Assembly: GCF_000621585.1 (NCBI RefSeq) | Contig: NZ_KK211309.1 | Location: forward strand, 62,001-126,000 | Direction of reading: 5' to 3' | Source of the DNA: [Eubacterium] cellulosolvens LD2006 | Lineage (GTDB): Bacteria; Bacillota; Clostridia; Lachnospirales; Lachnospiraceae | Length of the DNA stretch: 64,000 bases | Part shown: in pieces, positions 1-64,000 of the stretch | How positions within the stretch are numbered: position 1 is the stretch's first letter | How the letters are laid out: the number at the start of each line of letters is the position of its first letter | Program-made: the position numbers and the translations under genes | Notes under the pieces: model-generated | What the model was told of the DNA's origin: nothing | The model's input: only the letters and a program-made list of their open reading frames with translations | Database searches by the model: none

Positions 1-161
1 AGAAGGCCCTCTGGCAGCGGCTGAAGGAGGCGGATCCCAGGGGCTACCGGCTGATCCGCGGAAGTCTGCAGGGCATTTCGATGCATCTGCCTGGAAGAGG
101 CGGCCGCAAGATCGTGGAAAAAGGATACCGCATCGCAGAGAAGATTTATGGCTTTGACTGA
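1..161 (+). CDS. C-terminal fragment of an unidentified protein
   Basis: The window opens inside a reading frame whose last 52 codons (first full codon at base 3) end at a TGA at 159-161. The visible tail is basic and ends in RIAEKIYGFD; a glycine-arginine stretch (PGRGGRK) lies about 20 residues before the end. The frame stops 15 bases before ispF, so the two are probably co-transcribed. I do not recognise the family from this fragment and assign no function. Confidence 0.5.
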   Translation, partial: KALWQRLKEADPRGYRLIRGSLQGISMHLPGRGGRKIVEKGYRIAEKIYGFD

Positions 162-176
162 CAGAGAGGAGAGCCG

Positions 177-791
177 ATGAGAATTGGAACAGGATACGAC
201 GTACATCGGCTGGTGGAGGGTAGAAAACTGATCCTCTGCGGCGTTGAGATTCCGTATGAACTGGGGCTTCTCGGACATTCCGACGCGGATGTCGCGCTGC
301 ATGCTATCATGGATGCGCTGCTCGGCGCGGCTGCCCTTAAGGATATCGGTTATCATTTTCCGGATACCGATCCGGCATACAAGGGCGCCTCGAGCATAGA
401 ACTGCTCCGAAACGTCGGGGACATGCTCGATGAAAAGATGTATGTCATTTCAAATATAGATTGCACGATCATCTGTCAGAGACCGAAGCTTCGGCCCTAT
501 CTTGACCGGATGGTCACGAATGTGGCGGAGGCGCTCGGCATCGAAGAAGACCGGGTAAACATCAAGGCCACAACCGAGGAAGGACTCGGGTTCACCGGAA
601 CGGGTGAGGGGATCTCTTCGCAGGCCGTGTGCCTTTTGGAGAATGCCCTGGACGGACCGGTGCGAACCATTGATCCGGAAGAGAGCCATCGGGAAAACCC
701 CGGAGGAGGCTGTGCGGCCTGCCCGATGCGGGGGAAACATCCGGATCAGGCAGAGATTGATCTGCTGAATAAATCGGAAGAAACAAGCTAG
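177..791 (+). CDS. ispF: 2-C-methyl-D-erythritol 2,4-cyclodiphosphate synthase with a C-terminal extension
   Basis: This is the MEP-pathway enzyme that cyclises CDP-methylerythritol 2-phosphate, releasing CMP, in the cytosol. The N-terminal GTGYDVHRL carries the Asp and His zinc ligands, [17 protein letters not shown] follows, and [11 protein letters not shown] is the family's closing motif. The catalytic core ends near residue 158, the normal family length. About 45 further residues follow, including a GGGCAACPM segment with two cysteines, which the canonical enzyme lacks. An AGAGGAGAG ribosome site precedes the ATG. It is the first complete gene of an operon with cysS, mrnC, rlmB and sigH. 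The core identification is secure; the extension is unexplained. Confidence 0.95.
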
Positions 792-835
792 TCTGCGGAA
801 AATGCAGTACGGTGGGTGTAGAAGGAGAGCTGGAA

Positions 836-2326
836 ATGGCATTAAGATTTTATAATACGATGACGAAATCCATACAGGAATTCAAACCGATCCGCGAGGG
901 TGAGGTTTCCATGTATGTGTGCGGACCTACGGTCTACAATCTGATTCACATCGGCAATGCGCGTCCGATGATCGTTTTTGACACCGCGCGCAGATATATG
1001 GAGTACAAGGGATATCGCGTGAACTATGTGTCCAACTTTACGGATGTGGATGACAAGATCATCAAAAAGGCAAACGAAGAGGGCGTGACAAGTGAGGAAA
1101 TCTCTCAGCGCTATATCAAAGAGACGATGAAGGATATGGCGGATATGAATGTCCGTCCGGCCACAACACATCCCCTGGCAACGGAAGAGATCGGTGGAAT
1201 GATCGAGCTGATCCGCGATCTTCAGGAGAAGGGCTATGCCTATGAAGTGAACGGAACGGTCTACTTCCGCACGCGAAAAGACGAAAGGTATGGCAAACTT
1301 TCCCATAAGAATCTCGATGATCTTCGCTCCGGTTTCCGTGATCTGAAGGTTTCCGGCGAGGATCAGAAAGAAGATCCGCTGGATTTCGTGCTCTGGAAGC
1401 CGAAAAAACCGGGAGAGCCTTTCTGGGAGAGCCCGTGGGGAGACGGACGTCCGGGCTGGCACACCGAGTGCTGCGTCATGTCCCGCAAATATCTCCATGC
1501 GACGACAATCGATATCCATGCCGGCGGAGAGGACCTGATCTTCCCGCATCACGAAAATGAGATCGCGCAGGTGGAGTGCTCGACGGGAGATGAGTTCGCG
1601 CACTACTGGCTGCACAACGCGTTCCTGAATATTGACAATGTAAAGATGTCCAAGTCGCTGGGCAACTTCCGCACAGTGCGTGAGATCGGAGAACACTATG
1701 ATCTTCAGATTCTTCGCTTCTTTATGCTCTCCGCGCATTACCGGAGAGTCCTGAATTTCAGTGCCGAGAGTATGGAGTCCGCAAAAGCGTCTCTTGGAAG
1801 AATCCGCACCGCAGTCAAGGCGCTTGGTGACCGCGCGAAAGCGGCATCTGCGCAGGAACTGACGAATCAGGAGCGAGCAAGACTTGGCGTTGACGCGAAC
1901 GGAGCAGTGCTTCCGTTCGAGGTGACTTCGGATCCGGTGACAGGGGCGCAGGTAAAACCGGACGATATGCGTGTGTTCCGCTATGACTTTGAGCAGGCCA
2001 TGGATGACGACCTCAATACGGCGGACGCGGAGGCTGCGATCTTCAACCTTGTGCGCTTCGCGAACATCGAGGTACAGGAGAACAGCTCCAAAGCTTTTGC
2101 GGAGGCCGTGAAAAAAGAAATTGTCGAGCTCAGTGATATCCTTGGACTGATCGTGGATGTGGAGGAAGAAGATCTTGACGCAGAGATCGAAGCGCTGATT
2201 GAAAAGAGACAGGCGGCCCGCAAGGCAAAGGATTTTGCGATGGCTGACGCGATTCGCGATGAGCTGCTCGAAAAAGGAATCGCTCTCAAAGATACACGCG
2301 AAGGCGTAAAGTGGGAGAGGATCTGA
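836..2326 (+). CDS. cysS: Cysteinyl-tRNA synthetase
   Basis: Class I aminoacyl-tRNA synthetase that charges tRNA-Cys. The HIGH-type motif is seen in CGPTVYNLIHIGNARP, whose Cys is a zinc ligand, and the KMSKS loop in NVKMSKSLGNF. Further zinc-site residues lie in the GWHTECCVMS and HAGGEDLIFPHHENE regions. The C-terminal DALR-like helical domain contains DDDLNTADAEAAIFNL and a terminal segment rich in KAKDFAMADAIRDELLEKG. I chose the ATG at 836 because AAGGAGAG lies 6 bases upstream and MALRFYNTM is a typical start; a GTG at 812 in the same frame lacks such a site. The 496-residue length is slightly above the usual 460-480, with an extra stretch around residues 340-375. mrnC begins 7 bases downstream. 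Confidence 0.96.
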   Translation: MALRFYNTMTKSIQEFKPIREGEVSMYVCGPTVYNLIHIGNARPMIVFDTARRYMEYKGYRVNYVSNFTDVDDKIIKKANEEGVTSEEISQRYIKETMKDMADMNVRPATTHPLATEEIGGMIELIRDLQEKGYAYEVNGTVYFRTRKDERYGKLSHKNLDDLRSGFRDLKVSGEDQKEDPLDFVLWKPKKPGEPFWESPWGDGRPGWHTECCVMSRKYLHATTIDIHAGGEDLIFPHHENEIAQVECSTGDEFAHYWLHNAFLNIDNVKMSKSLGNFRTVREIGEHYDLQILRFFMLSAHYRRVLNFSAESMESAKASLGRIRTAVKALGDRAKAASAQELTNQERARLGVDANGAVLPFEVTSDPVTGAQVKPDDMRVFRYDFEQAMDDDLNTADAEAAIFNLVRFANIEVQENSSKAFAEAVKKEIVELSDILGLIVDVEEEDLDAEIEALIEKRQAARKAKDFAMADAIRDELLEKGIALKDTREGVKWERI

Positions 2327-2333
2327 CAGTCGA

Positions 2334-2858
2334 ATGGACAGAGAGTTTGATTTAGCTGAAGAAATCATCAGAAATCTGGAAGGGCAGGCTGCCCTTCCGG
2401 ATTTTGATATAAAACAGTATTCTCCTCTGACGCTTGCGTATATCGGAGACTGTATCTATGAGCTGGTGGTACGGACGAAGGTTGTCCGCGAGGCAAACGA
2501 GGCGGTGAACCGGCTTCACCGGAAAGCCAGCGCTCTTGTGAAAGCAGAGGCGCAGTCGGCGATGATCGGTATTTTCGAAGAGCGGGGAATCCTTACGGAA
2601 GAGGAACAGCGCGTATACAAGCGGGGGCGGAATGCAAAGGCGTATACACACGCGAAGAACGCGAGTATACAGGAGTACCGCCGTGCGACCGGCTTTGAGG
2701 CCGTCTTCGGGTATCTCTACCTGAAGGGGGATATGGAACGGCTGTTGGAGCTGGCGGGGATCGGCCTTGGCGCTTATTGCCGGACAGAGAAGATTTCAAA
2801 GAACACGTACATACCTGAGGCTAGGAATCGCACGGGTTCCGGGAAGGAACAGGAATGA
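2334..2858 (+). CDS. mrnC: Mini-ribonuclease III
   Basis: A 174-residue RNase III-like protein without the double-stranded RNA-binding domain, matching the Mini-III family that trims 23S rRNA ends in Firmicutes. The signature is LTLAYIGDCIYELVVR near residue 30, with the catalytic acid in GD, and the helix containing KRGRNAKAYTHAKNAS. Mini-III genes typically sit between cysS and rlmB, as here. The stop overlaps the rlmB start by four bases (ATGA), which suggests translational coupling. The C-terminal tail after the RNase fold, ending GSGKEQE, is short and polar. Confidence 0.92.
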   Translation: MDREFDLAEEIIRNLEGQAALPDFDIKQYSPLTLAYIGDCIYELVVRTKVVREANEAVNRLHRKASALVKAEAQSAMIGIFEERGILTEEEQRVYKRGRNAKAYTHAKNASIQEYRRATGFEAVFGYLYLKGDMERLLELAGIGLGAYCRTEKISKNTYIPEARNRTGSGKEQE

Positions 2859-3778
2859 GAAATAATAAGAGAGCAGAAGACGGAAGAACATTTCGTCGGG
2901 GAAGTGCAGGAGAAGAAGGAAGAATGCGCAGCCGCCGGGAGAGAACTGACGGGACGGGGAAAAGAAAAAACGCTGTAAGAAGCGGAGATTTCAGACGCGC
3001 GGAGAAATCCGTTGCTGCGGATGCGGCAGAGGATCTGGAGTTTGCCGGGAATCCGAACCGTCTGGAAGGCCGCAATGCGGTTCTTGAGGCATTCCGTTCC
3101 GGCCGAAGTGTCGATAAGCTTTATGTGCAGGCGGATCTCCGGGAGGGAATGATCCAGACGATCACAAGAGAGGCGAGGAAGGCCGGAACGATCATCAGTT
3201 ATGTTCCGAAAGAACGACTGAATCAGATGAGCGAGACCGGAAGCCATCAGGGAGTCATCGCTGTGGTTGCCTCCTTTGCTTATGCAGAAGTGGAGGATAT
3301 TCTGCAAAAGGCAAGAGACAAGGGGGAGGCGCCGTTCATTTTCCTGCTCGACGGGATCGAGGATCCGCACAATCTCGGAGCCATCATCCGTACGGCGAAC
3401 CTGGCGGGCGCGCACGGTGTGATCATCACCAGACATCGGGCGGTCGGTCTGACGGCTACGGTTGCAAAGGCCTCCGCCGGCGCCATCAATTACACGCCGG
3501 TGGCGAAGGTGACCAATCTCGGAACAACTATCGAGGAATTAAAGAAGCAGGGCATGTGGTTTGTCTGCGCGGCGATGGATGGAACGACCATGTATGACCT
3601 GGATCTCAAAGGACCGATCGGGCTTGTGATCGGAAATGAGGGAGAGGGAGTCAGCAGGCTTGTGAGAGAAAAATGTGACTTTACGGCTTCGATTCCGATG
3701 AAGGGGGACATAGATTCTCTGAATGCTTCCGTTGCAGCGGGAGTTCTTGCCTACGAGATTGTACGACAGAGACAGTAA
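2855..3778 (+). CDS. rlmB: 23S rRNA (guanosine-2'-O-)-methyltransferase, SpoU/TrmH family
   Basis: SPOUT-class methyltransferase predicted to methylate G2251 of 23S rRNA. Residues 1-65 are a highly charged Arg/Lys/Glu-rich extension. The substrate-binding domain follows, beginning NRLEGRNAVLEAFRSGR. The catalytic SpoU fold carries the three knot motifs: LLDGIEDPHNLGAIIRTA, then VIGNEGEGVSRLV, then IPMKGDIDSLNASVAAGV. The basic N-terminal extension varies in length within this family and could contact rRNA. The gene overlaps mrnC by four bases; sigH follows within 30 bases. Confidence 0.93.
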   Translation: MRNNKRAEDGRTFRRGSAGEEGRMRSRRERTDGTGKRKNAVRSGDFRRAEKSVAADAAEDLEFAGNPNRLEGRNAVLEAFRSGRSVDKLYVQADLREGMIQTITREARKAGTIISYVPKERLNQMSETGSHQGVIAVVASFAYAEVEDILQKARDKGEAPFIFLLDGIEDPHNLGAIIRTANLAGAHGVIITRHRAVGLTATVAKASAGAINYTPVAKVTNLGTTIEELKKQGMWFVCAAMDGTTMYDLDLKGPIGLVIGNEGEGVSRLVREKCDFTASIPMKGDIDSLNASVAAGVLAYEIVRQRQ

Positions 3779-3806
3779 AATGAAACCGGGGGAGAGTGTG
3801 GAAGAC

Positions 3807-4385
3807 ATGAACGCATATGATTCCATGGATGATACGGAATTGATCCGGAAATTCCGGGCGGGGGAAGCGCAGATCGGCGACTATCTGGTGGAAAAATACA
3901 AACCGCTTGTCAAATCAAAGGCGCGTGAACTGTTCCTTGCCGGCGGAGATCATGAGGATCTCCTTCAGGAGGGCATGATCGGACTGTTCCGGGCGGTGCG
4001 GGAATACGATGAAGAGCGCGAAGCGTCGTTTCGTACGTTTGCTCTCCTTCTTGTGACCCGGCAGATGTACTCGGCCATCCAGGGGGCGCAGAGGCAGAAA
4101 CACAAAGCACTGAATTCCTCCGTTTCCATCAGTGAACTTCAGGACAATCAGGAGGAGGGAAAGCTTGGCGTCGTGGACAGCCCGGAAACCATTGTTGTCA
4201 ACCGTGAGAATGCGGAGGCGCTCCGGCAGAAAATTGACGGGGTTCTAAGCCCGCTGGAGCGAAGAGTTCTGGGCTACTATCTCGACGGGATGGACTACAG
4301 GACGATCGCCGAGCGAATGAACCGGTCTCCGAAATCCATCGATAACACGCTGCAGAGGATCCGAAGAAAAGTATCGCATCTGTGA
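3807..4385 (+). CDS. sigH: RNA polymerase sigma-H factor (Spo0H-like)
   Basis: A sigma-70-family factor of the Spo0H type. Region 2 is visible in DHEDLLQEGMIGLFRAVREYDEE and the following TFALLLVTRQMYSAI segment. Region 4 lies in the C-terminal third, with SPLERRVLGYYLDGMDYRTI and the recognition-helix part SPKSIDNTLQRIRRK. These match the Spo0H subgroup closely. I start it at ATG 3807, downstream of a GGGGGAG sequence; an in-frame ATG at 3780, immediately after the rlmB stop, is possible and would add nine residues. In Firmicutes SigH runs stationary-phase and sporulation-entry genes; whether this organism sporulates cannot be told here. It is the last gene of the operon, and the terminator overlaps its stop codon. 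Confidence 0.92.
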   Translation: MNAYDSMDDTELIRKFRAGEAQIGDYLVEKYKPLVKSKARELFLAGGDHEDLLQEGMIGLFRAVREYDEEREASFRTFALLLVTRQMYSAIQGAQRQKHKALNSSVSISELQDNQEEGKLGVVDSPETIVVNRENAEALRQKIDGVLSPLERRVLGYYLDGMDYRTIAERMNRSPKSIDNTLQRIRRKVSHL

Positions 4386-4396
4386 TGCTTTTTTTT
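4376..4396 (+). terminator. Rho-independent terminator of the ispF-sigH operon
   Basis: GCATC and GATGC form a short stem around a three-base loop and are followed by eight T residues. The stem includes the last codons and the TGA of sigH. The stem is only 5 bp but the T-tract is strong. Confidence 0.7.
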
Positions 4397-4436
4397 GTAT
4401 CAGCGTCAGAAATGGCGCGGCCTCTGCGGCGTTTTT

Positions 4437-4470
4437 TTTGTGTTATAAGAAATTCCTATGACGCAAAACC
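4437..4470 (+). repeat. Degenerate fragment of the dispersed palindromic element
   Basis: TTTTTTGTGTTATAAGAAAT followed by TCCTATGACGCAAAACC resembles the left arm of the element seen intact at 6270 and 56141. The rest of the unit is not recognisable. Family membership is inferred from the short shared string and its position right after a terminator. Confidence 0.35.
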
Positions 4471-4525
4471 AAAATAATTACAATGTGTACAAAATTATCA
4501 CATATAATAAATAAAAATTGTGAGA

Positions 4526-4554
4526 TTGACACAAATATAAGCGTAAGGTATAGT
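4526..4554 (+). promoter_or_regulatory. Sigma-A promoter of the CAP/DUF5648 gene
   Basis: TTGACA and TATAGT are separated by 17 bases, with an A/T-rich stretch just upstream. This predicts a leader of about 100 bases before the ATG at 4663, which has GGAGG eight bases upstream. Confidence 0.8.
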
Positions 4555-4662
4555 CAAATTATGAGGTGATTTGCACAAAAAAGTTGGGAAATACCACTTG
4601 TATACGCATTTTTGTGAAGCTTTCGGACACGGCCGTTCTGTTTCGAAGCGGAGGATCTTACT

Positions 4663-5754
4663 ATGAGAAGGTGGAAAGTTGCAGTTTTGATGGCGTTGAT
4701 CTGTACAACAGCGGGAGGCAGGCTTGCTGCCCGTCCACAGGAGACAGAGGCAGCGGAACGGGCAGTGGAAACAGGAACAAGAAGTTCCGGGCAGGGATAC
4801 GTCACGATGTTCCGGCTTTATCATCCGGTTACGCGTGAGCATTTTTACACAGCTTCCGCACATGAAAGGGATGTGCTCACCGGCAGAGGGTGGAAAGATG
4901 AAGGCGTGGGATGGTACGCTCCGGAATACTCGGAAACGCCGGTGTATCGCCTGTATCATCCGGCGATACGGGATCATCATTACACAACGAGCGCGCAGGA
5001 GAGAGATGTGCTGTCTTCCAATTGCGGATGGCAGATCGAGGGAATCGGCTGGTATTCGGATGATGCGAAGACGGTACCTCTTTATCGCAGATACTGTCCG
5101 CGGCTGACATCAGGGGCGCATCACTACACGACAAGTTTCGGGGAGGCACAACATCTGCTCTCTGTCGGATGGAAAGATGAGGGGGTCGGCTGGTACGGTA
5201 TAAAACCGGGTGACACGGGCATGAAGAAGGGCGAACAGAGCGAAGAAATGAAGAGAAGTGTAGATACGTGTCCGAATGGCGATGGAGAATCTGCCGCAGA
5301 TTCGGCAGGCTGTGCAGATCAGACATATACGATCGTTCTCGTAGATGGAACTTCTGTGAGCATCATTGGTCATTACGATGATGCAGCTGCTGAAAAGCTG
5401 ACCTCGGAGATCATTTCTTACAGGAAAAAATACGGGCTGGAAACGCAGCGCGTATCAGACAGTCTTGCGGAGGGCGCGAAAGTGAGAGCGGTAGAAGTTT
5501 GCGCGGTAAAGAGCCACATCAGACCGGACGGGACGGACTGCATCACAGTGAGCCGTGAGGCACTTTCTGAGAGTTTTATGAATTATGGGGAGAGTCCGGA
5601 AGAAATTCTGGCCGCCTGGAAAGCTTCGCCCTCGCACAACGGGAACCTCCTTCAGGCTGCGAATCAGCGGATCGGTGTCGGCGTTTTTGCGAGAAGAATA
5701 TCGAATGGAGACAAGGACGAATACCGCTATTCTGCAGTGGTTCTGCAGGGGTGA
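4663..5754 (+). CDS. Secreted protein: DUF5648 repeats plus CAP/SCP domain
   Basis: A 363-residue exported protein. Residues 1-25 form a signal peptide or N-terminal anchor. Residues 50-185 hold three DUF5648-type repeats, each with the pattern YRLYHP..REHFYT....ER..L...GW..EGIGWY. Residues 225-363 resemble the CAP (SCP/PR-1) fold: a long helix containing RKKYGL, then KSHIRPDG, which corresponds to the family's FSHTRPDG motif, and ESFMNYGESPEEILAAWKAS followed by SHNGNLL, matching the CAP active-site and closing strands. Bacterial CAP proteins are extracellular and their catalytic role is generally unsettled. The repeat module recurs in three other proteins of this window that act on peptidoglycan or look as if they do. 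Domain assignment is confident; function is inferred only as cell-wall associated. Confidence 0.85.
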   Translation: MRRWKVAVLMALICTTAGGRLAARPQETEAAERAVETGTRSSGQGYVTMFRLYHPVTREHFYTASAHERDVLTGRGWKDEGVGWYAPEYSETPVYRLYHPAIRDHHYTTSAQERDVLSSNCGWQIEGIGWYSDDAKTVPLYRRYCPRLTSGAHHYTTSFGEAQHLLSVGWKDEGVGWYGIKPGDTGMKKGEQSEEMKRSVDTCPNGDGESAADSAGCADQTYTIVLVDGTSVSIIGHYDDAAAEKLTSEIISYRKKYGLETQRVSDSLAEGAKVRAVEVCAVKSHIRPDGTDCITVSREALSESFMNYGESPEEILAAWKASPSHNGNLLQAANQRIGVGVFARRISNGDKDEYRYSAVVLQG

Positions 5755-5763
5755 AGGGTAAAT

Positions 5764-5772
5764 TGCTATAAT
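5764..5772 (+). promoter_or_regulatory. Candidate extended -10 promoter
   Basis: TGCTATAAT, a perfect TATAAT with an upstream TGn, lies just after the CAP gene stop. A second candidate, TTGAGA-N16-TATAAA at 5843-5870, is nearer the next gene. Either could drive the 75-residue gene at 5942. Confidence 0.45.
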
Positions 5773-5941
5773 TATCGCAAAAGTTTATAAAACCAGAAAA
5801 AATAAAAAAACGGACGTGCTGCCGCACGGAAATGTTACCGTGTTGAGACAATGCCATATTAGAATATAAAAAAACATATTATATAAGGTATGAACGGGTA
5901 TCCAACAGATACATTCATACTTATAAAGAGGCGGGAGATCA

Positions 5942-6169
5942 ATGGCAGGACGCAAAAAGGAAATCGATAGAGAAAATGGGGCATCATTTATTGTTGACAT
6001 CAAGAGGAATGAGTACTCCAGCTGGCAGGGAACGGTAACCTGGATCGAGAGCAATGAGACCGTGTCATTCAGAAGTGCAATGGAACTGATCCGACTGATG
6101 GATTCGGTCGTTGAAAAAGATAGAGAGTTGGAAGCGGGACGCGGGCTGGCAATGGGAAGACAGGCCTGA
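5942..6169 (+). CDS. Small conserved-looking protein of unknown function
   Basis: A 75-residue protein starting after an AGAGGCGGGAGATCA ribosome site. Its pattern is a charged N-terminus, then FIVDIKRNEYSSWQGTVTW, which looks like a beta hairpin centred on SWQGTV, then an amphipathic helix in SFRSAMELIRLMDSVVEKD. I recall similar short proteins with a SWQGTVTW...FRSALELI pattern in Clostridia but know no function. It has no signal peptide or membrane segment. It lies alone between the CAP gene and the giant surface gene and has its own terminator downstream. Confidence 0.75.
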   Translation: MAGRKKEIDRENGASFIVDIKRNEYSSWQGTVTWIESNETVSFRSAMELIRLMDSVVEKDRELEAGRGLAMGRQA

Positions 6170-6235
6170 GGAAGGAAAAACGTTTCGGACACAGAGCTGT
6201 CGAGGCGAGGTCGGGAATAGAATACAGAATATGGA

Positions 6236-6269
6236 AGCAGAGATATCGATTGGGTATCTCTGCTTTTTT
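6236..6269 (+). terminator. Rho-independent terminator
   Basis: AGCAGAGATA and TATCTCTGCT form a perfect 10-bp stem with a 9-base loop, followed by a run of T. It ends the 75-residue gene transcript. Confidence 0.92.
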
Positions 6270-6304
6270 GTGTTATGGAAATTCCTCCGGAATTTCCATA
6301 ACAC
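6270..6304. repeat. Left-arm hairpin of the dispersed palindromic element
   Basis: GTGTTATGGAAATTCC and GGAATTTCCATAACAC are a perfect 16-bp inverted repeat around TCC. The same arm, with substitutions, starts the copies at 28220, 56141, 56308 and 62161. The right part of the unit is not clearly recognisable in the bases that follow. Confidence 0.7.
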
Positions 6305-7011
6305 AAAACACTCTGCTTAGGTGCCGGGCACGCAGGTAAGAAGACCGCAAACGCGAATCTGCTTGTGCGCCTTTCGTCTGCGATCCCCTCAGGATTTATG
6401 TGAATGGATGAAGTTGTGCATAATGACGAGCATAAAAATGACATATACGTGCCGGCACGGGCACATCTGTACGAAAAAATTATCAACAAAACGTCAATCA
6501 TTGCGCCGGCCAAGGCACGCGGGCTGTACTGTGTCCGACAGAAAAGTTGTGAAATGCTGCTTTAATAAAACATATTGGTGTTTTGTGACACGGGATTTGG
6601 AAAGCTGGAGGGGATTGCCTGACGGACAGAGGGGATTCTGCTCTCAAAACCGGATCGAGCATCATGTCTGGATTTCGAAAAGGTGAAAATAGAAACTCTA
6701 ATTTTGCGAATAGTTTCGAAAGTTGCGCGAATAGAATTTGTTTATTATTGTAAGAAAACAATGCATAAAAACGAAAAACATGTGGTTTGAGTCACTGATC
6801 AGGAAATAATCCCTAAAAATTTTTGAAAAAATAGACGAAATTACGAAAACTGTGACTAATTTGTTACGTTCGGGAAGTAGGATGTTCGAAGACAAAATGT
6901 CAAAGTGTATACACAGAACATGGATGTGACATGCAATTATCCAAAAGGGTTTCGTAAATGGGGTGAGACCCGGGTTCTGAGGTGCAGCACAACTATTTTT
7001 AGGAGGGTTAT
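6305..7011. other. 700-base gap and leader upstream of the giant surface gene
   Basis: No convincing gene is present. A 121-codon open frame at 6321-6686 has no ribosome site and a Cys/His/Arg-rich composition unlike a real protein. The last 300 bases are A/T-rich. I could not identify a strong promoter; TTCGAA-N17-TATACA at 6885-6913 is the best weak candidate. An AGGAGGG ribosome site lies directly before the ATG at 7012. The segment around 6945-6990, with GGGTTTCG, GGGGTGAGACCCGGG and GAGGTGCAG, could fold but fits no riboswitch class I can name. Confidence 0.5.
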
Positions 7012-10000
7012 ATGAGCAAGCGATTCAAAAGTGCGCTGGCGATGCTGCTTTCTGTATCGATGATCCTGGGATCAAACGGTACAGCAGTGTTTGCCGACGC
7101 ATTAACGAATGATTCCGGCGCGGCGCAGACTGCGCAGAGTGAATCTTCGTTATCGGACGAAGCTTCCGGAGGATACGCCGGTAGCGGGACCTGTGGCTCG
7201 TCTGCAAATTCCACAGACATGGAAGAAAGTGGAACTGTCGCGGACGGAGCAGAAGACAGAGGTATAAACGGTGAGGTGTCTGACGCTGATGCGGAGAGCA
7301 CAGTGACCGCAACACCGCAGGCTGATGGATCGGATGGGAAAGGAACGAGAACAGAGTATACGTTTGAGTCTGAGGAGGTCAGAGTTACCGCGGTTCTTTC
7401 CGATCCCGGTGCTGTCAGTGACCGGGCGGAGCTGAAGGTTACGAAGCTTCCAAAAGCGGAGCAGACATCCTGTATGCGTATTTTGAACCGTCTGTCAGAC
7501 GGAAGAGAAGACTACACGGATGATGATACTCTTTTCTATGGGATTGGTTTTTTCTGCGACGGACAGCTGGTAGATACAAAGACCGGAAGTGTCCGGTATA
7601 CCGTTGCGTTCAAGAAGAATCAGCTTCGTTCTCTGCTTCGGTCGACAGAGGGGGGAGACGGGATTTACAGTGTTGCCGCCGGTGAGAATGTAACCGCAGG
7701 CAACCGGGCAGATCTGGAAGTGAAGCAGGTCCTGTCATCCAAAACGGCGGATGGTTCACGTGGTAATACGTATGATTCTGCGGAAAATGTTCAGGGACTT
7801 CAGGTCGATATCGAGAATGAGCAGGTGAGCTTTTCTGCCGGAAATGCTTCCGCTTTTTCCTTCCATAGGGAGGATGAGAAGGCAGCGGCTGCGGATGCGA
7901 CCCTCGTAGGCGGCGCAGGAATTACATCTGTTGTGAACTTCTGCTACACAGACGGCGTGCCTGTCAACGGTGTGAATATTCCGCAGAACAAATTTTATGT
8001 CGTGTATTCGAACCGTTCGGAGTGTGCGGCAGTGGCCCTGAATCAGGCGGGGGCGCTCACTCTGAACGAGGCGGAGAAATACAACAGCAACTGGCCCTGG
8101 GAGTATCAGGGAAAGAAAGCGCTGTCGGATGCAAAATATGAATTTCACCTGTACGCGATCAATGACGGTGCCGGTTTCGTCGCTGACGGAACAAATGCGA
8201 AAACGCTTCGTGATGACACAAATATCAGAACAGAAATTACAAACGGCAGCACGGTCAAGATCGACGGACGAGAGTATACAGTTTCCATTGAGGGACTGGA
8301 AAAAGCCGATGCATGGAATCCGCAGTTGCTTCTGGATTATCCGAAGACGAGCGATTACCGGATCAACTTTGTCGAAAAGGTGAATGCGGATCTGACACTG
8401 GAGCTTACATTTGACGAGGCTCCTTCTTTCAGGAGCGAAGATCACGCGTCTGTTTTTGTAGAGGCGGAAGTTGTTGACGCAAACGGACAGAAACAGAACG
8501 TTTACTATATGAAGTCACTCTCAGAAGTTCATGAGAAAGAGACAAAGATTCTGATCGCCAACACAGACTGGAAACTTTCCAACGGAAGCGACGCTGTGAA
8601 TGTCACTTATGCCGGCGGCGAAGTGAAGGCGACGGTTGTAAAAACAGACACGAACGAACCGAATATTGCCGATACGCAGAGCGGTCAGTCCTATATTTCC
8701 CGGGTCAATGAGAACGGGCTTGTCTGTGCGTACAGGGTGAACTACGGTGCGCTGAAGGAAGCGGATTATTCCGGCAGAACGGATAAACACATGGTTCTTC
8801 CGGTCAGCTTCCGCAAAGTGAAGGTGACGAACGATTACGATTATCTGAGCGTTGTCGGACCGGGATACCTCTATGGTATCACCGCGGATACTTACAGACA
8901 GCAGCACGAGATACAGTCAAACTTCGCGACCAATCACTACTATTCCGGTGGAAATGAGATTCAGCCGAACCTCGCGGGAACGGACGGCGGTCTGGTCGCA
9001 ATTGCTCATTCCGAAGACGGAAGAGAAGTGCGGATCGCGAGAGATTCCGCAGGAGTTCTGGTGGTTTACATCGATGAGACACAGACTTCCCTTGTAAAAG
9101 ATGAGTCCAGTTCTCAGATGGCCGTTACGATCGGAATGAACAGAGCTGAGATTTCAGCAAATATGGTAAATCCCGCACTGAATCACAGCGCGCAGATTTC
9201 GGCTTCTCTTGGAAGCCATGAGGCGACAATTGATCCGGCGGAGGATGCGAGATGTGTGGACGCCAGATATTTTGATGACAACACGACAATTTATGTAAAT
9301 GCCGACAAGCTTCCCTCTCTCGGCAGCGCAGGATTTACGATCCGGAAGAAACCGGGGCAGATGATCGTGTTTAACTTCAGCAACAGCAGTCCCGTTCTGC
9401 AGCAGTTTGTTGTAGAGGAGTACGGTGACGACGGAAATCTGATCCGCAGTGTGAGCTCGACGGAGACACATGCGGTAGGCGATGAGCACAACGCGGAGCT
9501 GAATACGGCGATCTGCCAGAAAATTGTCTGGAATATTCAGAACGGAAACCTCACGCTTGACGGTTCCTCGGCAGGAATTTATCTTGTCCCGAACGGCGAT
9601 GTTATGGCCAACCAGTCCTGTACGGGATGGCTTCTCGGAGGAGCTGGACACGAGGTGGAGACACGGCAGGAGTGGCATTACGTCTATGCGGAGAATCCGC
9701 AGGTAGACAGGGCTTCGCTTCAGGCGTCCAAGACCGTCGACGGAGCACTTGCCAGAAACTATCAGAAATTCATTTTCGTTCTTGAGAAATACGATCCGTT
9801 CACAAAAAGCTGGCAGGAGATCGGCAGAACGGAGAACAGCGGATCTGTTGTAAAATTCGAGACCGCCAATATGAACGATCAGTACAATGCATATCGCATT
9901 CGTGAGATCGATAAGGCACAGTCCACAGAGGGCGGTTATATCCTCGATACAAGAATGATTTACGCGAGAGTGAAATACTTTGTTGTCAAGTCGACATCGG

Positions 10001-13000
10001 GAAAAAATCAGGTGGCTGTTGCCGGAGCGCCGGAGTATTACAGCAGTTTCCGGGAGGGCGATTTTGGCGCTGCGAACGGAAATGGTTTTTCCGGAAGAAT
10101 TGAAGACACGGCAACGACTCCGTTCGCGAACAGAACGAAGACGGCATCTCTGACACTCGGAAAAACCGTGACAGACAATTATGTCACAGATCAGAGTTTC
10201 ACTTTTGAGGTGACAATTCAGAGACCTGTTCTGGATGACGATGGAAATGCCACAGGTGCGTTTACAAACCTGTCCGGCGAATTTGATACAGACAGAAATA
10301 CAAAAGTGACATTTAGCGGCGGAAAAGCGAAAGTGACGCTGAAAGCCGGAGAAACAATCACGATTGACGGGCTGAAGTACGGCGATGTATACACCGTCAG
10401 AGAGGTCAATCTTCCGGACGGTTTCCGCCTTGCGGACGGTCAGGCGAAAACTGTGACCGGAACGGTCAGCACGGACACGGAGAATGCAGCGGAGGTTTCT
10501 TTTGCGAATACGTATCGCGCGGAAGGAAGCGCGCTGATCACAGGCGCAAAGAAACTGTCCGGACGTGATTTCAAGAAGGGAGATAGCGCGACATTTGAGC
10601 TGAAACCGGATCTTCTCAGAAATCCTTTGGCTCCGCTTCCGAATCCGTCAACGGTTACGGTGAATCCATCGTCCGGAAATACGGTTGATTTTTCTTTTGC
10701 CGAGATTCGGTATACGCTTGCGAACCTTGAAGGGGCAAAAGAGAAAACCTTCTATTATTATGTATCAGAGAAGGAATTCTCCATGGACGGAGCGGCCAAA
10801 GACGCTTCGGTAAAACCGGTGGCCGTTACCGTAACAGACAACGGAAAAGGAAAACTGGAGACCCGCGTGCGTCTTGATGATACAAACGACACGTTCGTGA
10901 ACACATACGCAGCGGTTGGAACGACAGAAATTGGAGGAGTAAAAACGCTGGAGAATCGCAAGTTCAAAAAAGGCGATTCGATGACGTTTGTGCTTACACC
11001 GGAGATTAAAGACACGGCACAACAGCCGATGCCGGCAAAGAGTACCGTGACGATCGAGCCGACGGGCGGACAGAGCGCTTCCTTCCGTTTTGGCGAGCTG
11101 AAGTTCACAAACGGTATGCTGGAAGGTGCTGTAACCAGGGACTTCCGATACACGATTACCGAGACTGCTTCGATGAGCGGCGTGACCAATGACAGCGGTT
11201 CCCACACACTGGTGGTCCGCGTCACGGATAATCTGGACGGTACGCTCCGCGTGGAAAAGAAGTACACGAATTCGACAGCTCCGGATGTCACGGATCAGGC
11301 GGCATTCGTGAATACCTATCATGCGGACGGCGTCATATCGATGACCGGAACCAAGCAGATGACCGGAAGGGATTTCCGGAAAGGGGATACGTGGAGATTC
11401 AAAGTGTCCTGCAGCGAAGTAAATGCTCCGATGCCGTCCAACAAAGAGGTGACAATCTCCCCGGATTCCGGAGATACAGCCGTACTGGATTTCGGAGAGA
11501 TTCATTATTCTCTCGAAGACGCAGGAAAGACTTATATCTACACGATTACAGAGAACGGCGATGTTCCGGGTGTCACAAATGATTCCGGGCAGACGATGAC
11601 CGTTTCGGTTTCAGACGACGGAAGCGGAAAACTGGTGATTCACAGCAGTTTTGGAAGCGGATCAGCGATCAGATTTGTTAACCGCTATGACGCAAAAGGT
11701 CAGACTTCCGTAGACGGAGAGAAGTATCTGCAGAATCGAAAGTACAAGGCCGGCGACAGCTTTGCGTTTGTCATTCGCGCGGATGAGAACAACGCGGATG
11801 CACCGCTACCGGAGAAGACACGCGTGGTGATCCGTCCGACCGACGGTCAGAGTGCGGCATTTTCTTTTGGAAATGTTCACTATACCCTTGCGGATCTGGA
11901 TGGTAAAGAACAGAGAACCTTCCGCTATGTGATTGCGGAGGAGGCAGATGTTGATCACGTAAAGAATGACAAGGGCACACATACGCTCGCTGTTAAAGTG
12001 ACCGATCAGCATGACGGCACTCTGAAAGTGGAGAAGACCTTTGACAATTCGAATGCGGAAAAGAAGACGGACAGAGCATACTTTGTCAATATCTATGAGG
12101 CCTCCGGAAGTGTGAAACTTGCCGGAAGAAAAGTTCTCACTGGAAGAGATTTCCACAGTGGAGACAGCTTTACGTTCAAGCTTTCCGGCAACGGTCCTCT
12201 TCCTTCTGTGTGTGAGAAAACGATTATGCCGACAGACGGTAACCTGGCGGACGTTGATTTCGGAACGATCAGCTACTCCCTGAAAGATCTCACGGAGAAC
12301 GGAAAAGTTGCTGAGGAGAAGACCTTTACTTATGGAGTGAAGGAAGAAGCGTCTGTCAGCGGCGTGACAAATGACAAGGGTATACATACGGTAGAGGTTA
12401 CGGTAAGCGATGCAGAGCACGACGGAACACTGCGCGTGACTGCTGTTTACAGAAATGTGTACGGAAAAAAAGAGAGCACAACAGAAGACGGTTTCGAATT
12501 TGTAAATACTTATGATGCGGCCGGCAGTGTAAAACTGGCGGGCGTAAAGAATATCGAAAATCGTGAATTCCATTCGGGCGACAGCTGGACATTTACGCTG
12601 GGAAGCACACAGAGTGATGCTCCGCTTCCGGCGAAGACGTCCGTAAGCATTCGTCCGGAGAATGGAAACACAGCCGGATTTGCGTTTGATGAGATCAGTT
12701 ACAAACTTTCGGATCTGGCTGGCGCCTCGAGCAGAAGCTTCGTCTATACGATCGCGGAGTCCGGCAATGTGGCTGGCGTTCAGAACGACACAGAGGCTCA
12801 CACGGTGACGGTTACTGTGACAGATAACGGTGACGGTACTCTGGCGGCTGTTCCGGTATACAGCGATGAGGGCGGAAAAGCATCCTTCACGAATGTTTAC
12901 GGCGCAGACGGGACATTTGTCCTGTCCGGTTCAAAACAGATCACCGGAAGGAAATTCCGCACGGGTGACCGATGGACGTTTACTGTGAAAGCCGTGGATC

Positions 13001-16000
13001 CGGAGGCACCGCTCCCGGAGAAAACAGAAGTTATCGTAACGCCGGATGCGGAGACGACAACTGCTCCGATCAGCTTTGGAAAAATTCGCTTCGGAGACGA
13101 AATCTTCCGCAGCGTTAAGGCTGCAAAAGATGGTTCCAGAACGAGAACCTTTGTGTATGAGGTGGCAGAGAGCGGCCGTGTGAGCGGTGTCACAAATGAT
13201 GCCAAAGAGAAACACACGGTAACAGTCACTGTGGTAGATGACGGAAACGGAAATATCACTTCCAACGCCGTTTACAGTGACGGTAACGCCCTTGTTTTTG
13301 TGAACAATTACGATGCATCCGGTTCCGCGGATCTTCGAGGTGTAAAAAACCTGGAAAGACGTGCCTTCCGCGCAGGAGATACATGGACTTTCACCATCTC
13401 AGCCGATGAGGATGGGGCGCCGCTTCCGGAAAAAACATCTGTAACAATCGAGCCGGAAAAAGGAGAGACGGCAGGCTTTGCTTTCGGGAACGTGAAGTAC
13501 GAACTTGCGGATCTCGGAGGAAAAGACAGCAGAAGCTTTGTCTACACGGTCAAAGAGAGCGGTACAGTCAAGGGTGTGCAGAATGACGGAACCGCACACA
13601 AGATCACTGTGGATGTAAAGGATCTCAAGAACGGAAAACTTGAGGTAAAAACATCTTCCGGCGAGAACGGAGAGGGTCTTGTATTTACCAATACGTATGA
13701 TGCTGAAGGAAAGACGGTGATCGAGGGCGAGAAGGTTATCGATACCAGGGATTTTCATAGCGGTGATTTTGCGGAGTTTGAAATCTCTGCCAATGAAAAG
13801 AATCCGGATGCGCCGCTTCCGGCAAAGACTACGGTTTCCGTTCGACCGAACGCGGGAAGAAGCGAGAAGTTTGCTTTTGGAGAGATCCGGTTTACACTGG
13901 ATGATCTGAAGGTGACCGGAGAAGACGGCACAGCAACTTATGCGGAAACAAAGAAGTTTATCTATGACATCAGAGAAGTGTCGGCGACAATGGCCGGAAC
14001 CGAGAGAGATGAGCATACGGCTCAGGTTGTTGTCACCGTAACCGATCAGCACGACGGTACGCTGAAGGTGCAGAAGACCTGCCAAAACGGAGAGCTGCGC
14101 TTTGAAAACAGATATCAGGCAAAGGGAAGCGTATCGATTGCCGGCACAAAGACAATTGTCGGAAGAAGCTTTGGCAAAAAAGATGCGTGGACATTTATCA
14201 TGACAGCTGAAGACGCGGATGCGCCGCTTCCGTCACCGGCTGCTGTGACAATCCATCCGAAGGAAGGAAATACAGAGAAGTTCACGTTTGCGGATATTAC
14301 ATACACGCTTGCGGATCTGAAGGGAAAAACAAGCAGGAAATTTACCTATACAGTAAGCGAGTCCGGAACGATCAAGGGAGTCTCCAATGACAGAGCCGCA
14401 AAGAAAGTTCTTGTATCTGTCAGCGACAACGGAGACGGAACACTTGAGGTTGTTCCGGAATACGCGGGCGGAGCTCTCAGCTTTACGAATACTTACGCCG
14501 CGAAGGGACAGGCTTCTCTTACGGGAACAAAGACCATCGAGGGCAGATCATTCCGTGAGGGAGATGCGTGGACATTTACCGTGAAGGCGGAAGATTCGAA
14601 AACTCCGATGCCGCAGAGAACGGAACTGACAATCCGTCCGTGCAGCGGAAATGTGGCTGTACTGGATTTCGGACCGATTCCGTATACGCTTGCCGACGTC
14701 GGAAAAACCTATGTTTACACGGTGTATGAGAGCGGAAAAATCGAAGGCGTAACCAATGACAAGGCCGTACACACCGTGACCGTATCTGTCAAAGATAACG
14801 GAGAAGGCGGTCTGGATATTGTCGAGACGTACAGTGACGGAGAGGCGCTTTCCTTTACGAATATCTACGACGCGACGGGCAGCACCACAGTACAGGGCAC
14901 AAAAAAAATCGAAGGACGCAGCTTCCGCAAGGGAGACAGCTGGACATTCGCTCTTTCATCGGACGATGAGAGGGCTCCGCTTCCGGTACCTTCTGAGATC
15001 ACGGTGGCACCGGAGAATGGAAACGAGAAGAATTTCTCATTCCCTGAGATCCACTACAGTCTCTCGGATCTGGGCGGAAAAGACAGCAGAACGTTCATCT
15101 ACAAGGTGAAAGAGAGCGGAAAAGTGGAAGGTGTCACGAACGACAGCGCTCAGACCGTGGCGGTTACCGTTACGGATAACAAAGATGGTACGCTCACAGC
15201 TGTTCCGGATTACGGAAAGAATGCAGATGGAACGGAAAAAGATGAGGCTGTCTTTGTAAACAGATATGACGCGTCCGGACGGGCAACCGTATCCGTGACA
15301 AAGAAGATCACAGGCCGCCTCTTCCAGGAGGGAGATGCATGGACCTTCCGGATTCGTCCGGCTTCTGAGACACCGGATGCTCCGCTTCCGGAGAAGACAG
15401 AAGTGACCATTCACCCGGACGAGAGTTCGGCAGAAACCTTTGCCTTTGATGAGATCGCATACACACTCTCCGATCTGGAGGGAGAGGATTCGAAAGAATT
15501 CCAGTATGTAATCACAGAGAGCGGCAAAGTGGACGGCGTTACAAATGACGCGGCAGAGCACACGGTTTCAGTAACCGCAACGGACCTGAAGAACGGAAAA
15601 ATCGAGACAAAAGTTTCCGGAGAAGACGGAGAAAATGCTGTATTTGTCAACCGCTATGATGCGGCCGGACAGACAGTTCTGGAGGGGGAGAAACAGATCC
15701 TCGGCCGTCCGTTCAAATCCGGAGACAGCTGGACATTCGAGATTACTCCTGTCACGGCAGGGGCACCGATGCCGGAGAAGACAGAAGTAACTGTTTCACC
15801 CAAGAAGGGAGACGGATACAGCAAAGCCTTCCGCTTCGGAACACTGAAAGTTACACTGGAGGATCTGAAGAATGAAAACGGCACGTATGCAAAGGAAAAG
15901 ACCTTTGTTTATCAGGTGACCGAGACCGGAAAGGTGGCCGGCGTTCAGAACGACCCTGAGATTCATACGGTCAGCGTAAAAGTTACGGACAACAGAAATG

Positions 16001-19000
16001 GAAAACTGGATGTTACACCTTCCTATTCGGATGGAGGTGCTGTGATCTTCCGTAATACCTACGGGGCATCCGGAACCTTTATCCTTGCCGGAAGAAAGAT
16101 GATCGAAAACCGCGAGTTCCGGGAGGGCGACGAGTGGAGCTTTGAGGTGACGGCAGATGGAGCTGACGTGCCGATGCCGGAGAAGACAACGGTGACAATC
16201 AACCCGACGGAGGGAGTTTCCGCAGCATTCAGCTTTGGCGAGATTAAGTATACGCTTGCCGATGCCGGAAAAACCTACACCTATACAGTGACAGAGAGCG
16301 GCTCTGTCAGCGGCGTAACAAACGACGCGAAGAAACATACCGTTAAAGTCAGAGTAAGTGATGACGGAGAAGGCGGAATTATTGCGCAGCCGGAGTACAG
16401 CGACGGCAAAGCGCTGAGCTTTACAAACATCTATGACGCGAAGGGATCGGCAGTCCTTCGCGGAGTGAAGAACCTGGAGAATCGCGCGTTCAGGAAGGGC
16501 GACGCGTGGATCTTCCGAATCAGCTCTGACGATGAGAAGGCTCCGCTTCCGGAGAACAGAGAAGTTACGATCAACCCCGCATCGGGAAATGCGGCAGAGA
16601 TTGGATTCGGAGAAATCCGATACAATCTCTCTGATCTGGACGGAGAACATCAGAAAATCTTCCACTACACACTTTCCGAGAGCGGAAAAGTGAACGGAGT
16701 AACCAACGACCAGGCAGAGCACAGCGTAGACGTCACCGTCACCGACAACATGGACGGTACACTCTCTGTGGTTCCTGCATACAATGACAACGACATGGCA
16801 GTTTTCACGAACACCTATCACGCATCCGGAGAGATCCGTCTTCACGGCGTGAAGAGGATCGACAACAGAGATTTCCATGCCGGAGATTCTGCGACATTTA
16901 CGATCACCGGAGACGGAAAACTTCCGGCCCCGGCTTCTGTGACGATTCATCCGACTGACGGCCGCGAGGAAGCTTTTGTCTTCAACCGGATCGCATACAC
17001 GCTGGATGACCTGAAGAATGAAGACGGAACCTATGCGGACAACCGTGTGTTCACATATGAGGTGACGGAGAGCGCCGAGATGGCCGGAACCGTGACCGAT
17101 GCGGATACACACCGGGTGACTGTGACGGTAACCGACAAAAAGGACGGAACACTTTCCGTTACTGCGGCGTATGCGGATGAAAAGAAAGATGCAGGAACCG
17201 GCTTTGTCTTCCTGAACAGGTATGACGCACAGGGAGAGGCAACGGTGAACGGTGTCAAGAACATCGAGAACCGGAACTTCAAAGAAGGCGACGCATGGAC
17301 ATTCACGATGAACGCCGTGGATAAAAATGCTCCGCTTCCGGAGCCGGCAAGTGTCACAATCCGTCCGACTGAGGGAGGCGCAGCAGAATTCGCGTTTGCG
17401 CCGATCCGCTACAGCCTGTCCGACCTGGACGGCAGGACGGAGAAGACCTTCCACTATAACGTGACCGAGTCCGGACGCGTGCGCGGCGTGACAAATGATT
17501 CCGCTGCTCACGGTGTGGATATCCGTGTCAGCGACAACGGAGACGGCACACTGACGGCGGTTCCGGTATACAAAGACGGAACAGAACTGAAATTTGTAAA
17601 TACCTACGGCGCAGACGGACGTTTCGCGCTGAAGGGAACCAAGACCCTCACGGGAAGACATTTCCGGAAGGGCGATGCGTGGACATTTACGGTTCGCGCA
17701 GACCGCGAGGACGCGCCGATGCCGGAGAAGACATCGGTAACGATCAGACCGGAAGAGGGCAGCGTGGAAGCGGTTGATTTCGGAACAATTACTTATGGTC
17801 TGAAAGACAGAGACCGGACCTACACCTATACCGTGACCGAGTCCGGTGAGATTGACGGTGTAGAGAATGACGAGAGAGTTCACAGTGTCAAGGTTCATAT
17901 CAGCGATGACGGAAACGGCGGACTGATCGCGGAGCCTTCCTACAGCAGGGCGGCGCTTGATTTTGAGAACACCTATGATGCTTCCGGTGAAACCGGAATA
18001 GAGGGTGTGAAAGAGATCACAGGACGCGACTTCGTGAAAGGAGACGCGTGGACATTTGCGATCAAGGGCAGTGGCGGCGCGCCGATGCCGGAGAAGACGG
18101 AAGTAACCATCCATCCGGAAGAGGACGAGGAGGCAGCCTTTGACTTCGGAGTTGTTCGTTACACACTGGATGACCTGAAGAATGAAGACGGAACCTATGC
18201 GGACAGCAGAGTGTTCGACTACGAGGTGACAGAGAACGGTCATGTGGCCGGTGTCACAAATGACCGTGCGGTTCATCATGTCCTTGTGACAGTGACCGAC
18301 AAAAAGAACGGAAAACTCGAGGTGAGCCGAAGCTTCGGAATCGATGCGGAAGGCAGAGAAATCCGTGAACTGAAATTTGTAAATGCATACCGGGCAGAGA
18401 ATGCTGTAGAGATCAGTGGAACAAAGAAGATTGAGAACAGAGACTTCCGGGAGGGAGATTCCTGGAGTTTTGTTATCACATCCATGGATCCGGAGGCACC
18501 GCTTCCACAGACAGCGGAGAGAAGCATTCAGCCGAATGCGGGAAGAATCGCAGAGTTTTCGTTCGGAAAGATTCACTATACACTTGGGGATCTGAAAGGA
18601 AAGAAAGAGAAGACATTTACGTACATTGTTTCAGAGAAAGGAGATGTAAAGGGAGTAACAAACGATTCCAGTCACAGCTTTACGGTGACCGTGACCGACA
18701 ACGGCGACGGCACACTCGGAATTGACACCGATTACGGAAAGAGCGGTAAACTGGAGTTTATCAATACCTATCATGCAGAAGGCGGCGTTATCCTTGAGGG
18801 CGTAAAGACGCTGGAAGGACGTGACTTCCAGGAGGGAGACAGACTGGAGTTTGCAATTACCGGAGACGGAAAACTTCCGGATCCATCTGTTGTCACCATT
18901 CAGCCGAAGAGCGGAAAAACCTGTGCGTTTAATTTTAAACGGGTTATTTACACACAGGATGATCTGAAGGATGAAGGTGGAAATAATGTCGGCGAGAAAA

Positions 19001-20880
19001 TGTTTGTTTATAAGGTAAAAGAGACAGCTCATATGTCCGGAGTTGCCAGTGATATTGCCGAGCACACAGTGGTAGTCAGAGTTGTCGATAACTATGACGG
19101 TACGCTGACGGCGGAACCGGTGTATCAGGACGGTGAAAAGCTCGACTTTGTAAACGTCTATGATGCGGCCGGCGATGTGATGATCGATGGACACAAAGAC
19201 CTCGAGAACAGAGAATTCAAGACCGGTGATACATGGACATTTGCGATCACAACAGACGACGCGGATGCTCCGCTTCCGGAGATGACGGAAGTGTCCATCC
19301 GTCCGACACAGAAACATCGCGAGAGTTTCAGCTTCGGAAAGATCCGGTATACACTTGCGGATCTGAAGGGCGAGCAGACAAAAGTCTTCTATTATAAAGT
19401 GACAGAGTCCGGAAAAGTCAGCGGCGTAAGAAATGATGCCGGTGAACATACGGTAAGAGTGATCGTGTCCGACAGAAAAGACGGAACACTCGGCGTGAAC
19501 GCTGTATACAGTGACGGAGAGGAGCTTGCGTTTACAAACACCTATCACGCATCCGGAAAGGTCAGCCTGAAAGGCCACAAGTACTTTGACGGAGAGGCCG
19601 GCACAGATGCCGTACTTGAAGACGGACAGTTCACATTCACGGTGAAGGAAGACGGAAAAGTTGTGGCCGCAGGTAAGAACCGTGAAGACGGAGAAATCGA
19701 ATTCACAGATATCTGTTATGAGAGTGTGGATGCGATCGGTGAACACACCTACGTGATCACAGAGGATGTACCGGAAGACGCAAAGAGCTTCACCTATGTA
19801 CTGAACGGAAAAGAATATACAAAGGCTTATTACAACGGCGTTGTATATGACCTCCGCAGTATAGAAGTGAAAGTGAATGTGACAGACAAAAAGGATGGTA
19901 CGCTGTTCGCGGAGATGGCGACAAACCAGGAGGAGATTTCCTTTACCAACGAGAGTGTTCACGGAGTGACCTATGTCCGCTTTACAAAGCTGGATCAGAA
20001 CGACAATCCTCTGGCGGGAGCGCATCTGCAGATTCTGAACGCGGATGGAACGCAGGCGTATGCATACGACGCGGACGGAAATCTCACGGACGAGAAATGC
20101 GACTGGATCAGCAGCGCGGATGAAGGACAGAGATATCGTCTGAGTGACGACGATTCGACTGACGACAAGGGAACGGTGTACTATCTGCATGAGGTGGAGG
20201 CTCCGGAAGGAAAAGAAAAGGCAGAGGATGTGAAGTTTACAGTCAGGACATCCATGCAGGAGACTCCGGACGGCCTGCAGTATGAGCAGACGAATTACTA
20301 TGATGCAGACGGCAATCTGATCACCGATCATACGCATGGCATCACAATGACCGATCTTACGTTGACGAAATTCGAGAAGAGAGCCGCTGACACGAAGGAA
20401 CTGCTCGCCGGCGCAGAACTCTGTATTACAGACAGAGACGGAAATCCGGTAAGAAACGCGAAGGGTGAGGACATCACCGCGTGGACGACAGGAGAAGCAA
20501 ATGCGTACTCCAAAGACGGAAGCGGGGTTGTGATAGCCGGACTTGCCGACGGTGACTATTATCTCAAAGAGATCAAGGCGCCGGACGGATACGAAATTGC
20601 AGAACCGCTGGCGTTTACGATCGAAAACGGAAGAATCAAAGGAAACGATGAAGAACATGCATACACGGTTACAATGTATGATGAGAAGATCGTGATCCCG
20701 ACGCCGACGGTAACCAAGGCGCCGACAAAGGCACCGACCGTAACTCCGACCAAGGCACCGTCAAAGACGGTTGTGGTCAACACGGGAGACGATACGCCGA
20801 TCGCGTTGTATGTGATTCTGTTTGTGACCTCAGCGCTGGGACTTGTTCTGGCACTCAGACGCAGACGCAGAACCGCATAA
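7012..20880 (+). CDS. Giant sortase-anchored surface protein with 24 pilin-type isopeptide domains
   Basis: A 4622-residue wall protein. A signal peptide ends near AVFADA (residue 28-30). Residues 31 to about 1000 form an adhesin-like N-terminal region without recognised motifs. DUF7601/Cna-B-like domains follow at about 1000-1165 (KTVTDNYVTDQSFTFEV...GDVYTVREVNLPDGF). From residue 1166 come 23 tandem units averaging 131 residues plus a divergent 24th. Each has a G.K.L.GR.F..GD.WTF start, a P.PEKT.VTI.P segment, an F.Y.V.ESG.V.GV.ND core and a DNGDGTL....FTNTYDA end. This is the Streptococcal Spy0128/FctA pattern, in which a Lys, an Asn and a catalytic Glu form an intramolecular isopeptide bond. 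Two SpaA-type domains (about 4318 and 4449), a Thr/Pro/Lys linker, VVNTGD, a hydrophobic helix and RRRRR complete it. Its own sortase is not in the window. Confidence 0.93.
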   Translation: MSKRFKSALAMLLSVSMILGSNGTAVFADALTNDSGAAQTAQSESSLSDEASGGYAGSGTCGSSANSTDMEESGTVADGAEDRGINGEVSDADAESTVTATPQADGSDGKGTRTEYTFESEEVRVTAVLSDPGAVSDRAELKVTKLPKAEQTSCMRILNRLSDGREDYTDDDTLFYGIGFFCDGQLVDTKTGSVRYTVAFKKNQLRSLLRSTEGGDGIYSVAAGENVTAGNRADLEVKQVLSSKTADGSRGNTYDSAENVQGLQVDIENEQVSFSAGNASAFSFHREDEKAAAADATLVGGAGITSVVNFCYTDGVPVNGVNIPQNKFYVVYSNRSECAAVALNQAGALTLNEAEKYNSNWPWEYQGKKALSDAKYEFHLYAINDGAGFVADGTNAKTLRDDTNIRTEITNGSTVKIDGREYTVSIEGLEKADAWNPQLLLDYPKTSDYRINFVEKVNADLTLELTFDEAPSFRSEDHASVFVEAEVVDANGQKQNVYYMKSLSEVHEKETKILIANTDWKLSNGSDAVNVTYAGGEVKATVVKTDTNEPNIADTQSGQSYISRVNENGLVCAYRVNYGALKEADYSGRTDKHMVLPVSFRKVKVTNDYDYLSVVGPGYLYGITADTYRQQHEIQSNFATNHYYSGGNEIQPNLAGTDGGLVAIAHSEDGREVRIARDSAGVLVVYIDETQTSLVKDESSSQMAVTIGMNRAEISANMVNPALNHSAQISASLGSHEATIDPAEDARCVDARYFDDNTTIYVNADKLPSLGSAGFTIRKKPGQMIVFNFSNSSPVLQQFVVEEYGDDGNLIRSVSSTETHAVGDEHNAELNTAICQKIVWNIQNGNLTLDGSSAGIYLVPNGDVMANQSCTGWLLGGAGHEVETRQEWHYVYAENPQVDRASLQASKTVDGALARNYQKFIFVLEKYDPFTKSWQEIGRTENSGSVVKFETANMNDQYNAYRIREIDKAQSTEGGYILDTRMIYARVKYFVVKSTSGKNQVAVAGAPEYYSSFREGDFGAANGNGFSGRIEDTATTPFANRTKTASLTLGKTVTDNYVTDQSFTFEVTIQRPVLDDDGNATGAFTNLSGEFDTDRNTKVTFSGGKAKVTLKAGETITIDGLKYGDVYTVREVNLPDGFRLADGQAKTVTGTVSTDTENAAEVSFANTYRAEGSALITGAKKLSGRDFKKGDSATFELKPDLLRNPLAPLPNPSTVTVNPSSGNTVDFSFAEIRYTLANLEGAKEKTFYYYVSEKEFSMDGAAKDASVKPVAVTVTDNGKGKLETRVRLDDTNDTFVNTYAAVGTTEIGGVKTLENRKFKKGDSMTFVLTPEIKDTAQQPMPAKSTVTIEPTGGQSASFRFGELKFTNGMLEGAVTRDFRYTITETASMSGVTNDSGSHTLVVRVTDNLDGTLRVEKKYTNSTAPDVTDQAAFVNTYHADGVISMTGTKQMTGRDFRKGDTWRFKVSCSEVNAPMPSNKEVTISPDSGDTAVLDFGEIHYSLEDAGKTYIYTITENGDVPGVTNDSGQTMTVSVSDDGSGKLVIHSSFGSGSAIRFVNRYDAKGQTSVDGEKYLQNRKYKAGDSFAFVIRADENNADAPLPEKTRVVIRPTDGQSAAFSFGNVHYTLADLDGKEQRTFRYVIAEEADVDHVKNDKGTHTLAVKVTDQHDGTLKVEKTFDNSNAEKKTDRAYFVNIYEASGSVKLAGRKVLTGRDFHSGDSFTFKLSGNGPLPSVCEKTIMPTDGNLADVDFGTISYSLKDLTENGKVAEEKTFTYGVKEEASVSGVTNDKGIHTVEVTVSDAEHDGTLRVTAVYRNVYGKKESTTEDGFEFVNTYDAAGSVKLAGVKNIENREFHSGDSWTFTLGSTQSDAPLPAKTSVSIRPENGNTAGFAFDEISYKLSDLAGASSRSFVYTIAESGNVAGVQNDTEAHTVTVTVTDNGDGTLAAVPVYSDEGGKASFTNVYGADGTFVLSGSKQITGRKFRTGDRWTFTVKAVDPEAPLPEKTEVIVTPDAETTTAPISFGKIRFGDEIFRSVKAAKDGSRTRTFVYEVAESGRVSGVTNDAKEKHTVTVTVVDDGNGNITSNAVYSDGNALVFVNNYDASGSADLRGVKNLERRAFRAGDTWTFTISADEDGAPLPEKTSVTIEPEKGETAGFAFGNVKYELADLGGKDSRSFVYTVKESGTVKGVQNDGTAHKITVDVKDLKNGKLEVKTSSGENGEGLVFTNTYDAEGKTVIEGEKVIDTRDFHSGDFAEFEISANEKNPDAPLPAKTTVSVRPNAGRSEKFAFGEIRFTLDDLKVTGEDGTATYAETKKFIYDIREVSATMAGTERDEHTAQVVVTVTDQHDGTLKVQKTCQNGELRFENRYQAKGSVSIAGTKTIVGRSFGKKDAWTFIMTAEDADAPLPSPAAVTIHPKEGNTEKFTFADITYTLADLKGKTSRKFTYTVSESGTIKGVSNDRAAKKVLVSVSDNGDGTLEVVPEYAGGALSFTNTYAAKGQASLTGTKTIEGRSFREGDAWTFTVKAEDSKTPMPQRTELTIRPCSGNVAVLDFGPIPYTLADVGKTYVYTVYESGKIEGVTNDKAVHTVTVSVKDNGEGGLDIVETYSDGEALSFTNIYDATGSTTVQGTKKIEGRSFRKGDSWTFALSSDDERAPLPVPSEITVAPENGNEKNFSFPEIHYSLSDLGGKDSRTFIYKVKESGKVEGVTNDSAQTVAVTVTDNKDGTLTAVPDYGKNADGTEKDEAVFVNRYDASGRATVSVTKKITGRLFQEGDAWTFRIRPASETPDAPLPEKTEVTIHPDESSAETFAFDEIAYTLSDLEGEDSKEFQYVITESGKVDGVTNDAAEHTVSVTATDLKNGKIETKVSGEDGENAVFVNRYDAAGQTVLEGEKQILGRPFKSGDSWTFEITPVTAGAPMPEKTEVTVSPKKGDGYSKAFRFGTLKVTLEDLKNENGTYAKEKTFVYQVTETGKVAGVQNDPEIHTVSVKVTDNRNGKLDVTPSYSDGGAVIFRNTYGASGTFILAGRKMIENREFREGDEWSFEVTADGADVPMPEKTTVTINPTEGVSAAFSFGEIKYTLADAGKTYTYTVTESGSVSGVTNDAKKHTVKVRVSDDGEGGIIAQPEYSDGKALSFTNIYDAKGSAVLRGVKNLENRAFRKGDAWIFRISSDDEKAPLPENREVTINPASGNAAEIGFGEIRYNLSDLDGEHQKIFHYTLSESGKVNGVTNDQAEHSVDVTVTDNMDGTLSVVPAYNDNDMAVFTNTYHASGEIRLHGVKRIDNRDFHAGDSATFTITGDGKLPAPASVTIHPTDGREEAFVFNRIAYTLDDLKNEDGTYADNRVFTYEVTESAEMAGTVTDADTHRVTVTVTDKKDGTLSVTAAYADEKKDAGTGFVFLNRYDAQGEATVNGVKNIENRNFKEGDAWTFTMNAVDKNAPLPEPASVTIRPTEGGAAEFAFAPIRYSLSDLDGRTEKTFHYNVTESGRVRGVTNDSAAHGVDIRVSDNGDGTLTAVPVYKDGTELKFVNTYGADGRFALKGTKTLTGRHFRKGDAWTFTVRADREDAPMPEKTSVTIRPEEGSVEAVDFGTITYGLKDRDRTYTYTVTESGEIDGVENDERVHSVKVHISDDGNGGLIAEPSYSRAALDFENTYDASGETGIEGVKEITGRDFVKGDAWTFAIKGSGGAPMPEKTEVTIHPEEDEEAAFDFGVVRYTLDDLKNEDGTYADSRVFDYEVTENGHVAGVTNDRAVHHVLVTVTDKKNGKLEVSRSFGIDAEGREIRELKFVNAYRAENAVEISGTKKIENRDFREGDSWSFVITSMDPEAPLPQTAERSIQPNAGRIAEFSFGKIHYTLGDLKGKKEKTFTYIVSEKGDVKGVTNDSSHSFTVTVTDNGDGTLGIDTDYGKSGKLEFINTYHAEGGVILEGVKTLEGRDFQEGDRLEFAITGDGKLPDPSVVTIQPKSGKTCAFNFKRVIYTQDDLKDEGGNNVGEKMFVYKVKETAHMSGVASDIAEHTVVVRVVDNYDGTLTAEPVYQDGEKLDFVNVYDAAGDVMIDGHKDLENREFKTGDTWTFAITTDDADAPLPEMTEVSIRPTQKHRESFSFGKIRYTLADLKGEQTKVFYYKVTESGKVSGVRNDAGEHTVRVIVSDRKDGTLGVNAVYSDGEELAFTNTYHASGKVSLKGHKYFDGEAGTDAVLEDGQFTFTVKEDGKVVAAGKNREDGEIEFTDICYESVDAIGEHTYVITEDVPEDAKSFTYVLNGKEYTKAYYNGVVYDLRSIEVKVNVTDKKDGTLFAEMATNQEEISFTNESVHGVTYVRFTKLDQNDNPLAGAHLQILNADGTQAYAYDADGNLTDEKCDWISSADEGQRYRLSDDDSTDDKGTVYYLHEVEAPEGKEKAEDVKFTVRTSMQETPDGLQYEQTNYYDADGNLITDHTHGITMTDLTLTKFEKRAADTKELLAGAELCITDRDGNPVRNAKGEDITAWTTGEANAYSKDGSGVVIAGLADGDYYLKEIKAPDGYEIAEPLAFTIENGRIKGNDEEHAYTVTMYDEKIVIPTPTVTKAPTKAPTVTPTKAPSKTVVVNTGDDTPIALYVILFVTSALGLVLALRRRRRTA
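10507..19536 (+). repeat. 23 tandem repeat units of about 393 bases inside the giant gene
   Basis: The coding sequence for residues 1166-4175 divides at the N-T-Y-x-A-x-G boundary into 23 units. They are well diverged at both protein and DNA level, so they are not a recent expansion. Units 3, 11, 15 and 19 share a D.GKTY.YTV.ESG variant and the D.GEGG variant of the following strand, with unit 7 partly similar, which suggests an older four-unit duplication block. No unit looks broken. Confidence 0.85.
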
Positions 20881-20913
20881 TTCTGCAGGGATTTCCCGGG
20901 ACAACATAAAAAA

Positions 20914-20956
20914 GGGCTGGCGCACGAATTATGAACTTCGTGCGCCAGCCCTTTTT
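20914..20956 (+). terminator. Rho-independent terminator of the giant surface gene
   Basis: GGGCTGGCGCACGAA and TTCGTGCGCCAGCCC form a perfect 15-bp stem around an 8-base loop, with A residues before and T residues after. It could act in both directions. Confidence 0.95.
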
Positions 20957-20957
20957 C

Positions 20958-20986
20958 TTTACTTTCCGGGACAGGAGTGCTATAAT
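20958..20986 (+). promoter_or_regulatory. Promoter of the LCP gene
   Basis: A perfect TATAAT at 20981 with TTTACT 17 bases upstream. The gene starts 45 bases downstream. It lies immediately after the terminator, so the polysaccharide operon appears to begin here. Confidence 0.7.
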
Positions 20987-21030
20987 ATCAAAATTATTGT
21001 GGACTAGTGCGCATTAAGGGAGTGTAAAGG

Positions 21031-22353
21031 ATGAAACGCAGAAAAAAGAAGGGATCGGTAGCCCTGGCGGTTTTTGTTGTTACCATACTTGTGGCTATAG
21101 CGGTCAGCGGGTTTCTGGTGGTCAGCGGAACGCTGAACCGGATGAATCGAACAACCACGGCGCCCGGCAATGTCATTGCCGCCTCCGCGGAAACATTCGA
21201 CAGAAACAGCAGTCATGAAGACACCATTGATGTGAATGATATTGATCTGAACGGTGATCAGATCAGGATGATGAAGGATGATGATGTCAAAAATATTCTT
21301 CTGATCGGTCAGGACCGACGTGAAGGCGAGGAGCGCCAGCGTTCGGATTCCATGATTCTCTGCAGCATCAATACAAAGACAAAAAAGATCGTTCTCACCT
21401 CGTTTATGAGAGACATGTACGTACAGATTCCGGGGTATTCCAACAACCGGATGAATTCGGTGTATATGTTCGGCGGGATGAAACTTCTTGATAAAGTGAT
21501 TGAGAATAATTTCGGCATCAAGATCGACGGCAATGTGGAGGTTGACTTTGACGGATTTATCAACGCCCTGACGGTTGTCGGAAACCTTGATATTTCGCTG
21601 ACTGCCGAGGAGGCCTGGTACCTCAACGGCGGCAACTGGTCCGATCAGGGGTCGGACAGCACAGGATGGAACCTGCAGGAGGGCGTGAATGCGCTGACGC
21701 CGGATCAGGCGCTGGCATACACGCGTATCCGTTATATCGGAAATTCTGACTGGGATCGGACAGAACGCCAGAGAAAAATTGTCACGGCCGCTTTTGACAA
21801 AATGATGAATACCGGAAACGTGGCGACGATGCTGAAGCTTGCGAGAGAGGTTATGCCGTACTTTACAACGGATATGACGAGCGCGGACATTCTCTCCTAT
21901 ATAAAGACCATTGCGGTCAACCGGATCACACACATTTCCGGAGAGAGAATCCCGGTTGACGGCTATTATGCATCCGAGACAGTGGACGGTATGGACGTGC
22001 TGATTCCGGATCTCGCGATGAACTCACAGTTGCTGCAGAGCTATATCTATGGCTCAGTGATCGACAGGAGACTTGGAAAAGATGCGGGACCGACAAGCGC
22101 TCCGGCGCTCGAGGCAGAATCGCAGGGGACGGATGTCGGTACATCGGAGGATGTCAGTGTTGGAACGGAGGATGACACCTACGGCGGCGATTACGGATAT
22201 TCCGACGGCGGTTACGGTGACTACAGCGGCGGCGATTACAGTTATGATGACGGAAGCGGCGACGGATACAGCGAACCGGATTACAGCTGGATCACCGATC
22301 TTGATAATGACGGCTATGACGACAACACCGGCTACTACTACTGGGGCGGCTGA
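21031..22353 (+). CDS. LytR-CpsA-Psr (LCP) family glycopolymer-wall ligase
   Basis: A membrane-anchored extracytoplasmic enzyme predicted to transfer polyprenyl-linked glycopolymer to peptidoglycan. Residues 8-32 are a single transmembrane helix after a basic KRRKKK. The LCP domain runs from about 85 to 310 with LLIGQDRREGEERQRSDSM, the arginine motif SFMRDMYVQIPG, and YTRIRY...SDWDRTERQR, carrying the conserved Arg and Asp residues that bind the pyrophosphate lipid. The last 85 residues form a low-complexity tail rich in Gly, Tyr, Asp and Ser, ending GYYYWGG, which is unusual for the family. As first gene of the polysaccharide region it probably attaches the polymer made by the downstream genes. 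Confidence 0.9.
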   Translation: MKRRKKKGSVALAVFVVTILVAIAVSGFLVVSGTLNRMNRTTTAPGNVIAASAETFDRNSSHEDTIDVNDIDLNGDQIRMMKDDDVKNILLIGQDRREGEERQRSDSMILCSINTKTKKIVLTSFMRDMYVQIPGYSNNRMNSVYMFGGMKLLDKVIENNFGIKIDGNVEVDFDGFINALTVVGNLDISLTAEEAWYLNGGNWSDQGSDSTGWNLQEGVNALTPDQALAYTRIRYIGNSDWDRTERQRKIVTAAFDKMMNTGNVATMLKLAREVMPYFTTDMTSADILSYIKTIAVNRITHISGERIPVDGYYASETVDGMDVLIPDLAMNSQLLQSYIYGSVIDRRLGKDAGPTSAPALEAESQGTDVGTSEDVSVGTEDDTYGGDYGYSDGGYGDYSGGDYSYDDGSGDGYSEPDYSWITDLDNDGYDDNTGYYYWGG

Positions 22354-22392
22354 CGCTCTCTGAACGGTACCGGTCAGAACAACAGGATTTTT

Positions 22393-23763
22393 ATGGAAAA
22401 TAAACAAATCACGCATACGGCAAGGACGCTGCTGCGTATATGGAACACAGGCTGGTTCGCTTTTGTCTGGATCCGGTATTACAATGTGTTCATGTTCAAC
22501 ACCTACCGCACGCTGGGTGCGCTTTTCAGCATTCTGACTTTTTACATTGTCTACAGCTGGTTGTGCAATGTATACAAGGCGTTTCGGTTTGCCTCAACCG
22601 ACGTGGGGGAGATTGTTTTTTCGCAGTTCATCTCTTTTGCGGCTGCGGATCTTCTGCTCTATATCGAATGTGTTCTGGTGTACAACCAGCTGCGAAATCT
22701 GCTGCCGGGACTCGGCATCGTGGGAATCCAGCTTGCCGGAACCATGCTGATCGCGCTGGAGGCAAAGCGGTATTTCATGCGCCATGTGGCAAGGCAGAAG
22801 ACTCTCGTCATCTACGGAACGAAAACGGACCGGCTTTCCGCACTCCGGTTTGAGAAGATACTTCTTCGCAAATACGACCATCTCTTCGACATCCTTTATA
22901 CGGAACAGGAGACAATCAGCGAGGATCAGCTGATCCAGTTCATCCAGGGCGTGGATACGGCCATCCTCTACAAAATATCCCCGGAGCAGAGATTCCGGTT
23001 CACCAATCTCTGTCTTGAAATGGGGAAAAACTTCTACTTCACGCCGGATCTCGAGGATGTTATTGAGACGGGCTGTGAGGCGAAACATCTGCTGGATACT
23101 CCGCTGATGAAATACGAGTACAGCTATCAGAACAGCAAAGATCTTGTGTTGAAGAGAGCGCTGGATATCTTTTTTTCCATGCTCTTTCTGATTATCCTCT
23201 CGCCGTTCATGCTTGTGACGGCGGTTGCGATCCGCCTGGAGGATCACGGACCGGTCTTCTACAGACAGAAGAGGTACACCAAAGACGGAAAGATCTTTGA
23301 TATCCTGAAATTCAGAAGTATGATTGTGGACGCCGAGAAAAACGGCGTACAGCCGTCAACCGACGGGGATCCGAGAATTACAAAAGTCGGAGAAATTATC
23401 CGGAAGACCCGTTTCGACGAGGTTCCGCAGTTTCTGAATATCCTGAAAGGAGATATGAGCTTTGTCGGTCCGAGACCGGAGCGGGTGGAGCATGTCGACC
23501 TGTATATGCAGGAGATCCCGCAGTTCCGCTACCGGATGGCGATGAAGGGCGGCCTGACCGGTTATGCGCAGGTGTTCGGAAAATACAATACGACGGCAGA
23601 GGACAAGCTGTTGCTTGATCTCATGTATATTGAGAACCAGACGACGCTGCTCGATTTCAAGATCGCGCTTCTCACGATCCGTACCATTTTCCAGAAGGAG
23701 AGTACGGAGGGATTTGACGAGACGGTCAGCGGGCAGATCAACCGGGAGACTGCACAGGAATAA
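22393..23763 (+). CDS. Polyprenyl-phosphate sugar-1-phosphate transferase
   Basis: A 456-residue polyprenyl glycosylphosphotransferase of the WbaP/CpsE class, which starts polymer assembly by moving a sugar phosphate to undecaprenyl phosphate. The N-terminal part holds about four membrane helices and a CoA-binding-like domain (TLVIYGTKTDRLSA). One more helix (FFSMLFLIILSPFMLVTAVA) precedes the catalytic domain. That domain has LKFRSMIVDAEKNG, GDMSFVGPRPERVEHV and KGGLTGYAQVFGKYN, the family's three hallmark blocks. The sugar, probably glucose or galactose, cannot be read from sequence. The stop is three bases before the next gene. Confidence 0.92.
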   Translation: MENKQITHTARTLLRIWNTGWFAFVWIRYYNVFMFNTYRTLGALFSILTFYIVYSWLCNVYKAFRFASTDVGEIVFSQFISFAAADLLLYIECVLVYNQLRNLLPGLGIVGIQLAGTMLIALEAKRYFMRHVARQKTLVIYGTKTDRLSALRFEKILLRKYDHLFDILYTEQETISEDQLIQFIQGVDTAILYKISPEQRFRFTNLCLEMGKNFYFTPDLEDVIETGCEAKHLLDTPLMKYEYSYQNSKDLVLKRALDIFFSMLFLIILSPFMLVTAVAIRLEDHGPVFYRQKRYTKDGKIFDILKFRSMIVDAEKNGVQPSTDGDPRITKVGEIIRKTRFDEVPQFLNILKGDMSFVGPRPERVEHVDLYMQEIPQFRYRMAMKGGLTGYAQVFGKYNTTAEDKLLLDLMYIENQTTLLDFKIALLTIRTIFQKESTEGFDETVSGQINRETAQE

Positions 23764-23766
23764 TCA

Positions 23767-25059
23767 ATGAGAATAGCTATTGTGACACATTCTTCAACCT
23801 ATGAGAGCCGCGCGGAGGCAGTTGGCAACTGCTTCCGGAAAATGGGCTGCCGTGTTACCTGGATTTATTCGGATTATAATCATCTCACGAAACAGACGCG
23901 CCGGAAGGAAAAAAAAGATCATATCTATATGCATATGATTCCCTACACGAAAAATCTTTCGGCGAAGCGTTTGTTTTCTATTCACAGTTTTGCGCGGGAA
24001 ACCGGTCGGTACATTGACGCCCAGATGAAAGGGAAGGATCCCTTTGATCTTCTGTATGTCATGATACCGGCCAATACTTTTGTCCGGGAAACCGCAAACC
24101 TGAAGCGGCAGTACAGCGTAAAAGTGATTTTTGACCTGATCGATTTGTGGCCGGAGTCTCTTCCGCTGAAACATCTGGAAAAAACACCGCCGGTTCTGTA
24201 CTGGAGACGGCTCCGGGACAGGGATTTTGACTGCGCGGATCTGATTTTTACAGAGTGCGGACTTTACCGCGAACTGCTGAAACCGGCTCCGGAGCTTGCG
24301 GAGAAGATGGAGACGCTCTATTGGTTCAAAGAATCGTATAAAGGGGAAAAAACGCAAAAAGACGCAGATTCGGATCGAAAAGAGCGCGCGTTAACCGGTG
24401 AACCGGCGTCTGCCGTCAGCAGTATCCAGGGGACAGAGACATTGCATGTGGCCTACATGGGAGCGATCAATAACATCATCGATATCCCGAGGATCACAGA
24501 ACTGCTCCTTGCGATCGACCGCATTCGTCCGGTGAAACTTCATATCGTCGGAGAGGGAAATCACGCGGAGGATTTTATCCGCGCGGTGGAAGAGGCCGGT
24601 ATTTCCATGAAATATTACGGCGCGGTCTACGATGAAATGAGAAAAGAAGAGATTCTCTCGAAATGCAGTTTCGGACTGAATATCATGAAGCCGGATGTCT
24701 GTGTCGGCCTCACGATGAAGTCGATTGAGTATCTCAGTCACTCGCTCCCGCTGATCAATAATATCCGCGGGGATACGGAGAGGATGGTGAGAGAACTGCG
24801 GATCGGGGTGAACGCGCCGCCTCTTTTGAATGAGGGAGAGCAGACGGCAGAGGGAACTGTCCGTGAAGAGAGGCGTGAGAAACTCGAGACGTGGGCGCAG
24901 ATGGTCGTCCGCCAGGCGGAGGATCCGGAGGCGGGGAACCGCGCAGGAAACGCATACCAGAATCTTTTCACCCGCGAGAGATTCGAACAGACACTGGAAA
25001 AGGCAGTGAGGGCGCATGGTCTGACGGAGCCGCATGAATTCCGGCGCGTCGGAAATTAA
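23767..25059 (+). CDS. Glycosyltransferase, GT4-like (GT-B fold)
   Basis: A 430-residue cytosolic glycosyltransferase. The N-terminal Rossmann half holds YESRAEAVGNCFRKMGCRVTW and VKVIFDLIDLWPESLP. The C-terminal half carries LHIVGEGNHAEDFIRAVEEAG and a KCSFGLNIMKP..CVGLTMKSIEYL stretch, the position of the EX7E-like nucleotide-sugar site of GT4 enzymes. Sequence around residues 195-220 is a polar insertion. Starting three bases after the priming transferase, it is likely to add the second sugar of the polymer. Donor and acceptor are unknown. Confidence 0.82.
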   Translation: MRIAIVTHSSTYESRAEAVGNCFRKMGCRVTWIYSDYNHLTKQTRRKEKKDHIYMHMIPYTKNLSAKRLFSIHSFARETGRYIDAQMKGKDPFDLLYVMIPANTFVRETANLKRQYSVKVIFDLIDLWPESLPLKHLEKTPPVLYWRRLRDRDFDCADLIFTECGLYRELLKPAPELAEKMETLYWFKESYKGEKTQKDADSDRKERALTGEPASAVSSIQGTETLHVAYMGAINNIIDIPRITELLLAIDRIRPVKLHIVGEGNHAEDFIRAVEEAGISMKYYGAVYDEMRKEEILSKCSFGLNIMKPDVCVGLTMKSIEYLSHSLPLINNIRGDTERMVRELRIGVNAPPLLNEGEQTAEGTVREERREKLETWAQMVVRQAEDPEAGNRAGNAYQNLFTRERFEQTLEKAVRAHGLTEPHEFRRVGN

Positions 25060-25060
25060 C

Positions 25061-25088
25061 TTGCATTCTGAATGCTTTATGATACAAT
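25061..25088 (+). promoter_or_regulatory. Promoter of the rml genes
   Basis: TTGCAT and TACAAT are separated by 16 bases, 44 bases before the rmlA start; an AAGGAGGAAA ribosome site follows. Confidence 0.65.
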
Positions 25089-25131
25089 GATCCCAAATGC
25101 ACAGCCTTAAGATACAAGGAGGAAACTTGGA

Positions 25132-26031
25132 ATGAAGGGCATAATTCTTGCCGGAGGATCCGGCACAAGGCTTTATCCGCTTACGAAAGTTACGTCGAAG
25201 CAGTTACTGCCGATCTATGACAAACCGATGATTTACTATCCGCTTTCCGTTCTCATGAACGCGGGAATACGGGATATTCTGATTATCTCCACACCTGCCG
25301 ACACGCCGAGATTTGAGGAACTGCTTGGAGACGGACATCAGTTTGGAATCCATCTTCAGTACAAGGTGCAGCCGTCTCCGGATGGTCTGGCACAGGCCTT
25401 CATTATCGGTGAGGAATTCATCGGCTCCGATCCGGTGGCAATGATTCTCGGAGACAATATTTTTGCGGGACACGGTCTGAAGAAGAGACTGAAAGCTGCC
25501 GTTGAGAACGCGGAGACGGGAAAGGGTGCCACGGTATTCGGATACTACGTGGATGATCCGGAGAGATTCGGTATCGTTGAATTTGACAAGGATGGAAAAG
25601 CAGTCTCCATCGAGGAGAAGCCGGAACATCCGAAGAGCAATTACTGCGTGACTGGTCTTTACTTCTACGACAACCGCGTCGTAAACTACGCGAAGAACCT
25701 GAAACCGTCGGCCAGAGGCGAGCTTGAGATCACGGATCTGAACCGGATTTATCTCGAGGACAACAGCCTGAATGTAGAACTTCTCGGACAGGGATTCACC
25801 TGGCTTGACACAGGAACACACGAGAGTCTGGTGGACGCGACCAACTTTGTGAAGATCGAGGAGCAGCATCAGCACCGCAAGATCGCATGCCTCGAGGAGA
25901 TCGCCTATCTGAACGGATGGATCTCAAAAGAGGACATCATGAAGCTTTATGAAGAAGTGAAGAAGAATCAGTACGGTCAGTATCTGATGGATGTTATCCA
26001 GGGAAAATACGTGGATGTGCTTCACGGCTGA
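25132..26031 (+). CDS. rmlA: Glucose-1-phosphate thymidylyltransferase
   Basis: First enzyme of dTDP-sugar synthesis: dTTP plus glucose-1-phosphate gives dTDP-glucose. The nucleotide-binding motif [11 protein letters not shown] is at residues 8-18, followed by [26 protein letters not shown] carries the metal-binding Asp. [12 protein letters not shown] and [10 protein letters not shown] are typical of RmlA. The length of 299 is normal. It opens the rmlA-B-D run; rmlC is 6.6 kb downstream. Confidence 0.97.
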
Positions 26032-26170
26032 CCGGAGTGTAAATGCCGCGGGCGGCATACGGTCGAACTGAATCATCTGCTTTTGGTCCCGGGCAGCGGG
26101 GAAAGTCCGCGGCGGGACGGGAAGCACAGCGCATGACAGCATTTCAACAGAAAAAAAAGGAGAATCGCAA

Positions 26171-27202
26171 ATGAATATTATCGTAACAGGCGGAGCAGGA
26201 TTTATCGGAAGCAATTTCGTTTTCTATGAGTTAAAGGCACATCCGGAAGACAGAATCATCTGTGTGGACAGCCTCACATACGCAGGAAACCTCTCCACGC
26301 TGGATCCGGTTATGAATCATCCGAATTTCAGATTTGTAAAGCTTGATATCTGCGACCGCGAAGGTGTATACAAGCTGTTCGAGGAGGAGAAGCCGGACAT
26401 CGTGGCAAACTTTGCGGCCGAGTCTCACGTAGACCGCTCCATCGAGAATCCGACGGTTTTCCTGAATACAAATATTATCGGAACTTCTGTTTTGATGGAT
26501 GCCTGCAGAAAGTATGGTATCAAGAGATACCATCAGGTATCTACGGATGAGGTTTACGGAGATCTTCCGCTTGACCGCCCGGACCTGTTCTTCCATGAGG
26601 ATACACCGATCCACACATCCAGCCCGTACAGCACATCCAAGGCTTCCGCGGATCTTCTGGTGAACGCGTACCACAGAACTTACGGCCTTCCGGTTTCGAT
26701 CAGCCGCTGTTCCAATAACTACGGACCTTACCAGTTCCCGGAGAAACTGATCCCGCTTATGATCGCGAACGCGCTTGCAGACAAGCCGCTTCCGGTTTAC
26801 GGCGAGGGACTGAATGTCCGCGACTGGCTGTACGTAGAGGATCACTGCAAGGCCATTGACCTGATCATGCGTCAGGGAACTGTCGGCGAGGTTTATAACA
26901 TCGGCGGACACAACGAGATGAAGAACATCGATATCGTCAAACTGATCTGTGACTACCTTGACAAGCCGTACAGCCTGATCGAGCATGTGACAGACCGGAA
27001 AGGCCATGACAGAAGATACGCGATCGATCCGACAAAGATCCACGGAGAGCTCGGCTGGCTGCCGGAGACCATGTTCAAAGACGGAATCAAGATGACGATT
27101 CAGTGGTATCTTGACAATAAGAGCTGGTGGGAGAACATCATCAGCGGTGAATATCAGAACTATTACAAAGAGATGTACGGAAAGAAAAAAGTTCTCGACT
27201 GA
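26171..27202 (+). CDS. rmlB: dTDP-glucose 4,6-dehydratase
   Basis: An NAD-dependent short-chain dehydrogenase-type enzyme that turns dTDP-glucose into dTDP-4-keto-6-deoxyglucose. GGAGFIGSNF is the NAD site, STDEVYGDLP the active-site Thr/Asp/Glu region, and YSTSKASADLL the YxxxK catalytic pair. The 343-residue length is usual. An AAAGGAG ribosome site precedes it. Its product is the branch point used by RmlC/RmlD here and, potentially, by the WecE-like aminotransferase at 46290. Confidence 0.97.
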   Translation: MNIIVTGGAGFIGSNFVFYELKAHPEDRIICVDSLTYAGNLSTLDPVMNHPNFRFVKLDICDREGVYKLFEEEKPDIVANFAAESHVDRSIENPTVFLNTNIIGTSVLMDACRKYGIKRYHQVSTDEVYGDLPLDRPDLFFHEDTPIHTSSPYSTSKASADLLVNAYHRTYGLPVSISRCSNNYGPYQFPEKLIPLMIANALADKPLPVYGEGLNVRDWLYVEDHCKAIDLIMRQGTVGEVYNIGGHNEMKNIDIVKLICDYLDKPYSLIEHVTDRKGHDRRYAIDPTKIHGELGWLPETMFKDGIKMTIQWYLDNKSWWENIISGEYQNYYKEMYGKKKVLD

Positions 27203-27223
27203 TCCGGAGCGGGAGGAGACAGA

Positions 27224-28141
27224 ATGAAAGTATTTGTAACAGGTGTAGCGGGACAGCTTGGACACGATGTGATGAATGAATTGTCGGCCCGCGGATACGA
27301 GGGGGTCGGCACAGATCTGGCGCCGGAGTATTCCGGAATACAGGACGGTTCCGCCGTTACAAAAATGCCCTACGTATCTCTGGACATTACGGATCCGGAA
27401 GCGGTAGCGAAGGTTATTTCCGAGGTGAGGCCGGACGCGATCGTGCACTGTGCCGCCTGGACGGCGGTGGATCTTGCGGAAGATGAGGACAAGCAGGACA
27501 AAGTAAAGGCCATCAATGTCTCCGGCACGCAGCATATTGCAGACGCGGCGAAAGCTGTCGACGCGAAGATGGTGTACATCAGTACGGACTATGTGTTCGA
27601 CGGCCAGGGATCGGAGCCATGGGATCCGGATTGCAGAGACTATGCTCCGCTGAATGTCTACGGACAGTCGAAGCTCGGCGGCGAGAAGGCGGTATCCGAA
27701 ACACTGGATAAGTTCTTTATCGTCCGCATTGCCTGGGTTTTCGGCCTGAACGGAAAGAATTTCATCCGTACCATGCTCAATGTGGGGAAGAACCATCCGG
27801 AGGTTCGCGTCGTAAACGATCAGATCGGAACACCTACCTACACGCTGGATCTGGCCCGTCTTCTTGTGGATATGCTGGAGACAGAGAAGTACGGATATTA
27901 CCATGCGACAAACGAGGGCGGATACATTTCCTGGTATGATTTTACCGTGGAGATATACAGACAGGCCGGCATGGACACGAAAGTCACCCCGGTGACGACT
28001 GCGGAGTACGGCTTATCCAAAGCTGCCAGACCGTTCAACAGCCGTCTGGACAAATCAAAGCTTGCTGCCAGTGGCTTCAAGCCGCTACCGGACTGGAAGG
28101 ATGCGCTCAGCCGCTTTCTGAAAGAAATCGGAGAGATCTGA
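27224..28141 (+). CDS. rmlD: dTDP-4-dehydrorhamnose reductase
   Basis: The last step to dTDP-L-rhamnose. GVAGQLGHDV is the dinucleotide-binding loop, STDYVFDG and YGQSKLGGEKAV hold the catalytic Thr and YxxxK, and RIAWVFG and NDQIGTPTYT are family motifs. The length is 305 residues. It begins 21 bases after rmlB with a GGGAGGAG ribosome site. A clear terminator follows, so rmlA-B-D form a unit. Confidence 0.96.
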   Translation: MKVFVTGVAGQLGHDVMNELSARGYEGVGTDLAPEYSGIQDGSAVTKMPYVSLDITDPEAVAKVISEVRPDAIVHCAAWTAVDLAEDEDKQDKVKAINVSGTQHIADAAKAVDAKMVYISTDYVFDGQGSEPWDPDCRDYAPLNVYGQSKLGGEKAVSETLDKFFIVRIAWVFGLNGKNFIRTMLNVGKNHPEVRVVNDQIGTPTYTLDLARLLVDMLETEKYGYYHATNEGGYISWYDFTVEIYRQAGMDTKVTPVTTAEYGLSKAARPFNSRLDKSKLAASGFKPLPDWKDALSRFLKEIGEI

Positions 28142-28187
28142 AACCGGTCACGGGATCCGGGAAAGGATCAATACGTATTGCATACAT

Positions 28188-28216
28188 AAGACGGCGGTGG
28201 AACACTGCCGTCTTTT
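28188..28216 (+). terminator. Rho-independent terminator of rmlABD
   Basis: AAGACGGCGGT pairs with ACTGCCGTCTT (one G-T pair) around a five-base loop, followed by T residues. Confidence 0.88.
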
Positions 28217-28219
28217 CAT

Positions 28220-28342
28220 GGTATAGGAAATTGCTCCGCAATCCCTATACCATAACGCTCCGCAGGATGCGCACTCGCGCGATATGTAGATGCGTTGCAT
28301 CCGCGCTCGGCGCGAGAATGTCGCTAGCGACATTCTTTTTTA
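28220..28342. repeat. Dispersed palindromic element, complete copy A
   Basis: A 123-base unit that starts with a hairpin (GGTATAGG...CCTATACC around GCTCCGC) and contains GATGCGTTGCATC. It ends with a perfect 22-base palindrome, AGAATGTCGC plus TAGCGACATTCT, and a T-tract. It is identical to 56308-56430 except for one base (T against G after CCTATACCA). It lies between the rmlD terminator and the next glycosyltransferase gene. Confidence 0.92.
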
Positions 28343-28377
28343 TAATAGGAAATAGAAATCGCAGGAGACAAGAGCAG

Positions 28378-29301
28378 ATGGTTGATATACTGCTGGCAAC
28401 ATATAATGGAGAGAAATTTCTTCGTGAGCAGCTGGATTCGCTGCTTGCACAGACATATCAGGATTTCCGGATCGTGATTCGCGACGACGGATCAGCCGAC
28501 GGGACGGAAAAGATTCTCAGAGATTATCGGATTCATAACGGTGAGAAGATTGTTCTGATCAGAGACGAGAAAAAATGCGGCAGTCCGGCAAGGAATTTCA
28601 TGGAACTGATGAAGCATACCCGGGCGGATTATATTATGTTCTGTGATCAGGATGACGTCTGGCTTCCGGACAAGGTTCAGAAAATGCTCGTCCGTATGCA
28701 GGCGGAAGAAAAGAGTTCGGCGGACGGCGCGGAGCCGATCCTGCTGTTTTCGGATTATTATGTCACAGACGCGGAACTGAAGCCGATGCATGTGCCGGAG
28801 GACAGTCTGCAGATCGCGAAGCATTATCACAGCTTCAACAGACTGCTGGTGCAGAATTACATCACCGGCTGTACCTGTATGATCAACAAGACTGCCTGTC
28901 TGCTTGCCGGTGAGTATGACGATCGGGTTCTGATGCATGATTGGTGGGTGGCGCTCTATGTAAGCGCCATGGGACACATTGTACATATGCCGGAGAAGCT
29001 GATGTATTACAGGCAGCACGGTGGAAATGACGTCGGCGCGAAGAATGTGAAGAGTTTTCGCTACCGGCTGGAAAAAATGATGGATCCGGACACCCGTCAC
29101 TCCAAGGATACGTATTTTGCACAGGCGGAACTTCTGAACGAGCGGTTTCGGTCGATGATGAATGAGCACAGTCGTCTGGTTCTGGACGGATTTTTGAAAA
29201 TCCGGGAACTTCCGAAGCCGGCCAGGGTGAAAGCGCTGGTTGACGGAGGATATCTGAAGAGCGATCTTGTGAGAAATCTCGGCTTTATGCTTTATATTTG
29301 A
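28378..29301 (+). CDS. Glycosyltransferase family 2
   Basis: A 307-residue cytosolic GT-A enzyme. MVDILLATYNGEKFLREQLD is the typical GT2 opening; IVIRDDGSADGTEKIL and MFCDQDDVWLP give the nucleotide-sugar and DxD-type metal sites. This QDDVW pattern is common in rhamnosyl- or galactosyltransferases of rhamnan clusters. I chose the ATG at 28378 because it has an AGGAGA site 11 bases upstream and begins right at the GT2 fold. The open frame extends to 28231, but that part is copy A of the repeat. Next gene is 25 bases away. Confidence 0.9.
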   Translation: MVDILLATYNGEKFLREQLDSLLAQTYQDFRIVIRDDGSADGTEKILRDYRIHNGEKIVLIRDEKKCGSPARNFMELMKHTRADYIMFCDQDDVWLPDKVQKMLVRMQAEEKSSADGAEPILLFSDYYVTDAELKPMHVPEDSLQIAKHYHSFNRLLVQNYITGCTCMINKTACLLAGEYDDRVLMHDWWVALYVSAMGHIVHMPEKLMYYRQHGGNDVGAKNVKSFRYRLEKMMDPDTRHSKDTYFAQAELLNERFRSMMNEHSRLVLDGFLKIRELPKPARVKALVDGGYLKSDLVRNLGFMLYI

Positions 29302-29326
29302 GGGATCACATCTGGAGGAGAGAGGC

Positions 29327-30304
29327 ATGGCGAATACATCGATCTCAGTCGCGATGGCAGTGTTTAACGGTGAACGCTATCTGAAAGAGCAGCTGGATTC
29401 GATCCGGCACCAGTCCCGGAAACCCTCGGAAGTTGTCGTGGTGGATGACGCCTCGAAGGACGGGACGACGGAACTTCTGGAAGACTATGGAAAGTGCTAT
29501 CCGGAGTTTCCTTTGAAGGTATATGTTAACCGGGAGAATCTCGGATACCGGCTGAACTTCCTGAGTGCGCTGAAGAATTGTACGGGAGAGATCCAGTTTC
29601 TCTGTGATCAGGATGACATCTGGGAAAACAATAAGATCGAGGCGATGACGAATGTCCTGCAGAAACATCCGGAAATTTCCGTTCTCGCCTCGTCCTTTTC
29701 GCTGATCGACGAGGAAGGGGAGAAGCTGGAACTACCGGTCCGGAAGGGCTGGAGCAATCACAATTTCTACCACAGAGAGGTAGAGCACAATGACCTGCAT
29801 CAGGTGCAGGCGGAGGAACTGATCTGGCACAATTTCTGCCAGGGGTGCAGCGAGTGTTTCCGCAGTGAGATCCGGGAGGCGTTTATCCAGACGTTTACAG
29901 GGGAGATCCCCCACGACTGGTTTCTGAATCTGCTCGGAGCGTCGGAGGGCGGCGTCTGGTTTCTGAACAGGGAGCTGTTCCGGTACCGGCTGCACGCGGA
30001 CAACAGTCTCGGAATGAAGGTGAAGGCGGATACGGCTCAGAAAATGCGGGGCGCATACCGGACGCTGGAGGCCAGGCAGTCACTGAACGTGATCGCCGAG
30101 TACAGAAGGCTCGCGCCGGAAAAAGCGGAGGCATCCGATGCGCTGCGGGAGGCGGAGTGCTTTTTGAAAGCCAATATTACAAATATTGAGGAGGGGAAAA
30201 CGTTTTCCCTGATCCGCCAGGCCGGACGAAAAGAATACAGGCAACTGAAATCATGGAAAGCGATTCTTGCTGATATCTGTTTTTCTTTGAGGAATAGAAA
30301 ATGA
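29327..30304 (+). CDS. Glycosyltransferase family 2
   Basis: A 325-residue GT-A enzyme paralogous to the preceding one. ISVAMAVFNGERYLKEQLDS opens the fold, VVVDDASKDGTTELL and FLCDQDDIWENNK are the donor and metal motifs, and the C-terminal part is helical and Arg-rich. A TGGAGGAGAG ribosome site precedes it. Its stop overlaps the start of the phosphatase gene (ATGA). Probably adds a sugar to the rhamnose-containing polymer; linkage is unknown. Confidence 0.9.
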   Translation: MANTSISVAMAVFNGERYLKEQLDSIRHQSRKPSEVVVVDDASKDGTTELLEDYGKCYPEFPLKVYVNRENLGYRLNFLSALKNCTGEIQFLCDQDDIWENNKIEAMTNVLQKHPEISVLASSFSLIDEEGEKLELPVRKGWSNHNFYHREVEHNDLHQVQAEELIWHNFCQGCSECFRSEIREAFIQTFTGEIPHDWFLNLLGASEGGVWFLNRELFRYRLHADNSLGMKVKADTAQKMRGAYRTLEARQSLNVIAEYRRLAPEKAEASDALREAECFLKANITNIEEGKTFSLIRQAGRKEYRQLKSWKAILADICFSLRNRK

Positions 30305-31179
30305 GAAAAAAAAGTTGGAGAAGGAAGGCACTTCTGCTGGCAGGGGTGCTGATGGGAACCGCAGTACTGTCCGCCTGTCAGAGTGTTGAGGGCGGATCGG
30401 CGGTGAGAGAGGAGCAGACAGTTGGTGACGCGGGCTTCCGGCAGGATCCGCCGCAACACTGGTCGAAACAGGAACTGCGTGATACTGTTCTGATCTGTCT
30501 TGTGAGACATGGACAGACGGTGGCGAACGCGGAGGAAATTCTGGCTGACGGAAGTATGGACTCCCCGCTCACGGATCAGGGAAAGGCGGAAGCTCTCCGA
30601 ATGGGAAAAGCGCTGGCTGAGGATGATTTCCGATTCGACTTCTGCTACGCGAGCGGTCTCGGCAGAGCGATGCGGACGGCGGGACTGATTCTGAAAGGCG
30701 ATCAGGACGAGTCCGTACACGCCCAGGCAAAGCACGGCCTCAACGATGTGCTGCTCGGAAAAGCTGCAGGCCGCAGACAGGAGGAAGTTCTGAAAGAATT
30801 CGGAGAGAACGCCATTGCCGAATATACGTATTCGGTTCCGGGGGACGGGTTTGAATCGCCGCTGGGAGCGGAAGACAAACTTCACTTTGTCCGGAGATTT
30901 GACCGTGCGATGACGGAGGTGGCAGAAGAATCTCTCGAAAAAATGAGAATACAGGGGATTGCTTCAAATCGCGGTCCGCAGGTGCTGGTGGCCGCGCATT
31001 CGTCGGCTGCGTTCTGGCTGTCGTGGAAATTTCCGTCCTCGGGGGTGACGAATCTGGACAATGTCAGCGCAACCGTACTTCTGTACCGGAACGGCCAGTG
31101 GTATCTCAGATATGTCAACGAGCTGGATTACGACAATCTGGCATCAAAACTTACGGAGTTGTGGAAGAGTAATATATGA
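30301..31179 (+). CDS. Histidine-phosphatase-family lipoprotein
   Basis: A 292-residue predicted lipoprotein: a basic N-terminus, a hydrophobic stretch, and the lipobox VLSAC near residue 26. The phosphoglycerate-mutase-like domain has LVRHGQTVANAEEIL with the phosphoacceptor His, SPLTDQGKAEALRMG, and the second catalytic His in VLVAAHSSAAF. It would therefore act outside the membrane, which is unusual for this mostly cytosolic family. The substrate is unknown; a phosphorylated glycan or lipid intermediate is conceivable given its place between glycosyltransferase and wall-enzyme genes. Four-base overlaps join it to both neighbours. Confidence 0.85.
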   Translation: MRKKSWRRKALLLAGVLMGTAVLSACQSVEGGSAVREEQTVGDAGFRQDPPQHWSKQELRDTVLICLVRHGQTVANAEEILADGSMDSPLTDQGKAEALRMGKALAEDDFRFDFCYASGLGRAMRTAGLILKGDQDESVHAQAKHGLNDVLLGKAAGRRQEEVLKEFGENAIAEYTYSVPGDGFESPLGAEDKLHFVRRFDRAMTEVAEESLEKMRIQGIASNRGPQVLVAAHSSAAFWLSWKFPSSGVTNLDNVSATVLLYRNGQWYLRYVNELDYDNLASKLTELWKSNI

Positions 31180-32621
31180 AGAGAAGGGTTATCTTTTTTG
31201 CAGGGGTGTTGCTTGCGGGGCTGCTTGCCGGCGCGGGCATGACGCGCTTTGTCACCGGTTTCGGTGAGGCGAACGGCGCAAAAAAAGCCGGAAGAGACGG
31301 GCTTACCTCGTCGGTGTCGGAGGAACTGCTTTCCGGGTCTTCGGAAGATTTCGGGGATGAGATGGTTGTTCCGGCGCCTGAGAGTATACAGGTGTTCCGG
31401 TTGGGCTTTCCGGCGAACGGCGCGCATTTTTTTACCGCGGATCGGCGGGAAAAAGAACAGCTGGAAGAACAGGGATGGTCATATGAGGGAATCGCCTTTG
31501 AGGCACCCACGGAATCTGCTGTTCCTGTACAGAGGATGACGAACCCGGCAGACGGCAGTGTCCGTTACCTGGCGGATCTGAATCTGGTGAATGAGTTGAC
31601 GACCGGCGGGTGGCAGAGCGAGGGCGTGGCCTGGTATTCCGACGAGGAGATGCGGGTGCCTGTCTATGCTGTCAGCCTTGGGGAGTCGTTTCACTACACG
31701 ACGAGTCAGGAGGAGGCGCAGGTGCTGGTTGCGCAGGGCTGGACGGATGGAGGAATCGCCTGGTACGCGAAGGACGCGGGCGGCGGTGTCTCCGATACGA
31801 ATACGGACATGGATACGCGGACGACGCTCATGGGCGTGGATTTTTCGGACGTGTATAATTATTCCTACGTCAACCGGACCTATGCGGCAGCGGGCCCGTA
31901 CAGCGGAGACGAATTCCGGACGCTGATCTACTATATATCCGTGGAACTTCCGCAGGGGCACGCCGGGAAAGAAGGCGTGACAGACGAACAGATTGCCGCC
32001 GCTCAGGCGAAGCTTCCTGCAGAGGGACTGATGAGACTTGGCCCTGCGGGGATGAATGAGGTTGACGGCGTCTGGTATCTCTTCGACGAGAGGGGGATCT
32101 GGACCAATCACCTGGCAGGGCAGACGTTGGATGACTCCATGAATGACCGGCAGCAGGCTCTGGTTCAGACCTGTATCGAGACGCCGTCTCCGGGTCCCGG
32201 AATGTGCGCGATGTATGTCTCCCAGGTGTGGGCGGCGCTCGGATATGAGTATCCGTATGGAGACGCGGTGGATATGTACAACAACTGGTGCAACGCGGGG
32301 GATTATGCCTCGCTGAAAGTAGGAATGATCGTCGCGGTCGCCACGCATCCGCACTCAGAAGCCGGCCGCCAGTACGGACACATTGGATTCTATGTCGGAA
32401 ACAAACACGTGATGGATAACGTCGGCGTGATCCGGACAGTGGACTTAAGTTCCTGGCTGGAATACTACGGCCCGACGTCCGCGCCGAAATGGGGCTGGAC
32501 GTCCAACATCTCTCTTACGGACGATGCTGCTCCTTCGGATCAGGAGAGCGGCGGTGATGCTGAGATTCCGGAGCAGGTATCTTCCGGCGGGGCGGACGTG
32601 CCGGATCAGACACTTGAATAA
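31176..32621 (+). CDS. Secreted DUF5648-repeat protein with a CHAP/NlpC-like domain
   Basis: A 481-residue exported protein with a signal anchor at 1-25. Residues 72-205 contain three diverged DUF5648 repeats: FPANGAHFFTADRREKEQL, a weak middle copy with RYLADLNLVNEL, and SFHYTTSQEEAQVLVAQGW. A middle segment begins GVDFSDVYNYSYVN, recalling a motif of the L,D-transpeptidase protein at 44250. The C-terminal part has a Cys at about 347 (GMCAMYVSQVWAALG) and a His at about 402 (YGHIGFYVGNKHVMDN), the layout of CHAP or NlpC/P60 cysteine peptidoglycan hydrolases. I infer a secreted amidase or endopeptidase. A low-complexity Ser/Gly/Asp/Glu tail ends the protein. It is translationally coupled to the phosphatase gene. 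Confidence 0.8.
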   Translation: MKRRVIFFAGVLLAGLLAGAGMTRFVTGFGEANGAKKAGRDGLTSSVSEELLSGSSEDFGDEMVVPAPESIQVFRLGFPANGAHFFTADRREKEQLEEQGWSYEGIAFEAPTESAVPVQRMTNPADGSVRYLADLNLVNELTTGGWQSEGVAWYSDEEMRVPVYAVSLGESFHYTTSQEEAQVLVAQGWTDGGIAWYAKDAGGGVSDTNTDMDTRTTLMGVDFSDVYNYSYVNRTYAAAGPYSGDEFRTLIYYISVELPQGHAGKEGVTDEQIAAAQAKLPAEGLMRLGPAGMNEVDGVWYLFDERGIWTNHLAGQTLDDSMNDRQQALVQTCIETPSPGPGMCAMYVSQVWAALGYEYPYGDAVDMYNNWCNAGDYASLKVGMIVAVATHPHSEAGRQYGHIGFYVGNKHVMDNVGVIRTVDLSSWLEYYGPTSAPKWGWTSNISLTDDAAPSDQESGGDAEIPEQVSSGGADVPDQTLE

Positions 32622-32642
32622 AAAGTATGATTGTTTTATAAT
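32614..32642 (+). promoter_or_regulatory. Promoter of rmlC
   Basis: TTGAAT and TATAAT with 17-base spacing. The -35 box overlaps the last codons and stop of the preceding gene, giving rmlC its own start inside the cluster. Confidence 0.75.
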
Positions 32643-32683
32643 GCATGTTCAGTGGATTACGTCAAAGACAAAGGAGATAAGCA

Positions 32684-33265
32684 ATGGGAAAAATCAATGT
32701 CACAAAAGACTGTAACGGTATTCAGGGACTGTACGTCATTGAGCCGTCTGTATTTGGCGACAATCGTGGATATTTCATGGAGACATATAATTATAATGAT
32801 TTTGCGGCCGCAGGGATCGACTGCAAATTCGTTCAGGATAACCAGAGCGCTTCAAAGAAGGGTGTGCTCCGGGGCCTTCACTTCCAGATCAATCATCCGC
32901 AGGACAAGCTGGTCCGCGTGATCGTCGGTTCAGTCTTCGATGTGGCGGTTGATCTCCGACCGGGAAGCGAGACCTTCGGCAAGTGGTTCGGCGTTGAACT
33001 CACGGCCGAGAATAAGAAACAGTTTTTCATTCCGAAGAATTTCGCACACGGTTTCCTTGTGCTTTCCGATTATGCGGAGTTCTGCTACAAGGTGACGGAT
33101 TTCTATCATCCGAACGATGAGGGCGGAATTATGTGGAATGATCCGCAGGTTGGCGTGGAGTGGCCGATGCCGGAGGGTATGACGGCAGAGGATCTCATTC
33201 TCTCCGATAAGGATAAGGTCAACTGGAGCTATGCGGAGTATCTTGAGAAGAGAACGAATCGATAA
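32684..33265 (+). CDS. rmlC: dTDP-4-dehydrorhamnose 3,5-epimerase
   Basis: A cupin-fold enzyme that epimerises the 4-keto-6-deoxy sugar before RmlD reduction. GVLRGLHFQ carries the catalytic His, VIVGSVFDVAVDLR is a core cupin strand, and FAHGFLVLSDYAEFCYK holds further active-site residues. The length is 193, as expected. AAGGAGATAAGC precedes the ATG. It is detached from rmlABD by four other genes but completes the pathway. Confidence 0.96.
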   Translation: MGKINVTKDCNGIQGLYVIEPSVFGDNRGYFMETYNYNDFAAAGIDCKFVQDNQSASKKGVLRGLHFQINHPQDKLVRVIVGSVFDVAVDLRPGSETFGKWFGVELTAENKKQFFIPKNFAHGFLVLSDYAEFCYKVTDFYHPNDEGGIMWNDPQVGVEWPMPEGMTAEDLILSDKDKVNWSYAEYLEKRTNR

Positions 33266-33279
33266 GATCTGTTGCAGCA

Positions 33280-33310
33280 AAAACGACCGGAGACATCTGC
33301 CGGTCGTTTT
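33280..33310 (+). terminator. Rho-independent terminator after rmlC
   Basis: AAAACGACCGG and CCGGTCGTTTT form an 11-bp stem around a 9-base loop. The right arm itself ends in four T residues. Confidence 0.85.
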
Positions 33311-33341
33311 CGAGTGATGTGACAGACAGGGAGAGCTAGAT

Positions 33342-34793
33342 ATGAAAAAGAAAAGTATCTTCGTACGCCTTCTTCTGATCCTTCTGGCCGTTGCGCTGAA
33401 CATCGGCATTGTAAAGATCAGACCGGACTACACGACAGAACACCTGGAAGTATGGATGACTGTGACGGCGGACGATGCGTTTATTTCCAGTCTGTATTAT
33501 CTGACAACCGGAGATGTGGAAAAAAACGGGGCGAAGACTGCGGACGGAATCACAAAGGATTCCTTCCTGAAAAAACAGGTTGCGCTGGCTTCCTATGAAA
33601 AACACGGCAGAAAACTGGACATGGGATACGGACTTCCGGTGGATACCAGTGTCCTCTGCTGGAAACCTTCGGATAAAAAAGGTGTGACGGTCACTCTGAG
33701 AAGTTTTCAGATCCGCTGTCAGGGAAAGGTCATCGCGGATCTTCCGCTGGATCCGGAGACATTCCGCGATCCGAAGGGACTGGAAATAGAACAGACGAAG
33801 GACGGCATGACTTTTTATTCCGAGGACAGGAACAATTTCGTGCTTCTCCCGGCCATCGACAGCGGAAAAGTCTATGAACAGCTGAAGAGCACGATGGATC
33901 CGCGTCAGATGCGGCTGAATATCGCACTGCTGATTCTGACAGACCTTCTTTTCCTTGTGCTCCTTCTCAAACTTGAGAAGATCGTGGAAATTCCGCTGGT
34001 CATTCTCAGAAACCGGTCGCTGGTGCTCTCGCTTGGCAAGAACGATTTCAAGACCAAGTTCGCCGGCTCCATGTTCGGTACGATCTGGGCTTTCGTGCAG
34101 CCGATTGTCACGGTTCTTGTATACTGGTTTGTATTTGAAAAGGCGCTTCATGTCGGAACACAGTCCACGAAGGCCGGAATTACGGTTCCGTATCTGCTCT
34201 GGCTTCTGGGCGGTCTTGTGCCGTGGTTTTTCTTCTCGGATGCCTTGAGTACGGGAACAAATGTCATGATGGAGTACAGCTACCTTGTGAAGAAAGTCGT
34301 CTTCAATATCAGCTGTCTTCCGGTGGTGAAGGTGCTCTCCGCATTTTTCGTTCACCTGTTCTTTATCGCGTTTACCATCGCGATTTATGCATTCCACGGT
34401 TATTTCCCGACACTGAATATGCTGCAGTGTCTGTATTACACCTTTGGAATGGTGGTGCTGGCGTCGGGACTCATCTACTTCACAAGCGCGCTTGTGGTAT
34501 TTTTCCGGGATCTCTCACAGATCGTCAACATTGTGATTCAGGTCGGCGTGTGGTTCACACCGATTATGTGGAACATTGACGCGATGAACATTCAGGGACC
34601 GGTGCTTCTGCTCCTGAAAATGAATCCGATGTACTATGTAGTCATGGGCTACAGGGATTCGCTCATCAACCACGTATGGTTCTGGGAGAGACCGATGGAG
34701 ACAATTTATTTCTGGGTGATCACGCTGTTCCTCTTTGTGTTCGGCACCCAGATTTTCCGCAGGCTGAAGATTCATTTTGCGGATGTGTTGTAA
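33342..34793 (+). CDS. ABC-2 type polysaccharide export permease with an external N-terminal domain
   Basis: A Wzm/TagG-like permease of 483 residues against about 260 in the usual family. One helix at 5-25 is followed by a soluble stretch at about 26-185 that should lie outside the membrane, rich in beta-type sequence (GVTVTLRSFQIRCQGKVIADL). A second helix at about 190-210 leads to the ABC-2 domain: SLGKNDFKTKFAGSMFGTIW, the signature start of Wzm proteins, then five or six helices, with NPMYYVVMGYRDSL near the end. It pairs with the ATPase at 39821. The added outer domain may handle chain release or recognition. Confidence 0.88.
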   Translation: MKKKSIFVRLLLILLAVALNIGIVKIRPDYTTEHLEVWMTVTADDAFISSLYYLTTGDVEKNGAKTADGITKDSFLKKQVALASYEKHGRKLDMGYGLPVDTSVLCWKPSDKKGVTVTLRSFQIRCQGKVIADLPLDPETFRDPKGLEIEQTKDGMTFYSEDRNNFVLLPAIDSGKVYEQLKSTMDPRQMRLNIALLILTDLLFLVLLLKLEKIVEIPLVILRNRSLVLSLGKNDFKTKFAGSMFGTIWAFVQPIVTVLVYWFVFEKALHVGTQSTKAGITVPYLLWLLGGLVPWFFFSDALSTGTNVMMEYSYLVKKVVFNISCLPVVKVLSAFFVHLFFIAFTIAIYAFHGYFPTLNMLQCLYYTFGMVVLASGLIYFTSALVVFFRDLSQIVNIVIQVGVWFTPIMWNIDAMNIQGPVLLLLKMNPMYYVVMGYRDSLINHVWFWERPMETIYFWVITLFLFVFGTQIFRRLKIHFADVL

Positions 34794-34797
34794 AAAT

Positions 34798-34822
34798 GGC
34801 TGTTGCATGATTGGTAACAGCC
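34798..34822 (+). terminator. Weak stem-loop after the permease gene
   Basis: GGCTGTT and AACAGCC form a 7-bp stem with an 11-base loop; only three T residues follow. It may attenuate rather than end transcription, since the export ATPase gene lies downstream on the same strand. Confidence 0.4.
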
Positions 34823-34877
34823 CGTTTCGTGAAATTGGAAATTCTTTTCCACTAATGATCGGGAGGAATCGGCGGGA

Positions 34878-35063
34878 ATGAGGCTGATACCTGAAAAAAT
34901 CTACGAAAGAAAAAAACTGGAGACGTTACATTCTGCGTTGCTGGAGATGGATGAAATCCTGGATCCGGACAAAATCGACATCGTTGAACTGGTCGAGTCT
35001 GTGCAGATGAAACTGGCAGAGTGCTGCCGCCAGAAGAGGGATCGAAAAAACGCCAATGACTGA
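34878..35063 (+). CDS. Small helical protein of unknown function
   Basis: A 61-residue protein with a GGGAGGA site about 12 bases before the ATG. It is charged and probably all helical: RKKLETLHSALLEMDEILD, then DIVELVESVQMKLAECCRQK. Its end overlaps the start of the large glycosyltransferase gene by eight bases, which supports real, coupled translation. No known domain. It could be an accessory partner of the glycosyltransferase; that is only inferred from position. Confidence 0.55.
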   Translation: MRLIPEKIYERKKLETLHSALLEMDEILDPDKIDIVELVESVQMKLAECCRQKRDRKNAND

Positions 35064-37536
35064 TGCGCACAGAGAAACGAGAACCAGTAATGATGTGAAC
35101 TATCAGATCTGGATGGATCTGTTTGAAAAGGAGATCTGCGCTCCCTGCGTAAGCGGAGAGGAAAGCACGGATGACGCGGAGATCACTCTGATTCTTCCGG
35201 TGGATCACGGCGCGGACTGTGCGCTGGCGGGCATTGGCGCGGCGGCAGAGCAGACGGACAGGAGCTTTGAGCTTCTGGTGGTTTATTGCGAAAAGGATCC
35301 GGGCATCCGTGAAGCTCTGGAGAAGAGCACCTTCGACCGGATGCGGCTTGTTCCCTGTCCGGACGGGAGCACGGCAGAGCTCATCAATTGCGGCCTTTTG
35401 GCTGCGAGGGGAAAATGCTTTGCGGTACTTGGGGCAGGCGTTCTCCCGGCACCGCACGCGGTTCGGGAAATCCGCAGAGCTCTTTTTGAGGATAGCGGAC
35501 TGGCGCTTGTATACGCCGATGAGGATCGTCTGAGTGCGGACGGAAGCAACCGGTACAACCCTTTCTTTAAGCCGGACTGGTCGCCGGATACTTTTTTGTC
35601 ATTCAACTATCTGGGACAGATGACGGTATTTGACACAGCTCTCGCAAGAGAACTCGGCGGCGTCAGCAGCGCGCATGCCGGAGCAGAGATTTATGAACTC
35701 GCTTTGCGGTTTACCGGAAAAATCCGCGCGGACAGGATCGGACACATCCGTTCTGTTCTCAGTCATATATCCGACAGATATGCACCTGCGCCGGTACCGG
35801 GAGCAGCGAATCCGGCGGTAGAGGCAGAGAGAAAGGCGAAGGCAGAAGCGCTTTCGGCAGGCGGAAAGAAAATCCGGACCGAGTTCATCGAGGAAGCCGG
35901 ACAGTACAATGTGATCTATGAGGTCGAAGCTGAACCTCTGGTGAGCATCATTATTCCGTCCAAAGACAATTTCGCGTATCTGAAACCCTGCATCGATTCC
36001 ATTATGCAAAAGTCCACATACAGCAACTTCGAGATCGTCCTTGTGGACAACGGCAGCCGGATCGAAGGGAAGGAAGAAATCGACAGATACATCGCGGACA
36101 AGCCGGTCCGCTATATCTATCAACCGATGACATTTAATTTCTCAAAGATGTGTAATATCGGCGCAAAAAACGCGGGAGGAGACTATCTTCTCTTCCTCAA
36201 TGACGATATCCGTATTCTGCAGAAGGACTGGATCGAGAGAATGCTCGGCCAGGCGCAGCAGAAACACACAGGAGCGGTCGGGGCTAAGCTTGTCTACCCA
36301 AGATCCAATCAGATTCAGCACACAGGTGTTCTCAACATGAAAGACGGTCCGGCTCACGCGCTGGTACTTTTCAGCGATGACGATTCGTACTATTTCGGGA
36401 GAAATAAGCTGTGTTACAACTATCTGGCAGTGACAGCGGCCTGTCTGATGGTGGCTGCGGACAGATTTCATGCAGTCGGAGGCTTTCAGGAGGAGATGAC
36501 GGTGGCGTACAACGACACGGATCTCTGTTTTTCTCTGTACGAAAAGGGCTGGTACAATGTCGTTCGCGCGGATGTAAAGCTGATTCACTATGAGTCCGTC
36601 AGCCGGGGATATGATGTAAACGACATGTCGAAGCTCTTTCGTATGAATCAGGAGAGGTGTTTCCTCCATAAGAGACATGCGTCGCTGGCAGAACAGGATC
36701 CGTTTTATAACAGGAACTGTTCGGATTACCTGGTGGATTTTTCCTATATGACTCATGACCCGAAGGAATCATACCTGGAGGCGAAGACGCTGGATTGTTC
36801 TCCCGGAGAGCTGCAAACTTTCAATATCGTGCTCGACCGTGTAGACATGGGACAGACCTGTATTATTTCCGGCTGGACGTCCGCCGGAGATTTTGAGCTG
36901 GATGAAAAAGGAAAGTTTTATCTCCTTCTTGAACTGGCCGGCGGACACGTCACGGCAGTCCCGGTTCATAAATTCCGGAGAGAGCGGATTCCCGGTGCGA
37001 TGTCGACAAATGTCGGATTCATCGCCTTTTTCGACGCCAGTGTTCTCATCCGGAAAAGAGCGAAAATCGGAATGGCCTGCATCCTGGGAGATAAGAAGAT
37101 CCATTGCTGGACAGACAGCTACGCAGCCTGGGATTCCTACAATTATTTCCGACGGATGGATGCGGAAAAGAATACACTGGACAGGATTCCGGAGGCAGAG
37201 ATCCGGTACAGTCTGGATCGCTGCAGGATCGAGGCCGGGGCGCTGATGGTGCGGGGCTGGGCGTTTACTCCCGGAAAACTCTACAACAATGAGATTTCTC
37301 TTCGCGTCTATGTGAAAGATCCGTCCGGGCTTTCCTACTGTAATGTGAACAGACAGGTGAGGTTTGATATCTGCAGATCTTTTCCGAAAGAACAGAATCT
37401 TCTCTACAGCGGGTTCGAGGCCGACTGTTCCCTCTCCGGAGACTGGGATCGGTCGGAGACGGAAATCTGGCTGGTTGCGAGAAACCTGCGAAATGGAAAG
37501 GTATGGAAACAGCGGGTAGAAACGGAGGTAAAGTGA
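35056..37536 (+). CDS. Large two-domain glycosyltransferase (GT2)
   Basis: An 826-residue protein. Residues 45-240 resemble a first GT-A domain (ITLILPVDHGADCALAGIGA, LVYADEDRLS) with weakened donor motifs. Residues 294-530 are an intact GT2 domain: PLVSIIIPSKDNFAYLKPC, IVLVDNGSR, the metal motif LFLNDDIRI and the acceptor-side motif YNDTDLCFSLYEKGW, typical of rhamnosyltransferase-type proteins. Residues 580-826 form a beta-rich C-terminal domain (FNIVLDRVDMGQTCIISGW) of unknown role. It probably builds the main chain of the exported polymer together with the 866-residue enzyme at 41217. A one-base gap separates it from the next gene. Confidence 0.88.
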   Translation: MTDAHRETRTSNDVNYQIWMDLFEKEICAPCVSGEESTDDAEITLILPVDHGADCALAGIGAAAEQTDRSFELLVVYCEKDPGIREALEKSTFDRMRLVPCPDGSTAELINCGLLAARGKCFAVLGAGVLPAPHAVREIRRALFEDSGLALVYADEDRLSADGSNRYNPFFKPDWSPDTFLSFNYLGQMTVFDTALARELGGVSSAHAGAEIYELALRFTGKIRADRIGHIRSVLSHISDRYAPAPVPGAANPAVEAERKAKAEALSAGGKKIRTEFIEEAGQYNVIYEVEAEPLVSIIIPSKDNFAYLKPCIDSIMQKSTYSNFEIVLVDNGSRIEGKEEIDRYIADKPVRYIYQPMTFNFSKMCNIGAKNAGGDYLLFLNDDIRILQKDWIERMLGQAQQKHTGAVGAKLVYPRSNQIQHTGVLNMKDGPAHALVLFSDDDSYYFGRNKLCYNYLAVTAACLMVAADRFHAVGGFQEEMTVAYNDTDLCFSLYEKGWYNVVRADVKLIHYESVSRGYDVNDMSKLFRMNQERCFLHKRHASLAEQDPFYNRNCSDYLVDFSYMTHDPKESYLEAKTLDCSPGELQTFNIVLDRVDMGQTCIISGWTSAGDFELDEKGKFYLLLELAGGHVTAVPVHKFRRERIPGAMSTNVGFIAFFDASVLIRKRAKIGMACILGDKKIHCWTDSYAAWDSYNYFRRMDAEKNTLDRIPEAEIRYSLDRCRIEAGALMVRGWAFTPGKLYNNEISLRVYVKDPSGLSYCNVNRQVRFDICRSFPKEQNLLYSGFEADCSLSGDWDRSETEIWLVARNLRNGKVWKQRVETEVK

Positions 37537-37537
37537 A

Positions 37538-39691
37538 ATGCGGGAAGATGTGCTTCTTGGGGCAATTGAACACAGAGAACTTGAAGAGTATCCGGCATCT
37601 GTGAGATGCGGGAGCGATCTGAGTCTTTTCCGCTCCATTGCTCCGGCCAGGGGCAATCTCTTCGCATGGATGAACAGGCAGCCGGGGGCTGCTGCGCTGG
37701 ATCTTTTCGGGGATGACGGTGCGCTCATCCCGGCGCTGTCCCACCGGTTCGACAAACTGGCCGTTTTTACGGAAAACGAGGCGCAGGCGGAGGTCTGCAA
37801 AAAAGCGCTGGAGGTCGAGAAAACCAGAAACGGCATCCGTCCGCAGAAGTACGGAAGGGATTCGTCTCTTCAGTATGACAAATGGGCGAGGGCGGAGGTT
37901 GTACAGGATGCCGTCGGCTGGCTGTTCGGCCGGGGCGGTCAGAAACATCTGGAGAAATTCCGGAAGAATTTCCGGTACAGGGCGATCGTGGCCGTAAAGG
38001 AAGATCTCGGAAGAAATCAGATTTTTGATATCATTGAGGGCAGCAGGGAACTGCTTTCCGGCGACGGAGCGCTCTGGCTTCTGGCGGAAGCCGGAAGCGC
38101 GGAGCTGATCCGCGAATCTGCGGAGAGAGCCGGCTACGGTCAGATTCTGGAATACCGCTGTGATCCGGACTGGATATTTGCGGATCACATCGAATTGTAC
38201 GAGAAGACGGAACTGTTCACCGACTGGATCGAACTGGTGGACGCGGAGAGCCTTCCGGATGAAGCGGATGGAATTTCCGTCTCCGGCGAAGCAGGAAGCA
38301 ACCGGATCCAAAAGAACGGACAGAGCCCGGACGAAGAAGGCAGACAGATCTGGACGACGAGAGACGGCGTGTGGGGCGGTGGAAAGCGCCCGGAGGGTAC
38401 AGAGAAGGTTCTCTACCAGATCTGTGCTTCGGAGCAGCGGAAGTATATGATTTTCGCGCGCTTTTCAAATCAGCGAAAAGAAAAATACAGGATTATCACG
38501 ACCGAGTGGATGGACGATGGCGAAATCCGGATTTATAAGACGGCCGCCGCAAAGGCCGGGGAACCGCACATCATCCACATGAGACAGATGTATGAACTGC
38601 TCGAGAAACAATACAGGAGGGCGCCTTCCCCTTTTTTTGTGAATGCTCTTTCCCCGATGGAAAACAATCCGGGAGTCGGGTTTGAATATCTCGACGGCTG
38701 TACATTGGAGAGCATGATTCTCGACCGGCTGAAGAGCGGGCGCGAGGAAGAAGCCAGAAAACTGGTGGAAAAGCTCTTCCTGAAGATCCGAGGGCCGGTT
38801 CTGAAGATTCATCCGTTTAAGGTGACAGATGAATTTATCCGGTATTTCGGTCTTGAGCCGGAGCATTTCAGCGACTACTCGCTCGGCGTTTCGGATATCG
38901 ATCTGATGCTCGACAACGTGATTATTGAGGGGCGCAGGTGGTCGTTCATCGATTATGAGTGGACCTTTGATTTTCCGATTCCTCTGAAATTCATTTATTT
39001 CCGGACAATGTTTTACTTTGCGCTCAAGTATCCCGTGTACGGCGCGTGGGCGGAGACCATGCTCCGGAAAGAGGCCGGGATCACCCGCGAAGAGCAGGAT
39101 CAGTTCACGCTCATGGAGGATTACTTCCAGAGAAACTGGATACTGGATAAGGATTCGCTGATGGAAATCCGGAAGCGTTTCCGTCTCCGGGAGCTGACAG
39201 GAACCAGCGGCTTCCTGCGGTGGGAGGAACAGGCCTACGAGGCAAAAATCTACTGGGCGAAAGAAAACGAGGGATACTCGGAGTCCTCCTCGGAGGTTCT
39301 GAGCAGAATCTGCAGAGAGGACGGCAGTATCGTGCACATTTTTGTGCCCGAGGCCTGTGTCAATCTGCGATTCGATCCGGCACAGCTCGCCGGCCTGTTT
39401 ACGATGGTAAGCATCACCGACGAGAAAGGGCGGCCGATCGAATGGTCGGGCAGCGGCTTTCCGGTCGGTAAAAACCAGATGTTCTTTACAACGGACGATC
39501 CGCAGATCGACATTGTGCTGGGCCGGAACGTTCACCGGATCCGGGTGCAGTATTTTTATGACGGACTCTATCATCCGGAGAGCATTGATCTGGTGGGAAC
39601 GCCGGAGGCGGACGGAGCGGTTTTGCACAGGCACTCGCTGCTGCGGGAAAGGCTGAACCCTCTCGTCAAAAAACTCCGGATCTGTGATTAA
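37538..39691 (+). CDS. Methyltransferase-like and kinase-like fusion, candidate polysaccharide chain-capping protein
   Basis: A 717-residue cytosolic protein. Residues 45-230 look like a class I methyltransferase fold: ALDLFGDDGALIPALSHRFD sits where motif I (DxGxGxG) should be, but the glycines are degraded, and LLSGDGALWLLAE fits a later strand. Residues 300-520 resemble the aminoglycoside/choline-kinase or protein-kinase fold: a candidate lysine in RIYKTAAAK, a hinge-like GFEYLDGCTLESMIL, SDIDLMLDNVII at 453 where the catalytic loop lies (no HxD), and FIDYEWTFDFP at 471 as the metal-binding site. Residues 590-717 form a beta-rich tail. WbdD, which caps ABC-exported O-antigens, has the same methyltransferase-kinase order. 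This protein sits directly before an ATPase with a Wzt-type binding domain. Functional assignment is an inference. Confidence 0.65.
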   Translation: MREDVLLGAIEHRELEEYPASVRCGSDLSLFRSIAPARGNLFAWMNRQPGAAALDLFGDDGALIPALSHRFDKLAVFTENEAQAEVCKKALEVEKTRNGIRPQKYGRDSSLQYDKWARAEVVQDAVGWLFGRGGQKHLEKFRKNFRYRAIVAVKEDLGRNQIFDIIEGSRELLSGDGALWLLAEAGSAELIRESAERAGYGQILEYRCDPDWIFADHIELYEKTELFTDWIELVDAESLPDEADGISVSGEAGSNRIQKNGQSPDEEGRQIWTTRDGVWGGGKRPEGTEKVLYQICASEQRKYMIFARFSNQRKEKYRIITTEWMDDGEIRIYKTAAAKAGEPHIIHMRQMYELLEKQYRRAPSPFFVNALSPMENNPGVGFEYLDGCTLESMILDRLKSGREEEARKLVEKLFLKIRGPVLKIHPFKVTDEFIRYFGLEPEHFSDYSLGVSDIDLMLDNVIIEGRRWSFIDYEWTFDFPIPLKFIYFRTMFYFALKYPVYGAWAETMLRKEAGITREEQDQFTLMEDYFQRNWILDKDSLMEIRKRFRLRELTGTSGFLRWEEQAYEAKIYWAKENEGYSESSSEVLSRICREDGSIVHIFVPEACVNLRFDPAQLAGLFTMVSITDEKGRPIEWSGSGFPVGKNQMFFTTDDPQIDIVLGRNVHRIRVQYFYDGLYHPESIDLVGTPEADGAVLHRHSLLRERLNPLVKKLRICD

Positions 39692-39702
39692 AAGAGAAGG
39701 TC

Positions 39703-39772
39703 TATCGCGACATGCCCGCGCCGGGCGCGGATGCGAAGCATCTGCTCATCGCGCGCGTACGCAGGGATGTGG
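39703..39772 (-). repeat. Diverged, inverted partial copy of the dispersed element
   Basis: Read on the minus strand, this segment aligns with the distal half of copy A. Shared strings include GCGACAT, CGCGCCG.GCGCGGATGC, GCATCT and ATCGCGCG in the same order, with scattered substitutions. The left-arm hairpin is missing. It fills the gap between the capping-like gene and the export ATPase gene. Confidence 0.65.
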
Positions 39773-39820
39773 TTCGTTGTATCAGAAACAGACAAAAAGA
39801 ATAAGTAGTGGAGATTTCAT

Positions 39821-41161
39821 ATGGCAGAAGAATATGCAGTCCGTGTGCAGAATATATCCAAGGTTTACAAGCTCTACAAGAGCAACAAAGACCGTCTGGT
39901 CGAGGCTCTTGGACTGACGAAGAAGAAGCGTTATCAGGAGCATTTCGCTCTGAATGATGTCTCGTTCGACATAAAAAAGGGAGAGACCGTCGGCATTATC
40001 GGTACAAACGGAGCCGGAAAGTCCACCATCCTGAAGATTATTACCGGAGTGCTGAACCCGTCCGGAGGAAATCTGGAGATCAACGGAAGGATATCGGCGC
40101 TTCTTGAGCTCGGAGCGGGCTTTAACGGAGAGTACTCCGGAATCGAAAATATCTATCTGAACGGAACCATGATGGGATATACCCGCGAAGAGGTGGACGC
40201 TAAGATGGATCAGATTCTCGAGTTTGCCGATATCGGAGAGTTTGTACATCAGCCCGTGAAGACATACTCCTCCGGTATGTTTGTCCGGCTGGCGTTTGCT
40301 GTGGCCATCAACATTGATCCGGAGATTCTTGTGGTCGACGAGGCGCTCTCCGTCGGAGACGTGTTCTTTCAGGCAAAGTGCTACAAGAAGTTTGAGGAGT
40401 TCAAGAAAGAGGGAAAGACGATTCTTCTGGTCAGCCATGATCTGGGGGCAATTGCCAAATACTGTGACAGGGTATTCCTTCTGAATCACGGAAAGAAACT
40501 CTGTGAGGGCGAGCCGAAGGGTGTGATTGACACCTACAAGAAGATTCTCACCGGCTCGGCCGATGACCAGAAACAGATCCTCGAGGAGAACGGACAGTTC
40601 GACGAGGCCGGAATGATCGGGGATGAAAACGCAAGGATCGGGGGCGGATCCGTCGCGGATGTTTCCGGGGACGGCGCGGATCTCTGGAAGACGCATTTTG
40701 AGATCAATCCGAATCTGAACGAGTACGGAAGCCGGAGGGCGGAAATCATTGACTTCGCAATCGTCGACGACCAGGGCACGCTGACCAGCACGATCATCAA
40801 GGGAAGCCGCTTTACAATCAAGTCAAAAGTGCGTTTTAATGATGATGTGAAGGAGCCGATTTTTACCTTTACGTTTAAGACTGTCCGCGGACAGGATGTG
40901 ACGGGAACCAACACCATGTATGAGGACAAGCTGATCCCGCTGGCGAAAAAAGGAGACATCTACGTGGCGAGCTTTACACAGAACATGGATCTGCAGGGAG
41001 GGGAATATCTGCTCTCCATGAGCTGTACGGGATTTGAGAAGGGAGATCTCACTGCTTTTCACCGCTGTTATGATCTGATCAGCGTAAACGTCGTGTCACA
41101 GAAGAATACGGTCGGATTTTACGATATGAACTCGGAGACAACCGTTGAGAAAGTCAATTAA
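39821..41161 (+). CDS. Polysaccharide export ABC transporter ATPase with Wzt-type C-terminal domain
   Basis: A 446-residue ATPase. Residues 1-245 are the nucleotide-binding domain with Walker A GTNGAGKST (about 61-69), the TagH/Wzt signature ELGAGFNGEYSGIENIYLNG, the YSSGMFVRLAFA signature, Walker B ILVVDEALSVGD and the H-loop LLVSHD. Residues 285-446 form a beta-sandwich-like extension matching the carbohydrate-binding domain of long Wzt proteins (SRRAEIIDFAIVDDQG, SFTQNMDLQGGEYLLSMSC). In Gram-negative systems with such a domain it recognises a capped non-reducing chain end before export. It partners the permease at 33342. Confidence 0.92.
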   Translation: MAEEYAVRVQNISKVYKLYKSNKDRLVEALGLTKKKRYQEHFALNDVSFDIKKGETVGIIGTNGAGKSTILKIITGVLNPSGGNLEINGRISALLELGAGFNGEYSGIENIYLNGTMMGYTREEVDAKMDQILEFADIGEFVHQPVKTYSSGMFVRLAFAVAINIDPEILVVDEALSVGDVFFQAKCYKKFEEFKKEGKTILLVSHDLGAIAKYCDRVFLLNHGKKLCEGEPKGVIDTYKKILTGSADDQKQILEENGQFDEAGMIGDENARIGGGSVADVSGDGADLWKTHFEINPNLNEYGSRRAEIIDFAIVDDQGTLTSTIIKGSRFTIKSKVRFNDDVKEPIFTFTFKTVRGQDVTGTNTMYEDKLIPLAKKGDIYVASFTQNMDLQGGEYLLSMSCTGFEKGDLTAFHRCYDLISVNVVSQKNTVGFYDMNSETTVEKVN

Positions 41162-41216
41162 GGAAAAACGTCGCATCGGCGTTTCCTCAGGTGATCAGGA
41201 AAAGGGAGTATAGAGA

Positions 41217-43817
41217 ATGAAGGACTTATTCTATCATATTGATTCTGTTGAGGTGTACGGAGATAAAGAGCCGCTGTATTTTATCGGCGGCTGGTGCGCT
41301 TCTCCGAAAAATCTTCCGGTGGATTTGAAGGTTCTGGCAGACGGAAAAGAAGTGGAATGTCAGATCAACCGCAACGAGAGACAGGATGTCGTCGGTTTTT
41401 CGAAAGCACTGCAGGGAACGGATCCGGTCTGCGGTTTTGAACTTCTGATTTATGATCTTGATACTTTGATGCAGGCATCTTCTGTCCGTGTAACAGCTTT
41501 TTACGGCAGTGATCAGAAGGTGATCTACGCGAGAAGCGGCGCGCAGATCCGTGAGATGATCGAGCAGAACAGGACGCACGCGACGATCGACGACTGGACA
41601 ACCGGAGACAGCGGAACCAGAATCCACGGATGGATCATCAGTATGGATGAAATCGATCACGTGGAGGTTCGGAACAGCAAAGAGACGGTTCTTCCTTTTG
41701 AGATCATCTGGAGAAGAAGATATGATCTGGAGAAGATTTACCATATAGCTTCTAAATCCACGCCCGGTTTTGAGATCTCTGTGAAAAAAGAAGATCTGGA
41801 AGAGGACGCGGCTCTGAAGCTTGTTTTTGTGACGGAGGGAGGAAACGTCGTTCTTCCGGTTCAGACGGACGAGAAGCCAAAGTCGCCGAAGTTCAGCTAT
41901 ATCAGACAGAGGATTTTTAACCCGACCTACTGGAAGAGGGGATGGAAATTCCTTCGCAAGAACGGACTTCGCGCGACCCTCTATCACATGTCGGAGGCGG
42001 CGAACGCCGGCCCGGGAGAGTACAACACATGGTTCCTGGAACAACGGATTACGGAGGAGGAACTGGAACTTCAGGCGGAGGAGCAGAAGCATTTCGGCTT
42101 TCGCCCGGTCATCTCCATCTGTGTTCCGCTCTACAACACGGAACTCCGCTACCTGGCTGCGCTGATTGATTCCGTGATCGGACAGTCTTACACGAACTGG
42201 GAACTCTGTCTGGCGGACGGAAGTACGAACGAGAGTGTCAACGAATATATTCACGCGAATTATGCGGAGTATCTCAGAGAAGCCAGGGAGGGTAAGGAAG
42301 GAAAGATCTTCTATACCAGACTGGAAGAGAATTACGGCATCGCCGGTAATACCAATTATGCGCTGGAGATGGGAACCGGAGACTTTATCATGCTCTCGGA
42401 TCACGATGACTATCTCGAGAAGGATGCTCTCTTCGAGATTGTAAAAGCAATCAACGAGAATCCGCAGACAGATATTCTCTACACGGATGAGGATCTGACC
42501 GATGATACCGGCGTCCGCTTCGAGTCGCCGCGACTGAAACCCGATTTCAACATGGATATGCTCTGCAGTATCAACTACATCTGTCACATCTTTGTGGCCA
42601 GAGCGTCCATTATGAAAAAGGTGGGTGGTTTCCGTAAAGAATTTGACGGAGCACAGGACTGGGATATGATTCTTCGTTGCTGCGAGCTCACAGATCACAT
42701 CGTCCATATTCCGAAAGTCCTCTATCACTGGAGAGCCTACGAAGCCTCCACAGCAGGAAATCCGGACAGCAAAAAATATGCCATCGACGCAGGAAAAAAT
42801 GCAGTTGCCGCCCACTTTGAGAGATGCGGCTATGAGGCGGATGTACGCTACACCAATGTGTTCATCCTTTTCCAGCCCCAGATCAAGGTAAAGGGAACCC
42901 CGAAGGTGTCGGTCATTATCCCAAGCTATGATCACGCGGATCTGCTGAAGACCTGTATCGATTCCATTCTGAAGAAGACAACCTATCCGAACTATGAGAT
43001 CGTGATAGTGGAGAACAATTCGAAGGAACAGAAAACCTTTGACTACTACGAACAGGTACAGAAGGAGCACAGCAATGTGCACGTGGTCATGTATCCGGAG
43101 AAGGGACCCTTCAATTACTCCGCAGTTAACAACTTCGGTGCCTCCAAGGCAGACGGTGAGTACCTGATCCTGCTCAACAACGACACGAAGCTCATCTCCG
43201 GCGACTGGATGGAGAATATGCTTGGCTACTGCCAGAGGGACAATACCGGAATCGTGGGAGCGAAGCTCTACTTCGAAGATGACACGGTTCAGCACTGCGG
43301 TGTTGTGGTAGGTGTCGGCGGTTTTGCCGGACACATCCTGACGGAGAGCATGCGTGGTGATGCCGGTTACTTCGGACGTCTGCTGGCAGTTCACGACGTA
43401 AGCGCCGTGACCGCAGCCTGTCTGATGATCAAGAGATCCACCTTCGACGCAGTGGGAGGCCTGGACGAAGGCTTCCGCGTCGCACTCAACGACGTGGACC
43501 TTTGTATGAAAGTGCGTGATCTCGGTCAGCTCGTGGTTATGAATCCGGGCGTGGAACTCTATCACTTTGAGTCCAAGAGCCGCGGTTACGAGGCAGATGC
43601 CGGAAAACACGAGCGATTCAAATCCGAAATCCGCAGATTCCGCAAAAAGTGGGAGAAGGAGCTGGAGGCCGGTGATCCCTATTACAATCCGCACCTCACG
43701 CTGATGTACGGGGACTGCAGACTCCGCCGTCCGGATGAACATTTCGACATCATCGACGAAATTATCCGGGAAGACGAGGCGGCCGTAGAAGATCCTTCTG
43801 ATACAGGAAGGGCTTAA
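41217..43817 (+). CDS. Large multidomain glycosyltransferase with two GT2 domains
   Basis: An 866-residue protein. Residues 1-225 are a beta-rich domain starting FYHIDSVEVYGDKEPLYFIG, similar in style to the C-terminal domain of the enzyme at 35056. The first GT2 domain (about 295-520) has PVISICVPLYNTELRYLAAL, SDHDDYLEKDALF and YTDEDLTD. The second (about 561-800) has PKVSVIIPSYDHADLLKTC, ILLNNDTKLISGDW and RVALNDVDLCMKVRDLG. Both metal motifs are intact, so two different linkages may be made. The start follows an AAGGGAG site. It is the last gene of the polysaccharide operon. Confidence 0.9.
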   Translation: MKDLFYHIDSVEVYGDKEPLYFIGGWCASPKNLPVDLKVLADGKEVECQINRNERQDVVGFSKALQGTDPVCGFELLIYDLDTLMQASSVRVTAFYGSDQKVIYARSGAQIREMIEQNRTHATIDDWTTGDSGTRIHGWIISMDEIDHVEVRNSKETVLPFEIIWRRRYDLEKIYHIASKSTPGFEISVKKEDLEEDAALKLVFVTEGGNVVLPVQTDEKPKSPKFSYIRQRIFNPTYWKRGWKFLRKNGLRATLYHMSEAANAGPGEYNTWFLEQRITEEELELQAEEQKHFGFRPVISICVPLYNTELRYLAALIDSVIGQSYTNWELCLADGSTNESVNEYIHANYAEYLREAREGKEGKIFYTRLEENYGIAGNTNYALEMGTGDFIMLSDHDDYLEKDALFEIVKAINENPQTDILYTDEDLTDDTGVRFESPRLKPDFNMDMLCSINYICHIFVARASIMKKVGGFRKEFDGAQDWDMILRCCELTDHIVHIPKVLYHWRAYEASTAGNPDSKKYAIDAGKNAVAAHFERCGYEADVRYTNVFILFQPQIKVKGTPKVSVIIPSYDHADLLKTCIDSILKKTTYPNYEIVIVENNSKEQKTFDYYEQVQKEHSNVHVVMYPEKGPFNYSAVNNFGASKADGEYLILLNNDTKLISGDWMENMLGYCQRDNTGIVGAKLYFEDDTVQHCGVVVGVGGFAGHILTESMRGDAGYFGRLLAVHDVSAVTAACLMIKRSTFDAVGGLDEGFRVALNDVDLCMKVRDLGQLVVMNPGVELYHFESKSRGYEADAGKHERFKSEIRRFRKKWEKELEAGDPYYNPHLTLMYGDCRLRRPDEHFDIIDEIIREDEAAVEDPSDTGRA

Positions 43818-43880
43818 GCGGGCAGAGAGCAGGGCGTGGGATTTCATCGTTTCTGCAAATGAAGATATTGTTTGCACGAT

Positions 43881-43921
43881 ATGCATAAATATTCAAAAGA
43901 AGAGCATATTTATGCATTTTT
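43881..43921 (+). terminator. Rho-independent terminator, A/T-rich stem
   Basis: ATGCATAAATAT and ATATTTATGCAT are a perfect 12-bp inverted repeat with a 13-base loop, followed by T residues. Confidence 0.75.
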
Positions 43922-44084
43922 GCGCCGACTCGATTGGAAACAGAAAGAATGGAACCAAAGAGAATATTATGAGAATATCATGAAAATGATATTTTTCGTC
44001 AGCGGCAGTCGGCTGTCAGATCGATAACCTGCGCTGCATATCATATTAAATAGTAACAAAAATATCTTATAAGTGTTACCAAGG

Positions 44085-44113
44085 CGGGCATTTCCTCGGA
44101 GATGCCCGTTTTT
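44085..44113 (+). terminator. Second Rho-independent terminator
   Basis: CGGGCAT and ATGCCCG form a 7-bp stem around a 10-base loop with five T residues after it. Confidence 0.85.
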
Positions 44114-44161
44114 CTATTGGCTGAGAATTGAGAAATCAGCGGTAATTTTTTGGCGGGTACA

Positions 44162-44190
44162 TTGTGGAACGTTTCGAAGTATGTTATATT
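44162..44190 (+). promoter_or_regulatory. Candidate extended -10 promoter of the L,D-transpeptidase gene
   Basis: TTGTGG, 17 bases, then TATATT preceded by TGT. The -35 is weak but the extended -10 may compensate. The ATG lies 60 bases downstream after an AAGGGAGAGG site. Confidence 0.5.
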
Positions 44191-44249
44191 TGTTTTATGT
44201 ATTAATATTCGTTCAATTATTCTATATTTGAACGGGAAGGGAGAGGAAG

Positions 44250-46097
44250 ATGAGAGTAGAGAGAGTAAGGATTCTCACTGTCGGCCGGCAGCTGAGGCTG
44301 TTGCTGATCACGCTGGTGACGATCTGCGTCGTTCTGTTCTTAGGTCTCGTCAATGTTTTCGCTTCGGACGATCCGGGGATGCTTGCGGATCCGCCCACGG
44401 GTGAGAGTGTCGTGGATTCGGCTGTGATGGAAGATGTTCCAGAGGGCATCCCGTCGGAAGAAGCTGTGACGGACAATGCGGAACAGTTTCCGGAGGAAAA
44501 GGGATCTTTAACACCGGCGCCTTCCGGGAATGTCCGGACGGAGGACGGGCTGCCGTCTGAGATTGTTGCGGAGAGCGAAACGCCTGTCGGCGGCGACAGC
44601 GACGCTGGGGAAGTAACGGACGGAAAAGATGCGCCGGCTGCTGCTGGCGAAGATGGTCAGACAGAGATGGAGGAACCCGGCAAAGGCGGGGAGGCTGACA
44701 TGGACTCTGTTCAGAAGAAAACGGTGACCGTGATTCTGTACCGTATGTATCATCCGGGCACGGGCGAGCATTTCTATACCACAGGGGTGAATGAAAGAAA
44801 TCAGCTCGCAATGATCGGATGGAAGTATGAGGGAATTGCCTGGACTTCCCCGGAGATCTCAGAGACACCGGTCTACCGGTTGTACAGTCCGGTTCTTCGC
44901 GATCATCATTATACGATCAGTGAGCATGAGAGAGACGTTTTGGTTTCAAGAGGCTGGAGATACGAGGGAATCGGCTGGTATTCCGATGACAATAAGGAGA
45001 CAGCCATCTATCGACAGTTTGATCCGAAGCGCCTGCAGGGGTCGCATGTCTTCACAGTGGAAAAAAGCGAGGTCAAAGGACTCGGAAAAAAAGGATGGAT
45101 CGATGAGGGAATCGCATGGTACGGCATTCTCGATCCGGATCCGGAAATTCTCTATCCGATGACGATTGCCGACGGTGTGGATTATGCGAAGGTTTACGAC
45201 TACGAGTATTACAAAACGCATAATCCGGACGTCGTGGCGGTTTACGGCAATAACGACGGTCTGATTCTGAATCACTTTGTGACCAGCGGAACAAAGGAAC
45301 TTCGCAGCGGCAACGGTGTTTTCGAAGCCAGATCCTACATCTATGAATACAGAGATCTCCGAAGAGTATTCAAGGATGATTACAGAAAATACTATGCGCA
45401 TTACAGCAAAACAGGCTACAAGGAGAACAGACATCAGAGTGGCTGCACTTCTCTTCAGAATCCGGATTACCGTTACGCGGGCGTGGATTTTTCGCCGATC
45501 TTTGACTATAACTACTACGTGAGTCACTATCCGTCAGTCGTGAAGAGGGTAGGTTTTACGGATTACACGCTCGTCGAGTATTTCGCAAAGAACGGGCTGA
45601 AGAAATCGCAGCAGGCAAAGGCGTCGTATAACAAAAAGGTCTATACGAAGATCAAAGACCACTTCTATCCGCCGCACGATGCCATGTATTACACGGCTCA
45701 GCCGTTTTCCAGCGCCACGAACTGGCTGATCCTCGTCAACAGGGGATCGCGGACTGTACAGCTGTATACCGGTTCCAGAAACAACTGGACGGAAAACAGG
45801 AAAATCGTCTGTGATGTCGGCGCTGCCGCGACACCGACGATTACCGGAGAGTACGCGCTTGGAGCAAAGATGCTCTACTTCATGACCGGTGATTGCAGAT
45901 GCTGGTATGCATCACAGATTTCGGGGGGCTACCTTTTCCACTCCGTCATTTATGACGGACAGAGCAGCCCGGTGAATATTGTTGACGGAACGCTCGGTCA
46001 GGCGGTATCCCACGGATGTGTCCGCATGGATATCAAAGACGCGAAGTATATCTACAACAACGTTCCATCCGGAACAAAGATTTATATCTACAACTGA
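44250..46097 (+). CDS. Secreted L,D-transpeptidase (YkuD) with DUF5648 repeats
   Basis: A 615-residue exported protein. A signal anchor lies near residues 12-36. An acidic Pro/Glu/Gly/Asp-rich linker follows to about 155. Three DUF5648 repeats occupy 165-300 (YRMYHPGTGEHFYTTGVNER and later copies). Two copies of a second repeat follow: VYDYEYYKTHNPDVVAVYG with HFVTSGTKELRSG, and IFDYNYYVSHYPSVVKRVG with YFAKNGLKKSQQ. The catalytic domain runs from 475 to the end, with YALGAKMLYFM and SHGCVRM at 587-593 carrying the nucleophilic Cys. It would form 3-3 peptidoglycan cross-links or attach proteins to the wall outside the cell. Confidence 0.92.
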   Translation: MRVERVRILTVGRQLRLLLITLVTICVVLFLGLVNVFASDDPGMLADPPTGESVVDSAVMEDVPEGIPSEEAVTDNAEQFPEEKGSLTPAPSGNVRTEDGLPSEIVAESETPVGGDSDAGEVTDGKDAPAAAGEDGQTEMEEPGKGGEADMDSVQKKTVTVILYRMYHPGTGEHFYTTGVNERNQLAMIGWKYEGIAWTSPEISETPVYRLYSPVLRDHHYTISEHERDVLVSRGWRYEGIGWYSDDNKETAIYRQFDPKRLQGSHVFTVEKSEVKGLGKKGWIDEGIAWYGILDPDPEILYPMTIADGVDYAKVYDYEYYKTHNPDVVAVYGNNDGLILNHFVTSGTKELRSGNGVFEARSYIYEYRDLRRVFKDDYRKYYAHYSKTGYKENRHQSGCTSLQNPDYRYAGVDFSPIFDYNYYVSHYPSVVKRVGFTDYTLVEYFAKNGLKKSQQAKASYNKKVYTKIKDHFYPPHDAMYYTAQPFSSATNWLILVNRGSRTVQLYTGSRNNWTENRKIVCDVGAAATPTITGEYALGAKMLYFMTGDCRCWYASQISGGYLFHSVIYDGQSSPVNIVDGTLGQAVSHGCVRMDIKDAKYIYNNVPSGTKIYIYN

Positions 46098-46110
46098 TGT
46101 ATGATGGAAT

Positions 46111-46159
46111 AAAGGACAGCAGGGCGTTCGAAGATTCGGGCGTAACCTGCTGTCCTTTT
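46111..46159 (+). terminator. Rho-independent terminator
   Basis: AAAGGACAGCAGG and CCTGCTGTCCTTT form a perfect 13-bp stem around a 22-base loop and end in T residues. Confidence 0.85.
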
Positions 46160-46180
46160 GTTACCTGCGTCCGTTCAACC

Positions 46181-46209
46181 TTGAAATAACAGGGAGCGGA
46201 CGGTATAAT
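46181..46209 (+). promoter_or_regulatory. Promoter of the aminotransferase operon
   Basis: TTGAAA and a perfect TATAAT with 17-base spacing, 80 bases before the start at 46290. Confidence 0.8.
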
Positions 46210-46289
46210 CATCTATCAGAACGGGGTAAGATTCAGGGAGTACGGGGAAACACAGGTGATCCGGTGTTTCCCGCGATAAGAATGAGGGA

Positions 46290-47441
46290 GTGCGAGATAT
46301 GATCGATTTCAATGTTCCGCCGTTTACCGGCAAAGAATATGAGTACATGCGCATGGCTGTTGAGTCGCACAAGATCAGCGGAGACGGGCAGTTTACGAAG
46401 AAGTGCAGCAGATGGATGGAGGAGCGTTTCCGCGCGAAAAGAGTGTATTTGACGACGAGCGGAACGACGGCGCTGGATATGGCGGCGCTGCTCTGTGATA
46501 TCAAGCCCGGTGATGAGGTGATTCTTCCGAGCTACACATTTTCGAGCACGGCGACGGCCCCGGTGCTCTGCGGCGCAAAACTGGTTTTTGTCGATATCCG
46601 GCCGGACACGATGAACATCGATGAGAAGAAGATCGAGGCGGCGATCACAGATCGCACGAGAGCGATTTTTGCCGTTCACTACGCCGGTGTTGCGGCGGAG
46701 ATGGATGAGATTATGGAGATTGCGCACAGACACCATCTTCTTGTTGTGGAGGATGCTGCGCAGGGCGTCATGAGTACATATAAGGGAAGAGCGCTCGGCA
46801 CGATCGGTGACTTCGGCTGTTATTCCTTCCATGAGACAAAGAATTATTCAATGGGAGAGGGCGGAGCCATCGTCATCAACAACGAGGCGTATAACGAGAG
46901 AGCGGAAATCCTCCGGGAAAAAGGAACCGACCGTTCCCGCTTTTTCCGCGGACAGGTGGACAAATATACCTGGGTGGATTTCGGAGACAGCTATCTGCCG
47001 AGCGAACTGAACGCCGCTTATCTCTGGGCCCAGCTGGAAAAAGCGGATGAGATCTATGACGACAGAATGCATACCTGGGAGTGCTATGACAGAGCCTTCC
47101 GCCCGCTGGAGTCAGAGGGGCTGGTGGGACTTCCGGTCATCCCGGACTACGACGTGCACAACGCGCACATGTATTATCTGAAATTCCGCAACCTGGAGCA
47201 GAGAACGGAGTTCATTGCTTTTATGAAGGAACGAGGCGTCCAGACGCCGTTCCATTATGTGCCGCTTCACTCCGCGCCCGCCGGAGAACGTTTCGGACGT
47301 TTTCACGGTGTCGATCGCTGCACGACCTCCGAGAGTGAGAGACTTGTCCGCCTGCCTCTGTATTACGCAATGAAGGCGGAGGACAGGGATGCTGTGATCC
47401 GTGCTGTCCTGGCGTACTTCGAAGCCGATGGAAAAATCTGA
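46290..47441 (+). CDS. rffA: dTDP-4-amino-4,6-dideoxygalactose transaminase-like protein
   Basis: A DegT/DnrJ/EryC1 family PLP aminotransferase of 383 residues, very close in motif content to E. coli WecE/RffA: FNVPPFTGKEYEYM at the start, GDEVILPSYTFSSTA, VEDAAQGVMSTYKGRALGTI, and the PLP lysine in SFHETKNYS. WecE uses glutamate to aminate dTDP-4-keto-6-deoxyglucose, giving dTDP-4-amino-4,6-dideoxygalactose. The keto sugar is available from RmlA/RmlB of this window. It heads a run with two small membrane proteins and faces three convergent genes that may use its product. The product stereochemistry is not certain from sequence. Confidence 0.88.
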   Translation: MRDMIDFNVPPFTGKEYEYMRMAVESHKISGDGQFTKKCSRWMEERFRAKRVYLTTSGTTALDMAALLCDIKPGDEVILPSYTFSSTATAPVLCGAKLVFVDIRPDTMNIDEKKIEAAITDRTRAIFAVHYAGVAAEMDEIMEIAHRHHLLVVEDAAQGVMSTYKGRALGTIGDFGCYSFHETKNYSMGEGGAIVINNEAYNERAEILREKGTDRSRFFRGQVDKYTWVDFGDSYLPSELNAAYLWAQLEKADEIYDDRMHTWECYDRAFRPLESEGLVGLPVIPDYDVHNAHMYYLKFRNLEQRTEFIAFMKERGVQTPFHYVPLHSAPAGERFGRFHGVDRCTTSESERLVRLPLYYAMKAEDRDAVIRAVLAYFEADGKI

Positions 47442-47472
47442 GAGCGGATGGTAGAAGGGGAAGGACGGAACG

Positions 47473-47853
47473 ATGGAAACAGAAAAGAAAAACGCGACAA
47501 ACAGAATCGGCTGGATTCTGTTTCTGCATCTGGCACTTCTGATTTACGCGAGCTGCAGCATCTTCAGCAAGCTGGCTTCCCGGCAGGAATTCATGAGCGT
47601 GAAGTTCATTCTGTTCTACGCGGGAGTGATTTTTGTTCTGGGCGTGTATGCCGTTCTCTGGCAGCAGGTCATCAAACACATGCCGGTGACGACGGCCTAC
47701 GCCAACAAGGCGGTGACGATCGGCTGGGGAATTGTCCTTGGACACTTTGTCTTTCACGAGAGCGTGAGCGCGCGCCAGATTCTGGCGGCTGTGATGATTG
47801 TCATCGGCGCGGTACTCTATGTAATTGCGGACGGGGAGGCGGAGGAGAAATGA
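47473..47853 (+). CDS. Small EamA/SMR-family membrane protein, ArnE/F-like subunit 1
   Basis: A 126-residue protein with four predicted helices (WILFLHLALLIYASCSIFS, FYAGVIFVLGVYAVLW, KAVTIGWGIVLGHFVF, ILAAVMIVIGAVLYVI). HESVSARQILAAVMIVIGA resembles the closing segment of SMR and ArnE/ArnF proteins. An ATGA overlap joins it to a second protein of the same type, as expected for a heterodimer. ArnE/F flip an undecaprenyl-phosphate-linked amino sugar; the neighbouring aminotransferase and polyprenyl glycosyltransferase suggest a similar task here. Drug export of the SMR kind is the alternative. Confidence 0.75.
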   Translation: METEKKNATNRIGWILFLHLALLIYASCSIFSKLASRQEFMSVKFILFYAGVIFVLGVYAVLWQQVIKHMPVTTAYANKAVTIGWGIVLGHFVFHESVSARQILAAVMIVIGAVLYVIADGEAEEK

Positions 47854-48197
47854 ATACATCGATGATCCCGTACATTCTGATCTATCTGGCGGGGGTGTTT
47901 TTTTCGAGTCTCTCCCAGATTCTGTTAAAGAAAGAGGCAAATAAGGAACACGGCAGTTTCCTTCAGGAATATCTGAATCCCCGTGTGATCGTCGCCTACG
48001 GAATCTTTTTCGGATGCACGTTTCTGACGATGCTTGCCTACAAAGGAATTCCGATGAACTGGGGGCCTGTGCTGGAGACGGCCGGTTACATCTTCGTGAC
48101 CGTTCTCGGCGTGACGATCCTCAAAGAAAAAATAACATGGAAGAAGTTCCTTGCGCTGTGCGTGATTCTGGCTGGAATTCTTCTGTATGCTCTGTAA
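47850..48197 (+). CDS. Small EamA/SMR-family membrane protein, ArnE/F-like subunit 2
   Basis: A 115-residue protein starting at the ATG that overlaps the preceding stop, with GGAGGAGA just before it. Four helices are visible: PYILIYLAGVFFSSLSQILL, VIVAYGIFFGCTFLTMLAY, GPVLETAGYIFVTVLGVTIL and FLALCVILAGILLYAL. The LSQILLKKEA segment in helix 1 is typical of SMR-type transporters. It pairs with subunit 1. The longer open frame upstream to 47448 is only a shadow of subunit 1. Confidence 0.75.
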   Translation: MNTSMIPYILIYLAGVFFSSLSQILLKKEANKEHGSFLQEYLNPRVIVAYGIFFGCTFLTMLAYKGIPMNWGPVLETAGYIFVTVLGVTILKEKITWKKFLALCVILAGILLYAL

Positions 48198-48200
48198 AAA

Positions 48201-48246
48201 AAGCACATCATATACCGTTTCGCAGACGGTATATGATGTGCTTTTT
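48201..48246. terminator. Bidirectional terminator between convergent genes
   Basis: AAGCACATCATATACCGT pairs perfectly over 18 bases with ACGGTATATGATGTGCTT around a 7-base loop. A residues precede and T residues follow, so it can serve the plus-strand transporter genes and the minus-strand ATP-grasp operon. Confidence 0.93.
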
Positions 48247-48325
48247 GTGTGCCGGAAATTGTTACGCAATCCCCGGGAGACAAAAAACGTTCTGCCGGGA
48301 TGCGAACTTGTGTTATAAGAAATAA
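48247..48325. repeat. Degenerate copy of the dispersed element
   Basis: GCCGGAAATTGTTACGCAAT, CCCCGGGAGACAAAAAACG, and TTCTGCCGGGATGCGAACTT follow the left-arm and first linker pattern of copies at 56141 and 62161. GTGTTATAAGAAAT, similar to the fragment at 4437, ends the segment. It is much diverged. Confidence 0.5.
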
Positions 48326-49510
48326 TCAGTTCAGGCGGATGCAGGAGAGTACTTCGCCGGCAATACGGGAGGCTGTGGACCGGTCGTCTGTGTGAAGAAT
48401 GATCTGACCGACGCGGTCCGTGCCGTCGTGCACCTGGGGAAGATGATCTCCGACGCCGTAATCGAGAGAAATCTCTGCCCCGGAGGCTGCGGCGATTTCT
48501 CGGATTTTCTCTTCATCCACAGAGACGATGTTTCCGCTGACCGGGCTGAAGAGAAGCCGCGACATACACGGATCCGAGGCGGTCGGTGTGAAGGTGCAGG
48601 GATCTCCCAGGGCACATCGGAGGATCGTCTCATAGTAGTCGATGCCGGTGTGCAGCCGGATCAGTTCCGGAATGCCTGTGGCTCCGCACCGGCCCCCCGC
48701 CTCAAGAATATGGAGTTCATCGCCGTCGATCATGATATCACAGTTGATGGCGCAGTTGTCGGCGCCGGAGGTATCCACGATCTTTTGAAGGGCTGTCTCC
48801 AGCCGCTCGAGTAGAAGCGGAGAACACCGGAAGGGGAAGGCATGGCCGGCAGGGATTGTGATGTTGCCGGCGTGACAGACCTCTTTTCGATGCGGAAGAC
48901 AGAGGCGTACCTTTCCTTTATACACAAAGGCGTCCAGACCGATTTCCGTGCCTGCCGCCACTTTTTCGACGATATAGTGGGTGGTGTGCGAAGCCGCGGC
49001 AGAAGCTTCAAAGGCCGGACGAAGTTCTTCTTCCCGGTGTACCATGGTGATTCCCCGGCTTCCGGATACGTCGCAGGCTTTCATCATCACCGGAAAGCCT
49101 ATTCTCCGGGCGGCGTCAAGGGCCGCTTCGTACGAGTGAACGCCCCGGAAAACGGTGGACGGCACGCCGCCTTTCAGGAACATTTCTTTCATTGCCAGTT
49201 TATCCGTCAGCACCGAGGCGGCCCCGGCGGAGATGCCGCGAAGCTGCAGTGAGTCGCAGACGAGGCCGAGCGTCTGAATGGCCACATCCGTTCCGGTTGT
49301 CGCGATGCCGTCGATCTGAAGCCGCTCGGCCTCCTTAAGGACGGCGGCGGAATCCGTTGTGTCGAGATAACAGACTTCATCGGCGAGAGCAAAACCCGGA
49401 TAGTTTCCCCTGTAGCTGACGACAATGGTGTGCAATCCCATTTCGTTTGCCTTCAGGATCAGGGGCACCTGATAGATGCCGGCGCCCAGAATCATGATTT
49501 TTCGTTTCAT
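48326..49510 (-). CDS. ATP-grasp ligase of unknown substrate
   Basis: A 394-residue ATP-grasp protein. The N-terminal Rossmann-like part has MILGAGIYQVPLILKANEMG. The ATP-grasp fold follows: LTDKLAMKEMFLKGGVPST, FPVMMKACDVSGSRGITMV with the ATP-binding lysine, YIVEKVAAGTEIGLDAF, and the metal-binding LHILEAGGRCGATGIPELI. It is closer in style to carbamoyl-phosphate-synthetase-like and D-Ala-D-Ala-like ligases than to biotin carboxylase. Such enzymes join a carboxylate to an amine. In this cluster a plausible acceptor is the 4-amino group of the sugar made by the aminotransferase, but that is inference. It is last of three minus-strand genes. Confidence 0.85.
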   Translation of the reverse strand: MKRKIMILGAGIYQVPLILKANEMGLHTIVVSYRGNYPGFALADEVCYLDTTDSAAVLKEAERLQIDGIATTGTDVAIQTLGLVCDSLQLRGISAGAASVLTDKLAMKEMFLKGGVPSTVFRGVHSYEAALDAARRIGFPVMMKACDVSGSRGITMVHREEELRPAFEASAAASHTTHYIVEKVAAGTEIGLDAFVYKGKVRLCLPHRKEVCHAGNITIPAGHAFPFRCSPLLLERLETALQKIVDTSGADNCAINCDIMIDGDELHILEAGGRCGATGIPELIRLHTGIDYYETILRCALGDPCTFTPTASDPCMSRLLFSPVSGNIVSVDEEKIREIAAASGAEISLDYGVGDHLPQVHDGTDRVGQIILHTDDRSTASRIAGEVLSCIRLN

Positions 49511-49517
49511 CGTAAAC

Positions 49518-50459
49518 TCAGTCCTCCGTGGTCGTTGTCTCCAGATTTACTGTATCGCGGACGATAAACTGGGGGGTGCGGTTGATCGCGAGAATCAGTT
49601 CACCGATGTATTCTCCGATGATACCAAGCACGAGAAGTGTGAAACCGAAGAATACAAGAATGACGCAGATCAGCGACGGCCAGCCGATCGGGGCGGACGG
49701 ATCGATGAGTTTGCTGACGATGGTGACGACCGTCGCGATAAAGCCGATGATGGCCGTCACGATTCCGACAAAGGATGCGAGACGGAGCGGAACTACGGAG
49801 AAATTCCAGTAGGCCATCCAGAGCTTGAGCATCTTCCGGAAGGTGTAGCCGGAGGCGCCGTACTCTCTCTTGTGATGTTCGATTTCCACGTTTGCGATAT
49901 TGTGCGTCGTCCGAAAAAAGATGCCGTCGACGTAAGGGTTGTTATTGGTGTATTTGATGACCTCTTCTTTAACCTTTGCGGTAATCAGCCAGAAATTGCT
50001 GGACCGGATTTCCTTCGGCCTTCCGAGAAGAATGCGGGAGGAAACTTTGTTGAACCAGCTGGTCAGATTCTTTTTCTTCGAGTTGGTGCTGCTCCGGTAG
50101 ACTCCGTAGACAAGGTCGTAGCCCTCTTCGATTTTTCTGACGAGAACAGGAATCTGCGACGGGTGGGTCTGCAGATCATCGTCCATGCCGAGGATGTAAT
50201 CGCCGGAAGCGTAGTTCATGGCGCACATCAGAGCGGCGTGCTGGCCGAAGTTCCGCATGAGGTTGATTCCTCTGACGTTCGGATAATCTTTTCCGAGTTT
50301 TTGAATTTCCGCAAAGGTTCCGTCTTTGGAGCAGTCATTGACGAGGATAAACTCGCAGTCGTATCCCTGAAGATAGGAAATCTCCTGCATGGTCATCTCC
50401 ACAACTTCGCGGATGGAGCGTTCGGAATTGTAACAGGGTATTACGATTGAAATCAGCAT
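49518..50459 (-). CDS. Polyprenyl-phosphate glycosyltransferase, ArnC/GtrB/DPM1-like
   Basis: A GT2 enzyme of 313 residues with two C-terminal membrane helices. MLISIVIPCYNSERSIREVV opens the fold, EFILVNDCSKDGTFAEI and ILGMDDDLQTHPSQIP give the donor and metal motifs as in ArnC and GtrB, and ASFVGIVTAIIGFIATVV and LICVILVFFGFTLLVLGIIG are the helices. It should load a sugar on polyprenyl phosphate at the inner membrane face. I use the ATG at 50459, at the fold boundary, with CAGGAGAC upstream; the open frame continues to 50585 through Arg/His-rich sequence that is not part of the family. It lies between the ATP-grasp and PLP-enzyme genes. Confidence 0.9.
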   Translation of the reverse strand: MLISIVIPCYNSERSIREVVEMTMQEISYLQGYDCEFILVNDCSKDGTFAEIQKLGKDYPNVRGINLMRNFGQHAALMCAMNYASGDYILGMDDDLQTHPSQIPVLVRKIEEGYDLVYGVYRSSTNSKKKNLTSWFNKVSSRILLGRPKEIRSSNFWLITAKVKEEVIKYTNNNPYVDGIFFRTTHNIANVEIEHHKREYGASGYTFRKMLKLWMAYWNFSVVPLRLASFVGIVTAIIGFIATVVTIVSKLIDPSAPIGWPSLICVILVFFGFTLLVLGIIGEYIGELILAINRTPQFIVRDTVNLETTTTED

Positions 50460-50502
50460 GATGTAAAAGTCTCCTGAGTGATCTGATGGTTGATGGTGGA
50501 AA

Positions 50503-51651
50503 TCACGGGAAGAAGTCTTCCTGTGGAAAAAATGTCTGCGTCTGAATGTATGCTTCCGCGGGGCTTTCCTTTGTTTTTCCCGCAAGGTGATCGAAAAACA
50601 GGGGAAGTCCTCCTGTGTGAAGGAAGAGGATGTTTTCCCCCCGGATGTTGTGATCGGCGAGATACCGGATCATGCCGGCAAAGGCCTTTCCGGTGTAGGT
50701 CGGATCCATGGGGATAGAATTGAGTTTCAGCATCTGTTCGATGGTCTGTTCAATCTCCTCGTTGTATAGTCCGTATCCGCCGCAGTTGTATCCGGTCTCC
50801 AGATGGATGCGCCCGGATTCGCAGATGGGCAGATCGCTGACGGGATCCTGCCTGTGCTCCTTTCGTTCCCGGCGTTCCTCCTGATTGAGGGGATGAGGGA
50901 GCGGAAGTCCGCTTGCGGACACGGTACCTTTCTCTTCGTTCGCCTGGAAAAAACCGCGGATGCGAAGGCCGTCGGTAACGGTATCCTCGAGAATCCGCAG
51001 AGCGCGCTGTTCTGTTCTGGAAGAAATGGAAATACCCGTGAGAGGGCGGAAATCGCCGGCTTCGATCATACCGGCAAGAAATCCTCCCTGTGTACTTCCT
51101 GTTCCGTAGGGGACGACGAACCGGTCGAAACGGATCTTATGGACGCTCTCCCAGTCGGCGATGAGCCGGTAGGCGTCCGCGTAAGCCTGTGCGGCAGTGC
51201 CCTCGTTTCCGGATCCGGTTCTGTCTCCGTAGATATAGTAGGGCGTCATCCCCTCGGCGCGGAGAATGGAGAATGCGCGGTCGACGGTTTCTGCGATCGC
51301 GTTTTTCGGACAGGGGAGGACGCGAACCGGAAACTGTTCAAGAATTTTTGCGTTGAACGGTGTGGTTCCGTCGGCGTGCTCCTCGGTGGCGATCATCAGG
51401 CAGGGAACCGATTCGTCGCTGCACATGTTGGCAAGGACACGGCACAGGTTGGATCGCCTGTCCCCGTACATGATCAGGGCGTCGCAGCCCTTTTTCTTCA
51501 TATCCTGCATAAAGGCGGCCGCAATGCGCACTTTATTTCCTCCGAAGGAATAGGGCAACAGGTCGTCTCTTCTAATATATATGTGATTGTCGCCGGCTTC
51601 CGGCCAGCGGATCTTCTGGATCGGTGTATCCAGCGGCAGATCGTAAAACAT
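50503..51651 (-). CDS. PLP-dependent enzyme, ACC deaminase/D-cysteine desulfhydrase family
   Basis: A 382-residue fold-type II PLP enzyme. RRDDLLPYSFGGNKVR holds the PLP lysine, ALIMYGDRRSNLCRVLA the substrate loop, VVPYGTGSTQGGFLAGM the phosphate-binding glycines, and ILFLHTGGLPLFFD the family's closing motif. About 45 extra polar residues lie between about 245 and 290 (GTVSASGLPLPHPLNQEERR), not present in the usual 330-residue members. Reported activities of the family include deamination of aminocyclopropane carboxylate and desulfhydration of D-cysteine; the substrate here is unknown. Its linkage to an ATP-grasp ligase suggests it could make an unusual amino acid or acid for that ligase. 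Confidence 0.82.
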   Translation of the reverse strand: MFYDLPLDTPIQKIRWPEAGDNHIYIRRDDLLPYSFGGNKVRIAAAFMQDMKKKGCDALIMYGDRRSNLCRVLANMCSDESVPCLMIATEEHADGTTPFNAKILEQFPVRVLPCPKNAIAETVDRAFSILRAEGMTPYYIYGDRTGSGNEGTAAQAYADAYRLIADWESVHKIRFDRFVVPYGTGSTQGGFLAGMIEAGDFRPLTGISISSRTEQRALRILEDTVTDGLRIRGFFQANEEKGTVSASGLPLPHPLNQEERRERKEHRQDPVSDLPICESGRIHLETGYNCGGYGLYNEEIEQTIEQMLKLNSIPMDPTYTGKAFAGMIRYLADHNIRGENILFLHTGGLPLFFDHLAGKTKESPAEAYIQTQTFFPQEDFFP

Positions 51652-51698
51652 GACAATCCCTCCCGGATGGATTTTTCATACATTATTTCAACCTTTTT

Positions 51699-51727
51699 AT
51701 TTTATGCAAAATCCGATACAGCGTCAA
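51699..51727 (-). promoter_or_regulatory. Promoter of the three-gene minus-strand operon
   Basis: On the minus strand, TTGACG and TAAAAT are separated by 17 bases, 48 bases before the start of the PLP-enzyme gene, which has a GGGAGGGA ribosome site. Confidence 0.75.
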
Positions 51728-51802
51728 TAATATGTCTGAATCGTTCGAAATGATGAAAGTAACAAAAATGGTCACAAAATGGTAATATTTGCGGATATTT
51801 GT

Positions 51803-51831
51803 TTGACATGGACACTATCCTGAATTATTAT
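51803..51831 (+). promoter_or_regulatory. Promoter of the GH25 lysozyme gene
   Basis: TTGACA and TATTAT with 17-base spacing, near consensus, 58 bases before the ATG at 51889. Confidence 0.85.
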
Positions 51832-51888
51832 TAGGCTGATACATAATATTTCTGTAACATATACATCAAAAAAGAGTAGGGGATACAG

Positions 51889-53634
51889 ATGAAAAAAAGA
51901 ATGCAGCAAATCATCGCTCTTGTCCTGACCGCCGGAATGGCGTTCTCTTCCATGCCGGTTGAAGCAGAGACTTCACAAGGTCGGGCAGACACAGTGATTT
52001 CTGAGGAAAAAGATGAATCAGAAATAAACGGTGCAACAAAAGCCGACGCAACTGCAGTATCAGAAAACGGAATCACATCTGCGGAGGATGTCGGCAGGAG
52101 GATCCAGAAACTTCTCGATGAAGCGAGATCCTTTGGTACGTGCACGGACGGGGAACTGAACCGGGCCCAAAAAGAAATTGAAGAGATCCGTGAAGCTTAC
52201 GGCAGTCTCGAGAGTAAAGAACAGGAGATTTTAAGCGATAGTATCGGGTATCTGGAAGACGCGGAAGCGGCCATCGAGCGGATGCTGGACATCAGCGATC
52301 AGTACAGACGGACCGGTACTGTGAAGCTTGAACAGACCGATCATCCAAGCAGCTTCCGATTTATCAACGGAAAGAAAATCAATGCGGCGCTGAAAGAAGC
52401 CATTCAGGAGACGGCTGCGGTAGCTGCCGAAGAATCCGGAGAGCCGGAGCAGGTGGTCGAGGCTCTGGCAGAAGGAACGCTGGAGGCTTCAGACACGGAA
52501 TATGCGGATACGACGATCGTCACAGATCCGGGTGAGCAGACCGGATTTATGGATGCGGGAGATGGCCCGGTTACCGCGACTGCTGCAGATTCCGAGGAGC
52601 TGGTGGGAACCGCGGGAACCTGCATGGGAATAGATATCAGCGCATGGAATGGAACGCCTGATTTCGACGAGCTCAAGGCTGCCGGGGTGAAGTTTGTAAT
52701 TATCCGGCTGGGATATGGAAATAATGAGCCCAGTCAGGATGACAAGCAGTTCGAGCGGAGTGTCAAGGAGTGTGAGAGAGTGGGAATCCCGTGGGGAGCG
52801 TATATCTACTCCTACGCGATGGATCTCGGTGAGCTGGACAGCGAAGTCGCTCACGCGCAACGACTGCTGGCTGGTAAAAATCCGCAGCTGCCGGTCTATA
52901 TTGATCTTGAGGATCCGTCGCAGGAGAGAGCCCATATCGACGTGGATAAATTCGCGACCAGATTCTGCGTGAAGATGGCAGCGTCCGGCTACAAGACCGG
53001 GTTGTATGCGTCGCTGACATGGTTTGAAGCGTATTTCACACATTATGCGACCATGTCCGGCTTCTCCAACTGGATCGCCCAGTGGTGGAATTCCTGTACC
53101 TACGGCGGCAACTATGATATGTGGCAGTACAGCGCATCAGGAAAAGTCAATGGAATAAAGGGAAATGTGGACATGGACTATTATTACGGAACGATCGGGG
53201 AGCAGGCAGCGGCCAGCGGAAAACCGATGTTTCGTATGTACTGTTCTCTGAACAAAGAACATTTCTACACGAGCAGCATCGCGGAGTGGGAGGCGCTGGT
53301 CGGTTATGGCTGGAAGGCGGAGGGCATCGGCTGGTTCGCACCGAAGAAGTCAGAGACGCCGGTTTACCGGTTGTACAATCCCAGTCTGAAAGACCATCAT
53401 TACACAAAAGATCAAAACGAGCTGGATACGCTCACGAAACAATACGGCTGGATAGATGAAGGCATTGGCTGGTATTCCGATGACAAGGAGACAGTACCCG
53501 TCTACCGCGAATTTCACCCGAAACTCATCTCCGGTTCACACAACTACACGACGGCAAAGAAAGAACACGATTATCTGACCACTGTTGGCTGGGTGGACGA
53601 GAGAATTGCCTGGTACGCGTTGAAGGCAGGGTAA
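51889..53634 (+). CDS. Secreted GH25 lysozyme with DUF5648 repeats
   Basis: A 581-residue exported muramidase. A signal peptide ends near SMPVEAE (about residue 27). Residues 60-160 are largely helical and charged. An Ala/Glu/Thr-rich linker follows to 240. The GH25 domain runs from about 245 to 440, with MGIDISAWNGTPDFDELKAA at its start, FVIIRLGYGN, the catalytic acid motif YIDLED at 337-342 and MWQYSASGKVNGIKGNVDMD at its end. Three DUF5648 repeats close the protein (FRMYCSLNKEHFYTSSIAE, YRLYNPSLKDHHYTKDQNE, YREFHPKLISGSHNYTTAKK). It would cut the N-acetylmuramic acid to N-acetylglucosamine bond in the wall. Confidence 0.93.
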   Translation: MKKRMQQIIALVLTAGMAFSSMPVEAETSQGRADTVISEEKDESEINGATKADATAVSENGITSAEDVGRRIQKLLDEARSFGTCTDGELNRAQKEIEEIREAYGSLESKEQEILSDSIGYLEDAEAAIERMLDISDQYRRTGTVKLEQTDHPSSFRFINGKKINAALKEAIQETAAVAAEESGEPEQVVEALAEGTLEASDTEYADTTIVTDPGEQTGFMDAGDGPVTATAADSEELVGTAGTCMGIDISAWNGTPDFDELKAAGVKFVIIRLGYGNNEPSQDDKQFERSVKECERVGIPWGAYIYSYAMDLGELDSEVAHAQRLLAGKNPQLPVYIDLEDPSQERAHIDVDKFATRFCVKMAASGYKTGLYASLTWFEAYFTHYATMSGFSNWIAQWWNSCTYGGNYDMWQYSASGKVNGIKGNVDMDYYYGTIGEQAAASGKPMFRMYCSLNKEHFYTSSIAEWEALVGYGWKAEGIGWFAPKKSETPVYRLYNPSLKDHHYTKDQNELDTLTKQYGWIDEGIGWYSDDKETVPVYREFHPKLISGSHNYTTAKKEHDYLTTVGWVDERIAWYALKAG

Positions 53635-53645
53635 CCTGTACGGGG

Positions 53646-53680
53646 CAGGGGGGAATCGCACATGATGCGATCCTCCCCTG
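53646..53680 (+). terminator. Stem-loop after the lysozyme gene
   Basis: CAGGGGGGAATCGCA and TGCGATCCTCCCCTG pair with two internal mismatches around CATGA. No T-tract follows, so efficiency as an intrinsic terminator is doubtful. Confidence 0.4.
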
Positions 53681-53792
53681 TGATATTACCGGTATAGCGT
53701 GTATAATTGGACGATGGGGCGGAGAAACGGAACGGGATCAGCGCCGCGAACATGCTGATCGAATCCGCGCTGATTGAATCCGTATTTTTTCC

Positions 53793-53821
53793 TTGACAGA
53801 CACCCACAGCTCTGTTATCAT
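53793..53821 (+). promoter_or_regulatory. Promoter of tRNA-Thr
   Basis: TTGACA and TATCAT with 17-base spacing, 28 bases before the mature tRNA start. Confidence 0.8.
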
Positions 53822-53849
53822 ACGTTCGTTGGTAGAAATATCATATTAT

Positions 53850-53922
53850 GCTGATATAGCACAGGCGGTAGTGCGCATCCTTGGTAAGGATGAGGTCACC
53901 AGTTCGAGTCTGGTTATCAGCT
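53850..53922 (+). tRNA. tRNA-Thr (anticodon GGU)
   Basis: A complete 73-base cloverleaf. The acceptor pairs GCTGATA with TATCAGC, the D-arm is GCAC/GTGC, and the anticodon stem CATCC/GGATG encloses loop TTGGTAA, giving anticodon GGT. The T-arm is ACCAG-TTCGAGT-CTGGT. The discriminator is T and no CCA is encoded, so CCA must be added after transcription. It stands alone rather than in a tRNA cluster. Confidence 0.95.
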
Positions 53923-53925
53923 CGG

Positions 53926-53957
53926 TTAGCGGGGAACTTATTTAAGTTCCCCGCTAA
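53926..53957 (+). terminator. Stem-loop after tRNA-Thr
   Basis: TTAGCGGGGAACTT and AAGTTCCCCGCTAA form a perfect 14-bp stem around ATTT. No T-tract follows, so it may be a processing or partial termination signal, and transcription could continue into the next gene 33 bases away. Confidence 0.55.
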
Positions 53958-53990
53958 GTGTATCTGGAATTATTTCTTTGAGGGGACGAT

Positions 53991-56072
53991 ATGAACAGAA
54001 AAGAAACGGCAGGGAGAAGTCTGCCTGTCTTTGCAGTCATCTGTGTGGTTGTCTTGTTGCTGACGGGGTTATACATTCACTGCGCATCGATGCAGACGGT
54101 AAAACTGGATCTGCGATCCGCCCGCGAAAAAAATCTGATCGCGGGAGAAAACGGCGAATATACCATAGCCGATGGAGCCTACGTGACGAAAAAAGGAGGT
54201 CCGGCGACGCTCACTTTTGATAACGTGAACCGTTATGTGGGCACGATGCGCTTCGATTTCGGAGAAATCACCACGCATGAGCTGATCAATGTGCTGACAC
54301 TTACGGTCTTCTATGACACAGGGCATGGCTTTAAGAAGTATCAGAAGGTAGAGGCGTCCATCAACCCGGGAGAGCATCAGCTCGCGCTTCACCCGCTGGC
54401 AAAGGTGCGGGCGCTGAAGATACAGATCGGCGTGCTCGATAAAGAAAACTTTGTGATCAACGGCATTGTTCTGAATCCGGAAACCTCCGGCTGGCAGCCC
54501 TTTTTCTGGCTGTCACTGGCAGCGGGGATTTTTGTCATCTGTTTTTTGGAAATGCGGAAAAGGGGGAGAAACAGACTCTTTTTTCTGATCGCGTCCGGTT
54601 TGATCGTGTTCTTTTTCGGATATGCACATCTCATGTTTCGGAGAGTGGATAATTCCCTTTACCTTCTTGCGGCGGAAGTTCTGATTCTGACGCTGACGGT
54701 TCTGGTCTATGCGGTGGAAATGGATGCGAAGAAGAGGGACAAGCTGATCCTGTGGACGATGATGGCGACGGCCTTTGCTGTTTTTACATACTGGGCGATG
54801 ATTCTTGACTGGGGCAAGGCGCCGGATGAGCATATGCGCATGAAGATCGTGGAATATGTCAGAATTCACGGGAGCATTCCGCGAGGGGATGACCCGGAAA
54901 TCCGGGATTCATACTGGGGCTTCGGCTATTCCTTTTATCCGGTTACGACACAGGTGATCGCCGCGTGGATCTGCAGGTTCGTGGCTCTCTTTAGCGAAGA
55001 GGGATACGTCATGCTGAAAGCGGCCAGAATGGCGAGCGTTTTCTGTGGTACGGGTACCGTTTACTGGGCGTACCGGATTGGAAGAGAAGCGATGCCGGAT
55101 ACGGACGCGGCCTATCTGCTTCCGGTTCTTACATTTACGCTTCCACAGCTTGCGTTCCTCAATTCTTATCTGAATAACGACAGTCTGGCAATTATGTCCA
55201 TCATGATGATTCTGTATTTCTGGATTCATGGACTGGGAAACGGCTTTTCTGTTCGGACATCCATCGGACTTGCTGTCGGAATCGGCCTCTGTGCTCTGTC
55301 GTACTACAACGCATACGGGGCGATCCTTCTCAGTATTCCGGTGTTTTATTACGGACTCATCCGGCACGGAAGAGGGAAAAAGTACATGGTAATGGCGACA
55401 GCTCTGGTCATTCTCATTGCCTGTCTGATCGCGGGCTGGTGGTTTATCCGCAGTGCGATTTTGTACAACGGGGATTTTCTGGGGCGTTCCACACTTCATA
55501 AAACCCAGGATCTGTACGCGTCCTCTGAGGCGTTGGAAAAGGCCGATGAGACGATGGAGAAACTTGGCGTCAACATCTTCGGAATGCTTCTGATCAAGCA
55601 GCTGCATTATGTCCGGGACGTCGGGATGAGCTTCGTGGGACGCTTTGGCTACATGGAGAATACCCTCAGGCTGTCGCAGTACGCATTGATTCAGCTGATT
55701 ATCTTTATCGGCTCTATGGCGGCGTTTCTGCCGGGGGTATGCCGGGCTGTGCGGTATATCCGCAGAAAAGAGAAGAAGAAAACGGATATAGTGATCCGGG
55801 ATCAGATTTTTTTCGGAACCATGCTGTTTCTGCTGATGGTCATTCCTTTTTCGCTGGCGCTGTACTATACCTGGTCGTCGGATTTTCAGAAACAGGGAAG
55901 ATACTACATGCCGGTCTGCGTGCCGCTCTTCTACATCACAGCGAGAGGTATGGACAATCTGTTGAAAAAAAGAAAATGTGAAAAGAACGGAGCCGGCTAT
56001 CTGCTCAGTCTGCTTCTTCTTCTCAATCTGGTGATGGTTTTTCTCTCGGTCGCCTATCAGTTTTATTACTGA
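53991..56072 (+). CDS. Polytopic GT-C-like membrane protein (DUF2142-type)
   Basis: A 693-residue membrane protein. One helix (about 10-30) is followed by an external beta-rich domain to about 165 (TIADGAYVTKKGGPATLTFD, IKIQIGVL-like strands), then about twelve helices. The loop after the fourth or fifth helix has GKAPDEHMRMKIVEYVRIHG, where an acidic pair in the first outer loop is the hallmark of GT-C glycosyltransferases such as ArnT and protein mannosyltransferases. HKTQDLYASSEALEKADETM is a later outer loop. It would use a polyprenyl-phosphate sugar on the outer face. The nearby polyprenyl glycosyltransferase and small flippase pair could supply that donor. Acceptor unknown. Confidence 0.75.
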   Translation: MNRKETAGRSLPVFAVICVVVLLLTGLYIHCASMQTVKLDLRSAREKNLIAGENGEYTIADGAYVTKKGGPATLTFDNVNRYVGTMRFDFGEITTHELINVLTLTVFYDTGHGFKKYQKVEASINPGEHQLALHPLAKVRALKIQIGVLDKENFVINGIVLNPETSGWQPFFWLSLAAGIFVICFLEMRKRGRNRLFFLIASGLIVFFFGYAHLMFRRVDNSLYLLAAEVLILTLTVLVYAVEMDAKKRDKLILWTMMATAFAVFTYWAMILDWGKAPDEHMRMKIVEYVRIHGSIPRGDDPEIRDSYWGFGYSFYPVTTQVIAAWICRFVALFSEEGYVMLKAARMASVFCGTGTVYWAYRIGREAMPDTDAAYLLPVLTFTLPQLAFLNSYLNNDSLAIMSIMMILYFWIHGLGNGFSVRTSIGLAVGIGLCALSYYNAYGAILLSIPVFYYGLIRHGRGKKYMVMATALVILIACLIAGWWFIRSAILYNGDFLGRSTLHKTQDLYASSEALEKADETMEKLGVNIFGMLLIKQLHYVRDVGMSFVGRFGYMENTLRLSQYALIQLIIFIGSMAAFLPGVCRAVRYIRRKEKKKTDIVIRDQIFFGTMLFLLMVIPFSLALYYTWSSDFQKQGRYYMPVCVPLFYITARGMDNLLKKRKCEKNGAGYLLSLLLLLNLVMVFLSVAYQFYY

Positions 56073-56110
56073 TTTTCACGCGAGGGGTACAAAGGATCAC
56101 AGAGACAACA

Positions 56111-56137
56111 AACGGCGGTCTTCGGACCGCCGTTTTT
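56111..56137 (+). terminator. Rho-independent terminator
   Basis: AACGGCGGTC and GACCGCCGTT form a 10-bp stem with a stable TTCG loop and T residues after it. Confidence 0.95.
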
Positions 56138-56139
56138 GG

Positions 56140-56300
56140 CGTTATAGGAAATTCCTCCGGAATTCCCATAACACAACGCTCCGCGGGATGCGCAGCTCGC
56201 AGATGGGAAGATCGCTTCGCGATTCTGCTCGCGCGCCAAAGTCCTGCGGCGCTCACCGGGAGGATGAGGGGCTGGGGGAGTCGAGGTCCGCTTGCGGACT
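56140..56300. repeat. Dispersed palindromic element, variant copy C
   Basis: Begins with GTTATAGGAAATTCC...GGAATTCCCATAAC and continues AACGCTCCGCGGGATGCGCA, matching the start of copy B downstream. The distal part differs: GATCGCTTCGCGATT and GTCCGCTTGCGGAC are other short palindromes. It lies directly after a terminator and is followed at once by copy B, giving a tandem pair. Confidence 0.75.
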
Positions 56301-56307
56301 TTGTTCT

Positions 56308-56430
56308 GGTATAGGAAATTGCTCCGCAATCCCTATACCAGAACGCTCCGCAGGATGCGCACTCGCGCGATATGTAGATGCGTTGCATCCGCGCTCGGCG
56401 CGAGAATGTCGCTAGCGACATTCTTTTTTA
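56308..56430. repeat. Dispersed palindromic element, complete copy B
   Basis: The same 123-base unit as 28220-28342 with a single substitution. It contains the left hairpin, a central GATGCGTTGCATC and a terminal 22-base palindrome followed by a T-tract, so its end could also terminate transcription. Confidence 0.92.
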
Positions 56431-56721
56431 TGCATAGGGAATGCGGAGCGATTTTCTGTGACATAAAACAAAATTGTCTGTCACAATTGGAGGAGTGCCA
56501 TAAAGAATTGTTAAGGAACTGACGAATTTAGTGCAAGTTGCAGAGGTTTTGCCAGGCCGGTTGTGATAGAATAGATGTATATTGGGCACTTGTAGATTGC
56601 TTTTCTGTTTATAAACGATGAAAACAACATATTCCCGTGTTGCGTGCGAAGTCGGCAGAAACCATCTCAGGATTTACCCAAGAAAAATATTTAACTTTCT
56701 AGAGGCGAAAGGAGAAAAGAG
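56431..56721. other. Leader region of the hydrogenase operon
   Basis: No gene is seen. TGTGACA at 56457 and TGTCACA at 56479 form a 7-base inverted repeat that could be an operator or weak hairpin; it lies about 80 bases upstream of the likely promoter. The region from the promoter to the start codon is about 140 bases. Confidence 0.5.
56564..56572 (+). promoter_or_regulatory. Candidate extended -10 promoter of the hydrogenase operon
   Basis: TGATAGAAT, an extended -10 with TG one base before TAGAAT. No good -35 box is visible at the normal distance, which may indicate activator control. Confidence 0.5.
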
Positions 56722-58641
56722 ATGGTTGTTCCGTTTCTGATTTGCTTTCCGATGATCGTTGCTGTTCTGATGTTTTGCATCAGAGTCAACAGGGTACGGA
56801 ATGCAATCGCGTATGCCAGCGCCGTGATCATCATGATCGGCGTGGCAGTTCTGACAGCACAATGGCTGAAGGGCGGGATGCAGCCCATGATCCTTGCTGC
56901 GGGTGAGAGTTCTCTCATTGAGCTTTGTGATCATGTGATTCTTGCTGCGGAGATCGTTCTGATGTTCGTTGTGACTTTTTTAAGTTTCAAGTACAGGAAG
57001 TACTGGATATCCCTGCTTTCGATTGTACCGACGCTGATGATCGCGTACTTCGAGCTCTTCGGACCGGAGATGGCTCCGGAGGCGAAAGTCCGCATCGATT
57101 ATCTGGCGATTCTGATGTGTATCATCATCGGTCTGATCGGCGGACTCATCGTTATCTACGCGGTGGGGTACATGCATGGATATGCGCACCACCATGTGGA
57201 ATTTGAGGACAGAAGATATTACTTCTTCATGCTCCTGTTCATTTTCCTCGGAGCGATGTTCGGTTTCGTAACATCCGACAGTCTGCTCTGGATCGATTTC
57301 TTCTGGGAGGTAACGTCCGTATGTTCCTTCATGCTCATCGGATACACCAGAGAACCAGTTGCGATTACAAATTCTTTCCGCGCGCTGTGGATGAACCTTC
57401 TCGGAGGTACACTGCTCGCGATCGGAATTATATATTTTGGATACCAGACGGGCACGGTGTCCCTGCAGAAGCTGATCAGCCTCGGTGCGGATCAGGCGAA
57501 GTACGCGGTGATTCCGGTGGCCTTTATGGCCTTTGCCGCGCTGACAAAGGCGGCGCAGCTTCCGTTCAGCCCGTGGCTGATGGGCGCGATGGTGGCGCCG
57601 ACACCTTCTTCCGCGCTTCTGCACTCCGCGACGATGGTTAAGGCGGGAATTTACGTACTCATCCGTCTGGCGCCTGCGATGAGCGGCCAGCAGATCGGCA
57701 TGATGGTATCGATCATCGGAGGTTTCACCTTCTTCCTGGCGTCGATCATGGCGATTGCCCAGACAGACGCGAAGAAGGTTCTTGCGTTTTCGACGATTTC
57801 CAACCTCGGACTCATGGTTGCCTGTACCGGTGTCGGACGTCCGGAGACAATCTGGGCTGCTACCTTCCTGATGATCTTCCACGCGGTATCCAAATCCCTG
57901 CTGTTCCAGGATGTCGGAGCGACAGAGAACGCCATGCACACGCGTGACATCGAGGAATTCCACGGACTTCTGTACCGTCTTCCGAGACTGGCGATCTTCC
58001 AGTTCATCGGAATTGCCGGAATGTTCCTCGCTCCCTTCGGTATGCTGATCTCCAAGTGGTCCGCGCTGAAGGCATCGGTCGATGAGAGAAACATTATCCT
58101 GGTGATGTTCATCATCTTCGGTTCCGCGACGACCTCCTTCTACTGGACAAAGTGGATGGGAAAACTGATCGCGGCCACCAGACAGCCGAAGGTTCGTGAC
58201 ATCACAAAGACAAACGAGAATATCTCGCTCACGATCCACGCGATTCTGATGCTCGGGCTGTGTGTACTTTTCCCGGTACTCTCCCAGGTATTCGTCGATC
58301 CGATGATCGCCGAGCAGTTCGGTTCCTATAAAGACGTTCTTCCGATGGCGGTTCTCTACATTCTGATTGCTGTCATCCTGGTTGTATTCGCGGTTCCGTT
58401 TATCGCGTTCCGCACAACGAGAAACACACCTACCAATATCAAACTGTCCTACATGAACGGTATCAACACCGGAGACAATACACAGTTCACAGATTCGTTC
58501 GGCGGTGAGAAGAAGCTCACTCTGACGAACTATTATTTCGCTCATAAGATCGGACAGAGAAAGCTGATGATTCCTTCGCAGCTGTTCGCGACAGCCGTGA
58601 TCATCGTCATGCTGGTAATGATTATAGGAGGTGTCGCATAA
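56722..58641 (+). CDS. echA: Ech-type hydrogenase membrane subunit A (NuoL/HyfB-like)
   Basis: A 639-residue antiporter-like subunit with about 15 membrane helices. The Mrp/NuoL core shows DSLLWIDFFWEVTSVCSFML with its conserved Glu, KAAQLPFSPWLMGAM with the conserved Lys, and LHSATMVKAGIYVLIR. In energy-converting hydrogenases this subunit moves ions coupled to ferredoxin-driven hydrogen formation. An AAAGGAGAAAAG site precedes the ATG. The stop overlaps the next start by one base (TAATG). It is the first gene of a complete six-gene operon. Confidence 0.9.
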   Translation: MVVPFLICFPMIVAVLMFCIRVNRVRNAIAYASAVIIMIGVAVLTAQWLKGGMQPMILAAGESSLIELCDHVILAAEIVLMFVVTFLSFKYRKYWISLLSIVPTLMIAYFELFGPEMAPEAKVRIDYLAILMCIIIGLIGGLIVIYAVGYMHGYAHHHVEFEDRRYYFFMLLFIFLGAMFGFVTSDSLLWIDFFWEVTSVCSFMLIGYTREPVAITNSFRALWMNLLGGTLLAIGIIYFGYQTGTVSLQKLISLGADQAKYAVIPVAFMAFAALTKAAQLPFSPWLMGAMVAPTPSSALLHSATMVKAGIYVLIRLAPAMSGQQIGMMVSIIGGFTFFLASIMAIAQTDAKKVLAFSTISNLGLMVACTGVGRPETIWAATFLMIFHAVSKSLLFQDVGATENAMHTRDIEEFHGLLYRLPRLAIFQFIGIAGMFLAPFGMLISKWSALKASVDERNIILVMFIIFGSATTSFYWTKWMGKLIAATRQPKVRDITKTNENISLTIHAILMLGLCVLFPVLSQVFVDPMIAEQFGSYKDVLPMAVLYILIAVILVVFAVPFIAFRTTRNTPTNIKLSYMNGINTGDNTQFTDSFGGEKKLTLTNYYFAHKIGQRKLMIPSQLFATAVIIVMLVMIIGGVA

Positions 58642-59507
58642 TGCTTAAGAGTGTAATCGCAGTCATCGCCTATGTACTGCTCGCGCCGGTAATCGGCGGA
58701 CTTCTGGCCGGCTGGGAGAGAAAGATTTCCGCCAGGATGCAGCGACGGATCGGGCCGCCGCTTCTGCAACCGTTTTACGATGTACAGAAGCTGTTCCACA
58801 AACAGACGATCGCTGTAGACAAGGCACAGGGGATGTTTCTGATCTCCTACTTTATTCTCATGATTTTTACAGGTGCGATGATATTCGCGGGAATGGACAT
58901 CCTCATGACCTTCTTTGTTCTGAGTACGGCGTCCACCTTCCTGTATTTCGCTTCGGTTGTCACGAGTTCTCCCTACAGTACCCTCGGAGGAAGTCGTGAG
59001 CTGATCCAGATGATGGCGTACGAGCCGGCAGTTCTTCTGACCTGCGTCGGTTTCTATCTTGCCGCCGATTCGTTCAATGTCAGCAGGATTATCAGCCAGA
59101 AGACGAGCATGATTCTGTATCTTCCGGGCATCTTCTTCGCATTTGTGTTCATACTGACGATCAAGATGAGAAAATCACCCTTCGATTTGTCTGCTTCTCA
59201 CCATCCGCATCAGGAGCTGGTAAAAGGAATTACCACCGAGATGGGTGCGAAGAATCTCGCTCTGTTTGAGATCAGTGAGTGGTATGAGAATGTATTTCTG
59301 CTCAGCGTTGTGGCTCTGTTCGTGATCAACAAAAATCCGCTGAGCTGGATTGCCGCTGTTGCGGTGGCTCTATTCGTGTGGTTCCTGGAGATCCTCATCG
59401 ACAACAGCAGCGCCCGCGTGAAATGGCCGGTCATGCTGATGACGACCTGGGTTGTCACAATCCTTGCCGCCGGCGTGAATCTGCTCGTTCTGATACTCAT
59501 CAAATAA
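58641..59507 (+). CDS. echB: Ech-type hydrogenase membrane subunit B (NuoH/HycD-like)
   Basis: A 288-residue protein with eight or so helices. GWERKISARMQRRIGPPLLQ is the family's conserved loop near residues 25-45, containing the Arg and Gly-Pro residues that face the hydrogenase module, and FDLSASHHPHQELVKG is the second conserved loop. It docks the soluble [NiFe] module to the membrane arm. Fifteen bases separate it from echC. Confidence 0.93.
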   Translation: MLKSVIAVIAYVLLAPVIGGLLAGWERKISARMQRRIGPPLLQPFYDVQKLFHKQTIAVDKAQGMFLISYFILMIFTGAMIFAGMDILMTFFVLSTASTFLYFASVVTSSPYSTLGGSRELIQMMAYEPAVLLTCVGFYLAADSFNVSRIISQKTSMILYLPGIFFAFVFILTIKMRKSPFDLSASHHPHQELVKGITTEMGAKNLALFEISEWYENVFLLSVVALFVINKNPLSWIAAVAVALFVWFLEILIDNSSARVKWPVMLMTTWVVTILAAGVNLLVLILIK

Positions 59508-59522
59508 AGAGGTGATAGAGAT

Positions 59523-59993
59523 ATGGCAAAAGTAAAAAGATCACCGTGGCTTCTCCACTACGACGGAGCAAGCTGTAACGGTTGTGATATAGAAGTTCTC
59601 GCGTCGCTGACACCGGTCTACGACGCGGAGCGGTTCGGTGTCGAGAACACCGGAGATCCGATGCAGGCGGATATTTTTCTGGTAACGGGCGGAATCAACG
59701 ATCAGTGCTACGACGTAGTCAAACAGCTCTATGATCAGATGCCGCGTCCAAAAGTAGTAGTCGCTGTAGGCGTCTGTGCCTGCACCGGCGGTATTTTCAA
59801 GGACGCGTACGGAATCCACGGAGGCGTGGACACCTGTATTCCGGTCGATATCTATGTTCCGGGATGCGCCGCGAGACCGCAGGCGATCATCGACGGAATC
59901 GTAAAGGCCGTTGAGCTCTTCCAGAAGCGTTCGGATGAGCACGACGAGTATGAGAGAACACACAAAAACGAGGAGGGTTCACAGAATGCCTAA
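59523..59993 (+). CDS. echC: Ech-type hydrogenase small subunit (NuoB/HycG-like)
   Basis: A 156-residue iron-sulfur subunit carrying the proximal [4Fe-4S] cluster. Cys18 and Cys21 (SCNGCDIEV), Cys85 or Cys87 (VCACTGG) and Cys115 (VPGCAARP) are the expected ligands. It passes electrons between the ferredoxin-like subunit and the nickel site in the large subunit. Its end overlaps echD by eight bases. Confidence 0.95.
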   Translation: MAKVKRSPWLLHYDGASCNGCDIEVLASLTPVYDAERFGVENTGDPMQADIFLVTGGINDQCYDVVKQLYDQMPRPKVVVAVGVCACTGGIFKDAYGIHGGVDTCIPVDIYVPGCAARPQAIIDGIVKAVELFQKRSDEHDEYERTHKNEEGSQNA

Positions 59994-60531
59994 GGTATAT
60001 GTGCCACAAGATAAGGTGCAGGTGATCGAGCTTGTGGATCTTCTGGATTATGCCCAGTATATGAAACACAACGGTCTGCGACTCGCTCAGGCGTGCGCTG
60101 CCTACATCAACGATAAATACGAACTCAGCTATTCCTTTGTCGAGGACAGCACCTACGCGATGGTGACGCTCAGAATCATCTGCGACCTCGACGCGGAAGT
60201 GCCGAGCATCGGAGAATTTTTCCCTTACGCTGCGTTCTACGAGAATGAGATGGAGGCGCTGTTCGGCGTTCACATGCGAATGATGAATCTGGACTACCAC
60301 ACAAAGCTCTATCGTATGAAGAACTGGGCGTCCATGCTTCCGGAGGACGCGCGCGAAGAAAAGGTTGCGATGAAAAAAGAGAAGAGCGTCGTTCCCGGCG
60401 CCAGTGTGCAGCCGGGACAGGGAGGCCTGGACCTTGACCTGCTGACTGCCAAGTCGGTACCGATTTCCAAAGAGAAGACCGCGGCCATGGCCGGAATCAA
60501 ATTAGACGAGCAGAAGGAGGGCAATGAGTAA
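59986..60531 (+). CDS. echD: Ech-type hydrogenase subunit D (NuoC-like)
   Basis: A 181-residue protein. The NuoC-like fold covers about 1-120, with VTLRIICDLDAEVPSIGEFF and YENEMEALFGVHMRM, equivalent to the NuoC ERE.YDMFGI region. About 60 residues follow, including KKEKSVVPGASVQPGQGG, which look unstructured. I start it at 59986, where AGGAGGG precedes the ATG; the open frame reaches further upstream inside echC. Its stop overlaps the echE start by one base. Confidence 0.9.
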   Translation: MPKVYVPQDKVQVIELVDLLDYAQYMKHNGLRLAQACAAYINDKYELSYSFVEDSTYAMVTLRIICDLDAEVPSIGEFFPYAAFYENEMEALFGVHMRMMNLDYHTKLYRMKNWASMLPEDAREEKVAMKKEKSVVPGASVQPGQGGLDLDLLTAKSVPISKEKTAAMAGIKLDEQKEGNE

Positions 60532-61610
60532 TGGCAAAGAGAAGTATCGTCCCCTTTGGCCCGCAGCATCCGGTACTCCCGGAGCCGGTCCATCTGGATC
60601 TTGTACTTGAGGATGAGAAAGTCATCGAGGCAATCCCGAACGTGGGCTTTGTACACAGGGGACTGGAGTCTCTGGTAGACAAGAGAGATTTCAATCAGAT
60701 GATGTACGTCATCGAGAGAACCTGCGGAATCTGTTCCTTCGGTCACGGCATGGGATACGTCGAGACCATCGAGGGAATCATGAACATCGAAGTTCCGGAC
60801 CGCGCGAAATTCCTGCGCGTGATCTGGGCGGAGCTCGGCCGTATCCACAGCCATCTGCTCTGGATGGGTCTCATGGCGGACGCCTTCGGTTTTGAGAACC
60901 TGTTCTACAGCTGCTGGAGAGTCAGAGAGAAGATCCTGGATCTTCACGAGATGACCGCCGGCGGACGTGTTATTTTTTCCGTAAACAAGGTCGGCGGCGT
61001 CATCAAGGATATCACGCCGGAGATGATGAAAGCCATCCTGACGACGCTGGATGAAGTCGAGGCAGAGACAAAGATCCTTCAGAAGACCTTCCTGTATGAC
61101 TACACGGTAGAGTCCCGTCTGAAGGGCGTCGGTGTTCTGACAAAACAGCAGGCGCATGATCTTGGCTGCTGTGGACCGGTGGCAAGAGCTTCCGGTATCG
61201 CCAACGACTACCGTCTGACCGGTTACGAGGCATACGGACAGCTGGATCTGGAGCCGGTGATCGGCGTGAACGGCGACTCCTACGATCGCTGTGACGTGCG
61301 AATCCGTGAGGTATTCCAGTCCATCGATCTCCTTCGTCAGGCGATCGCGAAGATTCCGGAGGGCGAGCTGTCCGTTCCGGTAAAAGGAAATCCGGACGGA
61401 GAGCACTTTGTTCGCATTGAGCAGCCGCGTGGAGAAGCGTTCTACTACACGAAGGCAAGTGGCAAAAAATACGTGGATCGTTTCCGTCTGCGCACCCCTA
61501 CCTTCGCAAACCTCGCCGGACTGACAGAGTCTCTGAAGGGCTGTGACCTGGCTGATGTTCCGATCCTTATCGTAACCATCGACCCGTGCATCAGCTGTAC
61601 AGAGAGATAA
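60531..61610 (+). CDS. echE: Ech-type [NiFe] hydrogenase large subunit
   Basis: A 359-residue catalytic subunit. Both nickel-binding pairs are present: RTCGICSFGHGMGY (Cys65, Cys68) and DPCISCTER (Cys353, Cys356). This separates it from complex I NuoD, which lacks them. It ends six residues after the second CxxC motif, so there may be little or no cleavable C-terminal peptide. With the other subunits it should couple ferredoxin oxidation to hydrogen formation and ion transport, or the reverse. Confidence 0.95.
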   Translation: MAKRSIVPFGPQHPVLPEPVHLDLVLEDEKVIEAIPNVGFVHRGLESLVDKRDFNQMMYVIERTCGICSFGHGMGYVETIEGIMNIEVPDRAKFLRVIWAELGRIHSHLLWMGLMADAFGFENLFYSCWRVREKILDLHEMTAGGRVIFSVNKVGGVIKDITPEMMKAILTTLDEVEAETKILQKTFLYDYTVESRLKGVGVLTKQQAHDLGCCGPVARASGIANDYRLTGYEAYGQLDLEPVIGVNGDSYDRCDVRIREVFQSIDLLRQAIAKIPEGELSVPVKGNPDGEHFVRIEQPRGEAFYYTKASGKKYVDRFRLRTPTFANLAGLTESLKGCDLADVPILIVTIDPCISCTER

Positions 61611-61627
61611 GGAGGGAAATCAGAGTT

Positions 61628-62113
61628 ATGGGTATTATGAAATTTGCTCCTGAGGCTCTCAAGAACCTCTTCAAAAAACCGGTGACCACCACCTATCCGG
61701 CGGAGCCGGCAGTTTACCCGGAGAGATCCAGGGGACATGTAGCCATCGATGTAGATGGCTGTATCTCCTGCGGAATCTGCCAGCTCAGCTGTCCGCTCGG
61801 AGCCATCAAGGTGGATAAGAAAGAAGGAACCTGGGATATCGACCGCTTTGACTGCATCGCCTGCGGGTACTGCGTGGAGAAGTGTCCGAAGAAGTGTCTG
61901 TCCATGGTGAGCGGATACCAGGAGCCCGGAAGAGAAAAATATGAGGATAAATTCCGCCGCTCCGCCGAGGCAATGGCTGCCGAGGCAGAGAAGAAGAAAC
62001 AGGCCGCACTGAAAGCGGCTGCCGCAAAGAAAGCCCTTGCCGAGAAGAAGGCAAAGGAAGAGGCGGAAGCAAAAGCAAAAGCGGAAGCTGCCGGGGATCA
62101 GAAGGCAGAGTAA
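61628..62113 (+). CDS. echF: Ech-type hydrogenase ferredoxin subunit with a charged C-terminal tail
   Basis: A 161-residue protein with two [4Fe-4S] motifs, CISCGICQLSCPLGAI from Cys45 and CIACGYCVEKCPKKCL from Cys76. It takes electrons from soluble ferredoxin. The last 55 residues or so are almost only Ala, Lys and Glu (KKKQAALKAAAAKKALAEKK), predicted as one long charged helix not found in typical EchF. I start at 61628 after AAGGAGGG. It ends the operon; a terminator follows. Confidence 0.93.
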   Translation: MGIMKFAPEALKNLFKKPVTTTYPAEPAVYPERSRGHVAIDVDGCISCGICQLSCPLGAIKVDKKEGTWDIDRFDCIACGYCVEKCPKKCLSMVSGYQEPGREKYEDKFRRSAEAMAAEAEKKKQAALKAAAAKKALAEKKAKEEAEAKAKAEAAGDQKAE

Positions 62114-62128
62114 TCAAAACAGATGCGG

Positions 62129-62157
62129 GGGTTGGCACAGTTTGTGCCGACCCTTTT
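62129..62157 (+). terminator. Rho-independent terminator of the hydrogenase operon
   Basis: GGGTTGGCACA and TGTGCCGACCC pair over 11 positions with one T-G pair and a three-base loop, then four T residues. Confidence 0.88.
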
Positions 62158-62160
62158 GCA

Positions 62161-62255
62161 TCTCATAGGAAATTGCTCCGCATTCCCTGTGAGACAAAAC
62201 GCTCCGCCTGCATCCACCCTCGGCGCGAGATTGTCTCGAGCGACATACTTTTTTA
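62161..62255. repeat. Dispersed palindromic element, shortened copy
   Basis: TCTCATAGGAAATTGC...CCCTGTGAGA forms the left hairpin. AACGCTCCGC, CTCGGCGCGAGA and GTCTCGAGCGACAT with a T-tract follow the order of copies A and B. The middle section with GATGCGTTGCATC is deleted. Confidence 0.8.
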
Positions 62256-62295
62256 GATTTAGGCTCACGAAATACAGATTTGTTTAATTTTTTGA

Positions 62296-62324
62296 TTGAA
62301 AAAATAGTCAAAAAAAACGATAAT
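62296..62324 (+). promoter_or_regulatory. Candidate promoter of hypF
   Basis: TTGAAA and GATAAT with 17-base spacing in an A/T-rich stretch. The leader to the hypF start would be about 230 bases and holds no supported gene. Confidence 0.5.
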
Positions 62325-62559
62325 TATAAGTATGAATATGGCAGTTGTTATAAAAGTGTAATATGGTTTTTCATCTGCCATCAGGAAAAAAGAAAGTCAG
62401 TTCATCAACAAGGGATTCAAGTTTTTTTACAGTACAGTAGACAGGGAATTCGCGCGTGACGCAGGATCCGGGCGCTGCCCGTTGCCGGAGATGTCATCCG
62501 GGCAGGGAGAGTCGTATCCTCCGCCGGTCGCGCGTGATCAAGTGAGGAAACCGTATAGT

Positions 62560-64000
62560 ATGAAGAACTGTGAAATCACAGTATACGGACTGGTGCAGGG
62601 CATTGGCTACCGGCCGTTCGTTGCAGAGATAGCTGAAGAGTTGAATATCCACGGAAATGTCAGAAACGCCGGAGGTATCGTGACGGTTGTTGCCAGAGGA
62701 GAAGACCGGCAGATCGACGAGCTGATCGAGGCATTGCGGACGAAGGCGCCGGCAGGGGCGCGCATCGATCAGATCAGCGTCGATGAGATATCGGAATCTG
62801 ACTTCAATGAGAAGACGTACGCAGCGGATTCGTTCCGGATTGTGCAGAGCGGCGATCACACAGAGGAGATGGTTCTTCTGCCGCCCGATCTTCCAACCTG
62901 CCCGGAATGTGAGAAGGAGCTCTTTGATCCGGCAAACAGACGGAGATATCATTATCCGTTCAACAGCTGTGTGAAGTGCGGACCGAGATACAGCATTATG
63001 AAGTCGATCCCGTACGACAGGGAGACGATCACGATGGATGCGTTTTCCATGTGTAATGCCTGCCGGACCGAATACGAGACCAGAGGCGATTTCCGGAGGC
63101 ACGCGCAGACGATCGCGTGCGCGGAATGCGGACCGCAGCTGCGACTGGTCGGCTCCGATCACAACGAGATGGCGCATGAAGACTGGGGTGGAACCGTCCG
63201 CAAAAACCCGGAGCAGTATAAATACAGGAAAGAGAATATCAAGCAGCTGATCGGGCGTCATGGTCAGCTGATCGGAGATATGGCTCTCACCACCGGAATC
63301 CGGGAACTGAAGGCAGGGGCAGTGGTTGCCGTAAAAGACATCGGCGGTTTTCATCTCGCCTTTCTTCCGACAGACAGTGAACCGGGAAGGCGTGTGCGTG
63401 AATTCAAAAAGAGAGATAACAAGCCGTTCGCCGTTATGTTTCCGAATGTGGATTCCATCCGGGAGTACTGTGAGGTGTCCGCAAAAGAAGAGGAGATTCT
63501 TCTGTCGGCTCCAAGGCCGATCGTCCTCCTGAAGAAGAAACCGGGAATGGATTTTGTTCCGGAGGTCTGCGGAAGGAGCGACCGCATCGGCTGTATGCTT
63601 CCGTGCAACCCTCTGCAGATTCTTCTCGCGGATGAGGTCGGCCCGCTGGTCATGACCAGCGGAAACAGGGGCGGAGAACCGATCATTATCCGCGATGCGG
63701 ACATGATGAAATACATCAACAGAGGCTGCCCGGATTTCATGCTTACGCATGACCGGGAGATTCTGACGCCTCTGGATGATTCGATCTATCAGGTGACAAA
63801 GGCACAGATGGAAGACGGAAGTGTCCGGGAAATTGTTCAGGTGATCCGGAGAGCCCGTGGGCTTGTTCCGGAACCCGTCATTCTGCAGGACAGACTGGTT
63901 CCGCAGGAACTTTTCGCCGCAGGCGGAGATCTGAAGAACGTGTTTGCTCTCGCCAGAGGAAAAGCGGTCTATCTCTCCGCGCATTTCGGAGATCTGGTGG
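62560..64000 (+). CDS. hypF: Hydrogenase maturation carbamoyltransferase HypF, 3' end outside window
   Basis: 480 codons are visible; the full family is about 750-770. HypF makes the cyanide ligands of the [NiFe] centre from carbamoyl phosphate, working with HypE. Residues 1-90 are the acylphosphatase domain (VYGLVQGIGYRPFVAEIA). Two zinc-finger-like motifs follow: CPECEKELFDPANRR with CVKCGPRY, and CNACRTEYE with CAECGP. The YrdC-like domain includes AVVAVKDIGGFHLAF, KKRDNKPFAVMFP-type sequence and PLVMTSGNRGGEPI. The C-terminal Kae1-like domain begins near LFAAGGDLKNVFAL at the edge. I start at ATG 62560; a GTG at 62542 is in frame. Its position next to ech fits maturation of that enzyme. 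Confidence 0.95.
   Translation, partial: MKNCEITVYGLVQGIGYRPFVAEIAEELNIHGNVRNAGGIVTVVARGEDRQIDELIEALRTKAPAGARIDQISVDEISESDFNEKTYAADSFRIVQSGDHTEEMVLLPPDLPTCPECEKELFDPANRRRYHYPFNSCVKCGPRYSIMKSIPYDRETITMDAFSMCNACRTEYETRGDFRRHAQTIACAECGPQLRLVGSDHNEMAHEDWGGTVRKNPEQYKYRKENIKQLIGRHGQLIGDMALTTGIRELKAGAVVAVKDIGGFHLAFLPTDSEPGRRVREFKKRDNKPFAVMFPNVDSIREYCEVSAKEEEILLSAPRPIVLLKKKPGMDFVPEVCGRSDRIGCMLPCNPLQILLADEVGPLVMTSGNRGGEPIIIRDADMMKYINRGCPDFMLTHDREILTPLDDSIYQVTKAQMEDGSVREIVQVIRRARGLVPEPVILQDRLVPQELFAAGGDLKNVFALARGKAVYLSAHFGDLV

Follow-up and report, generated by a model that had tools for sequence, protein, structure and literature searches.

Several described systems bear on the locus analysed here. 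In Neisseria, acylation of a 4-amino sugar is attributed to PglB2, which combines an ATP-grasp domain with a phosphoglycosyltransferase (PMC11130364, available text), and the product is a glyceramido-acetamido-trideoxyhexose, the added group being glyceramido (available text of PMC11130364 and PMC6959607). In decoration of the GacI-GacL or WpsA type, a GT2 enzyme transfers to undecaprenyl phosphate (Und-P), a flippase follows and a GT-C enzyme acts on rhamnan, as outlined in the accessible part of PMC10821137. According to the excerpt available from PMC3344862, the D-cysteine desulfhydrase of Salmonella requires both Gln77 and Ser78 for activity on D-cysteine and releases pyruvate, and ACC deaminase carries Glu295 where that enzyme has Thr288, and a Leu in place of Thr315. 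An earlier note on this DNA knew of no described pathway with the set of genes found here. This holds for the full set, but in PglB2 the acylation of a 4-amino sugar by an ATP-grasp enzyme has a precedent (PMC11130364, available text). Among the matches listed from open-licence PMC, no title concerned a PLP-partnered ATP-grasp amino-sugar pathway, and no paper was found there on ATP-grasp enzymes together with bacillosamine.

The window, a stretch of 64,000 nucleotides from [Eubacterium] cellulosolvens LD2006, contains a three-gene minus-strand operon (48326-51651) encoding a PLP enzyme, a polyprenyl-phosphate-type glycosyltransferase and an ATP-grasp ligase (Table 1). All three genes were present where the earlier note had placed them, with family matches above the Pfam cut-offs, and because the intergenic gaps are only 43 and 7 bases, co-transcription is likely. 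The promoter that the note proposed is also exactly in place; however, the scanned 6-kb stretch held five promoter-like sites, compared with 4.1 +/- 2.1 in shuffles, so that as a motif the site is no better than chance and is supported by position only. Across a hairpin lies a convergent operon for a WecE aminotransferase and two small EamA-type proteins, and the surrounding region also has dTDP-rhamnose and export genes. It is this neighbouring wecE operon, beyond the stretch covered by the earlier note, that ties the trio to an amino sugar. With a probability of roughly 0.55, we read the two convergent operons as one cassette through which a 4-amino sugar destined for a surface polysaccharide is made, acylated and exported. 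Judged from sequence, the cassette most likely makes such a sugar, attaches a small acid to it and mounts the product on a cell-surface polymer, and the acid is probably an amino acid.

Table 1. Features of the locus, with bit scores and cut-offs of the supporting models
Feature	Position	Strand	Evidence
RmlA, glucose-1-phosphate thymidylyltransferase	25132..26031	+	TIGR01207 477, cut-off 360.65
RmlB, dTDP-glucose 4,6-dehydratase; predicted to make WecE substrate	26171..27202	+	TIGR01181 485.7, cut-off 365.1
Promoter-like site TTGAAA-N17-TATAAT, upstream of wecE	46181..46209	+	motif scan; site number not above shuffles
WecE-type dTDP-4-amino-4,6-dideoxygalactose transaminase	46290..47441	+	NF008687 614.6, cut-off 375; TIGR02379 597.4, cut-off 434.85
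Small EamA-type protein 1 (putative ArnE-like flippase subunit)	47473..47853	+	PF00892 29.7, cut-off 28.2
Small EamA-type protein 2	47850..48197	+	PF00892 23.8, under cut-off 28.2; within longer reading frame
20-pair hairpin, terminator-like, between the convergent operons	48201..48243		hairpin scan
ATP-grasp ligase	48326..49510	-	394 aa; PF02786 33.7, cut-off 19.8; PF13535 30.9, cut-off 27
GT2 polyprenyl-phosphate-type glycosyltransferase (ArnC/PgfS/GtrB-like)	49518..50459	-	313 aa; PF00535 106.4, cut-off 23.3
PLP enzyme, fold type II	50503..51651	-	382 aa; PF00291 63.4, cut-off 35
Promoter-like site TTGACG-N17-TAAAAT, upstream of PLP gene	51699..51727	-	10/12 consensus matches
GT-C fold membrane transferase with N-terminal beta domain	53991..56072	+	no Pfam match; homologue and model

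Synthesis would begin with RmlA and RmlB, giving dTDP-4-keto-6-deoxyglucose, which WecE would aminate to dTDP-Fuc4N; these family-level assignments all lie above curated cut-offs. The WecE protein, for which the ATG at 46299 offers a likely alternative start, matches PDB 4piw (E 3.6e-156) and reaches 179 bits against ArnB (cut-off 631). The GT2 enzyme, whose ATG at 50459 is a sensible start where the upstream TTG is not, would by its family transfer the sugar to undecaprenyl phosphate. Its best PDB matches are ArnC 9bhc and others, then sll0501. Described as ArnC-like in the earlier note, the protein is far under the ArnC cut-off (NF007986, 141.6 bits against 529) and scores higher, though also below the cut-off, against PgfS (169.2 bits). 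Flipping may be carried out by the paired small EamA-type proteins. The first scores 33.5 against ArnE NF011625 (cut-off 92) and the second has no match to that model; the ATG of the second overlaps the stop of the first, and its homologue (96%) lies at 11273-11620 in L016. The protein encoded at 53991-56072 is perhaps the GT-C transferase that puts the lipid-linked sugar on the polymer, a candidate role suggested by fold and location. Its L016 homologue (77%) matches PF13231 PMT_2 (32.6, cut-off 26.1), and from about residue 240 on its model, with a pLDDT of only 68.9 and weak at both ends (the first 250 residues and the C-terminus) and at some points in the middle, resembles Pmt1-Pmt2 (6p25, VIA Z 24.6) and ArnT (5ezm, 22.2). 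Counting against our reading, a GH25 gene separates this gene from the trio operon. In L016 the GT-C gene adjoins the trio, but in G015 it adjoins wecE about 28 kb away from the ligase, and in L017 and L027 a YfhO-type protein takes its place. An ArnD-like deformylase was considered in L025 and rejected: the deacetylase by the small proteins there resembles sporulation PdaA (281.4 bits, cut-off 298).

The earlier note had proposed a search for the three-gene unit in other genomes, and the genes recur in the same order in five of them (L016-L019 and L025); all four loci retrieved by a ligase query of genome contigs (4/4) have this order. In four more genomes the PLP domain is part of a fusion protein, its ATP-grasp partner being of the window type in L028 and a more distant kind in L029, L030 and L032. 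In L029-L032 the cassette stands among rml and ABC-export genes. An ATP-grasp gene lies within a few genes of the PLP enzyme in 17 of 20 genomes found via the latter (absent from two, contig end in one), a count that excludes L016-L019 because their retrieval through the ligase would bias it; none of three more typical PLP family members has such a neighbour. Eleven of these 17 ATP-grasp partners are PylC-like, with PF21360 at 94-135 bits in the seven tested, and ten of the 11 loci also carry a DegT aminotransferase and eight a PglC-like transferase. In the order search, 15 ligase loci included 14 with a GT2 of the window group (two weak), ten with the small-protein pair and ten with a DegT gene, the other five having none in the stretch examined. 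The profiles behind the ATP-grasp, PLP, GT2, small-protein and DegT counts were built from the same loci, and their building rows (for the PylC-like profile L050, L051, L052, L057, L058, L065 and L066) match by construction. At E <= 1e-40, the PLP enzyme was found in six of 14 ligase-bearing genomes and was absent from eight, assuming that both searches sampled the same 392 genomes; thus, it looks like an optional supplier. The PLP family search yielded five matches, assigned by identity and tree to the subfamily (two) or the outgroup (three), and two of the three outgroup members exceeded the family cut-off (the third 268.2 against 289.4). At the threshold used, this search did not pick up the PLP gene of the window itself and therefore undercounts.

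The comparison supports a functional linkage of the trio genes. The connection that the earlier note drew between ligase, PLP enzyme and amino sugar gains from the co-occurrence of the two enzymes, sometimes fused and mostly in 4-amino-sugar loci, but the PLP enzyme appears dispensable to it, given the six of 14. The note had also named, as evidence against itself, a split trio with no link to aminotransferases. This was borne out only partly: in G911 and G1069, on short contigs, the PLP enzyme has neither an ATP-grasp nor an aminotransferase nearby, the G392 trio has no aminotransferase nearby, and the five ligase loci without a DegT gene belong here too. GNAT genes or domains stand beside some PylC-type pairs (L051, L057, L058); the ATP-grasp gene of L059 is cut by the contig start; and L017 is labelled Olsenella (Actinomycetota), outside Bacillota, in a metagenome record for which misbinning is possible.

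From fold, context and the PglB2 precedent, the ATP-grasp protein is probably a ligase that N-acylates (aminoacylates) the 4-amino sugar. The carboxylic acid that it would turn into an acyl phosphate for transfer to the 4-amino group, either before or after lipid transfer, is most likely an amino acid. The best PDB match of the ligase in both sequence (E 3.5e-54) and fold (VIA Z 43.8, model pLDDT 94.9) is 4dim, a 'phosphoribosylglycinamide synthetase' of Anaerococcus prevotii by annotation only. The next folds are PurT (1eyz, 36.8) and the L-amino acid ligase 3vot (36.3), and the LAL_C2 domain PF18603 scores 28.7 (cut-off 29.4). By the model, the fold appears equally close to PurT (formyl) and L-amino acid ligases, which counts against our best explanation. 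A PurT-type, formate-dependent N-formyltransferase acting on Fuc4N, with the PLP enzyme not directly coupled, would fit this tie, the 57.1 bits against the NCBIfam PurT model NF006766 (TIGR01142 51.6, cut-off 502.15) and the Arn-like surroundings; the formyl domain of ArnA formylates Ara4N. However, 57.1 bits is far under the cut-off of 339, and the PLP fusions to ATP-grasps and the pairing with PylC-like proteins point to a substrate made or selected by the PLP enzyme. Formate is not, to our knowledge, a substrate that this PLP family can make or select, and we consider formylation distinctly improbable.

Under the preferred reading of an acyl ligase, the PLP enzyme is the probable supplier or editor of the acid or amino acid; fusions and co-occurrence suggest that the acid may be made or selected by it. 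By sequence, it belongs to a divergent branch of the D-cysteine desulfhydrase/ACC deaminase group, the family that the earlier note had named, but falls in neither equivalog: it scores 109.3 bits against TIGR01275 (D-cysteine desulfhydrase, cut-off 289.4), 88.8 against PRK03910 (469) and 95.6 against TIGR01274 (ACC deaminase, 392), and in the tree the subfamily separates from more typical members as a clade of its own (100/100). At both the Thr288 and Thr315 positions it has Thr, the latter position being held in ACC deaminase by a Leu that we take to be Leu322. These residues and the TIGR01274 score do not match ACC deaminase, nor do the missing Gln77 and the TIGR01275 and PRK03910 scores match a true D-cysteine desulfhydrase, and both identities were rejected. 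Gln occupies the Gln77 position in none of 23 subfamily members examined and in all three outgroup members. The enzyme might only edit, removing a D-amino acid that would otherwise compete with the right ligase substrate, as would suit the many ligase loci without it and the breakdown of D-amino acids by a relative (PMC3344862, excerpt). Yet direct fusion to a ligase favours supply and Gln77, needed for D-cysteine in Salmonella, is absent from all 23 subfamily members examined, which makes a purely editing role quite unlikely. The acyl group could also be a non-amino acid, such as glycerate, lactate or a 2-oxo acid from the PLP reaction, much as PglB2 yields a glyceramido sugar (available text of PMC11130364 and PMC6959607) and the Salmonella enzyme pyruvate (PMC3344862, excerpt). 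We hold this to be unlikely, as PLP substrates are amino acids and, more indirectly, capping of a free alpha-amine would account for the GNATs at some PylC-type pairs.

If an amino acid is indeed joined, the PLP enzymes may, more tentatively, be a new fold-type-II branch, racemase or beta-replacing, that makes an unusual or D-configured amino acid and hands it directly to the ligase. Surface amino sugars would then carry amino acids in amide linkage, a counterpart of teichoic acid D-alanylation assembled from sugar-biosynthesis parts, using at least two ATP-grasp families and two lipid carriers; we give this extension rather low odds. The analysis links a PLP subfamily not yet characterised, together with the ATP-grasp families of the 4dim kind and PRK12767, to a single putative step in which 4-amino sugars are N-acylated. 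Such Bacillota may in this way place charged or amino-acid-bearing groups on surface polymers, with possible consequences for phage receptors, for immune recognition and for cationic-peptide resistance. The natural PLP/ATP-grasp fusions are ready assay material.

Set against known systems, the window's PLP enzyme shares with the Salmonella D-cysteine desulfhydrase the PLP lysine and equivalents of Ser78, Asn79, Tyr261, Tyr287 and Thr315, but has Arg at Gln77 and Leu at His80, scores below every equivalog cut-off and belongs to a type co-located with ligases. With Neisseria PglB2, compared by description rather than by sequence, the locus shares an ATP-grasp domain, there credited with a 4-glyceramido sugar en route to undecaprenol (available text of PMC11130364 and PMC6959607); PglB2 differs in its Und-PP route and its fusion to a phosphoglycosyltransferase, and the available text mentions no PLP enzyme. 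The GacI-GacL and WpsA-type decoration of rhamnose wall polysaccharide, as far as the accessible source describes it, has a similar multi-component set, of which the window has a clear GT2, small proteins barely over or below the EamA cut-off and a GT-C one gene away, recognised through a homologue and a moderate model; however, the window has the small EamA-type pair rather than a Wzx flippase, and its sugar would be an amino sugar, not GlcNAc. The Arn (Ara4N) pathway likewise uses a GT2 of the same group, paired small EamA-type proteins and a GT-C with an ArnT-like fold. In the window, by contrast, neither the GT2 nor the small proteins come near the ArnC and ArnE cut-offs, WecE replaces ArnB, the sugar supply is rml, and ATP-grasp and PLP enzymes are added.

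The minus-strand unit of three genes that the earlier note had described is present in the window, with its gene order as listed in the table below. The promoter proposed for it fared less well: the site exists, but the region holds 5 promoter-like sites, no excess over the 4.1 +/- 2.1 in shuffles. A convergent plus-strand operon encodes a WecE-type aminotransferase, which scores well over the curated cut-offs, and two small EamA-type proteins, one barely above the Pfam cut-off and the other below it; the start of the second falls within the stop of the first.

Features of the window discussed in the text
Feature	Position	Strand	Remarks
Trio operon	51651-48326	-	PLP enzyme, GT2 glycosyltransferase, ATP-grasp protein; intergenic gaps 43 and 7 bases
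Hairpin, 20-pair, then T	48201-48243		separates trio operon from convergent plus-strand operon
Membrane protein, candidate GT-C	53991-56072		no Pfam matches
Surface protein, 4622 aa	7012-20880	+	24 FctA-type isopeptide stretches (PF12892) plus SpaA folds
DUF5648 (PF18885) protein	4663-5754	+	
DUF5648 protein	31176-32621	+	
DUF5648 protein	44250-46097	+	
DUF5648 protein	51889-53634	+	

The same trio occurs in other genomes, as a search suggested in the earlier note has now established. When genome contigs were queried with the ligase, four loci (46-80% identity) were found, all four with the order PLP enzyme, GT2, ATP-grasp, and the trio was also found in L025, a locus of genome G392. At E <= 1e-40, 14 of 392 genomes of the order carry the ligase (15 loci) and 10 carry the PLP enzyme, with both listed in six (G000, G209, G364, G383, G392 and G404). 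A GT2 of the trio's group accompanies the ligase in 14/15 loci, weakly in L021 and L035. Within the 12-22 kb stretches inspected, the pair of small proteins and a DegT aminotransferase were each found at 10 of the 15 loci, and no DegT gene at the other five. A metagenome record labelled Olsenella (Actinomycetota) holds the trio plus WecE (L017:8020-12489), through horizontal transfer or misbinning. One locus that has no PLP gene carries a WbqC-like protein (L033:8534-9232, minus strand; PF08889, 269 bits) amid ATP-grasp, GT2, small proteins and WecE, and this protein is a possible alternative partner.

Searches with the PLP enzyme yielded 20 genomes in total (10, 3, 2 and 5 successively), and in 17 of these an ATP-grasp gene lies within a few genes. 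The observation of the earlier note stands, and the linkage is firmer than could be known from sequence alone, with three of the 20 being exceptions or undecided. G911 and G1069, which belong to one genus, have short contigs, of which 12.1 and 9.6 kb were covered; no ATP-grasp and no aminotransferase gene was present there. G1065, where the contig start cuts the PLP gene, showed no ATP-grasp in 10 kb. Each PLP gene of this same-genus pair (L086:3517-4485 and L087:9403-10368, both minus strand) has in its neighbourhood a gene for a protein of 591-595 aa that matches no Pfam family. The last five genomes, fetched once the pattern was noted, comprised two that agree, two that disagree and one not judgeable. 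A DegT aminotransferase was inside the fetched stretch in 15/20, and the G186 contig has one at a distance of ~13 kb. Two of five hits from a family search were assigned to the subfamily and counted; the other three, more typical members, had neither ATP-grasp nor DegT within ~9 kb.

The two kinds of domain also occur fused. In L028 a PLP domain forms the C-terminus of an ATP-grasp protein 36% identical to that of the window, and in L029, L030 and L032 it is joined to a more distant ATP-grasp (29-31%), adjoining a second, unfused ATP-grasp of 33-34%. All four PLP domains from the fusions group in a single clade (support 100/100). Furthermore, using the PLP enzyme as query in place of the ligase revealed a second context in 11 loci (L050-L053, L057-L059, L065, L066, then L084 and L088), where the ATP-grasp belongs to another family, PylC-like/PRK12767 (PF21360, 94-135 bits in seven tested; NF009406, 518.1 and 464.1 against a cut-off of 271 in two tested). 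It directly follows the PLP gene in nine of these, the exceptions being L051, with one intervening gene, and L084, with the ATP-grasp upstream. A DegT gene is found in 10/11 and a PglC-like phosphoglycosyltransferase in 8/11, while a GNAT acetyltransferase is encoded upstream of the PLP gene in L058 and fused to the N-terminus in L051 and the C-terminus in L057.

The PLP subfamily (the window enzyme and its relatives) is separated with 100/100 support from three outgroup members, two of which are long branches. According to PMC3344862, Tyr287 of the Salmonella D-cysteine desulfhydrase is considered to abstract the alpha proton from D substrates; in L-Ser this proton points to the lysine side, and specificity is set by Gln77 and Ser78. 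The PLP lysine and the pair of tyrosines are conserved in 26/26 aligned rows, and the Ser is kept, whereas none of 23 subfamily members has the Gln; ACC-deaminase residues are missing from the window protein. Given these features, the fold suits alpha-carbon chemistry on a small amino acid, and a base may be available on both faces. Racemisation is one possibility, and the making or editing of an amino acid proposed in the earlier note is inferred.

In the ligase, Lys104, Lys144, Glu182, Glu270 and Arg274 are invariant in alignments of 22 and 26 rows, and we take these to be the usual ATP-grasp positions. ATP-grasp proteins usually have Asn two places past the last Glu, where the window ligase has Gly272. 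Its predicted model is good (pLDDT 94.9) and best matches 4dim, a 'phosphoribosylglycinamide synthetase'; the next matches, PurT and the L-amino acid ligase 3vot, rank equally, so the modelled fold by itself cannot tell formylation from aminoacylation. Genomic context favours, as substrate, an acid that a PLP enzyme could produce or select: the subfamily mostly occurs with a ligase of one kind or another (17/20), and the window-type ligase often without the PLP enzyme (8/14), as expected of an optional supplier. The product may be aminoacylated.

The window also contains rmlA, rmlB, rmlD and rmlC, each exceeding its equivalog cut-off. One ATP-binding protein encoded there resembles those of teichoic-acid exporters, scoring 262.1 and 230.9 bits, under cut-off. 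The L016 homologue (77%) of the candidate GT-C protein has a PMT_2 match above cut-off (L016 is a contig of G012, one genome under two handles). The predicted model of the window protein, of moderate quality only (pLDDT 68.9), matches Pmt1-Pmt2 (Z 24.6, 395 aligned, rmsd 4.1) and ArnT (Z 22.2, 309 aligned, rmsd 3.6), both from about residue 240 on. In L029-L032 the cassette is surrounded by rml and ABC-export genes, a setting that fits decoration of a rhamnose-containing polymer. The window's large surface protein lies on the plus strand, and DUF5648 is a recurring module in four proteins, with YkuD, GH25 and CAP in one each.

No pathway joining such parts with a PLP enzyme was found among the listed matches from the open-licence PMC literature. 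The Arn pathway uses the same kinds of transport parts, and those of the window cassette are alike by family and fold evidence. According to PMC10821137, GacI-GacL and, partly, WpsA comprise a GT2, flippase and GT-C that decorate wall rhamnans via lipid-phosphate. PMC11130364 and PMC6959607 hold an ATP-grasp protein of Neisseria, PglB2, responsible for a 4-glyceramido sugar. A GNAT domain-ATP-grasp fusion (L036:7786-9441, plus strand), adjoining a PglC-like transferase and a sugar aminotransferase, resembles the logic of PglB2.
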